Source: a virus. Taken from it: a DNA stretch of 39,345 nt. The notes below the pieces were generated by a model that was given only the letters and a program-made list of their open reading frames with translations, made no database searches and had not been told where the DNA came from. How positions within the stretch are numbered: the first letter of the stretch is position 1; every line of letters begins with the position of its first letter. This document shows positions 1-39,345 of this stretch, piece by piece. The translations under genes and the position numbers were made by a program. The stretch is from positions 1 to 39,345 of the IMG/VR virus record IMGVR_UViG_3300042479_000206. One strand, 5' to 3'.

Positions 1-294
1 CAAAATAATTGGGGCCGAATGGTTAGTTCAGCGATTCCACCAACCTATCAGTTTTAGGGAGCCGATAAGTAATGCTCCGGGTTGTTCACTTCTATTTAAA
101 CCCCACGAGTGATGCGGGTGGTGATTAGGCTGCTACAGCGTAATCGTAAGCTCCTACAAATGCCATAGCATCTTCGAAGTTCCAAGTAGATAATTCTACG
201 TCGGTTATTGTTTTGTACAGATTTAAAGACATCTAGCACTTCTGTCTACGTGTGATACTATAATTCTCATTGTAATCAATTCCGAGTCACCCCC
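1..294 (-). ncRNA. ssrA: tmRNA (transfer-messenger RNA), 5' part; 3' tRNA-like end lies outside the window
   Basis: tmRNA rescues stalled ribosomes and adds a degradation tag. Read on the minus strand, the RNA opens at 294 with GGGGGUGACUCGGAAUUGAU, close to the conserved tmRNA start (GGGG.UGA....GG.UU.GA). A reading frame ending GAYDYAVAA then UAA lies at 154-125; its end is like known tags (...YALAA, ...AVAA). After the stop come H-type pseudoknots: first, stem 108-112/86-90 with loop bases 99-103 pairing 79-83 (GGGUU/AACCC); second, stem 74-78/58-62 with 64-69 pairing 44-49; third and weaker, stem 39-44/22-27 with 34-37 pairing 17-20. A tag followed by serial pseudoknots is the tmRNA layout. 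The T arm and acceptor 3' strand are not seen and should lie beyond position 1. The resume codon is uncertain: GGA at 152-154 gives nine residues, but the frame is open back to an AUG at 232, so a longer tag or a 35-codon ORF is possible. Confidence 0.87.
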
Positions 295-299
295 ATATT

Positions 300-307
300 G
301 ATAAATA
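300..307 (-). promoter_or_regulatory. Late-promoter-like -10 element of the tmRNA (TATTTATC)
   Basis: The coding strand reads TATTTATC, then AATAT, then the GGGGG that starts the mature tmRNA. If G294 is +1, the octamer covers -13 to -6, where T4-type late promoters carry their only element. The same octamer, ending in A, precedes most transcription units here. No -35 box is evident. The tmRNA 5' end may be made by RNase P, so the exact start is inferred. Confidence 0.6.
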
Positions 308-326
308 CAAATATACGAAAAAATAA

Positions 327-698
327 TTAAACTTCCAAATTTTTTATTTGTTTAAACTGTAATAAGTTTGGAAGATACAATTGAAGTTTTGGTATTTTTG
401 GAGTTAATAAACGTATTGCTTTAAAATTTGAATCCCTTATTTGTTCATCTGTACCAGTCAGTCTCCAATTTAAATTTACATGTGTATAAAATGGATTATC
501 TATGAATTTACTAAATCCTATATAATCTACTTCGTATATAGTTGATTCAGTATCATTTGCTTTTTGTATGAAATATCTTGTAACATACCCTCTTTTATAA
601 TCAATTTCAATTGGATTTGCCACATGAGTTTTTATCTTTACACTATTGTAAATTATATCAGGTCTATTTATTGTTTTGTATCGTTTAATATCTAACAT
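327..698 (-). CDS. Small baseplate/virion protein, family not recognised (123 aa)
   Basis: Last protein gene of the baseplate unit before the tmRNA. It starts one base after the stop of the 763-residue hub-like gene (TAA-T-ATG), so the two are probably translationally coupled. The protein has no signal peptide or membrane segment. It is rich in Ile, Lys and Tyr, with alternating polar and hydrophobic stretches that suggest beta structure (for instance around residues 30-80), and a hydrophobic C-terminal third (LLTPKIPKLQLYLPNLLQF). I do not recognise a named family. A tail or baseplate role is inferred from position and coupling only. Confidence 0.7.
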   Translation of the reverse strand: MLDIKRYKTINRPDIIYNSVKIKTHVANPIEIDYKRGYVTRYFIQKANDTESTIYEVDYIGFSKFIDNPFYTHVNLNWRLTGTDEQIRDSNFKAIRLLTPKIPKLQLYLPNLLQFKQIKNLEV

Positions 699-699
699 A

Positions 700-2991
700 T
701 TATCTTGATTGTCTAAAGCTTCCTTCTATATCTGTTTTCCATAACATATCGGTTATAGTGTGCTTAACTGAAGTTACTTGAAAAAATCCAGTCTTTTCAT
801 AGTTTTTAGGTAATCCCAACACTTTAAATTTATCACCTCTTTTAATACCACTTATCCCATGTATTGTAAATGTAAATTTAATTGGCATAATAGGTCCTAC
901 TTGAGCGGCCGCTTTACCTTCAGCACTTTCATCATTTTGATTTTTAAAAAATTCAAAAACCGCTTGGTCATTAAAAGAAACCGTAATTACATCATCCTTT
1001 AAATCCCCAGCTCCAAATGAATGTTTATCATCGAATTGTGGTTTGGGCATCAATCCAGTTTTATCCAACATTAATTGTAAATTTTTTATCTTTGCTTCTT
1101 CCAATTCATCATCAGTAGGTCCTTCAGGAAGAGTTGCGTTTTTTGATACAGGTGGTTCTCCTCTATTTTTGATTGTTTTTAAGACTTGGTCCTCTTTATC
1201 AGTAAATAATCCTTTTGTATCTTTTGATTTAACATCTTTTTGACTTCCATTAATTGATTGTCCTAATCTATTACCAATTATCTGATTCATTTTTGCGCCA
1301 CTAATATCCATATCCAATGAAGCATCTATAAAAATGGATTCATATCCAGCTAACGTAAAAGTAAATGGTTCTTGTGGTCCACTTGGTGTTAAATTTAAAT
1401 CAACAACTCTTAATTCGGTATCATCTTCATCAGACATTATTTGAAAATCCCACAATCCACCAGCTGCAGATGACATCCCATTCAGTATTTGATATAATGC
1501 ATTTCGCATGGTAAAGTTTTTTGTTTCCATTACACCTTTTGCAAAATCTAAATTAACATAAAGGTCATCTAATAATCCCCATTGCCCTTGGCTCTTTTTT
1601 AATCCAATAATTGAACCATCTACACTTTTATTTTGAAGAATTATTCCGTAACTCACAGCCACACCATTTTCTATATTACCTGCAGCTGGAAACATAAATG
1701 GTTTACCTGTATCCCTTACATTTAATATTGAACAATCTTCAGTTTCCGTAGTGTCTTGCGCTGGTGGTGGTTCACTACTTGCTGCCTTAGCTATACTAAA
1801 TTTAGGCGCAGTTTTATTTGGTATAAATAATTTTCCTTTATCGGTACTAAATATTTTTTGGAATGCACAACAAGCTGTGGTTTTTGTATTTATTCTAGTT
1901 TTTACAATTTTGTCTCCTATCTTAAAACCCTCTATACCAATTTGATTAAGTATTTCCATTAATGTTCCAAATCTTATAAAAGCTTCATCTTTTATAATTT
2001 CCGTACCCGCTGGGTATTCAACCGGTGCTCCATCGGTTTGTTGTTCTTCATTATTTAAAGTTATCCCTAAAAGTGTAGTACCAGTTGTTAATTCATTTAC
2101 TTTTGCTTTTACAGATTCATCAACATTTATAAAATTAGATGGACTTGCTATGGATGGATTTGTTATTAAGGATGCAACCCTTGTAGTTCTTCTATTTGAT
2201 GGTAATCTATTAAATGCCATCATAAACCTTTTTTTACCCAAATCAGTTTCTCCAGATATTTGAGCAGTACTATATTCTTTTTCTGTTATTTTTGGAGTAC
2301 CATCTTTATTTGTTTCCGAATTATCAGCTCCCATAAAATATGCAGGTAATTCTGTAAATCCAGTACATTTAACAGTTATTTCATAAGTATCCCCACTAGA
2401 TGCCAATCCCCCTCCAGTTATAAATCCCAAATAGTTATCATAAGTTCCAAGTGATGCTGCTCTTGCTTCATTTACAGTTTTAAAACTTTGAAAATTAGCC
2501 ACCGTAGTTGCGTTTAGTGTGGGCTTATATGATTTTAAAGATTCAGCAACGTTCCATCCCCATTCTAAAAATATAGTATATCCAGGTTCTAAAAAATATT
2601 CACATAAAGTATCAAGTTGTCCTTTAGTATAACATGTTATAGTAAACGATGCTTTTCTACTTAAAGTACCGGCCCCTTCATCAATTTCAATAGATGTAAT
2701 ATTTGGTTTAGGTCTAAATCCAGAATCATTGGCTTCTGCATATATCGCACCGCCACCCCAAGTAGTTCCTAATGTACCACTAGCTTTTCCATCACCATAT
2801 ATAGATGCCTCACCAGCTGCTCTAAATAATTTGAAATTAGGATTAGATAATAATACAAGTCCAGCACCAACACCAGACGATACCCTAACCCAAGCGTTTA
2901 ATTGAGATACTGATTCGGGTTTTTCAACTCTTTTTTTTAATGCACTTCGTACATATCCAGATATGTTTGATAAATTAGGAAAACTTGACAT
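700..2991 (-). CDS. Baseplate hub-like structural protein (763 aa)
   Basis: Large protein without membrane segments, between the LysM-like baseplate gene (3-base gap) and the 123-residue gene (1-base gap). The N-terminal 250 residues include a Gly-rich segment and the motif YTIFLEWGWN, which I recall from large structural proteins of T4-like phages. The last 65 residues (GIKRGDKFKVLGLP ... GFFQVTSVKHTITDMLWKT) have the pattern of the C-terminal beta-barrel of gp27/late-control-D hub proteins: a 'G..GD.F.V.G' turn, then 'V..V.H.I....W.T'. Residues about 600-690 are charged and probably flexible. I infer a hub or hub-adjacent baseplate subunit. The family assignment is from pattern only; a structure-based search would settle it. 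Confidence 0.68.
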   Translation of the reverse strand: MSSFPNLSNISGYVRSALKKRVEKPESVSQLNAWVRVSSGVGAGLVLLSNPNFKLFRAAGEASIYGDGKASGTLGTTWGGGAIYAEANDSGFRPKPNITSIEIDEGAGTLSRKASFTITCYTKGQLDTLCEYFLEPGYTIFLEWGWNVAESLKSYKPTLNATTVANFQSFKTVNEARAASLGTYDNYLGFITGGGLASSGDTYEITVKCTGFTELPAYFMGADNSETNKDGTPKITEKEYSTAQISGETDLGKKRFMMAFNRLPSNRRTTRVASLITNPSIASPSNFINVDESVKAKVNELTTGTTLLGITLNNEEQQTDGAPVEYPAGTEIIKDEAFIRFGTLMEILNQIGIEGFKIGDKIVKTRINTKTTACCAFQKIFSTDKGKLFIPNKTAPKFSIAKAASSEPPPAQDTTETEDCSILNVRDTGKPFMFPAAGNIENGVAVSYGIILQNKSVDGSIIGLKKSQGQWGLLDDLYVNLDFAKGVMETKNFTMRNALYQILNGMSSAAGGLWDFQIMSDEDDTELRVVDLNLTPSGPQEPFTFTLAGYESIFIDASLDMDISGAKMNQIIGNRLGQSINGSQKDVKSKDTKGLFTDKEDQVLKTIKNRGEPPVSKNATLPEGPTDDELEEAKIKNLQLMLDKTGLMPKPQFDDKHSFGAGDLKDDVITVSFNDQAVFEFFKNQNDESAEGKAAAQVGPIMPIKFTFTIHGISGIKRGDKFKVLGLPKNYEKTGFFQVTSVKHTITDMLWKTDIEGSFRQSR

Positions 2992-2994
2992 AAA

Positions 2995-3282
2995 TTAGTT
3001 TGTAAAATTATTACTTATTTGAATATAGTTTAATGGAATTCTTAATATAGTACCATCTTGCAATCCCATAGGTGCATCATGTATATTATTTGCAGCTGCA
3101 ATAATCCACCATAATGATGAATCTTCGTAATATTGGAATGCCAATGTATCCAATCTGTCACCAGTTTCCGTCATTACATATACATCAGTATCTTTTAACG
3201 GAATATTTGGGTATATTTTTGTTCTATATACTTCTCTACCATCAAAAGTTTTTTTAATAGGATTATTATCGTATCTACTCAT
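2995..3282 (-). CDS. LysM-like baseplate wedge protein, gp53-like (95 aa)
   Basis: Residues 39-83 (TGDRLDTLAFQYYEDSSLWW ... NNIHDAP ... GTILRIP) form a LysM-type fold signature: G-D-x-L-xx-L-A, a Tyr-rich turn, a Trp pair and a closing G-x-x-L-R-I-P strand. Small phage proteins with this arrangement sit in baseplates (the T4 gp53 and tail protein X types) and link the inner baseplate or tail tube to neighbours. T4 gp53 is longer (about 196 residues), so this is a minimal form. It sits between the 974-residue protein and the hub-like protein in the same unit, with gaps of 11 and 3 bases. No catalytic residues are expected or seen. Confidence 0.82.
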   Translation of the reverse strand: MSRYDNNPIKKTFDGREVYRTKIYPNIPLKDTDVYVMTETGDRLDTLAFQYYEDSSLWWIIAAANNIHDAPMGLQDGTILRIPLNYIQISNNFTN

Positions 3283-3293
3283 AATTGATATAT

Positions 3294-6218
3294 TTAAAAT
3301 TGACCTTCGTTAGTTATATTACCAAACGCATCAAATTCAGGTCCTGTACTTTTCTTTCTAGTAAATTTACCTTCGTTGGTTATATTACCAAACGCATCAA
3401 ATTTAGGTCCTGTATCTTTCTTCCTATCGAATTTACCTTCGTTAGTTATATTACCAAACGCATCAAATTTAGGTCCTGCATCTCTTTTTTCTGAAGTAGC
3501 TATTGAGGATTTATTACCTTCGGATTCTTTATTAGCTTCTTTATTGTTTAAAGTTTTTAAATTAGTTTGTTTAAGAGTTTCAGATGATTCAACTTTAGTT
3601 GCATCTGATGATATGTTAGCATCGCCTGATTTTTGTGCATTAGTTGATTCACTTGGAACTGGTTTTGTTGAAATGTTAGCTCCCAATCTACTAAATCCAT
3701 AGAATTGTTTACTATCAGTTGTACTTTTTGATTCCAATAGTTTCAAAGTAATTGAAACATCTATAACTATTGGTAATTTATAATCTTTAATTGAAACCTG
3801 CTTACCATTGACCGTAACTTTATCAGGTGTATCAATAGAACCAATTTCCCAACCAGCATTATCATCCATAGTATATGATAGTGACTCGATATAAGTAGGT
3901 TTATTTTTATATAAACTACCCAACGTAAGATATACAAATGGAGGAAGTGCATACGGACCTGAATATCCTTGGGGATACGCTAATCCGGTTAAAAAGTTTA
4001 ATCGTTGCCAACATGCTATATGTTGTGTAGGGGTTGTTGAATACATTTTAAAATTAAAACTTACACTTCTTTCTATACTCGAATATGTATAATGGTTAAA
4101 TGGAGAACCTATAAATTTTGCAGTATCCCATGATGGTGATACAGTTTCTGATATACCAGTTACCGTTGCTCTAAAATTTGCAGTTTCACCAGTAGCTACT
4201 GATTTAAATTTAAGTGTTATAAAATCAGTATCATCTAATAATGTACCATCCGATAATTTAAGCGGACCATTTGATGTATATGTTGTTTTTTCATTTAAAA
4301 AATCCAATTTATTAGCACTTTCTATACCATATTTGGTTTTTAAACTTTTTGATTTTTCTTTACCAGCATTTTTATTTTTTAGAGATGAATACATATTCAT
4401 TTGTACATCAGTTCTGGATAAACCAGAAATACCACCTGCACTAGAAACTGCGCTACTTGCTTTTATTAATGCTTGTAATTTTGTTGATAAATCATTTCTT
4501 AATTTTACATCATCCTGTGTCTCATCTACTGTTGATGAATATGTAATAACATCACCTGAAGTAGCTTCTGATAAATCTCCTACTTTTTTAGTACCGTCTG
4601 ATATAGATTGCTGTCCTAACTTTCTACCCGATTGCAATCCACCTTTTGTATCTTTATCAGCAGATTTAACTTTATCCTCCGATTTTGCAAATGGATTTTG
4701 TTTTACATTTAAAGCACCTACGTTTCCTTTTGCTGCTTCAATTTGCTTCTTTTTATCAGGAGTTTGTTTTTCTTTTTCGTTTTTTGATGTAAGTATAGTA
4801 GAAAGGTCATTTCTTAACTTTACATCATCCTGTGTTTCATCTACAGTATCGGAATATCTAATTACAGAATCCGAAGTAGTTGTTGAACCTCCACTTTTCG
4901 TATCTCCAACTTTTTTACCAGCCGATACTTCTTGCTGTCCTACCTTTTTCGCTTGTGATAATTTTTGTTCACTTTCTTTTTTAATATCACCTATTTTTTG
5001 ACCTAAGTTTGCAAATGGGTTTTGTTTTACATTTACAGGAGCGGTATTTCCTTTTGCTGCATCAATTTCTTTTTTCTTATCAGGATTTTGAGCTTCATTT
5101 TCTTTTTTTGCAGAAAGTATAGTAGATAAATCATTTCGTAATGTTACATCATCAGATGTTTCATCAACAGTATCCGAATATTTAATTACAGAATCATCAG
5201 TAGTAGATGTACCTCCACTTTTAGTATCTCCAACCGATTTTCCAGCTGATACTTCTTGCTGTCCTACTTTTTTTGCTTGTGATAATTTTTTCTCATTATC
5301 TTTTTTAATATCACCTACCTTATCACCTAATTTAGCAAATGGATTTTTTGATGTATTTACAGATTTTCCTTTAGGAACTAATTCATCTACTCTTTTTTGT
5401 ACAGCAGGGTCAGCATTCTGTTTTGTCTCCTGTGCTACTAATATAGATGAAAGGTCATTTCTTTTGAAATAATCTTCATCAATTGGATTAACGGTATCTG
5501 AATATCTTGCAGTACTATCGTATTGAACATCATTTTCACCTTTTTTAGCAAGGTTTTGTGCACCTTGTTTTGGTGCTCCGAATAATTTTTTCTTAACTTC
5601 GCCTTTTAGTAAATTGATACCACCACCTAATATTTGGTTACCTATTTGTTTAGGAGTACCTTTTGCATTTTGAGCTAAAAACTTTCCAGCCAAATTACCA
5701 GCACCATCTTGCTTTATTTTAGCAAGTGTTGCCATTGTATCTGGCTCTTTACCTGCTTTGAAATCTTTATTTAAAGATATTCGGGTTGGTATTAATTTAG
5801 TTGGTAGTTGTACACCTATTTTATTTAATAATTCTAATCCTTTTTCTTTTCCTTTTTGAAATAAGTTACCAAGTAAACCACTATCTGCTGAATTATTTGG
5901 ATTAACCGAATCTTTCATTGCGGAAACCATTTCAGTTTTTTGTGTACTTAATTTAAAAATATCAGTACCATATATAATAGGGCCTCCTAATTTAGATATT
6001 ATTCTTAATCCAGTTACCTCTTGTTCTAATCTTGTTTCTCTAGTTCTTGATGATAGGTTTCTTCTTGCTATTTGTACAGCTTTAAATGGTAAATCCATAG
6101 CACCGGTAGAAGAACGTAATAGCATATCTTTACTATTACGAATTTCGTATTTTTCAGCAGCCGTTTTACCATCTACTAATTGTTTTGTTTTAAATAATTC
6201 TTCAATAGTCTTTCCCAT
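3294..6218 (-). CDS. Repeat-containing baseplate protein with tube-like C-terminal domain (974 aa)
   Basis: Four parts are visible. (1) Residues 1-220: a basic N-terminal region. (2) About 230-590: three full and one partial copy of a roughly 105-residue charged unit beginning YSDTVDE..DDV.LRNDLST and containing NPFA..G.K.GDIKK and LSQAKKVGQQEVSAGK, probably extended or helical. (3) About 605-830: a compact domain with SFNFKMYSTTPTQH, RLNFLTGLAYPQGY, LPPFVYLTLGSLY and LPIVIDVSITLKLLES; this resembles tube-initiator/tube-cap type proteins of T4-like baseplates. (4) The last 66 residues: three 22-residue repeats of GP.FDAFGNITNEG.F. It lies 2 bases after the tape measure stop and before the LysM-like gene, so a baseplate-tube junction role is the best inference. 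Confidence 0.7.
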   Translation of the reverse strand: MGKTIEELFKTKQLVDGKTAAEKYEIRNSKDMLLRSSTGAMDLPFKAVQIARRNLSSRTRETRLEQEVTGLRIISKLGGPIIYGTDIFKLSTQKTEMVSAMKDSVNPNNSADSGLLGNLFQKGKEKGLELLNKIGVQLPTKLIPTRISLNKDFKAGKEPDTMATLAKIKQDGAGNLAGKFLAQNAKGTPKQIGNQILGGGINLLKGEVKKKLFGAPKQGAQNLAKKGENDVQYDSTARYSDTVNPIDEDYFKRNDLSSILVAQETKQNADPAVQKRVDELVPKGKSVNTSKNPFAKLGDKVGDIKKDNEKKLSQAKKVGQQEVSAGKSVGDTKSGGTSTTDDSVIKYSDTVDETSDDVTLRNDLSTILSAKKENEAQNPDKKKEIDAAKGNTAPVNVKQNPFANLGQKIGDIKKESEQKLSQAKKVGQQEVSAGKKVGDTKSGGSTTTSDSVIRYSDTVDETQDDVKLRNDLSTILTSKNEKEKQTPDKKKQIEAAKGNVGALNVKQNPFAKSEDKVKSADKDTKGGLQSGRKLGQQSISDGTKKVGDLSEATSGDVITYSSTVDETQDDVKLRNDLSTKLQALIKASSAVSSAGGISGLSRTDVQMNMYSSLKNKNAGKEKSKSLKTKYGIESANKLDFLNEKTTYTSNGPLKLSDGTLLDDTDFITLKFKSVATGETANFRATVTGISETVSPSWDTAKFIGSPFNHYTYSSIERSVSFNFKMYSTTPTQHIACWQRLNFLTGLAYPQGYSGPYALPPFVYLTLGSLYKNKPTYIESLSYTMDDNAGWEIGSIDTPDKVTVNGKQVSIKDYKLPIVIDVSITLKLLESKSTTDSKQFYGFSRLGANISTKPVPSESTNAQKSGDANISSDATKVESSETLKQTNLKTLNNKEANKESEGNKSSIATSEKRDAGPKFDAFGNITNEGKFDRKKDTGPKFDAFGNITNEGKFTRKKSTGPEFDAFGNITNEGQF
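3297..3490 (-). repeat. Three C-terminal 66-bp tandem repeats (22 aa each)
   Basis: Three nearly identical units encoding GP(K/E)FDAFGNITNEG(K/Q)F followed by a six-residue basic linker end the 974-residue protein. On the plus strand the shared core starts near 3303, 3370 and 3436. High nucleotide identity suggests recent duplication. Confidence 0.9.
4470..5526 (-). repeat. Long charged repeats inside the 974-aa baseplate protein
   Basis: Three full and one partial unit of about 105 residues, each starting near (R/K)YSDTV and holding RNDLS(S/T)IL, NPFA and KKVGQQEVSAGK. Units 1 and 2 share almost the whole second half; unit 3 diverges there; unit 4 stops after the RNDLST block. Confidence 0.85.
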
Positions 6219-6220
6219 CG

Positions 6221-8956
6221 TTATACTTTAGCGTATGAATTGGAACTAATTCTAGATACAACTTTACCTACATTAGAAGTAACTTTTTGTCCGTCTATAT
6301 TTACTGCTATTTTACCAGCTATTAAATCTGCTCTCAATCCTTTTATTTCATCAATCAACTCACCGGTTCTATCACCACTCTCACCTTCACCACCACCCAT
6401 AATTGCGGCTGCTCCTCCTGCTATCAATCCTAAAGCAAGTAATGCAGGTAGTGCCATCATTCCAGTAACAGCAACTGCTGCTAATGCTATTGATAATATA
6501 GTTAAAGCCCCAGCTAAACCTAATATTGGTAGAAAATCAATTTGTGATAATGCCGATATTTGTTCAGTAACAAATGGTATAACCGCTGATATAGCACCCA
6601 TACCTCCTGATACAAGCATTAACCCTGCACCAAATAATATCATAGATGCGCCCAATGCTGCAATACCAACAGAACCTGCTAATATAAGTGGTAATATCAT
6701 ACCTATACCAGCTGCTGCTAACCCAAACATAACTAGTCCGGCTGCGGCTGCTAATACAGCATCTATTTTTAAATTTTCAATTAAACTCATAGCAAATGCA
6801 AATGGTATTAAAGCTGCTCCTAAAACGGCAACTGCAACTGCACCTTGCAACATAGCTCCTTGTGCTTTAGATAATATAAATGCAATACCAGCTAATCCGG
6901 CCAATGCAACTAATCCCATACCAACCGACTCCCAAGTAACTTCTCCGAATTCTTGAAATGCTTTTGCTGCAACAAATAAAGCTGCTGCTAATATCAATAA
7001 TGCTACCGCACCTTTAATTAAATCTCCGCTTTTTATCTTAGACATTTTATTTGCCTGGTCAGCGGGTCCCGTTTGTGCTTGTGGTGCCATTGTTGTTGGT
7101 GATGGTGGAGTTGCTGGTGTTGTTGGTAATCGGTTTGCTTTAAAACGTTTATCAGGTAAACCATCTTTGGTTAGTGGTCCTGTTATTGAAGTGTCAGGTG
7201 TAGGAATTGGTGGTTTTGCTCCTCCAAAGAAACCTTTAATTTTGTCAAGTGCTCCCGAAGCCATACCTTTCACATCCATACCCATTTGTGCAAAAGAACC
7301 ACCCATTTGTGCAGCTCCTAACACCAACCCACCCATAGTTTTTAAAAATCCACCAGATGCGGTTGCAGATGCTGTTATAGCTTCTGTAATTTGATTAAAT
7401 GTAGAAACTTGAACAGTGCCATCATCATTTAATTTATCAGAATTAGCCGCCATCTTTTGGAATTCTTCAACTGATAATCCCAATAATTCAGCCGCCTTTC
7501 TCTTTTGGAAGATATCCATTTTATTGAATTCTTCTATACCACCTAAACTTTGTAATGTTTCTTTTACAGCCCCACCTATGTTTCCTTCGTATGCTAATGC
7601 TCTTGCTCTATCTAAATTAATATTTCTACCAAGCATAGCACCTAATTCCAATTCACTATTTATTGATGTTTCAAAATCTAAAAGGGAATCAGTTACTTTG
7701 GTTAATGAGTCCATACCCACTCCCAATTTAGCAGCTGATACAGCAGCCTTAGCTATATTCAATCCACCATCTTTACCATATTCCGCAAAAGCTTGAGCAG
7801 AACCAGCAACATCTTTCATTACCTGGTCAACAGGAACACCAGCTGCCTTTGCCATTTCTTTTGTTGTGGCTGCCATATCCATAGCAGTTGAAGCTGAACC
7901 ATCGTTCATTCTTGCAAAACTACCAACTATACTAGCTGCTTCGTTACCACTAATACCCATATTAGTAGCCATTAAATTAGTATTTAATTGAGTACTAAAG
8001 GTTACATCTTTTAATCCACCAAATTCTTTTGATAACGATTTTGCTGTTTCTTCCGCATCATCAAATATAAAACTAAGTCCTAATGCTGAAAATTGGGCGG
8101 AATCAATAAATCCACCAAAACTTCTAATATTTTTTCCTAACTTATCTGCCGCAAATCCTGCTCCTAACAATCCCACACCCAATGCTCCCATTGGTCCTTT
8201 TGTTATCATAGATAAAGTACCAAGTACTCCTCTTATTGATTTTTTTACACCTTCGTATGCCTGAATTTGTGCCTCTATTAATTCTTTGGTTTCCTTAGTA
8301 ATCGTACCATATTTTTGGGCCGCAGCCAAACTATTTTGTTGTGTATCTAACGATGCTAATAATGCATTAGCTTCTGCTTCTGTAATTTCACCGATTGATT
8401 CTTTTACTGTAATGGCCTCTCTTAACTTATTAAGTTGAGCATCATACGCAGTTGAAATGGATTTTTGAGTTTCCACATCTTCCGGTCCAGTTTCTGCCAT
8501 TTTTTGCTGCAATCCTTGCAATTCTGATATACCAGTTAAAGTACTATCTAATAATACTTTTTTATTTTCATCAGCTATTAATGAAGCTTGGACAGATGAT
8601 AATGATGATTGTACAGTTACTAAACTTTGCTTCTGAACATCTGTTAATCCTTTATATACTTTTGAAATTGAAGATAACCCATCTGCTTGCTGTGCGTATG
8701 CGTTAGCTATATCAAGTTCAACTTGCTTAGTACCCAACAGCCGTTTTGCTCTTTTTTCTTGAATAGCAATATTTTTAGCAAGAAGTATTTCTTGTTTGTA
8801 TAGTTCATCAGATTCTGCAGAACTCAACTCTCCTTCTTTTGTTTGTAACTCAAGAATTCTAGTTCTATATTTTTGAATTCTTTCTAAAATAGACAAGGAA
8901 GCTTCCGCCGCTCGGGCGGCATCTCTAGCTGCTCTTTCTTCTGGAGTTAGTGCCAT
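6221..8956 (-). CDS. Tail tape measure protein (911 aa)
   Basis: Sets tail length and occupies the tube lumen before ejection. The first 240 residues are predicted helical and charged, with many Ala, Glu, Gln and Lys in coiled-coil pattern. A Gly/Ala-rich hydrophobic patch follows near 245-275 (GPMGALGVGLLGAGFAADKL), then a long Ala-rich helical core to about 560, a Pro/Thr-rich linker near 590-630, and a dense series of hydrophobic segments from about 642 to 852 (e.g. ALLILAAALFVAA). This is the usual design of tape measures. Its place after the tail chaperone gene and before baseplate genes agrees. T4 gp29 is 590 residues; at about 1.5 angstrom per residue this one would imply a tail near 135 nm (inference). 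Confidence 0.88.
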   Translation of the reverse strand: MALTPEERAARDAARAAEASLSILERIQKYRTRILELQTKEGELSSAESDELYKQEILLAKNIAIQEKRAKRLLGTKQVELDIANAYAQQADGLSSISKVYKGLTDVQKQSLVTVQSSLSSVQASLIADENKKVLLDSTLTGISELQGLQQKMAETGPEDVETQKSISTAYDAQLNKLREAITVKESIGEITEAEANALLASLDTQQNSLAAAQKYGTITKETKELIEAQIQAYEGVKKSIRGVLGTLSMITKGPMGALGVGLLGAGFAADKLGKNIRSFGGFIDSAQFSALGLSFIFDDAEETAKSLSKEFGGLKDVTFSTQLNTNLMATNMGISGNEAASIVGSFARMNDGSASTAMDMAATTKEMAKAAGVPVDQVMKDVAGSAQAFAEYGKDGGLNIAKAAVSAAKLGVGMDSLTKVTDSLLDFETSINSELELGAMLGRNINLDRARALAYEGNIGGAVKETLQSLGGIEEFNKMDIFQKRKAAELLGLSVEEFQKMAANSDKLNDDGTVQVSTFNQITEAITASATASGGFLKTMGGLVLGAAQMGGSFAQMGMDVKGMASGALDKIKGFFGGAKPPIPTPDTSITGPLTKDGLPDKRFKANRLPTTPATPPSPTTMAPQAQTGPADQANKMSKIKSGDLIKGAVALLILAAALFVAAKAFQEFGEVTWESVGMGLVALAGLAGIAFILSKAQGAMLQGAVAVAVLGAALIPFAFAMSLIENLKIDAVLAAAAGLVMFGLAAAGIGMILPLILAGSVGIAALGASMILFGAGLMLVSGGMGAISAVIPFVTEQISALSQIDFLPILGLAGALTILSIALAAVAVTGMMALPALLALGLIAGGAAAIMGGGEGESGDRTGELIDEIKGLRADLIAGKIAVNIDGQKVTSNVGKVVSRISSNSYAKV

Positions 8957-8964
8957 TTATTAAA

Positions 8965-9180
8965 TTACTTTTTTAATTCTTTTGCTATTCTTCTTAATTC
9001 TTCACCCCTATCTTCAATATCTTTCATTAGTTTAATTGCATGTGGTGGTAATTTGGCTTGTTCAGCTTTTTTGATAATACTATTAGCTGCTCCAGTTGAT
9101 AACCCATCGAAAAATCTAGCTACGAATCTATCAGCAACATCGAATATACCTTCTTGTTTAATTTGTTTTTTATTATTCAT
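8965..9180 (-). CDS. Small helical protein of unknown function (71 aa)
   Basis: First gene of the unit that holds the tape measure; its start lies 20 bases after the TATTTATA element at 9200-9207 and 8 bases separate its stop from the tape measure start. The protein is basic and predicted mostly helical, with an amphipathic middle (FDVADRFVARFFDGL) and a charged C-terminal helix (DIEDRGEELRRIAKELKK). No signal peptide or membrane span. I do not recognise the family. Position between the tail chaperone and the tape measure suggests a tail-assembly or tape-measure partner, but nothing in the sequence proves it. Confidence 0.62.
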   Translation of the reverse strand: MNNKKQIKQEGIFDVADRFVARFFDGLSTGAANSIIKKAEQAKLPPHAIKLMKDIEDRGEELRRIAKELKK

Positions 9181-9199
9181 ACAAATAGTGTTTATATTC

Positions 9200-9207
9200 T
9201 ATAAATA
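9200..9207 (-). promoter_or_regulatory. Late-promoter-like element TATTTATA before the 71-aa/tape measure unit
   Basis: The octamer lies just beyond the terminator at 9217-9249 and 20 bases before the start codon at 9180. It sits in a 20-base block identical to the one before the EF-hand gene (9189-9208 versus 13787-13806). Confidence 0.6.
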
Positions 9208-9216
9208 TTGACAAAT

Positions 9217-9249
9217 AAAAAAGTGAGGATATTAACGCATCCTCACTTT
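9217..9249 (-). terminator. Rho-independent terminator after the gp26-like/frameshift ORF unit
   Basis: A perfect 11-bp inverted repeat (9220-9230 with 9239-9249) encloses an 8-base loop and is followed on the minus strand by a run of six T. The upstream arm and loop overlap the last codons and stop (9232-9234) of the frameshift ORF. Confidence 0.88.
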
Positions 9250-9444
9250 GTTTGATTTCATTTTTGATTGAGCCTTTTTATGTTCTTCAGCTTCTTTTTT
9301 CTTAAGTTCTATCAACTTATTAAAATAAAATTTACGAAGATATGTTGGCATGTGATAAACCTCTGACCAAGTAAACCCATTACTGAATTGAACCATTTCC
9401 CAAATTTGAGAATGTAATTGGGTTCTATAATCAGTTGGAAGGGT
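9232..9444 (-). CDS. Frame-shifted extension of the gp26-like chaperone (gp51-like small ORF)
   Basis: A 70-codon ORF in the +1 (equivalently -2) frame relative to the 271-residue gene, overlapping its end. It reads TLPTDYRTQLHSQIWEMVQF, then a segment with FTWSEVYHMPTYLRKFYFNK and a Lys/Glu-rich tail, ending right at the terminator. The frame opens only after a TAG at 9472-9474 and has no ATG before codon 17 (9394-9396), which would leave 54 residues and cut the probable first helix. The FTW..VY.MP..LR.FY pattern resembles small baseplate-hub assembly proteins encoded after gp26 in T4-like phages (from memory). Expression by slippage on the T7 run at 9445-9451 would give a fusion of about 337 residues. 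A separate start at the internal ATG is the alternative. Confidence 0.72.
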   Translation of the reverse strand, partial: TLPTDYRTQLHSQIWEMVQFSNGFTWSEVYHMPTYLRKFYFNKLIELKKKEAEEHKKAQSKMKSNKVRMR

Positions 9445-10246
9445 AAAAAAAGTTAATCCCGAATGGGATATCTAGCGCCTCCATCTCACCAGTTATTTCA
9501 GATGTAAATTGGAATTTCATATCCAAATCGGGTGATATTTCTTTAACATAAGCTCTAAATGCTTTTGTATCCTTTGCTAAAAATGAATTAACTACCCATC
9601 TATTTACAAAACCTCTATCCTCATTACCATCTACTGAAACAATCATATATTTCAAACGAGTTGTAACATCAAATGATGTGCCAGAATTCTTATTTAATTT
9701 TTCTAAAGCTTGTATTTCTTTTGTAATTTCTTGCTCATCACCATGTGTAAGTAATTTAAAAATAACTTCAGTTCCAGTTGATGGTAATTTGAATGTATAT
9801 CTATTTTTTGAATTTAATACATCATCATCAACATCTTTTGTTTGAACTTTACCTAAATCAATAACAACAGTTTGCTTTTCTAATGAAAATGGGTCAGTCA
9901 TTTCTATTTGATAATCAGCACCATATCCTAAAATACGAGTTGCCATTAAAATAGCGTTTTTATCACCAATATAGATATCATTTGGATTTACTCCAGGTTC
10001 AACTAGAACCGATTCAAATAGTTTATCTAATACAATACCTTTTTTAATAAGGTTTTGATTTGCAAGGATATCTTCTTCTCTAGCTGTCATATATTTTATT
10101 TGACAAGTACCACCTCTCAATGGATGTCCTTCAGGATATACCAATCCTTTTGATGGTAATTCAATTGTTTCCGTTGGAAAATCAAATTTCAATGCCTCTA
10201 CCTGTTTAGGTGTTGGGGTTTGCTGTGCAATATTAACTTCTGCCAT
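9431..10246 (-). CDS. gp26-like baseplate hub assembly chaperone (271 aa)
   Basis: Resembles the T4 baseplate protein family of gp26: an N-terminal LPSKG..YPEGHPL segment, a helical 'TAREEDIL' block (KYMTAREEDILANQNLIKKG), a central beta region (FKLPSTGTEVIFKLLTHGDE), and a C-terminal end in 'FF(Y/W)P' (GINFFYPSN). In T4, gp26 acts in hub assembly and is not a major virion component; in many phages the gene in this place is a tail assembly chaperone expressed with a frameshift. It has its own upstream TATTTATA (10274-10281) and a terminator behind it. The last codons contain seven T in a row, and a second ORF continues in another frame, so two products are likely. Confidence 0.82.
   Translation of the reverse strand: MAEVNIAQQTPTPKQVEALKFDFPTETIELPSKGLVYPEGHPLRGGTCQIKYMTAREEDILANQNLIKKGIVLDKLFESVLVEPGVNPNDIYIGDKNAILMATRILGYGADYQIEMTDPFSLEKQTVVIDLGKVQTKDVDDDVLNSKNRYTFKLPSTGTEVIFKLLTHGDEQEITKEIQALEKLNKNSGTSFDVTTRLKYMIVSVDGNEDRGFVNRWVVNSFLAKDTKAFRAYVKEISPDLDMKFQFTSEITGEMEALDIPFGINFFYPSN
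9445..9451 (-). other. Candidate slippery site (T7 run) for programmed frameshifting
   Basis: The codons AAC TTT TTT TAC near the end of the 271-residue gene hold seven consecutive T on the coding strand. Entering the downstream ORF needs a +1 or -2 shift; the run permits repairing of Phe-tRNA with UUU after a -2 move. The zero-frame stop is four codons later (9431-9433). Confidence 0.55.
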
Positions 10247-10273
10247 AACTTTATATCTTTTTTAGTTTGTATA

Positions 10274-10281
10274 TATAAATA
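10274..10281 (-). promoter_or_regulatory. Late-promoter-like element TATTTATA before the gp26-like gene
   Basis: Located between the terminator at 10303-10336 and the start codon at 10246 (28 bases away), as expected for a separate transcription unit. Confidence 0.6.
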
Positions 10282-10302
10282 CATTAAATTAAAATTTTTG
10301 AA

Positions 10303-10336
10303 AATAAAAAAACCCCCACCATTTCTGATGAGGGTT
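10303..10336 (-). terminator. Rho-independent terminator after the tail tube gene
   Basis: On the minus strand a 10-bp stem (10327-10336 with 10311-10320, including U-G pairs) with a six-base loop is followed by a T-rich tract of about ten bases. It lies 30 bases after the tail tube stop. Confidence 0.87.
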
Positions 10337-10337
10337 G

Positions 10338-10360
10338 TCCTTCGGTAGCTTCCGTAAGGA
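10338..10360 (-). other. Second stem-loop directly after the tail tube stop
   Basis: TCCTT-A-CGG pairs with CCG-AAGGA around a short loop, giving eight pairs with one bulged base. It has no T tract, so it may protect the mRNA 3' end or support the terminator next to it rather than terminate by itself. Confidence 0.6.
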
Positions 10361-10365
10361 ATATT

Positions 10366-10854
10366 TTAGAATTCTAAGATTGCGTAATCGTAAGCCAAAG
10401 ATAATTCAATAGTTGCTGGTTCGTTTGAATCGAATGCAACATCACCAAAATTTGCAGATATAATAAATGCTCCTTTTAATTTCCATTGTTCAATTTTATC
10501 ACCAACAGGTCCTAACATATAGAAATCTATATCTTTTTTATAGAAATCTGCATATCCTCGTCTACCAGTAATTGATTCGTGTCCTAAACGTACCCACTCC
10601 ATTACCGCTTGTGCTCCAGATGGAACAATTGGGTCATACAATGTTACAGTTATATCCTGCCACTCACCCTTACCTTGTAACTTTCTTTTAATGTTGATGT
10701 GGTCTAACACAATCGGTTCAAATGTGATTGAAGGTCTAGCTGCTGCTTTAACCATATATGAAGGAATTCCATCGATTTCCATCACATATCTATTTTTCAT
10801 CTTAGGTTCGAAGTTCGTATAGAACATCTTATCAAACTCTAGTATTTCTGCCAT
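10366..10854 (-). CDS. Tail tube protein, gp19-like (162 aa)
   Basis: Major inner tube subunit of a contractile tail; hexamers stack inside the sheath. Length (162) equals the usual T4 gp19 size (163). The order of segments fits the family: NRYVMEIDGIPSYMVKAAARP near the start, ARPSITFEPIVLDH(INIKRK) for the hexamer-forming strand, WQDITVTLYDPI, WVRLGHESITGRRGYADFYK, WKLKGAFIISANFGD and a C-terminal beta strand IELSLAYDYAILEF. It lies directly after the sheath gene, the standard gp18-gp19 order, and has its own promoter-like element and a strong terminator, fitting a protein needed in high copy. The leader shows AAGGA seven bases before the ATG. Confidence 0.93.
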   Translation of the reverse strand: MAEILEFDKMFYTNFEPKMKNRYVMEIDGIPSYMVKAAARPSITFEPIVLDHINIKRKLQGKGEWQDITVTLYDPIVPSGAQAVMEWVRLGHESITGRRGYADFYKKDIDFYMLGPVGDKIEQWKLKGAFIISANFGDVAFDSNEPATIELSLAYDYAILEF

Positions 10855-10877
10855 TTTATTATCCTTTTTATTATATT

Positions 10878-10885
10878 AATAAATA
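10878..10885 (-). promoter_or_regulatory. Late-promoter-like element TATTTATT before the tail tube gene
   Basis: One-base variant of the repeated octamer, in the 52-base gap between sheath and tube genes, 24 bases before the tube start codon. Confidence 0.5.
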
Positions 10886-10906
10886 TCTACTTTGTTGTTT
10901 TTTGTA

Positions 10907-13228
10907 TTATGCGTTAAAACTTGCTCCAGTTGGTAAGATGTTGAAATCTATTACGATAAATTCCGCTGTCTTAGCCGGTTGTAAGAAAATTTGTCCAGCC
11001 ATAATATTTCTATCAATTACATCAGGTGTATTGTTAGTTTCATCCATCACAACTCTGAATGCGTATAAACCTTGTCTTTGTTGGATTGCCTCTAAATAAG
11101 GGTTTACAGTATTTAAGAATCGTGCTCTAGTTGTTGCTGTGTTTTGTTCGAACACTAAGAAACGAGAAGTAGATGCGATGAACTTCTTAACAGTGATAAG
11201 TAATCTTCTTACGTTGATTCTATCAAGTGCAGATGCTCTATCTTGCAATGTCTTCTGTCCGAATGCTACAATACCTTGTCCAGGGAATGCTGCGATTGGG
11301 TTTACTTTGTTCTCATATAGAGTATCTCTTTCAGAATGTGTTAATCTATTCAATACACTAACTGCTCCAATAATACCACCTCTATTCAAACCAGCAGGTG
11401 CGAACCATTCAGCTGCCAATCTATCGTTTGCAGCGAATACAGCCGGCATCAATACTGATGGTGGAACTGGTATTAATTTATTTGTGTTAGCATCTACCGT
11501 CTTAATCCAAGGGTAGTAAGTTGCTACATAGTTAGAATCTACTTCGTTTGCTTTTTCAGTTGCTTCAGTTATAGATGCACCTACATTCACAAAATCAGCG
11601 ATATAGAAACAATCTTGTCTATCTTCAACCATATCAATTACTCTATTAGTAATAGTTGGGTGTTCAGAACGAATAATACCAGGAGTTACAACTAAATTGA
11701 TATCGTATTCATCTGCATTTGATATAGCGTTGATTGCTTTAGTATATGCAATTGAACCATTAGAAGCTGCAGTAGCGCAATTAAATCCTTGTGTGTTTGC
11801 TGATGTTATTGGTGTACTTATATTAGCCTTTATGGTTGGATTTAAACCATCAAATCCTTCTTGGAATGCAAGAACGAATTGTCTATGAACCATATCAGAT
11901 GATGCAGAACCAGAAAGACCCATAAATATACCATTCGAATCAAATGCAAATATAGTGTTTGCTCCAGTTTGTGCACTTTCAGGAATTGGTTTTAAATATT
12001 GTCTATTATCATCTGCCACACCAGCAGTTTCAAAATCAAATCCACTAAAATATATTGGAGATGATGATGTATTAACTACCGAACCAGTTTGATATACTAC
12101 GGCCGGAATTTGTTGTGCTTCTGCATCATTTGTTGCTCTAATTGGGTTTGTATATGCTCCATGTCCAAATGGTGCTGCTGAAATTGGATTTCCAACACTA
12201 TTTTCAGCCATTTCAACTCTTATAAATTTTGACCTATTTGCATAATCGCCATATTCTGTTATTTTACCAGAAGATTCAATTTCATTATATCTGTCACCAA
12301 TTCTCTTAGCAATGTAGTTAGGAGAAGCAGGGTCTAAGTTTACATTATTAAATGTTTCAATCACACTCTTTCTCTTATCGGTATCACCAAATGAACGGAT
12401 TGTTACAGTAAATGTAGAGTAATCAGTTGAACCATCTTCACCAGCTGCTTTTACATTAGAAATACCAACTTTAAATTTAGTATTATATGTTGTACCATGT
12501 CCTAAAGTTACAAATTTGAAAAGGTCATATCTCTCACCACTAATCAATTGAGATTTAACAAAAGGAGTTTCTGCTGTTTTAACATCACCATAAACTTGAT
12601 TTGGTAATGGGTCAGTAGATACTACAATATTATTTCCAAGAGAACCAGTGTATAAAGCTGCAATGTTTTCAAAATAGTTGTATGTATAAGCAGCTTTTGA
12701 ACCAAATGGAGATTCACCAAATACATCCGATAAATCATTAGTAGCTGTTGGTAGGATTGATGCCGATACATTTACACCTGCAGCCAATGTGTTAATCACA
12801 AATGAACCATCGGTTGCATCGTTACTAACTATTGTTGATGATGCAAATCCAACACCTTCATCTCCGACAGCGGTTGAATATAACACTCCAACTAATTTAG
12901 TACCTAAACTTTGGTTAGATGAACCGGATGCAAAAATACCTAAAGGCGCAGTTTGGGTGTAACCACCTATACCACCAACCCTTACGATTGTAGCCGTTCC
13001 AGCTTCTCTTAAATAGTTTTGTACTGCGTGTTCAGTATAATAAGTTCCATCAGGAGTTCCGAAGATTTCTTCAAACTCTGATTGCGTTCTAACAATAGTA
13101 GGAACGAATGCAGGTCCTTGTTTAAAAGGTCCTATAAATGCTGCTCCAATTTCACCAATTCCTTGCGCTAAGAAGGATAGGTCATTTTCTCTTGTGAATA
13201 CGCCAGGTGATACGATTCTTTCTGCCAT
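10907..13228 (-). CDS. Tail sheath protein, gp18-like (773 aa)
   Basis: Contractile sheath subunit. The N-terminus is typical of phage sheaths: SPGVFTRENDLS, then GIGEIGAAFIGPFKQGPAFV and a segment FEEIFGTPDGTYYTEHAVQN followed by GTATIVRVGG. The conserved C-terminal domain (about 630-773) has the sheath pattern: W.APAG.NRG.I, LSERDTLYENKVNPI-like loop, GIVAFGQKTLQDRASALDRI, NVRRLLITVKKFI, then RFLVFEQNT and a final strand region (FIVIDFNILPTGASF). The middle 150-480 is the variable, surface-exposed part. T4 gp18 is 659 residues, so insertions in the middle explain the excess. An upstream TATTTATA (13283-13290) lies 55 bases before the start codon, and tube follows. Confidence 0.95.
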   Translation of the reverse strand: MAERIVSPGVFTRENDLSFLAQGIGEIGAAFIGPFKQGPAFVPTIVRTQSEFEEIFGTPDGTYYTEHAVQNYLREAGTATIVRVGGIGGYTQTAPLGIFASGSSNQSLGTKLVGVLYSTAVGDEGVGFASSTIVSNDATDGSFVINTLAAGVNVSASILPTATNDLSDVFGESPFGSKAAYTYNYFENIAALYTGSLGNNIVVSTDPLPNQVYGDVKTAETPFVKSQLISGERYDLFKFVTLGHGTTYNTKFKVGISNVKAAGEDGSTDYSTFTVTIRSFGDTDKRKSVIETFNNVNLDPASPNYIAKRIGDRYNEIESSGKITEYGDYANRSKFIRVEMAENSVGNPISAAPFGHGAYTNPIRATNDAEAQQIPAVVYQTGSVVNTSSSPIYFSGFDFETAGVADDNRQYLKPIPESAQTGANTIFAFDSNGIFMGLSGSASSDMVHRQFVLAFQEGFDGLNPTIKANISTPITSANTQGFNCATAASNGSIAYTKAINAISNADEYDINLVVTPGIIRSEHPTITNRVIDMVEDRQDCFYIADFVNVGASITEATEKANEVDSNYVATYYPWIKTVDANTNKLIPVPPSVLMPAVFAANDRLAAEWFAPAGLNRGGIIGAVSVLNRLTHSERDTLYENKVNPIAAFPGQGIVAFGQKTLQDRASALDRINVRRLLITVKKFIASTSRFLVFEQNTATTRARFLNTVNPYLEAIQQRQGLYAFRVVMDETNNTPDVIDRNIMAGQIFLQPAKTAEFIVIDFNILPTGASFNA

Positions 13229-13282
13229 TTTATTTCTTCAATTTGTATTTTAGGTTTGTATTTGCTAGTTGTGAAATACAGA

Positions 13283-13290
13283 TATAAATA
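13283..13290 (-). promoter_or_regulatory. Late-promoter-like element TATTTATA before the sheath gene
   Basis: Lies seven bases after the hairpin at 13297-13344 and 55 bases before the sheath start codon, leaving the longest leader of the set. Confidence 0.58.
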
Positions 13291-13296
13291 TAAAGA

Positions 13297-13344
13297 AAAT
13301 ATCCAAAACACAAATTTGTTTATAAATCTGCACTTTGGATATTT
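13297..13344 (-). terminator. Long hairpin between the EF-hand gene and the sheath gene, terminator-like
   Basis: Perfect 11-bp outer arms (13297-13307 with 13334-13344) enclose a second 7-bp stem (CAGATTT with AAATTTG). The minus strand continues TTTTCTTTATATTTAT. Low G+C in the stem makes termination plausible rather than certain. Confidence 0.68.
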
Positions 13345-13370
13345 AACAATAAAAATTTTTATATTTTTTA

Positions 13371-13772
13371 TTAAACAGGTGGAGTATCTGCCACAGTTGG
13401 TTGAGCAGAACTACCAGATGTTGGAGACCAAGGTAAATCCGAACTACTAACAGTTATTGTTGCAAATTTGACATCATCTATTTGCTTTTGTATTTGTTGA
13501 TTGATGTGATTCATATAATTTGATGAAGTTGAACCACTTACAATATTTTTAACCCAGTCTAATACTAATTCTTCTGTTAAATCACGATAGTCTATAAAAC
13601 CATCACCATTTAGGTCTTGAATTGTAAATGGAGTTGCTCCGTTAAATGTACCAGTATTACCATCGGTATCGGTACCTGTTAATGTCCATTGAGTACCAAC
13701 AATAACATCAGAAAGTTCTTCTGTGTTTTGTTTTTTAAGTCCTATTAATTTCCATTCGTATGTTAATGCCAT
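13371..13772 (-). CDS. Small structural protein with an EF-hand-type calcium loop (133 aa)
   Basis: The N-terminal half (YEWKLIGLKK ... TQWTLTGTDTDGNTGTFNGA) resembles a small structural-protein family of T4-like cyanophages: a beta-rich start with 'W.LTGTD.DGNTG.F.GATPF'. Residues 53-64, DLNGDGFIDYRD, match a calcium loop of EF-hand or dockerin type (ligands at 1, 3, 5, 9 and 12, Gly at 6, Ile at 8). A helix (LTEELVLDWVKNIV) follows, then a predicted helical NHINQQIQKQIDD and a Ser/Pro-rich tail. It stands alone in its own unit, between the S74 fibre and the sheath, with a promoter-like octamer before it and a long hairpin behind it. Role unknown; tail or fibre-attachment function is inference. 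Confidence 0.78.
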   Translation of the reverse strand: MALTYEWKLIGLKKQNTEELSDVIVGTQWTLTGTDTDGNTGTFNGATPFTIQDLNGDGFIDYRDLTEELVLDWVKNIVSGSTSSNYMNHINQQIQKQIDDVKFATITVSSSDLPWSPTSGSSAQPTVADTPPV

Positions 13773-13797
13773 AATAATTTATTTTATGTTTATATTC

Positions 13798-13805
13798 TAT
13801 AAATA
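13798..13805 (-). promoter_or_regulatory. Late-promoter-like element TATTTATA before the EF-hand gene
   Basis: In the 42-base gap after the S74 fibre gene, 26 bases before the start codon. Together with its downstream flank it forms a 20-base block identical to that at 9189-9208. Confidence 0.6.
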
Positions 13806-13814
13806 TACTTTATT

Positions 13815-16800
13815 TTATTTTTTTAATAATTCCATCAATTGTTTCTTAAGTTCAGCTATTTCGGATTTCATTTCATCCATTTCGGTTTGTTGTTCTTTAA
13901 TTGCTTCTACTAATACAGGTATCAATCTATCATACTTAACAGTTAAATAATGTTCGCCAGATATTGATGTTCCATCAGCTTCTATATCAAATGGTGCTGG
14001 TTGAACTAATTCCGGACATACCTTTTGAACTTCTTGTGCCGATAGACCCAATTGAATACTATCATCGGTATAACCCCATTTTTTTGCAGTTTCATTATTT
14101 GTATAATAGAAACCTCGTAAACTCATTATTTTAGAAAGTGCGTTTGGAATTGGACCAATAACATCTTTTAATCTTTCATCTGAATAATATGCAGTTACGT
14201 TACCGGTTACATAAAGGTCATTGCCATTAAAGAATCCAGAACCATTGATGTTACCAGTACCAGATGCTGACATATAATCATCAACATTACCATAGGTATT
14301 ATATGAATGGAATACAACTCTACCACAAGCCGCAAGTCTTAAACGGTCATGTATAGTTGATACATCAGGGTCATTACCTTTGAATATCAATAATTCTGAT
14401 TCATCCCCATTTCTCCAAATTCTTTCTATTATAGCTCCGTGGTTATATGAGCCGGGGTTATCACCAACAACTCCATAGAAACGAATTTCATTTGATGTGG
14501 AAGATCTTGGTGAAATTTGTATAGCTCCTATTCGAGATGTACCAGTAGGGTCTATATAAGTACCGGTATCATTAGAATCGTAGAATATTGGTGCTCTAAA
14601 CGATTCAGCTGCTTCTATATAAGTCGTACCCCAACCTATATTTCTTCCCATTAATAATCTTCCACCAGAATATATGAATACTGATTCAACTGAAGTTCCA
14701 CTATCATGTATTGAAAATTCCCATTCATCTGCACAGTTTGCTAATATACCAGTTGTAATACTACCAGCCCAACTACCATTTTGGAAGTTATAGTTATATG
14801 ATGTACTACCTATTTGAAGTACACCCGGATATCCATGATTATAGTTGTTATCACCAACACATAAATTTCTTATAAATGATTGACCTGTTGGGTCGGTGTA
14901 TCTACCTGTATCGTTTTGGTCATAGAATATTGGTGCTCTAGAACTACCATTTGAGTATGAGTTACCACCTCTATCAATGTAGAAATCAGTAGTACCCCAA
15001 GAACCATTTCTATGTCCGTGGTCGTGATTAATTCTAAAAAATCCAGAATCATTATATCCGTATCCACAACTCCATGTTTGACTATCAAATCCGTTAGAGA
15101 ATAAAATAGAAGGTCTATCAGCTCCACCATTTGCTTCAATACGGAATTCACCAGTTATACCCCAAGAGTGGTTACCATAACTATTTGTTACCAACATAGT
15201 ACTATTGTTTCCCGGTGCTGAACCTGTTTTTGTAATAGTTACAACTTGTCCATTTGATTGAGCAAAATTACTAAATCCATTAGGGTTTACATAATATGAA
15301 GTATCATTAGAGTCATAAAATATTGGTGCTCTCATATCACCATTTGCTTGCATTACACCATTACTATTAATGAATGCAATTTCAGTACCTACTCTTTGGA
15401 ATGAGAATATGTTATTTCTATATCCTTGACTAGGCCCATCTACAGTTTGACAATTAAAATCAATATATCCACCCCATAATGCAATACCATCGTTAAAGTC
15501 ATTATTTAAACGAATTCTTAATTGAGATGCTTCACCACCATCAATACCAGTAAAGTAAGTGATTGCTGCACCATCTGAAGGTGTATTATAATCTGAAAAG
15601 AATTCAATATTTGCATATCCAGACGGACTTGCTGATGTTGGGTGTAAAATTAAGTTTGCTAATGGTTGGGAGTATGAACCCCTTCCCGTTGCCAATGTTG
15701 GGTAAATTCTACTACCATTTAATCTACTTTCACCATTCGGGTCAACATATCTACCAGTATCATTTGCATCATAGAATATTGGTGCATCTACTCTACTATT
15801 ATTATAGAAGTGTCCTCTAGTGTCTATTGCATATCCAGGTTCACCACCACCAATAGCACCCCAATCGCCTTGTGAACCTAAACCAATGTTTCCATTTTCA
15901 CGGAATCTCATAAAGGTTGTACCAAGATAACCAGCAATACCATTATGTGGATTCCAGTTACTATTTCCTTGAGAACCATTTGAAAATCCTATATCTAATG
16001 AAATACCATCACCAGTAGAACCAAACACCCATTGTCTATTATTTAATCCATTATGAACGAATTGAATTGTAGGTCCGTGATTTGTATTTGATGTTACCGT
16101 ATGGTCTAATGTTAATACAGGATAATTACCTCTAATGTAAACCATAGGTCTTACGTTACCATCCAACAACGAATAAGGTGTTGATGTATCTCCTACAATA
16201 ATCCTATTACCAACAACACCACCAGCATAACCAGAAACGTACAAATCACGTCCAATTCTAGCATTTCCGCCAGCAGGGTCTACATAATATCCAGTATCAT
16301 TTAAATCATAAAATATTGGTGCTCTAACATCTCCAGGAAATTCAACTCTTTGCGTACCCCATCCAACGTTTTCACCAATAGTCCAAGCTAAGTTTTCATA
16401 AGAAATTTGTCCTAAGTTTTGATTTTCATCTAATGCAGTAATTGATGATTTAGCCGATGAACGTAACATAATATTAGAACCACCAGCTTGTCCAAAGCCT
16501 CGTCTATCATTACCACCATGTCCAACTATTAAATCAGCTTCTACATATCCACCGTATGCACCATTTCTAGAAACTTCTATTCTATTCAATAGACTACGTT
16601 CTGCTGCATTTATAAAATAAGCAGTGTTATCATTATCATAAAATATTGGTGCTCTAAATGATGCTTGCGCGTATCCATCTCTACCAACAATTACGTCACC
16701 ATTATTTTGGTCAACTCTAAATTTCTCATAAGCCGTTCTATTACCACTTACTCTTGAAGGTACAGTAAATGAACGAATTTGTCCAGTTGAACCTTCGGAT

Positions 16801-19800
16801 GTAAATGCAAACATATTGTTTGGATTATCATGCCACAATCCCCATCCAGTATATGGCTCATAATCAACAAATATACCAGTCCAACCTTCTGCTGTTTCCT
16901 GTTGTATTGCCAAAGAACCTCCAGATGAACCAGTACCACTTGATACTGAAAGAATTGCCGGTCTATTGTAATTTGCTGCTCTTAATGAACCTGCAATATT
17001 AATTGAAGTTCCAGTATCAGCCGGATTTAAATAAAATGCCGTATTATCTCTATCCGCAATATAAGGAACGAATAATGTATTTGTTATTCTTACGTTTTGG
17101 TCACCAACACCAACCCCCATTAATTCAGTTGTAGAAACACCAGGTGAGTCATTCATAAATCTAGTACCACCATAAGCAGGGTTACCACCTATTTCAACAC
17201 CAGTGTGCCATCCTAAAGAAAGTCTTGTATATGTAGCAAGTCCATTACTATATGGTGCCTTTACATACATCATATAATAAAGATTTCCATCGGTTCTAGC
17301 TCCAGAACTAATACCAGTAGATGAACCTACAGATGATGGGTCTGAATTACTATCTGCTAAATTTATGTGTCTAGTAGTTCCACTACTTTGTCCTGTTCTA
17401 AAGAAGAACGTACCATCATTATCATAAAAACTATCACCCCAAATTTGAGGTGCTCTGAAAGAAGAATCTACACTAGCATCACCAGCAGCACTTAATGTAA
17501 ATCTTTGTATATGACTTGCACTCCCTGCTTGTCTCAATGCAATACCAAATACACCTTCATACGTTCCGGTTCCTTTATATGCTCTTAAAGATGCTCTATG
17601 GTGTTGTCCATCGGTATCATTAGTACTCATACCAATTTGAACTCTTTGACCGGATGCTAAATTTTGTACAAACAATGCATCATTAAAATCACCATTAGCT
17701 ATATTATGAGCCAATGTTAAAAGATATTGAGTGGTAGAACCAAATATACTAGAACCATTTGGATTTAAGTAATATGCCGTATTATCTATATCGTAATAAA
17801 TCGGTGCGTACATACCCACACCAGCTCTCATTTCTGATGTAGCTTCGTATGTTCTTGTTCTTTCAGCATCAATATCAGTACCATCATAAACAGTTGCAGA
17901 TGCTAAGTAAGTATAGAATGTTGCGGTTGAACCACCTACAATATAAAAGAAGTGAGTTGATGAGAATGATGCCGTACCAGAATGAACAAGGAATGCATAA
18001 TCCTGATATTGACCCGTACCTGCATTTGATGTCAACCATTCACCAGTACCATTAGAACCAATAGAGTTAGATGCCCATTCAACACTTCTACCAACAGGTA
18101 TCTTCATTTTGAATACACATAATAACCTTCTACTTGAAGGACCCGTACCTGCTGCGAAGTACCAACCACCATAACCAGGACTTGTTCCGTTTGAAGTGGT
18201 TGGTGCATGTTGAATTTCTAATACAAATCCACTTCTATTTGGCATATTAGCCGCAGTTCCATCAATAAACGAACCATTTTTTCTTGTTATGGTTACAGCT
18301 GAACCACCTGCATTGTTGTATACCTGAATTGAGTTACTACCATCTTGAAATTCTTCATCCGGATATAATTTGTATCCAGTTGGTTTTAACATACCCCAAA
18401 TTGCGTTGATAGTACCCGTTGCTGTATTTGAACCAACACTATTTAAAACTTTCAACCCATCAATAAAAAATTCAGCAGCGTTTAATTGAGATACATTTGA
18501 ATATCCATTAGGGTCTATATAAAATGCAGTGTTGTTACTATCAATAAATTGTGGTGCTCTATAAGAACCTCTTGCTTCAGCATATCCTGAATATATTCTT
18601 GTTTCCCAAGTATCACCAACACGTGTTTCATGTCTATCAGAGTAACCTAATATAGAAGTAGTAGGTGTTCCACCCGTACTACCAGCAGTTGCTCTAAATC
18701 CAATTACCGATACACCATTTGCAGCTGGGTATAATCTAATATTTTCATTGTAATTATTGTTGTTAGCAGTATTATAACTCAGCCACATGTTATTACCAAT
18801 GAATATACCATCAGCAGGTCCATTTAATTGGATAGGAACTAAACCACTAACCGGGTCATAAAATCCAGTTGAAAGTGAGTTGTTGTTCGGCATCCAAATA
18901 TATGAGTCCGAACCTTCCATTCTAATATCACCCTGAATTCTTAAATCATTTAGGTTTGAAGTGGATGCCCCATCTATAAAATATGCTGTATTATCCGAAT
19001 CATAAAATATTGGTGCTCTAAAATCTACGTTAGCAGTAATATTTCCAGAACTATTAATATTCATTCTTAAACTTCCACCAGTAGCATGAGTAATTGCATT
19101 ATGTGTATAAAAATCTATTTGAGTTGCTGGGTTAGCTTCATATATATTTCCTCCAATATAAATTTGGTTTGCGGCTGCACTATTATATGCTCCTATAATG
19201 GTTGTTCCTTGTGCTTGTGATGTTGCATTATAGTGAGTACCAGTTAAAGTTGAAAATTTATTAGTACCTTCACCAGCAGGTCCCATTAGGATATTACCAC
19301 CAGAACTATTACCAGCAGCAGTTAATCTTATTTTATTAAATGATGGGGAATCGGATGTTCTAACTGCTTGGTTTAGATAATCAGAAAATTGATAACCATC
19401 CCATAAATCCGCATCTAATCCAGTACCAGCTCCATCATTCGCACTATGCCAAATTGTTCCACCAATATGCCCTTGATTTGCGGTAGTCATTGTTACCCAT
19501 CCAACCGATGACCAAGTTGTATTATCCGTTCTATTTCTTATTTTGAATCCTCTAACAGGAGTATTGTATTCAAACTCCATTTGGACTGTTCCAGTAGACC
19601 CACCCATATTAGTAGACCATAATCCCGAACTATATCCTGTATAACTTAAGGTTCTAAATCCATTATCAACATAAGTATCAATACTAGTACCAGTTCCTCC
19701 ACTTAAATTTCTAAAGAACGATGAATTTTGCTGTCCACCTAAATAATCAGAGTTTAAGTTACTAACTAAAGTTGTAGATGATACTACGAATGGTGATGTA

Positions 19801-22634
19801 CCAGTTGCTACAGTTGATGTTATTCTATTGAATGATGGTGAATCGGTTGTACGAACATTTTGATTCATTAAATAAACTTCAGTTGCACCTAATCCAGTAT
19901 CAATTGTACCACTAAGAACTACGTTACCACTTACTGATAAAGTATTATCTGCTGTCCATCTATCAGTACTTTCATCCCAATAGAATGATACCGTTGATGA
20001 TGAACCTCTCCTAACTTCTATACCAGCATTTTCAGTTGGTGCTGATGAACCTGTAAAATCTCCATTTAATGTGATTATATTATCACCTAAATTTATTGTA
20101 TTTGAGTTTACAGTAGTAGTTGTACCATTTACAACTAAATTACCTGTAATTACTGCTGCTCCATTTACTGTCAATGTACTACCATCAAACAATAAATTAC
20201 TTTCAACGGTTGCGTTTGGTGCACTTCCGTTTAATGTGATTACACCATTATTTGTTGTACCAGTTAATGATAATAATCCAGACGAACCAGACGAACCACT
20301 ACTTCCAGATGTACCAGAAGTTCCTGATGTTCCAGAAGTTCCAGAAGTTCCAGAAGTTCCAGATGAACCACTTGTTCCAGAAGTTCCTGATGTACCAGAA
20401 GTTCCAGAAGTACCACGTGTTCCACTACTTCCAGAAGTACCACTTGTTCCAGATGTACCACTACTTCCAGAAGTCCCAGAAGTACCACTAGTTCCGCTAG
20501 TTCCGCTTGTACCACTACTTCCGCTTGTACCAGATGTACCAGACGTTCCCGATGTACCACTACTTCCGCTTGTACCACTACTTCCGCTTGTACCACTACT
20601 TCCAGACGTTCCAGAAGTACCACTAGTTCCGCTAGTTCCGCTTGTACCACTACTTCCGCTTGTTCCAGAAGTTCCACTTGTACCGCTACTTCCACTTACA
20701 CCACTTGTACCAGAAGTTCCACTTGTACCACTTGTACCAGATGAACCAGCACTTCCACTAGCTCCGCTTGTTCCAGAAGTTCCCGATGTACCAGAAGTAC
20801 CACGTGTACCAGAAGTTCCACTACTTCCACTCACACCGCTTGTTCCAGAAGTTCCACTTGTACCACTTGTACCACTTGTACCACTTGTACCAGATGAACC
20901 AGATGAACCAGCACTTCCACTAGCTCCACTTGTACCACTCGTTCCAGAAGTTCCACGTGTACCGCTTGTTCCACTACTTCCACTCACACCGCTTGTTCCA
21001 GAAGTTCCGGATGTACCAGAAGTTCCCGATGAACCAGCACTTCCACTAGCTCCGCTTGTACCAGACGAACCAGATGTACCACTTGTACCAGAAGTACCAC
21101 GTGTACCAGAAGTTCCAGATGTTCCAGATGTTCCACTTGAACCACTTGCTCCTCCTATACCACTTGTACCAGAAGTTCCCGATGTTCCAGAAGTTCCGGA
21201 TGTACCAGATGTACCACTCGTTCCAGAAGTTCCTCCCGTACCATTTGTACCACCTAATCCACCAGCTCCAGTTATTCCAGAAGAACCAGTTGAACCAGAT
21301 GTACCACTTGTTCCGCTTGTACCAGATGTTCCTGCTGTTCCACTTATTCCACTTGTACCAGATGTACCACTTGTACCGCTTGTACCACTACTTCCACTTA
21401 TTCCGCTTGTGCCACTTGTTCCGCTTGTACCACTACTTCCACTTATTCCACTTGTACCACTTGTTCCGCTTGTACCACTACTTCCAGAAGTTCCGGATGT
21501 ACCAGATGTACCACTACTTCCACTTATTCCACTTGTACCACTACTACCAGTTAAACCAGATGTTCCAGACGTTCCCGAAGTACCACTACTACCAGAAGTT
21601 CCACTTTGTCCAGATGTACCAGAAGTTCCAGAAGTTCCAGAAGTTCCTGATGTACCTCTTGTTCCGGATGTTCCTGATGTACCAGATGTGCCGGATGTTC
21701 CACTACTACCAGATGTACCACTTGTACCAGAAGTACCACGTGTACCAGAAGTTCCAGATGTTCCTGATGTACCACTTGTTCCAGATGTTCCTGATGTACC
21801 AGACGTTCCAGACGTTCCACTACTCCCAGAAGTTCCAGATGAACCAGATGTTCCGGATGAACCAGTTGAACCAGATGTACCACTTGTTCCAGAAGTTCCC
21901 GATGTACCAGACGTTCCAGAAGTTCCCGATGTACCAGAAGTTGCAGCTGCAAATCTTCTACTAATTCTACCAGTTGTAGTATTCAATACCAAAACCTCAT
22001 TTGTTGTATTATCGGTTGGTATTGTCTCCCCACCTACAAAGATAGAACCACTTACATTAAGAGAACCAGTTATTTCTTGTCTATCAATAACGTTGTCACC
22101 AAATTTATTTGAACCAGATGAAAATATTACAGATGATGAAATAAAGGTTGTATGTAATTCGGTTGCTGTAATTCTGCCACCAACGTTTAGGTTTTGTGTT
22201 ATTACAATCGAACCAGTTACATTTGAATTTCCGTTTACTGCTAATCCACCACTTATTGAAGTTGGTACGTTTATTACCAATCCATTATTAGGTGAAATTT
22301 GTGCAATTGCAGAACCTGATTTAATTTGATTTAGGTCTCCTAAAGCTCCAGCTGATAAGTTAAACAATCCACTACCATCTCCTCTAAATAAAGATGAACT
22401 TATTGAAGATGATATTGCCAATGACCCAGTTATTTGAGTATTAGATTTTATTTCCAATGGTAAGTTTCCAAAAGAATCTATTTCGTATGCTTGTATTCCG
22501 GAAGCAGTAACACTACCAACAACATTTAGTGATGCTGATGAAAACTCTACTATTTTACTACCACTTACAAACAAACCAACTAAGGATGAACTTAGTTGAT
22601 TTAACCCATTAGGACTTTTACCCAAATATTCCAT
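13815..22634 (-). CDS. Giant tail fibre with Gly-x-x shaft and C-terminal S74 self-cleaving chaperone (2,939 aa)
   Basis: Domain order: residues 1-228, fibre modules of the 'TGS..VSGS' type, including FISSSVIFSSGSNKFGD and RQEITGSL; 228-785, an almost pure Gly-Thr-Ser/Gly-Ser-Ser triplet shaft; 790-960, a tail-fibre module (TTNNGVITLNGS, NTINLGDNIITLNGDF); about 1205-2705, eleven copies of a short 'RAPIFYD.NDT.YY.DP.G.S' element separated by variable beta-rich cassettes; 2815-2939, Peptidase S74 intramolecular chaperone. In the last, YYSDERLKD carries the catalytic Ser (S2818) with the Lys of the S-D-x-R-L-K motif, and the protein ends in a coiled coil (EMKSEIAELKKQLMELLKK). S74 domains trimerise the fibre and then cut themselves off before the Ser. 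Receptor binding at the distal end is inferred. Confidence 0.93.
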   Translation of the reverse strand: MEYLGKSPNGLNQLSSSLVGLFVSGSKIVEFSSASLNVVGSVTASGIQAYEIDSFGNLPLEIKSNTQITGSLAISSSISSSLFRGDGSGLFNLSAGALGDLNQIKSGSAIAQISPNNGLVINVPTSISGGLAVNGNSNVTGSIVITQNLNVGGRITATELHTTFISSSVIFSSGSNKFGDNVIDRQEITGSLNVSGSIFVGGETIPTDNTTNEVLVLNTTTGRISRRFAAATSGTSGTSGTSGTSGTSGTSGTSGSTGSSGTSGSSGTSGSSGTSGTSGTSGTSGTSGTSGTSGTSGTRGTSGTSGTSGSSGTSGTSGTSGTSGTRGTSGTSGTSGTSGTSGQSGTSGSSGTSGTSGTSGLTGSSGTSGISGSSGTSGTSGTSGSSGTSGTSGTSGISGSSGTSGTSGTSGISGSSGTSGTSGTSGTSGISGTAGTSGTSGTSGTSGSTGSSGITGAGGLGGTNGTGGTSGTSGTSGTSGTSGTSGTSGTSGIGGASGSSGTSGTSGTSGTRGTSGTSGTSGSSGTSGASGSAGSSGTSGTSGTSGTSGVSGSSGTSGTRGTSGTSGTSGASGSAGSSGSSGTSGTSGTSGTSGTSGTSGVSGSSGTSGTRGTSGTSGTSGTSGASGSAGSSGTSGTSGTSGTSGVSGSSGTSGTSGTSGSSGTSGTSGTSGTSGTSGSSGTSGSSGTSGSSGTSGTSGTSGTSGSSGTSGTSGTSGTSGTSGSSGTSGTSGTSGSSGTRGTSGTSGTSGTSGTSGSSGTSGTSGTSGTSGTSGTSGSSGSSGSSGLLSLTGTTNNGVITLNGSAPNATVESNLLFDGSTLTVNGAAVITGNLVVNGTTTTVNSNTINLGDNIITLNGDFTGSSAPTENAGIEVRRGSSSTVSFYWDESTDRWTADNTLSVSGNVVLSGTIDTGLGATEVYLMNQNVRTTDSPSFNRITSTVATGTSPFVVSSTTLVSNLNSDYLGGQQNSSFFRNLSGGTGTSIDTYVDNGFRTLSYTGYSSGLWSTNMGGSTGTVQMEFEYNTPVRGFKIRNRTDNTTWSSVGWVTMTTANQGHIGGTIWHSANDGAGTGLDADLWDGYQFSDYLNQAVRTSDSPSFNKIRLTAAGNSSGGNILMGPAGEGTNKFSTLTGTHYNATSQAQGTTIIGAYNSAAANQIYIGGNIYEANPATQIDFYTHNAITHATGGSLRMNINSSGNITANVDFRAPIFYDSDNTAYFIDGASTSNLNDLRIQGDIRMEGSDSYIWMPNNNSLSTGFYDPVSGLVPIQLNGPADGIFIGNNMWLSYNTANNNNYNENIRLYPAANGVSVIGFRATAGSTGGTPTTSILGYSDRHETRVGDTWETRIYSGYAEARGSYRAPQFIDSNNTAFYIDPNGYSNVSQLNAAEFFIDGLKVLNSVGSNTATGTINAIWGMLKPTGYKLYPDEEFQDGSNSIQVYNNAGGSAVTITRKNGSFIDGTAANMPNRSGFVLEIQHAPTTSNGTSPGYGGWYFAAGTGPSSRRLLCVFKMKIPVGRSVEWASNSIGSNGTGEWLTSNAGTGQYQDYAFLVHSGTASFSSTHFFYIVGGSTATFYTYLASATVYDGTDIDAERTRTYEATSEMRAGVGMYAPIYYDIDNTAYYLNPNGSSIFGSTTQYLLTLAHNIANGDFNDALFVQNLASGQRVQIGMSTNDTDGQHHRASLRAYKGTGTYEGVFGIALRQAGSASHIQRFTLSAAGDASVDSSFRAPQIWGDSFYDNDGTFFFRTGQSSGTTRHINLADSNSDPSSVGSSTGISSGARTDGNLYYMMYVKAPYSNGLATYTRLSLGWHTGVEIGGNPAYGGTRFMNDSPGVSTTELMGVGVGDQNVRITNTLFVPYIADRDNTAFYLNPADTGTSINIAGSLRAANYNRPAILSVSSGTGSSGGSLAIQQETAEGWTGIFVDYEPYTGWGLWHDNPNNMFAFTSEGSTGQIRSFTVPSRVSGNRTAYEKFRVDQNNGDVIVGRDGYAQASFRAPIFYDNDNTAYFINAAERSLLNRIEVSRNGAYGGYVEADLIVGHGGNDRRGFGQAGGSNIMLRSSAKSSITALDENQNLGQISYENLAWTIGENVGWGTQRVEFPGDVRAPIFYDLNDTGYYVDPAGGNARIGRDLYVSGYAGGVVGNRIIVGDTSTPYSLLDGNVRPMVYIRGNYPVLTLDHTVTSNTNHGPTIQFVHNGLNNRQWVFGSTGDGISLDIGFSNGSQGNSNWNPHNGIAGYLGTTFMRFRENGNIGLGSQGDWGAIGGGEPGYAIDTRGHFYNNSRVDAPIFYDANDTGRYVDPNGESRLNGSRIYPTLATGRGSYSQPLANLILHPTSASPSGYANIEFFSDYNTPSDGAAITYFTGIDGGEASQLRIRLNNDFNDGIALWGGYIDFNCQTVDGPSQGYRNNIFSFQRVGTEIAFINSNGVMQANGDMRAPIFYDSNDTSYYVNPNGFSNFAQSNGQVVTITKTGSAPGNNSTMLVTNSYGNHSWGITGEFRIEANGGADRPSILFSNGFDSQTWSCGYGYNDSGFFRINHDHGHRNGSWGTTDFYIDRGGNSYSNGSSRAPIFYDQNDTGRYTDPTGQSFIRNLCVGDNNYNHGYPGVLQIGSTSYNYNFQNGSWAGSITTGILANCADEWEFSIHDSGTSVESVFIYSGGRLLMGRNIGWGTTYIEAAESFRAPIFYDSNDTGTYIDPTGTSRIGAIQISPRSSTSNEIRFYGVVGDNPGSYNHGAIIERIWRNGDESELLIFKGNDPDVSTIHDRLRLAACGRVVFHSYNTYGNVDDYMSASGTGNINGSGFFNGNDLYVTGNVTAYYSDERLKDVIGPIPNALSKIMSLRGFYYTNNETAKKWGYTDDSIQLGLSAQEVQKVCPELVQPAPFDIEADGTSISGEHYLTVKYDRLIPVLVEAIKEQQTEMDEMKSEIAELKKQLMELLKK
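14520..19030 (-). repeat. Eleven dispersed RAPIFYD-type elements in the S74 fibre
   Basis: Each copy encodes a variant of (F/V/M)RAPIFYDxNDTxYYxDPxGxS. Several share a plus-strand core, tcataaaatattggtgctct. Intervals range from about 60 to 300 residues and hold unrelated beta-rich sequence, so the element looks like a joint between exchangeable cassettes. Confidence 0.87.
20270..21950 (-). repeat. Gly-Thr-Ser triplet repeat of the S74 fibre
   Basis: About 185 consecutive triplets with Gly at every first position (GTS, GSS, GTR, GAS, GIS). Synonymous codons vary from triplet to triplet, so the DNA is only a degenerate 9-base repeat. The antisense strand reads as a long proline/valine-rich open frame, which is an artefact. 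Confidence 0.95.
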
Positions 22635-22646
22635 TCATTAAAACTT

Positions 22647-22979
22647 TTATGTTATCTCCAATACTGAAACAATTGCATCTGCCGAATTAGCCAATGATGA
22701 TGTTACTGAAAGAAAATCTCCACTTTCCAAAACTAACTTTTGTTCACCACCAACTAATACGTTAGAACTACCAGGCACTATTAACGCATCCTTTACAACA
22801 TACACAACTTTGTTTGCTGATATATCTTTCATCATCACACTAACTGAAATGTTATTAGAATTTGCATTAGCTACATTCACACCAATTACCGTTGCAGAAG
22901 ACCCTATTGGTGCTTCGTAAACTTTAACACCCGTTGTTCCGATTGAACTATTTATACTATTTTTAAATGTATTTGCCAT
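22647..22979 (-). CDS. Small virion protein, phage structural family (110 aa)
   Basis: Pattern MANTFKN..., VKVYEAPIGSSATVIGVNVAN, a beta-sandwich-like centre and a C-terminal GGEQKLVLESGDFLSVTSS with LSVLEI. Small proteins with the 'P.GSS..VGG.QKLVLE.GD' signature occur near tail fibre genes in T4-like phages of aquatic bacteria (recalled, not searched). No membrane segment. It sits 12 bases after the 93-residue gene and 12 bases before the S74 fibre start. A role as fibre-base or neck decoration is inference. Confidence 0.8.
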   Translation of the reverse strand: MANTFKNSINSSIGTTGVKVYEAPIGSSATVIGVNVANANSNNISVSVMMKDISANKVVYVVKDALIVPGSSNVLVGGEQKLVLESGDFLSVTSSLANSADAIVSVLEIT

Positions 22980-22991
22980 TTTATTTTATTT

Positions 22992-23273
22992 TTATCCCAA
23001 TGCTATTGCAAAGGCTATTGCTGAATCCAATACGTTTACGTTATCAACCAAATACCCACCTGCTGTTAAATTCATCGAGCCGGTCATTATTAAAGAACCA
23101 CTTACCGATAATTTATTAGTTATACTTAAATTTGCAAATGATGCTTGTTGAACATCAATTGTACCTTTAAATGAACCAGTTAAAGAACCAGTAAACGAAC
23201 CACTTAAATCCGCAAAAGCATTATTTCTATCTTGAATTATAGAACCCGAAAATATAGGATTGTGTATTATCAT
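22992..23273 (-). CDS. Small fibre-like protein with TGS repeats (93 aa)
   Basis: First gene of the S74 fibre unit. Residues 20-40 contain SGSFTGSLTGSFKGTIDVQ, the same 'FTGS' element used in both giant fibres, followed by ASFANLSITNKLSVSGSLIMT and a C-terminal stretch with NVLDSAIAFAIALG. It looks like a free-standing copy of one fibre module. Its ATG lies 26 bases from a TATTTATA element, with AAGG four bases upstream of the start. Whether it is a fibre tip, a cap or a remnant cannot be decided here. Confidence 0.75.
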   Translation of the reverse strand: MIIHNPIFSGSIIQDRNNAFADLSGSFTGSLTGSFKGTIDVQQASFANLSITNKLSVSGSLIMTGSMNLTAGGYLVDNVNVLDSAIAFAIALG

Positions 23274-23298
23274 TTTACCTTAACTATTTTGTTATAGG

Positions 23299-23306
23299 TA
23301 TAAATA
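23299..23306 (-). promoter_or_regulatory. Late-promoter-like element TATTTATA before the small-protein/S74 fibre unit
   Basis: In the 49-base gap after the tail chaperone gene, 26 bases before the start codon at 23273. Confidence 0.6.
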
Positions 23307-23322
23307 TAAACTTCCATATCTT

Positions 23323-23766
23323 TTAGGGTTTTATAGGCCATTCTATATTAAAAGGATTTTGTTGATTGGTTATATCTCTTAATTGTTGTCTATATGCTGT
23401 CCACAAATCTTTTATTGTTTGTGAAACATCACTTAATTGTGTCCAATCGCATTCTGTAAGTAATTGATTTCTAATAAACCTAATTTCTTCCCATTGATTT
23501 TCCAATCTATAATTTATTTCAGATTCTGTTGCATTTGTACTTACCCAATTTTGATAATACACACCATCCGTTAAAACAGGAGTTCCTTCGATAATATTTT
23601 TTGTGTAATCATTTGGCATTGGGGTTGATGTTACGAAATATACACCCCATTCACTTAAAGCTTCTTCCGATAATTCGGCTGGTAAACTTACATTAGGATA
23701 TGCTTCTCTCAATTCCTTAATAGTATAAGGATAGTTTATGGTTTCATTTATAATTCTTAAATACAT
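23323..23766 (-). CDS. Tail fibre assembly chaperone-like protein (147 aa)
   Basis: The C-terminal 50 residues follow the tail fibre assembly pattern: RNQLLTECDWTQLSD, then WTAYRQQLRDI and a closing P..IEWP. The R..LL..DWTQ..D...W..YRQ.LRD...P..I.WP signature occurs in small chaperone-like proteins next to phage fibre genes. The N-terminal part (YPYTIKELREAYPNVSLP) matches the usual acidic start of these proteins, which read a host- or fibre-specific partner. It begins one base after the stop of the PKD/LRR gene (TAA-T-ATG), so coupled translation is likely, and it may help fold the giant fibre or the PKD/LRR protein. Confidence 0.85.
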   Translation of the reverse strand: MYLRIINETINYPYTIKELREAYPNVSLPAELSEEALSEWGVYFVTSTPMPNDYTKNIIEGTPVLTDGVYYQNWVSTNATESEINYRLENQWEEIRFIRNQLLTECDWTQLSDVSQTIKDLWTAYRQQLRDITNQQNPFNIEWPIKP

Positions 23767-23767
23767 A

Positions 23768-24670
23768 TTACTTAAAGTTTGCAGGTATTGTTGCGAAATT
23801 TGTTAAATTAACACAATTATTAAAACAATCAGTTCCAGATGGAGTTGGTGTTCTATTCCATAATTCAGGTGCTGTTCCTGTTAGGGCGTTTGATGTAGAA
23901 CTCATATTGTAGCAGTTAGTAAAAACTAATGCATTTATATTATTCGTAAATTGTAATACGTTTGTAAGAGCTCTACAATTTCTAAAAGTACCAGAAAAAT
24001 TTGATGCGTTTATATTTTGGTCAAATAATGTAGATGGTACTGATGTTAATGCCGGACATGCAAAGAAACAAGATGCAAATGTTGTTGCGTTTGGCACATT
24101 GTCAAATAATCCAGTTGGTACTCCAGTTAATGTTAATATTGATGCAAATGCGTTGGAAAATGTTGTTGCGTTTGGTGAATAATCAAATATATCAGCGGGT
24201 ATATTTGCCAATCTAGTTGCTTGAAAAAACGATGTAAAATTAACAACTTCGTTTAATCCTGTGTACCCACCAACATCATCAATAGTAGCACTACCAGGAA
24301 TGGATGTTAGATTTTGACAACCATAAAAATTTATAGTTCTTAATCCAACAATTCCCCATTGTACTAATTCGGTAATAAGGTTTCTAATATTAATATTATT
24401 ATTCACCGAAAATCCTGGCATAAATCCACTAATAGTTATTGTGTAAGTACCAGCTGATGCGTATGTGTGTATTCTATCAGATGATGAAGATGAAGTTATT
24501 AATGGGGATGATGTACCATCTCCCCAACTTATTGTAAGACTAGGTCTTAATAAACCAAAATCAACTAATGGTACAGTAAATACTGTATTTGTTGTAGTTG
24601 TTGTAATTCTAAAAACAAACGGAAACACTAGTGCTGAATCCGATGGTATTAATTTTCTTGCTATACTCAT
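23768..24670 (-). CDS. PKD-like plus BspA-type leucine-rich repeat protein (300 aa)
   Basis: Residues 43-82 (LTISWGDGTSS ... HTYASAGTYTITISG) show the PKD signature: W-G-D-G-T and 'Y...G.YT.T..G'. From about 95 on there are BspA/DUF285-type repeats: LTSIPG, 'IPADIFDYSPNATTFSNAF', 'VPTGLFDNVPNATTFASCF', 'VPSTLFDQNINASNFSGTF' with Cys at repeat ends. Such repeats are common in surface proteins of Bacteroidota and mollicutes. No signal peptide is present, as expected for a virion part. It follows the giant fibre by 11 bases and precedes the chaperone gene, so a receptor-binding tip or adhesin on the fibre is the likely role (inference). Confidence 0.82.
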   Translation of the reverse strand: MSIARKLIPSDSALVFPFVFRITTTTTNTVFTVPLVDFGLLRPSLTISWGDGTSSPLITSSSSSDRIHTYASAGTYTITISGFMPGFSVNNNINIRNLITELVQWGIVGLRTINFYGCQNLTSIPGSATIDDVGGYTGLNEVVNFTSFFQATRLANIPADIFDYSPNATTFSNAFASILTLTGVPTGLFDNVPNATTFASCFFACPALTSVPSTLFDQNINASNFSGTFRNCRALTNVLQFTNNINALVFTNCYNMSSTSNALTGTAPELWNRTPTPSGTDCFNNCVNLTNFATIPANFK

Positions 24671-24681
24671 AACTATAATTA

Positions 24682-27600
24682 TTAACTCATATTTTTTCCA
24701 ACTACAAATCCGTAATATGTTGTACCATTATTAAATGTAAAGAATGATAATACATCCGTACCGATTGATGTTAATATTGGTGCACTTCCATTAACCCAAT
24801 CTACACTAGCAGGCCATGTTATAGAATATCCTCCGGCATTAACCATTGTAAATGTAAATCCAAATGCGTTTGATGATGGAGGATTTGTAAACAATATTGC
24901 CGATGTACCAGTAAATTGTCTTCTAAAGTTATTTGCAAGGGAAAGGTCTATTGTTGTATTTGTACCAGGTCCCAAATCCAAATATGTTTCTCTAAATGTT
25001 GTAGAAGTTATATGAGTAGAAGATACTATATTTCCAGTTATAGATAAACTAGTACCATCAAATGTCAAATTACTTTCTACATTAGCTTGAACAGGAACAT
25101 CCTGATATGTAAGTAACCCATTATTAGTTGTACCATTTAAACTAAATCCATTTGTACCAGAAGTTCCAGACGTAAAGTTTGGAGGAGTTGTACCTGATGT
25201 ACCAGACGTACCTGTTTGCCCAGATGTACCACCACTTCCAGCCGTACCAGATGTAAAGTTTGGTGGAGTTGTACCTGATGTACCAGACGTACCAGTTTCA
25301 CCGGATGTTCCACCACTTCCAGATGTTCCAGAAGTAAAGTTTGGTGGAGTTGTACCAGAAGTTCCAGATGTACCAGTTTGACCAGATGTACCACCACTTC
25401 CAGATGTTCCAGAAGTAAAGTTTGGAGGAGTTGTTCCAGAAGTTCCCGATGTACCGGCTTGTCCAGTTGAACCAATTCCACCTGATGTTCCTGAAGTACC
25501 ACTACTACCAAAGAATGTGCCATTTAAACCAGAAGTACCAGATGAACCTCCACTACCTGAAGTTCCGGATGAACCCGCCGTTCCTGCAGTTCCAGTTGAA
25601 CCAGAAGTTCCAGAAGTTCCAGACGTACCAGAAATTCCAGAAGAACCAAAGAAAGTTCCATCAAATCCAGAAGTTCCAGAAGTTGCGGATGTACCAGACG
25701 AACCAGATGTACCAGCCGTTCCAGTAGAACCACTACTACCAGCCGTTCCAGTAGAACCAGATGTTCCACTACTTCCAAAGAAAGTTCCATCAAATCCAGA
25801 AGTTCCAGATGTACCACTCGTTCCAGATGAACCAGATGTACCAGCCGTTCCAGTAGAACCAGAACTTCCAGATGAACCAGATGTTCCACTACTACCAAAG
25901 AAAGTTCCATCAAATCCAGAAGTTCCTGCTGTTCCAGAAGAACCATTCGAACCACTTTCTCCGCTTGTACCAGAAGTTCCAGCCGTACCACTCTCTCCAC
26001 TAGTACCACTACTTCCAAAAAATGTACCATCGAATCCAGAAGTTCCACTTGAACCAGATGTTCCACTTGTACCAGCACTACCATCAGTACCAGCTCCACT
26101 TGTACCACTACTTCCGCTTGAACCACTACTTCCAAAGAATGTACCATCTAAACCAGAAGTACCAGATGAGCCACTTGAACCAGAAGTTCCAGATGTTCCA
26201 GAACCAGAAGTACCACTACTACCACTTGAACCACTACTACCAAAGAAAGTTCCATCAAATCCAGAAGTTCCAGATGAACCGCTCGTTCCAGATGTACCAC
26301 TACTTCCACTTGTTCCACTACTTCCACTTGTACCAGCTGTACCATTAGTTCCACTACTACCAAAGAAAGTTCCATCTAATCCAGAAGTACCACTTTCACC
26401 AGAAGTTCCCGATGTACCAGCAGTACCAGTTGAGCCATCAGTTCCCGATGTACCATTAGTTCCATTAGTTCCAGAAGTTCCATTTGAACCACTACTTCCA
26501 AAGAATGTACCATCTAAACCAGACGTACCACTACTTCCAGAAGAACCTCCACTACCAGAAGAGCCCGATGTACCAGAAGTTCCAGAAGTTCCAGATGTTC
26601 CATCAGAACCCGTTGTTCCAGATGTTCCACTACTTCCAAAGAAAGTTCCATCTATACCAGAAGTACCAGAAGTTCCGCTTGTACCAGAAGTACCAGATGT
26701 TGCACTTGTCCCAGAAGTTCCAGATGAGCCAGAAGAACCAAAGAAAGTTCCATCTAATCCAGACGTCCCAGAAGTTCCACTTGTACCACTTGTACCACTA
26801 CTACCAGAAGTTCCTGAAGTACCATCAGTTCCAGATGTTCCAGAAGTTCCATCTATACCAGACGTACCAGATGAACCAGTTGTTCCTGATGTTCCCGATG
26901 TACCATCCGTTCCAGTTGAACCAGATGTACCGCTTGAACCAGATGTACCACTGGTGCCACTAGTTCCATCAATACCAGAAGTACCGCTCGTTCCAGATGA
27001 ACCAGTTGTACCCGATGTTCCACTACTTCCCGAAGTTCCACTACTTCCAGATGAACCATCTATTCCCGAAGTTCCAGAAGTACCATCTATTCCTGAAGTT
27101 CCACTACTACCTGATGTTCCACTACTTCCCGATGTACCACTTGTACCAGACGTTCCGCTTGTACCATCTACACCAGAAGTACCCGATGAACCAGATGTTC
27201 CAGAAGTTCCATCTATACCAGAAGTACCAGATGAACCAGTTGTTCCCGATGTACCAGAAGAACCACTACTACCAGAAGTTCCACTACTTCCATTTGAACC
27301 CGATGTACCAGAAGTTCCGCTTGTACCGGATGTTCCAGAAGAACCAGTTGTACCCGATGTTCCACTACTTCCACTACTTCCAGATGAACCACTACTTCCC
27401 GATGTACCACTACTACCACTTGTACCACTACTTCCCGATGTACCACTAGTTCCAGACGAACCAGATGTTCCAGACGAACCATCTTCTCCGCTTGTACCAG
27501 AACTACCACTACTTCCACTCGTTCCAGAAGTTCCGCTTGTACCAGACGTTCCAGCTGAACCAGTTGTTCCCGATGTTCCAGAAGTTCCGGATGTACCACC

Positions 27601-30600
27601 ACTACCACTTGTACCAGATGTTCCCGATGTTCCACTTATACCATTACTACCTGATGTACCGCTTGTTCCAGAAGTTCCAGAAGTTCCGGATGTTCCACTT
27701 ACTCCACTTGTTCCAGATGAACCACCACTTCCACTACTACCAGATGTACCACCAGTACCAGCAGTTGCCGATGAACCTGATGTTCCCGATGTTCCAGAAG
27801 TTCCGGATGAACCACCACTACCACTACTTCCAGAAGAACCACCACTACCAGCTGTTCCAGAAGTACCAGATGAACCTCCACTACCAGATGTTCCAGAAGT
27901 TCCAGATGAACCACCACTACCACTACTTCCACTACTTCCAGAAGAACCACCACTACCACTACTTCCAGAAGAACCACCACTACCAGCTGTTCCAGAAGTA
28001 CCAGATGAACCACTTGTTCCAGATGTTCCTGATGTTCCACCACTACCAGAAGAGCCTGATGTACCAGATGTTCCAGATGTACCAGATGTTCCAGATGTAC
28101 CGCTTGTTCCAGATGTTCCACCACTACCACTACTTCCAGATGAACCAGATGACCCAGATGTTCCAGACGTTCCAGATGTACCTTCAGAACCAGTTGTTCC
28201 GGATGTTCCGCTACTTCCTGAAGTTCCGCTACTTCCAGATGAACCAGATGTTCCACTACTTCCAGACGAACCAGTAGAACCACTAGTTCCACTACTTCCG
28301 CTTGAACCAGATGTTCCGCTTGAACCAGATGTTCCACTACTTCCGCTTGAACCAGATGTTCCGCTTGAACCAGATGTTCCACTGCTACCACTTGTACCAG
28401 ATGTTCCACTTGAACCAGATGTTCCATCTACTCCACTTGTGCCAGATGAACCGCTACTTCCAGATGAACCAGATGTACCATCTACTCCACTTGTACCAGA
28501 AGTTCCCGATGTTCCAGAAGTTCCCGATGAACCAGCAGAACCATCAAAACCAGAAGTACCACCAGTTCCAGAAGAACCCACAGCAGCTGCTATATTTCTT
28601 CTTTCTAATTTTTTTGTTATACTATTCCAAATTACAACATCTTCAGATGAACCAGTTTGTAAACTTTGTAATAATAAACTACCACTAACACCTAAACTAC
28701 CACTAATAGTTAAGTTTGCGTTAATATTACTATCTTTATTTACTTGTAAGAATGATGCCGTATTTACTCCTTCCGCATTTAGAGCGTAAAGAGCGTATGA
28801 TGCGGTAAATGCTAATGAAGCAGTACCCACCAACATTGAAGAAGTTTGTGAACTAAGTAAATCACCAATCCCAGCACCACCACCACCTAATATAGTTACC
28901 AATACTCCATCTGAACCAGATGTTGTAACACTTACACCACTACCAGTAAAATTAATTTTTGCAGTTTGTGATTTTACTAATGAACTTGTATAATAAACAA
29001 ATAAATCAGTTCCCCCACCATCTCCTGCATTTAATGCGTATGATGCTGTTAATGCGTAAGAAGAACTTACTGCACTAAACACTCTCATCGATGATGTTTG
29101 TGAATTTCTTACAAAGTTTTGTAAATCACCTAATGCTGATAATGATGCAGAATCAAACCCAACAACACTTTCAGCTACACCAGCTCTAATTGCGTATGAT
29201 GCGGATAGTACATTCCCAAATACTCTATCACCCGGTATTGTACCATTAATTAATGAACCACCACTTCCAATTACAACGTGTCCAGAAGTTAATCCAGCAA
29301 ATTTAATTTGTATGGTATCATCATTGATTGATATTATTTGACCAGGCAATATTTGGTCTTCAGAACCAGTTGCGTACACCTGAACCATTGGATATCTTAT
29401 ACCTAAATTGTGTACGATAGTTAAATCACTTACACTATTGAATGATACAGTTTCAGTTAATGTTGTTTCAGGCTGAGGTACAAAATATCCTCTATTTTCA
29501 TCAAATCTTAAGATATCATATTCCGCTGATGCAGTTGGTCCTACTCCTTGGAAATTATATGTTCCTAAGAATGAACCAGTAAATAATGGTGCAAATATTA
29601 AATTACTTGCTGTTATTTGATTTGATACTACTAAATTACCATCAATTAAAGATGATGTATTTACTACAAATCCAAAATTTGGAGATATTCTAGCTATGGC
29701 AGAACCAGATTGTAATAGTGATGTTTCAAATGCTAAATTAGCAATATTAATATTTGTTAATCCACTACCATCTCCAATAAACGATGAACCAGATGATATT
29801 ATTACATTTCCTCCGGTTACAAACAATCCACCAGTAACACTTAAGTTACCAGATACAAATGTTCTAGTTCCAATTTGCAATCCTCTATTTGGAGAAATTA
29901 CCGCTTCAAATGAACCAGACTGAATTCTATCAATTTGCAAATCATCCAATGCATCAGGTGGAATGTTAAATAATCCACTACCATCACCATCATATCTTGC
30001 CGCAGTTATTGGTACGTTTACATTTAATTTAGTTGGGTCAATAATTGCTATACCAGACCCAGAGTTAATTTTATTTAATTCTAAGTTTTCAATCGCATCG
30101 GGTGGGATATTGAATAAACCACCACCATCACCAAAATAAATAGATGCGGTAATTGAACCACTAATTGCTACGGATGATGTGAATTGAGATTGATATGAAC
30201 CAGACAATGGTGCAGTTGTTACAATAAATTGTTGTCCATTTGCTACCGATGCTGTTGCAGAACCACTAGCTATTAAAGGTGATGCTGCTGCTTGTACATT
30301 TGTTAATTGAGAACCATCTCCTATAAATGTAAATGCTTTTACACTACCACTTACATCAATACTTCCAGTGAATCTAGAACCAATAGCTGAACCAGTTGCT
30401 GATGTTGTTACTATAAAAGTATTTCCACTCTGAACCGATGCTGTTGCAGAACCACTTGCTATTAAAGGTGCTGCTGCCGCTTGTACATTAGTAATAAATC
30501 TACCATCACCAAATATAAAATCTGATGCGTAGAGTGAACCACTAACACTAATCGAACCAGTAAATTCAGAACCAATTCCAGAACCAGTTGCTCCGGTTGT

Positions 30601-33600
30601 TATTATTAATTTATTTCCACTTTGTACCGATGCTGTTGCTGACCCACTTGCTATTAAAGGTGCTGCTGCAGCTTGTACGTTTGTTATAAATCTGCCATCA
30701 CCAAATAAGAAATCAGTTGCTCTAATACTTCCACTAACTTCAATTGAACCAGTAAATTGAGAACCTAATTGAGAACCAGTTCTATCAGTAATAACTTTAA
30801 ATCCCTCATCAGGTGTTACAGATGCTGTTATCGAACCAGATACAATAAATGATGATAATAATGCATCTTCCGTTAATGCTGAACGAGGTATGTTTCTTAA
30901 AAATGTACCTTCTGCATAAATGAATGATGATGATTCTATAAATAAACCACCACTTGTATCATTTACAAATAAACTACCAGATACAGAAATTGAACCAGTA
31001 AATTTAGATGCTATTGATGCTGTAAATACGCCATTTTCACCTAAAGAAGATGTAAATGGAGAAGTTACAACAAATCCAAAATTAGGTGAAACTGATGCGG
31101 TTACTGAACCTGATTTAATTTCCGTACTAATTAATGCATCTTCGGTTAATGCTGAACGGGGTATTCTTCTAAGAAATGTACCATCAGCGTATAAGAACGA
31201 AGAAGAATTTATAAATAAACCACCACTAATATCATTCACAAATAAACTACCAGATACAGAAATTGAACCAGTAAATTTAGATGCTATTGATGCGGTAAAT
31301 GAACCATCCTCACCAAATGATGATGTGAATGGAGTAATTACAATAAATCCAGTATCAGGTGCAATTGATGCGGTAGCACTACCACTTGCTATTCTAACTG
31401 AATCTTCTGTTATAGCAGAACGAGGTATATCAAATAATCCTCTACCACTACCACTAAACATAGATGCAGTTAAATTACCTTCTATTTTAGTATTACCAAT
31501 AAATTTAATTTCAGCAGGAATAGTTAATTCATTCAATAAATTAATCACCCCACCCATAGAACCATGTAATTGGCAATTATAATACAAAGTATCAGGAGCA
31601 TCTAATGGTGGTGTAAAAATAATTAAACCACTATCATCTCCATTATTAGTTATACCACTATTATATGCATTACCAGTTCCAGTAGAATTTATAGTTTTAA
31701 TCCAAAACGGATGTCCACTTGCATTTACATTAAATGTATAAGTTACACCTTTTACTAAAGTTATTGTTGGATTTGAACCACTTACTAATGCATTACTTAT
31801 ATTATAAGCACTACTTCCATCGTTTGTTACTAAAAATACATTATCTATTAAATAAGAAGGAGTAGGTCTTCCAGACGAAGATACAATAAAACTACCATCA
31901 AATCTAGAGTGAGTATTTACCTCAAATCCTTCGGTTGGTGAAATAGATGCCGTTGCACTTCCACTAAATATTTTTGTTGAATCAATTGCTAAATTGGCAA
32001 GTGTAATATTGTTAAGGAATCTACCATCACCTACAAAGAATGAACCACTTTTTACGGTCACACTTCCACTTACATCAACCGAACCAGTAAATTCAGAACC
32101 ACTTTCGGCAGATTTTACTATGAATCCAAAATTAGGTGATACCGATGCCGTTACCGAACCCGATTTGATTTCAGTTGATATTAATGCATCTTCACTAAGA
32201 GCATTTCTAGGAATATTTCTTAAATAAGTACCTTCACCAAAATACGCAGATGATGAATCTAATATTAAAGAACCAGATGTTGCAGTTACTCTTAAACTTC
32301 CTGTAATTGCAACACTACCAGTAATTCTTGAACCACTAGCTACCGATTCAACAACAAATCCTCTATCAGCTAATGCGGAAGCAGTTACACTTCCACTTGC
32401 AATTCTAAATAATTCTTGAGAAAGTGCAGAAAATGGAATATCGGTTAAACCAGCACCACTACCACTAAATACGGATGCTGATACACCCATTCTAAAGTTA
32501 GAACTACCACTTACTACCAAGCTTCCACTAAATATAGAACCACTAGCAACAGATGTTACTACAAATCCAAAATTAGGAGATACAGATGCAGTTACAGACC
32601 CACTAAATATTTTTGATGTATCTAAATCAGATAGTGCAGCAATTGGTATATCAAATAATTGTCTACCACTACCACTAAATGAACCTGTTCTTAAAAATAC
32701 TGAACCACTTAGGAATAAAGAGCCACTAAATTGTGAACCTCTTTCGGTAGATTCTACTCTAAATCCAAATTGAGGTGTTACGGATGCGGTTACAGACCCA
32801 GATAAAATTCTATTAGTATCTAATGCATCTGGTGCTAATGCTGTTCTTGGGATATCAAATAATCTAGCACCACTTCCAGAGTAAGATGAACCAGAAACTA
32901 ATTCAATACCTCTGCTGCCACTTACAAATATTGAACCCGTAAATTGTGAACCAAATTGTGCTGATTTTACTATAAAACCTTTATCAGGTTCAGCTGATGC
33001 TGTTACACTACCACTAGCTATTTGCGTTGTCTCTAATGGTGGTATTATAATGTTTGTTAATCTACTACCATCACCAACAAATGAACCGCTTATATCGAAT
33101 GCACTCATTGATACAGCCGCTACAGCCGATGCAATTACCGAACCACTTACATCAATTGAACCAGTAAATTCAGAACCAACGGTTGCAGATTCTACTCTAA
33201 ATCCAAATTGGGGTGTTACCGATGCAGTTATACTTCCACTTGCTATTCTAAATGAATCTTCAGTTAATGCAGAACGAGGTATATTAAACAAGCCAGAACC
33301 ATCTCCTTGAAAGAATGAACCACTAAATGAACCAGTAAATTCTCTAGCTCTAACAATTTCGCTAACATTTAAACTACCGGTTATAACAACATCGGGCCCT
33401 CTTTGTAAAATTCCATCAACTATATTGATTATTCCACCCATCAAAGAATGGAATTGGCAATTATAATATAGAGTATTCGGTGTTTCGGATGTTGGTGTGA
33501 ATAAAATTACACCATTATCATCACCATTATTAGTTACACCTGTATTATATACATTTGTAGTTCCAGTAGATGGTATTGTTTTTATATAAAATGGGTGGCC

Positions 33601-35985
33601 ACTTGCATTTAAGTTGAATGTATAAGTTACATTTCTTACTAAAAATAATGTTGGGTTTGCATTAATAGCCGCTCCATCAAAAGTGTATGAAATACTACCA
33701 TTATTTGTTACATTAAATACAGTTTGTATTGATGATGTTGGTAAATACGTTGCGGATGCTGATATAAGCATACTACCTGTAAAGGTTGAGAACGAATTTA
33801 CTCTAAATCCATTATTTGGTGTAATTGATGCGGTTACAGACCCACTTCCAATTCTTGAAAGGTCTAAATCTTCAATTGCACTAATGGGTATTTCAAATAA
33901 TCTAGCACCACTACCAGAGTAAGATGAGCCCGATGCTATCTCAATACCCCTAGCACCACTTACAAAAAGTGAACCTGTAAATTGCGAACCACTTTCTATG
34001 GATTGTACTCTAAATCCAAAATCGGAAGTTACGGATGCCGTTACACTAGAACTAGCTATTAAATTTGATAGGAGTGCATCCGGAGTAAGTGCTGATCGTG
34101 GTATATCAAATAGTCTTGCACCACTTCCAGAATAAGATGAACCGGAGGTCAATTCTATACCCCTGCCCCCACTTACAAAAAGAGAACCTGTAAATTGAGA
34201 ACCACTTTCTTCTGATTTAACTATAAATCCAAAGTTAGGTGATACTGATGCCGTTACACTACCACTTGCTATTCTAAAAGCATCTCCTGTAAATGATGTG
34301 AATGGTATATTAAATAACCCCTCACCACTACCACTAAAAAAACCACTACCAGACGGAATAAATACACTTCCACTAATTTGAATAGAACCCGTAAATTGGG
34401 ACCCACTTGTTTGAGATTCTACCTTAAATCCAAAATTAGGTGATACTGATGCCGTTACTGAACCAGACTCTATTTTTGGAGCTACTGCAGCTTGTACGTT
34501 TGTTAATTGAGAACCATCTCCAATGAATGAGAATGCCTTTACACTTCCACTAACATCAATACTTCCAGTAAATTGAGAACCAAATTGAGAACCAGTAAAT
34601 GGAGTTTCTACTTTAAATCCAAAATCAGGTGAAACCGATGCGGTTACTGAACCTGATTTTATTTCCGTAGATATTAATGCATCTTCGGTTAATGCTGAAC
34701 GAGGTATATTTCTTAGGAATTGAGCATCTCCATAATAAGATGAACCAGATGCCAATTGTATCGAACCACTAAATGGTGATACGAATAAACTACCACTAAT
34801 ATTAACCGAACCACTAAGTTGAGAACCACTTTGTTGTGATTCTACTTTAAATCCAAAATTAGGTGATACTGATGCGGTTACACTACCACTAGCTAATTCA
34901 GTTGATACTAACGAATCAATATTAAGTGCTGATAATGGTATATTAAATAATCCCTCACCACTACCACTAAAGAAACCACTACCAGATGGTATTACAACGT
35001 TTCCACTTACAAAAAGTGAACCAGTAAAAGTAGAACCACTTGCTAATGAGTTTACGTTAAATCCAAATACAGGTGAAACAGATGCCGTTACACTACCACT
35101 TGCTATTTTATTTGCTACTAATGAATCTATATTAAGTGCCGAAAGTGGGATGTTAAATAATCCCTCACCACTACCACTAAAGAAACCACTACCAGATGGT
35201 ATGGTTATATTTCCACTTACAAAAAGGGAACCTGTAAAAGTTGAACCCTTCTCTATTGAAAGTACTCTAAATCCATCTTCAGGTGTTACTGATGCGGTTA
35301 TTGAACCGGTTGATAATCTTGTAGCTTGTGGTAAATTAAATATATCTCTACCATCTCCAAAGAAAGAACCTGTAAATGAACTACTAATTGATTGTGATGC
35401 AGTTATATCATTTACAATAATGGATGAACTTACTAATACAGATCCAGTAAATTCTTGTCTATCATCATATCTATCACCAAAAATATTTGAACCCGATGAA
35501 TAAATTATTGATGATGATATATAACTTACAATTATAGTTTCTGCATAAATTGTATCATCAACATAAAGGTCACCTTGAACTCTAGTGTTTGTATTGATTA
35601 CTAAATCGCCTTGCTTAAAAGATGCCGTTGCCGAACCACTTGCTATAATTCGTGCTTCAGGTAAATTAAATAATTGTGAACCATCTCCACCAAAAGAACC
35701 AGTAAAAGAACCAGTAAAACTACCACTTAAAGATTGGGCACTACCAGTAAATGAACCAGTAAATTGTCCAGTTACCCTATCTAAATCTAAACTTCTTACA
35801 AATCCTCTATTACCTTGGTCATCTGAAACTACAATAGCTGGAGAACCAGAAAGAGATGCTGAGAAATTTGGGACACCTAAATTCGGTTCAGCTTGAGATA
35901 AATCTAAAAACTGATACCTATCTTGTGTTACATTTTTGGGTGAAATTACCCTTACCCTACCCGTTAATAGATTACTAATTGCCAT
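24682..35985 (-). CDS. Giant fibre with TGS repeats, two cupredoxin-like domains and a Gly-x-x shaft (3,767 aa)
   Basis: Longest gene of the window (11.3 kb). Order: 1-110, head with 'FTGSFTGS' elements; about 110-2100, some 25 units of roughly 60-70 residues built on SGSVTASVSPNFGF.V, FTGS..VSGS and LF.IP.SAL; two inserted cupredoxin-like domains at about 744-857 and 1376-1484; 2100-2470, modules also found in other phage fibres (GDLQNFVRNSQTSS); 2472-3605, a Gly-Thr-Ser triplet shaft punctuated by eleven DGTFFGSSG motifs and four TTPPNFTSG blocks; 3610-3767, a C-terminal domain (SITWPASVDWVNGSAPILTS, YYGFVVGKNMS) of a kind seen at fibre ends. It has no S74 domain, unlike the other fibre. 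Two promoter-like octamers precede it. Product may be a long tail fibre or a whisker-like appendage. Confidence 0.92.
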   Translation of the reverse strand: MAISNLLTGRVRVISPKNVTQDRYQFLDLSQAEPNLGVPNFSASLSGSPAIVVSDDQGNRGFVRSLDLDRVTGQFTGSFTGSAQSLSGSFTGSFTGSFGGDGSQLFNLPEARIIASGSATASFKQGDLVINTNTRVQGDLYVDDTIYAETIIVSYISSSIIYSSGSNIFGDRYDDRQEFTGSVLVSSSIIVNDITASQSISSSFTGSFFGDGRDIFNLPQATRLSTGSITASVTPEDGFRVLSIEKGSTFTGSLFVSGNITIPSGSGFFSGSGEGLFNIPLSALNIDSLVANKIASGSVTASVSPVFGFNVNSLASGSTFTGSLFVSGNVVIPSGSGFFSGSGEGLFNIPLSALNIDSLVSTELASGSVTASVSPNFGFKVESQQSGSQLSGSVNISGSLFVSPFSGSIQLASGSSYYGDAQFLRNIPRSALTEDALISTEIKSGSVTASVSPDFGFKVETPFTGSQFGSQFTGSIDVSGSVKAFSFIGDGSQLTNVQAAVAPKIESGSVTASVSPNFGFKVESQTSGSQFTGSIQISGSVFIPSGSGFFSGSGEGLFNIPFTSFTGDAFRIASGSVTASVSPNFGFIVKSEESGSQFTGSLFVSGGRGIELTSGSSYSGSGARLFDIPRSALTPDALLSNLIASSSVTASVTSDFGFRVQSIESGSQFTGSLFVSGARGIEIASGSSYSGSGARLFEIPISAIEDLDLSRIGSGSVTASITPNNGFRVNSFSTFTGSMLISASATYLPTSSIQTVFNVTNNGSISYTFDGAAINANPTLFLVRNVTYTFNLNASGHPFYIKTIPSTGTTNVYNTGVTNNGDDNGVILFTPTSETPNTLYYNCQFHSLMGGIINIVDGILQRGPDVVITGSLNVSEIVRAREFTGSFSGSFFQGDGSGLFNIPRSALTEDSFRIASGSITASVTPQFGFRVESATVGSEFTGSIDVSGSVIASAVAAVSMSAFDISGSFVGDGSRLTNIIIPPLETTQIASGSVTASAEPDKGFIVKSAQFGSQFTGSIFVSGSRGIELVSGSSYSGSGARLFDIPRTALAPDALDTNRILSGSVTASVTPQFGFRVESTERGSQFSGSLFLSGSVFLRTGSFSGSGRQLFDIPIAALSDLDTSKIFSGSVTASVSPNFGFVVTSVASGSIFSGSLVVSGSSNFRMGVSASVFSGSGAGLTDIPFSALSQELFRIASGSVTASALADRGFVVESVASGSRITGSVAITGSLRVTATSGSLILDSSSAYFGEGTYLRNIPRNALSEDALISTEIKSGSVTASVSPNFGFIVKSAESGSEFTGSVDVSGSVTVKSGSFFVGDGRFLNNITLANLAIDSTKIFSGSATASISPTEGFEVNTHSRFDGSFIVSSSGRPTPSYLIDNVFLVTNDGSSAYNISNALVSGSNPTITLVKGVTYTFNVNASGHPFWIKTINSTGTGNAYNSGITNNGDDSGLIIFTPPLDAPDTLYYNCQLHGSMGGVINLLNELTIPAEIKFIGNTKIEGNLTASMFSGSGRGLFDIPRSAITEDSVRIASGSATASIAPDTGFIVITPFTSSFGEDGSFTASIASKFTGSISVSGSLFVNDISGGLFINSSSFLYADGTFLRRIPRSALTEDALISTEIKSGSVTASVSPNFGFVVTSPFTSSLGENGVFTASIASKFTGSISVSGSLFVNDTSGGLFIESSSFIYAEGTFLRNIPRSALTEDALLSSFIVSGSITASVTPDEGFKVITDRTGSQLGSQFTGSIEVSGSIRATDFLFGDGRFITNVQAAAAPLIASGSATASVQSGNKLIITTGATGSGIGSEFTGSISVSGSLYASDFIFGDGRFITNVQAAAAPLIASGSATASVQSGNTFIVTTSATGSAIGSRFTGSIDVSGSVKAFTFIGDGSQLTNVQAAASPLIASGSATASVANGQQFIVTTAPLSGSYQSQFTSSVAISGSITASIYFGDGGGLFNIPPDAIENLELNKINSGSGIAIIDPTKLNVNVPITAARYDGDGSGLFNIPPDALDDLQIDRIQSGSFEAVISPNRGLQIGTRTFVSGNLSVTGGLFVTGGNVIISSGSSFIGDGSGLTNINIANLAFETSLLQSGSAIARISPNFGFVVNTSSLIDGNLVVSNQITASNLIFAPLFTGSFLGTYNFQGVGPTASAEYDILRFDENRGYFVPQPETTLTETVSFNSVSDLTIVHNLGIRYPMVQVYATGSEDQILPGQIISINDDTIQIKFAGLTSGHVVIGSGGSLINGTIPGDRVFGNVLSASYAIRAGVAESVVGFDSASLSALGDLQNFVRNSQTSSMRVFSAVSSSYALTASYALNAGDGGGTDLFVYYTSSLVKSQTAKINFTGSGVSVTTSGSDGVLVTILGGGGAGIGDLLSSQTSSMLVGTASLAFTASYALYALNAEGVNTASFLQVNKDSNINANLTISGSLGVSGSLLLQSLQTGSSEDVVIWNSITKKLERRNIAAAVGSSGTGGTSGFDGSAGSSGTSGTSGTSGTSGVDGTSGSSGSSGSSGTSGVDGTSGSSGTSGTSGSSGTSGSSGTSGSSGSSGTSGSSGTSGSSGSSGTSGSTGSSGSSGTSGSSGSSGTSGSSGTSGTTGSEGTSGTSGTSGSSGSSGSSGSGGTSGTSGTSGTSGTSGTSGTSGSSGSGGTSGTSGTSGSSGTSGTAGSGGSSGSSGSGGSSGSSGSSGSGGSSGTSGTSGSGGSSGTSGTAGSGGSSGSSGSGGSSGTSGTSGTSGSSATAGTGGTSGSSGSGGSSGTSGVSGTSGTSGTSGTSGTSGSNGISGTSGTSGTSGSGGTSGTSGTSGTTGSAGTSGTSGTSGTSGSSGSSGTSGEDGSSGTSGSSGTSGTSGSSGTSGSSGTSGSSGSSGSSGSSGTSGTTGSSGTSGTSGTSGTSGSNGSSGTSGSSGSSGTSGTTGSSGTSGIDGTSGTSGSSGTSGVDGTSGTSGTSGTSGSSGTSGSSGTSGIDGTSGTSGIDGSSGSSGTSGSSGTSGTTGSSGTSGTSGIDGTSGTSGTSGSSGTSGSTGTDGTSGTSGTTGSSGTSGIDGTSGTSGTDGTSGTSGSSGTSGTSGTSGTSGLDGTFFGSSGSSGTSGTSATSGTSGTSGTSGTSGIDGTFFGSSGTSGTTGSDGTSGTSGTSGTSGSSGSGGSSGSSGTSGLDGTFFGSSGSNGTSGTNGTNGTSGTDGSTGTAGTSGTSGESGTSGLDGTFFGSSGTNGTAGTSGSSGTSGSSGTSGTSGSSGTSGFDGTFFGSSGSSGSSGTSGSGTSGTSGSSGSSGTSGLDGTFFGSSGSSGSSGTSGAGTDGSAGTSGTSGSSGTSGFDGTFFGSSGTSGESGTAGTSGTSGESGSNGSSGTAGTSGFDGTFFGSSGTSGSSGSSGSTGTAGTSGSSGTSGTSGTSGFDGTFFGSSGTSGSTGTAGSSGSTGTAGTSGSSGTSATSGTSGFDGTFFGSSGISGTSGTSGTSGSTGTAGTAGSSGTSGSGGSSGTSGLNGTFFGSSGTSGTSGGIGSTGQAGTSGTSGTTPPNFTSGTSGSGGTSGQTGTSGTSGTTPPNFTSGTSGSGGTSGETGTSGTSGTTPPNFTSGTAGSGGTSGQTGTSGTSGTTPPNFTSGTSGTNGFSLNGTTNNGLLTYQDVPVQANVESNLTFDGTSLSITGNIVSSTHITSTTFRETYLDLGPGTNTTIDLSLANNFRRQFTGTSAILFTNPPSSNAFGFTFTMVNAGGYSITWPASVDWVNGSAPILTSIGTDVLSFFTFNNGTTYYGFVVGKNMS
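25130..28575 (-). repeat. Gly-Thr-Ser triplet shaft of the giant fibre with DGTFFGSSG punctuation
   Basis: About 1,130 residues in which Gly occupies every third position with rare exceptions. Triplets are GTS, GSS, GGS, GTT, GTA, GES and GID. In the C-terminal half, 'G(F/L/I)(D/N)GTFFGSSG' recurs eleven times, every 25-40 residues. Codon use inside the triplets is varied. Confidence 0.95.
31530..31860 (-). other. Second cupredoxin-like domain of the giant fibre
   Basis: Residues about 1376-1484. Pattern: GVTYTFNVNASGHPFWIKT, NNGDDSGLIIFTPP, then TLYYNCQLHGSMGG. His in GHPF and C-x2-H-x2-M near the end supply the four ligand types of a type 1 copper site. Confidence 0.72.
33415..33757 (-). 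other. First cupredoxin-like domain of the giant fibre
   Basis: Residues about 744-857. Pattern: NVTYTFNLNASGHPFYIKT, NNGDDNGVILFTPT, then TLYYNCQFHSLMGG. Ligand-type residues His, Cys, His and Met are in the same places as in the second copy. Confidence 0.73.
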
Positions 35986-36005
35986 TCTTTACTTTCCAGC
36001 TTTTT

Positions 36006-36013
36006 TATAAATA
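36006..36013 (-). promoter_or_regulatory. Late-promoter-like element TATTTATA, proximal copy before the giant fibre
   Basis: In the 68-base gap between the 305-residue gene and the giant fibre gene, 21 bases before its start codon. Confidence 0.6.
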
Positions 36014-36025
36014 TAATGAATCCCT

Positions 36026-36033
36026 TATAAATA
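36026..36033 (-). promoter_or_regulatory. Late-promoter-like element TATTTATA, distal copy before the giant fibre
   Basis: Second copy exactly 20 bases upstream of the proximal one (41 bases before the start codon). The two copies may act as tandem promoters. Confidence 0.52.
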
Positions 36034-36053
36034 TTACCCAAAGATAATATCAC

Positions 36054-36971
36054 TTATTCATTCGCACTTTCAAGCAAAGAAAGAACTACAGTTAATTCAG
36101 TTGAGCCCGAAACAATGAATCCGTATGTTTCTTCTAATACTAATTTACCAGAAACTACGGGAGAAAGCGAATCCGCTGGTGGTATTGTAACATTAGTAAC
36201 TAATCTTACAGCTTCTTGTTCAGTAAAAACAGGAGCTTCAATAGTTTCTTTAATTACATCCACTAAAGAATTTACAAGATATATAGATGCAGATATTCCA
36301 GCTTCAGTACCATTTGTAAATCCAGTTAGTACAGATTGAGTAACACCACTTTGAAATAACAATGGTGAATCAGCCGAACCAGTTGTTGATTGGTTTTTTA
36401 TAATTTGATTAGATAATACTTTTAAATAATCTAAAGCAAATAAAGATGCTGAGTATTCAGTTGAATCTATAAGAGATTTACCATTTTTATCAAAGTATGC
36501 TTTTGCTGCTTTGTTTGTTCTAATTGTTGTATTATTCGCAATATCATATTTGATTGCATCCACATCATCTAAAGTATTTTGCTCAAAGTAATCAGATATA
36601 AATACAAATGGCGTTTCTGATAAATTATTTTGATTTTGAGTGTATGCTGCTATTTCTTTTCTTAAAAATTGTCTATTTGCATTTAATAATAAAGATGCGC
36701 TAGAAAAACTACCACTAAAATTTGATAAAGATACAGAAGAACTTACAAATCCACTACCACTATATACATTACCAAATTGAGGTACAGGTATTTCTTTATT
36801 TGATGTTACAAATATAGTAACAGGTTGTGTTACCAAACTATTATTTGTAATTTGACAAGATAACACAATTGATGATACCCCCACCGGAGTTGTATATATT
36901 TCATCAGGTTCACCAGTCAGTCCTGTTACAACTGACTGGAATCGATTTAACGGTATAAAAACTTCTGCCAT
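36054..36971 (-). CDS. Virion structural protein, T4-like phage type (305 aa)
   Basis: Residues 1-60 look like a beta domain (TGEPDEIYTTPVGVSSIVLS, CQITNNSLVTQPVTIFVTSN), a pattern often seen in small structural proteins of aquatic T4-like phages. The centre is helical and charged (LLLNANRQFLRKEIAAYTQN, DVDAIKYDIANN) and shares the 'LL..NR.F...E..AY' pattern with the repeat units of its upstream neighbour. The C-terminus returns to beta structure (KLVLEETYGFIVSGSTELTV). No membrane segment. It follows the repeat protein by 25 bases and has no promoter-like octamer of its own, so it is probably co-transcribed. Exact location in the particle unknown. Confidence 0.77.
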   Translation of the reverse strand: MAEVFIPLNRFQSVVTGLTGEPDEIYTTPVGVSSIVLSCQITNNSLVTQPVTIFVTSNKEIPVPQFGNVYSGSGFVSSSVSLSNFSGSFSSASLLLNANRQFLRKEIAAYTQNQNNLSETPFVFISDYFEQNTLDDVDAIKYDIANNTTIRTNKAAKAYFDKNGKSLIDSTEYSASLFALDYLKVLSNQIIKNQSTTGSADSPLLFQSGVTQSVLTGFTNGTEAGISASIYLVNSLVDVIKETIEAPVFTEQEAVRLVTNVTIPPADSLSPVVSGKLVLEETYGFIVSGSTELTVVLSLLESANE

Positions 36972-36996
36972 TTCTTTTTATTTTTTATTTTCTTTT

Positions 36997-39345
36997 TTAT
37001 ATTTGTAGTGCCAATGAGAACGGAGTTACTAATGAGAATAGAGATTTACTAAATGTTCTACCCACAAGAGTACCAGTTGCCTGATTAATACTTAATCCCG
37101 TACCAATTCTAAAGTCACCATCCTGATTACCCGATGTGAAGAAGATTCTACCTCCACCCAATTCGGTAATTTCAAAATCAGGATTTGGAACACCACTACC
37201 ACCCTGATTTGGAGGAAGTGCTTTAAATGTCACACCACTACCATTATAAGAGTAGTCAATACCAGTTGCCACAATTAGAGAACCAAATGATTCTAATGGT
37301 GCTCCTGCTGCGATAAATTCTGCTCTAGTTCTTAGATATCTATTAGTTTCTAATGTTTCCACTAATTGGTCTCTAGTAACCACCACCGCACTTCCGTATT
37401 GGCCATCGTAGTATGAAGATGCTGCTCTAATTCCTCTTTCGTTTCCACCATACAATAAGTCAGTAACACACGCATCTACAATAAATCCAGTATCACGTGA
37501 ACAACTTGCCTCATTATATACTAAATATGGGAAAGCTCCATTTGTGTATCCAATTGCTCTTTGTTTTAATTCTTCTTTACCAGCTTTCAATCTTTCAGCT
37601 GCTTGTCTTCTCTTAGTAGACGGTGCTAAATAAGTTAATAGAGTATTTGCTACTATCTTTTCTGATAATCCTCTTGCGAAGTTAATACCATCTACCGTTT
37701 GTTTCTTTTGTCCATTATTATCACCATAACTTTCCACAATTGCTACTGATGGGAATTTGTAATAGTATGAACCTGCTTCAATACTTCTCTCATTACCACC
37801 ATAAACTAAGTCAGTTCTAATTGCATCTATGATAAATCCCAAATCTCTACTACAACTTGCTTCATTGTATTTTAAGTTACTCCAAGAAGAAGATAAGAAT
37901 GTTATAGTTTCTTTTTGTATTAACGTTTTGTTATCTGTCAATAATTTTGCTGTTGTTATTAAAGATGCAGATGGTTCTAAATAAGTTGGATTGATTACTA
38001 CTTTTTTAGATAACTTTCCAGCATATCTAATACCAGTAAGAGTTGGGTCTAATTGATTTTGAGTTGATGGTACACCCTTATTGATTGCGTTAGAAGGATA
38101 TAAGTAATAATACTGTCCTGCTATCACACTTCTTTCTTGTCCACCATATAATACATCCGTTGCTGCCGCATCTATTAGATATCCAACATCTCTCTTACAA
38201 GTTGCTTCGTTATAATATACACCACTCCAAGAAGAACTTACATAAGCGATAGTTTCAGCTGCCACAAATGATTTATTCTTTCTTAATAAATCAAATGATG
38301 CTGATGCTTGTAATGATGCAGTTACAAATTGTATATTTTGTGCAATCTTTTGTGCTATTCTACCTGCGTAATTTATACCATCAATTGTTTGTCCTAATTG
38401 TCCAACACCATCACCATCACCTTCAACTATTGCTAAAGATGGATATTCGTAATAGAATTTACCATTCAATACAGTTCTCTCATTACCACCATATAATAAA
38501 TCCGTAGTAACGCCATCTAATATATAACCAGTATCTCTCTTACACTTATCTTTATCATACTCAAATGTACTCCAGCTAGCAGTTAAGTAAGCTAGTGTTT
38601 CATTTTGTATAAACTCTCTATTTTTTCTCAACAAATTAACCGATGCTGATACCAATTGTGATGCTGTAACAAATGTTAATGATGCAGCTACATTCTTAGA
38701 AGTTTGTCCTGCGTATTTAACACCTGTCAATGTTGGTTGTAATTGTGCACCCTGCGCTTGTGATGGATATAAGTAATAGAATACCCCAGCGTTTGTACTT
38801 CTTTCATTTCCACCATATAATAAATCCGTAGAAACTGCATCTATGATATGACCAACATCTCTCTTACAAGTTACTTCATCATAAGATGCCGTACTCCAAG
38901 AAGAAGATAGATACGCAATAGTTTCATTTTGAATAAACTGTCTATTGTTTCTTATCAATGCGTATGATGCCGATACAACTGCTGATGCCGTTACATAATT
39001 TACATTTTGAATTACTTTTTGTACTAACTTACTTGCGTAGTTTATTCCATCAATAGTTTGATTTAATTGAGCTCCTTGCGCTTGTGATGGATAGTCATAA
39101 TAAAATCTACCATTTACTACTGATGCTGAATTTGAGTTGAATACTAAATCTTCAGCTGCCCCACTTATAATCAAGCCCACATCACGTCTACACTTACTTT
39201 CATCGTAAGATGCAGTTGACCAAGATGATGATAAATATGCAATAGTTTCATCCTGTATGAATGAAATATTATTTTTTAGTATTCCGTATGCAATCCATCT
39301 ATTATCATTACTTACCGGAGTTGTATAAGATGAAGTTGGTAAACT
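36997..39345 (-). CDS. Repeat-built virion structural protein, N-terminus cut by the window edge (at least 782 aa)
   Basis: The frame is open to the last base; an ATG at 39180 lies inside a repeat unit and is not the real start, because the 55 codons before it already encode FIQDETIAYLSSSWSTASYD, which matches the end of the other units. Six units of about 105-115 residues follow the pattern C.RD.G.IID...TDLLYGGNERS...G.(F/Y)YY.YPS.A, TI(D/T)GI.YA, LL..NR.FIQ.ETIAYLSSSWS. The last 90 residues form a different, Gly-rich beta domain (ELGGGRIFFTSGNQDGDFRI, INQATGTLVGRTF). Both parts resemble large structural proteins of T4-like cyanophages (recalled). The real N-terminus lies beyond 39345. Probably an elongated tail or baseplate appendage protein. 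Confidence 0.85.
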   Translation of the reverse strand, partial: SLPTSSYTTPVSNDNRWIAYGILKNNISFIQDETIAYLSSSWSTASYDESKCRRDVGLIISGAAEDLVFNSNSASVVNGRFYYDYPSQAQGAQLNQTIDGINYASKLVQKVIQNVNYVTASAVVSASYALIRNNRQFIQNETIAYLSSSWSTASYDEVTCKRDVGHIIDAVSTDLLYGGNERSTNAGVFYYLYPSQAQGAQLQPTLTGVKYAGQTSKNVAASLTFVTASQLVSASVNLLRKNREFIQNETLAYLTASWSTFEYDKDKCKRDTGYILDGVTTDLLYGGNERTVLNGKFYYEYPSLAIVEGDGDGVGQLGQTIDGINYAGRIAQKIAQNIQFVTASLQASASFDLLRKNKSFVAAETIAYVSSSWSGVYYNEATCKRDVGYLIDAAATDVLYGGQERSVIAGQYYYLYPSNAINKGVPSTQNQLDPTLTGIRYAGKLSKKVVINPTYLEPSASLITTAKLLTDNKTLIQKETITFLSSSWSNLKYNEASCSRDLGFIIDAIRTDLVYGGNERSIEAGSYYYKFPSVAIVESYGDNNGQKKQTVDGINFARGLSEKIVANTLLTYLAPSTKRRQAAERLKAGKEELKQRAIGYTNGAFPYLVYNEASCSRDTGFIVDACVTDLLYGGNERGIRAASSYYDGQYGSAVVVTRDQLVETLETNRYLRTRAEFIAAGAPLESFGSLIVATGIDYSYNGSGVTFKALPPNQGGSGVPNPDFEITELGGGRIFFTSGNQDGDFRIGTGLSINQATGTLVGRTFSKSLFSLVTPFSLALQI

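Follow-up and report, generated by a model that had tools for sequence, protein, structure and literature searches.

How does a core component of the tail, small in T4, come to span 458 to 3136 aa among the 115 distinct full-length proteins that share its tube-like domain, and what is the role of the repeats it has acquired? The question is raised by a gene in the window, the whole stretch of 39,345 nucleotides of viral DNA analyzed here (IMG/VR record IMGVR_UViG_3300042479_000206), which an initial annotation described as a baseplate protein inflated by two repeat systems. Loading of the tape measure protein (TMP) at the contractile-tail baseplate is poorly understood, and a 2010 review states that the detailed mechanism of length determination is unknown (PMC3004832). 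A tube initiator whose modules can be counted and vary in nature could provide a handle on tail assembly.

The gene is a single intact ORF, and a one-off assembly error is unlikely because the identical 974-aa protein (L001 in our listing of relatives) is present in five other contigs (L002–L005 and L011). As shown in Table 1, the protein consists, in order, of an N-domain (residues 1–230), four modules (231–600), a tube-like domain (634–844), a linker, and three 22-aa repeats. The charged long repeats noted initially, put at about 360 residues, were recovered as an array of ∼370 residues with 16% K+R and 16% D+E. TRF detected a 324-bp period at 4684–5347 and 4791–5461, and at the protein level the four units are related to one another, as all six pairwise alignments beat 200 shuffles (Z 4.5–53.8). 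Each module combines a lysine-rich stretch with the motif YSxTVDE..DD..LRNDLS, and the 27-residue motif occurs four times. The 22-residue repeats are, as described, near-identical in DNA: TRF reported 2.8 copies of period 66 at 3297–3478 with 91% matches, and the units, which begin at residues 915, 937, and 959, have pairwise identities of 55/60, 46/51, and 45/51. The N-domain, which the initial annotation did not mention, is a separate, conserved domain without repeats (dN/dS 0.06–0.18 versus four relatives) and is retained at least partly in module-free homologues.

Table 1. Features of the initiator gene and its neighborhood in the window
Feature	Position	Strand	Evidence or remark
Tail-tube initiator (gp48/gp54/Afp7-type) with repeat arm (P0001), 974 aa; most likely assignment	3294..6218	-	ORF/translation, fold searches, gene order
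N-domain, residues 1–230	5529..6218	-	homologue sequences and alignment; dN/dS
Module motif 1, residues 236–262, position-bound copy	5433..5513	-	
108-aa unit 2, residues 292–399, with motif 2 at 344–370	5022..5345	-	
108-aa unit 3, residues 400–507, with motif 3 at 452–478	4698..5021	-	nearest to unit 2
Unit 4, residues 508–600, with motif 4 at 557–583	4419..4697	-	
Tube-like (tail tube initiator) domain, residues 634–844	3687..4319	-	hmmsearch envelope; AlphaFold2; fold searches
C-terminal linker, residues 846–912	3483..3683	-	dN/dS, composition
Three C-terminal 22-aa repeats GPxFDAFGNITNEGxF, residues 915–974	3297..3476	-	
Tape measure protein (TMP), 911 aa	6221..8956	-	phrog_4372 E 7.9e-10
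gp53-like baseplate protein, 95 aa	2995..3282	-	phrog_7145 'baseplate wedge subunit' E 8.8e-13
Large ORF in hub position, 763 aa	700..2991	-	assigned by position only; gene order
T4 gp26-type baseplate protein, 271 aa	9431..10246	-	phrog_150 baseplate hub; PF12322 below cut-off
Tail tube protein, 162 aa	10366..10854	-	phrog_4542 E 1e-27; gene separate from initiator

Both the predicted fold, a tube-like beta-barrel, and the gene order support the proposed tube-cap-type domain, although it matched no relevant family of Pfam or PHROG up to E 1, and a PDB sequence search gave no match at E ≤ 10. Because PHROGs also misses the homologues of phages RM378 and immuto (E 0.1), the absence of a PHROG match says little. 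With the predicted model as query, the three highest-ranking Foldseek matches had E-values between 4.4e-6 (6j0n_b) and 1.0e-5; they are baseplate chains from an eCIS and from phage A-1(L) ('baseplate-initiators'), at no more than 14% identity in the best rows and with target TM-scores of 0.36–0.47 for these three. VIA-align superposed P1 9ay5_G (Z 11.4, rmsd 3.2 over 146 residues), AFP 6rao_G (Z 10.4, rmsd 5.4 over 152 residues), and T4 5iv5_BE (Z 9.6, rmsd 3.4 over 146 residues), and matches in BFVD included the 'baseplate tail tube cap' of S-CAM3 (E 4.7e-5) and P-TIM40 (E 7.8e-5). The fold-search rows cover almost solely the tube-like domain, a module-free homologue returned the same set of matches, and the fold is common to tube proteins generally, which also occur lower in the Foldseek lists. 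The gene lies between those for the TMP and the gp53-like protein, which we take to be a LysM protein, and apart from the tube gene; the hub is assigned by position, as its 763-aa ORF had no PHROG match up to E 1. The order TMP, initiator, ∼95-aa gene, and large ORF recurs in relatives with enough flank. Overall, predicted fold and gene order indicate that the 974-aa protein is most likely a tail-tube initiator.

Known initiators resemble this protein in the fold of the tube-like domain. The eCIS initiators AFP 6rao_G and PVC 6j0n_b, presumably Afp7 and Pvc7, have the same tube-like fold by Foldseek and VIA-align, but their chains of 223–224 residues are without the repeat arm of the window protein. 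Afp7 carries a fused LysM part, whereas in the window the LysM part is a separate gene. The likeness to T4 gp48/gp54 lies in the fold of 5iv5_BE (which we take to be gp48), in weak matches to two 9mkb chains (E 5.6e-3 and 1.4e-2), and in the position beside the tape measure and gp53-like genes. However, T4 has two proteins of 35–40 kDa (gp48, 39.7 kDa; gp54, 35.0 kDa; PMC3004832), compared with the one 974-aa protein with modules and repeats found here. The description of the extra parts as unusual for a baseplate junction protein holds against those T4 data, but in the protein's own family long versions with repeats are common, as 21 of 70 relatives shorter than 1,100 aa have at least two modules. 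Cyanophage A-1(L) gp18 (8kea) also has the same fold; in the available excerpts of its description, gp18 is a hexamer from which the tube extends, adjoins the LysM protein gp16, and surrounds the TMP, itself mostly a six-fold bundle, and these excerpts mention no repeat arm on gp18, whose hit chains have 279–281 residues (PMC10966104). By analogy with T4 and A-1(L), for which a hexameric ring at this place that nucleates tube polymerization has been described (PMC3004832, PMC10966104), we infer that the window protein would form the ring between hub and tube and start the tube.

Cultured phages also encode homologues. WWT39329.1 of Microcystis phage Mel-JY01 (hypothetical, 2255 aa), together with IMG/VR relatives, has a homologous tube-like domain (E 4e-17) and is likewise followed by a small and then a large gene, but it carries 22 copies of an unrelated 42-aa repeat and an N-region without detectable relation. 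The tube-like domain is also found in the Rhodothermus phage RM378 homologue (458 aa, no repeat by eye) and the Flavobacterium immuto phage homologue (716 aa, two copies by eye of another ∼80-aa repeat). A PHROGs scan of eight family members gave no match that names them, so that such proteins stay 'hypothetical'; the Mel-JY01 protein had one PHROG match, of unknown function, within its repeats. No relative was recovered when the LR756508 domain served as query, and none of 39 pattern matches in bacterial genomes was confirmed.

Comparison of homologue lengths and repeat numbers revealed zero to four modules among the 70 distinct relatives shorter than 1,100 aa: none in 40, one in 9, and two to four in 21. 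The first module starts at residues 236–240 in all 21 proteins with at least two modules, and modules are spaced 103–132 residues apart (median 108, n = 38). In 62 module copies of at least 20 bits, the motif residues R, N, D, and S were conserved in 100, 98, 100, and 100%, respectively, values that are partly by construction because the copies were picked by score. The module units are under purifying selection: dN/dS of units 2–4 versus four relatives is 0.04–0.32, similar to that of the tube-like domain (0.19–0.26). Copy number is labile: modules are gained or lost, and phages exchange them. In a module tree of nine proteins (support values not considered), first copies cluster together, and copy 2 of L015/L067 falls with window-type copies 2 and 3, inside L035. 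Window copies 2 and 3 need not be a duplication absent from L012: in the module tree L012's copy sits beside copy 3, and in the protein tree L012/L028 have four-module proteins on either side, so that loss in L012/L028 is as likely as gain. In a scan of ORFs of at least 50 aa in 132 sequences with flanks of at most ∼10 kb, RNDLS was confined to initiators and two truncated copies (L009 and L010), and a motif common to other proteins of the locus was rejected. Other lineages have unrelated repeat arrays ahead of the same domain, including a long-array group with 8–27 copies of a different repeat; homology of its N-domain to that of the window group was not upheld (hhalign probability 1.8, E 0.028).

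With moderate confidence, we favor the explanation that this is a tail-tube initiator with an arm of selected modules, most likely binding sites, whose partner would be the TMP or its chaperone. In a contractile-tailed phage, the tube-like domain would form a ring between hub and tube at which polymerization starts, and ahead of it lies an expandable, selected arm, probably made of binding modules, that comprises the N-domain and four modules with probably flexible linkers between them. One module copy is position-bound, and the sole copy in some relatives; further copies have been gained, lost, or exchanged between phages. If each motif is a binding site, as seems most likely, the arm would offer multiple equivalent docking sites around the tail as it forms; a correlation with TMP length points weakly to the TMP or its chaperone as the partner during assembly. 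Because 40 of 70 relatives have no module, the module is dispensable for the family, and tube initiation as such does not require the arm. The flexible arms suggested initially fit the AlphaFold2 model, in which the N-domain and repeats are almost entirely predicted at pLDDT <70.

Repeat number could, further, be tuned to tail length, for instance because more docking sites load or hold a longer TMP, although we consider this rather unlikely. In the ∼60 contrast tests made (subsets, two trees, two predictors, up to four responses; uncorrected sign-flip p values; solely rows with a complete TMP), two groups with unrelated repeats both gave positive contrasts with TMP length. In the long-array group, r was 0.55 (p 0.001, n = 30), leaving out the near-duplicates L099, L105, L222, and L109 as well as L129, whose TMP ORF is broken (382 aa) and with which r was 0.384 (p 0.0004, n = 31); r was 0.46 on the TMP tree (p 0.006) and 0.56 in a smaller version (p 0.029, n = 14). 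Copy number in this group was unrelated to the next large ORF (r −0.10) or to the C-terminal extension. The window group is defined by size and is not a tested clade (proteins <1,100 aa minus RM378, immuto, and L227/L228/L232; contrasts left out L036, with a short TMP ORF, and the near-duplicates L031, L046, L007, and L082). On the TMP tree it gave r 0.28 (p 0.0145) over 65 proteins and r 0.68 (p 0.008) over the 26 that have one or more modules, but the contrast with at least two modules was not significant (r 0.60, p 0.068, n = 17). Nor were those on the initiator tree significant, be it for all 65 proteins (r 0.23, p 0.14), for those with one or more modules (r 0.55, p 0.09), or for those with two or more (r 0.49, p 0.22, n = 17), or another contrast with n = 51 (r 0.29, p 0.18). 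The slopes, ∼9–11 TMP residues for each 42-aa repeat, give no indication that every tube ring corresponds to one repeat. Moreover, close pairs change out of step: L012 has three modules and a TMP of 925 residues compared with four and 911 in the window, and L118 and L122 have 10 and 13 copies with TMPs of 1293 and 1292. L220, L221, and L223 have 23–27 copies yet TMPs of only ∼1300. A simple ruler was rejected on these grounds, and initiator length as the tape measure, tested against TMP length as a stand-in for tail length, met the same out-of-step pairs. The correlation lends indirect support to the suggestion that the extra parts may control assembly with the tape measure. It would be bolder, and we think it unlikely, to see in the initiator's array of selected binding modules a second, previously undescribed element of contractile tails that is linked to length and acts outside the lumen while the tail is assembled. 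Across a sizeable group of uncultured phages the number of modules would then co-evolve with TMP length, and unrelated arrays in other lineages would have arisen independently to the same purpose.

That the arrays are unstable tandem repeats expanding in a permissive linker, with no function of their own, is in our view also unlikely. The initial annotation held that homologues lacking the repeats at no fitness cost would indicate such neutral expansion, and module-free homologues are indeed common, copy number is labile, and other kinds of repeat precede the same domain elsewhere. However, purifying selection on the units speaks against an expansion that is purely neutral, as do the strongly conserved motif and the fixed position of the first copy; it is the linker at 846–912, with zero aromatic residues, that is relaxed (dN/dS 0.31–0.75).

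Compared with selected binding modules for an assembly partner, host- or receptor-facing arms, in which the repeats and interchangeable C-terminal ends protrude from the baseplate to contact the cell surface, are very improbable. Relatives whose tube-like domains are alike do have different C-terminal ends, but the modules show conservation and not diversification, the neighborhood already contains genes for two giant fibre-like proteins with (GTS)n tracts, and the equivalent A-1(L) protein is inside the tail (PMC10966104). We give hardly any credence to a second tape measure running within the tube lumen along the TMP, which the TMP-length correlation and the window phage would allow (six arms plus six TMPs fill 72% of the lumen, assuming a 20-Å radius, 1.5 Å per TMP residue, six arms, and three or six TMPs), but for which close pairs are out of step, Mel-JY01 reaches 83–104%, and L221 and L238, two of the longest relatives, reach 102–130% with six arms plus TMP, so that an arm wholly within the lumen was rejected for the largest relatives.

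Finally, seven other C-terminal ends received no Pfam name up to E 0.1. Several C-terminal ends are interchangeable, and the three 22-aa repeats of the window protein are one of these; the NITNEG motif of the repeats, in the same scan as RNDLS, is restricted to 19 initiator ORFs.

Two repeat systems had been proposed around a tube-cap-type domain in a baseplate protein of the window, and both proved to be real: TRF detected periods of 324 and 66 bp in the ORF, the module units (motif YSxTVDE..DD..LRNDLS) aligned with one another above shuffled sequence (Z 4.5-53.8), and DNA identity among the C-terminal 22-residue copies was 45/51 to 55/60. Five further contigs encode the identical 974-residue protein.

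Features of the initiator and of the fibre genes in the window
Feature	Position	Strand	Remarks
Initiator ORF	3294-6218	-	974 aa, from ORF and translation
N-domain	residues 1-230 of initiator
Four modules	residues 231-600 of initiator
Tube-like domain	residues 634-844 of initiator
Linker	between tube-like domain and C-terminal repeats of initiator
Three 22-aa repeats	residues 915-974 of initiator
Giant fibre-like protein	13815-22634	-	2939 aa; very long collagen-like (Gly-Thr/Ser-Ser)n tracts
Giant fibre-like protein	24682-35985	-	3767 aa; very long collagen-like (Gly-Thr/Ser-Ser)n tracts
Tail fibre assembly protein	23323-23766	-	phrog_4912, E 6.5e-17

Neither Pfam nor PHROGs supplied a name for the tube-like domain, and a PDB sequence search with the initiator returned zero matches up to E 10. 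In an AlphaFold2 model built on 47 family sequences, residues 641-840 had block-mean pLDDT values of 62-91 (at least 80 in 14 of 20 blocks); outside them pLDDT was low (whole-protein mean 55). Prediction for a 570-residue homologue without modules returned the same domain. By Foldseek and VIA-align, the domain groups with baseplate chains of eCIS, A-1(L) initiators, P1 and T4 (5iv5_BE), and predicted "baseplate tail tube cap" proteins also match it by fold. Because tube proteins and Hcp appear among the lower-scoring matches, initiator and tube are indistinguishable from fold alone. In the window, a different gene (phrog_4542) encodes the tube, and the initiator gene is flanked by genes for the tape measure protein (TMP; phrog_4372) and a gp53-like protein (phrog_7145), an order found again in relatives with enough flank. 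PMC10966104 describes the A-1(L) counterpart, which has the same fold, as hexameric: the tube extends from it, a LysM protein lies near it, and the tape measure there forms mostly a six-fold bundle. Together, fold matches, gene order, separate tube gene and A-1(L) counterpart identify the window's protein as a predicted tube initiator, bearing out the domain assignment of the initial annotation; by analogy with A-1(L), it would form a ring.

Searches of viral contigs (two of them limited to the best 80 of 184 and the best 80 of 192) followed by ORF analysis yielded at least 115 distinct full-length proteins with the tube-like domain. Among the 70 listed matches of the window's size class (<1,100 residues, without RM378, immuto and the relatives L227/L228/L232), 40 had no module, 9 one, 10 two, 5 three and 6 four, counted at a motif score of ≥14 bits with a model of 28 copies from 11 chosen proteins, the window's close relatives included; lone copies were mostly weak matches (about 14-18 bits). 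The motif's T, R, D and S stood at 100% and its N at 98% in 62 copies scoring ≥20 bits, a choice by score that favours conservation. The first copy began at residue 236-240 in all 21 listed proteins with at least two modules, spacing was 103-132 residues (median 108, n = 38), and 47-103 residues lay between the end of the last copy and the tube-like domain. Homologues of 535-580 residues lack the array and retain much of the N-domain.

All nine first copies cluster in a module DNA tree of nine proteins, whose groupings were taken from topology alone, and window copies 2 and 3 lie near each other. Because the middle copy of L012, a three-module relative, joins copy 3, the difference in copy number could reflect either gain or loss. 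The related proteins L015/L067 carry one window-type copy among copies grouping with those of a further relative, L051, which points to exchange of modules between phages.

The C-terminal ends, judged by sequence, are interchangeable. The 22-residue repeats are restricted to sequences of the window and its relatives L006 and L012 (19 ORFs); other relatives have ends of different kinds, seven of which gave no Pfam match. The C-terminal extension is ≥52 residues in all 21 listed proteins with at least two modules and ≤27 residues in 30 of the 40 listed module-free proteins, an association that may be due to shared ancestry.

Relatives of Microcystis phage Mel-JY01 (the Mel group) carry 8-27 copies of a 42-residue repeat. 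By eye only, short repeats form an acidic array in the initiator of a 484-kb phage record, and a different repeat occurs twice in the immuto phages. Because no relation between the window and Mel groups is detectable in their N-regions (hhalign probability 1.8, E 0.028), arrays in front of the tube-like domain probably arose more than once. Also by eye, the L119 initiator has a ~22-residue repeat (SSTKLDDTKAFNTSPIENR) at residues about 60-150, upstream of its 42-residue array, so that some initiators appear to hold two different N-terminal arrays; a motif LL-L--DL---R, absent from the window's protein, is apparently common to the N termini of the L020 and L021 initiators (Mel-JY01, immuto).

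The most economical account would be a flexible arm on the tube initiator that presents several copies of a putative binding motif around the nascent tail. A literature search covering mainly open-access papers listed none seen to describe tube initiators with repeat arms, and passages of PMC3004832, PMC11948020 and PMC10966104 mention none; such arms may still have been described elsewhere. An arm lying wholly inside the tube lumen is possible for the window, where six arms and the TMP would take 72% of the lumen, and unlikely in the relatives L221 and L238, where they would need 102-130%.

With relatives' TMPs identified by position, copy number in the Mel group (n = 30) was correlated with TMP length (rho 0.74; contrasts r 0.55, p 0.001; on the TMP's own tree r 0.46, p 0.006); neither the length of the large ORF that follows (r -0.10, n = 31) nor that of the C-terminal extension (r 0.07, n = 34) showed a relation to copy number. 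For module number in the window group, raw rho was 0.61 (n = 65); contrasts on the initiator tree gave r 0.23, p 0.14 (n = 65; r 0.29, p 0.18 in another run, n = 51), those on the TMP tree r 0.28, p 0.0145. The corresponding values were r 0.55, p 0.09 and r 0.68, p 0.008 for proteins with at least one module (n = 26), and r 0.49, p 0.22 and r 0.60, p 0.068 for those with at least two (n = 17). The specificity of this link is not perfect, because the window group has a weak trend for gp26-type length (copies r 0.15, p 0.07; pre-domain length r 0.16, p 0.04) and, in the Mel group, the C-terminal extension is related to pre-domain length (r 0.25, p 0.004). Against an array serving as a length ruler stand the window (four modules, TMP 911) versus L012 (three, TMP 925), L118 (10 copies, TMP 1293) versus L122 (13 copies, TMP 1292), and L220, L221 and L223, whose TMPs are only near 1300 despite 23-27 copies.

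That the array is neutral filler is argued against by low dN/dS in units 2-4, 0.04-0.32 between the window and L006, L008, L012 and L028 (the last two without unit 2), which means that the copies are kept. In the same comparisons, dN/dS was 0.12-0.51 for module 1 where computable, 0.19-0.26 for the tube-like domain, 0.31-0.75 for the linker, 0.17 (L006) and 0.29 (L012) for the C-terminal repeats, and 0.72 for an 18-codon remnant of these in L028; window units 2 and 3 gave 0.30 against each other.

Aligned with those of L006, L008 and L012, the window's TMP (6221-8956) looks strongly mosaic, with stretches matching different partners and near-identity over the final ~45 residues. L036, whose initiator is identical across six contigs, has a TMP ORF of only 675 residues, possibly interrupted or split; about 1 kb is left there after the gp26-type gene, which lies at normal distance. 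In L129, ORFs of 657 and 382 residues occupy the TMP's place. Among the fibre genes, the 2939-residue protein ends in what we take, by its motif, to resemble an intramolecular chaperone, and the tail fibre assembly gene lies transcriptionally downstream of the gene for the 3767-residue protein and a 300-residue ORF.
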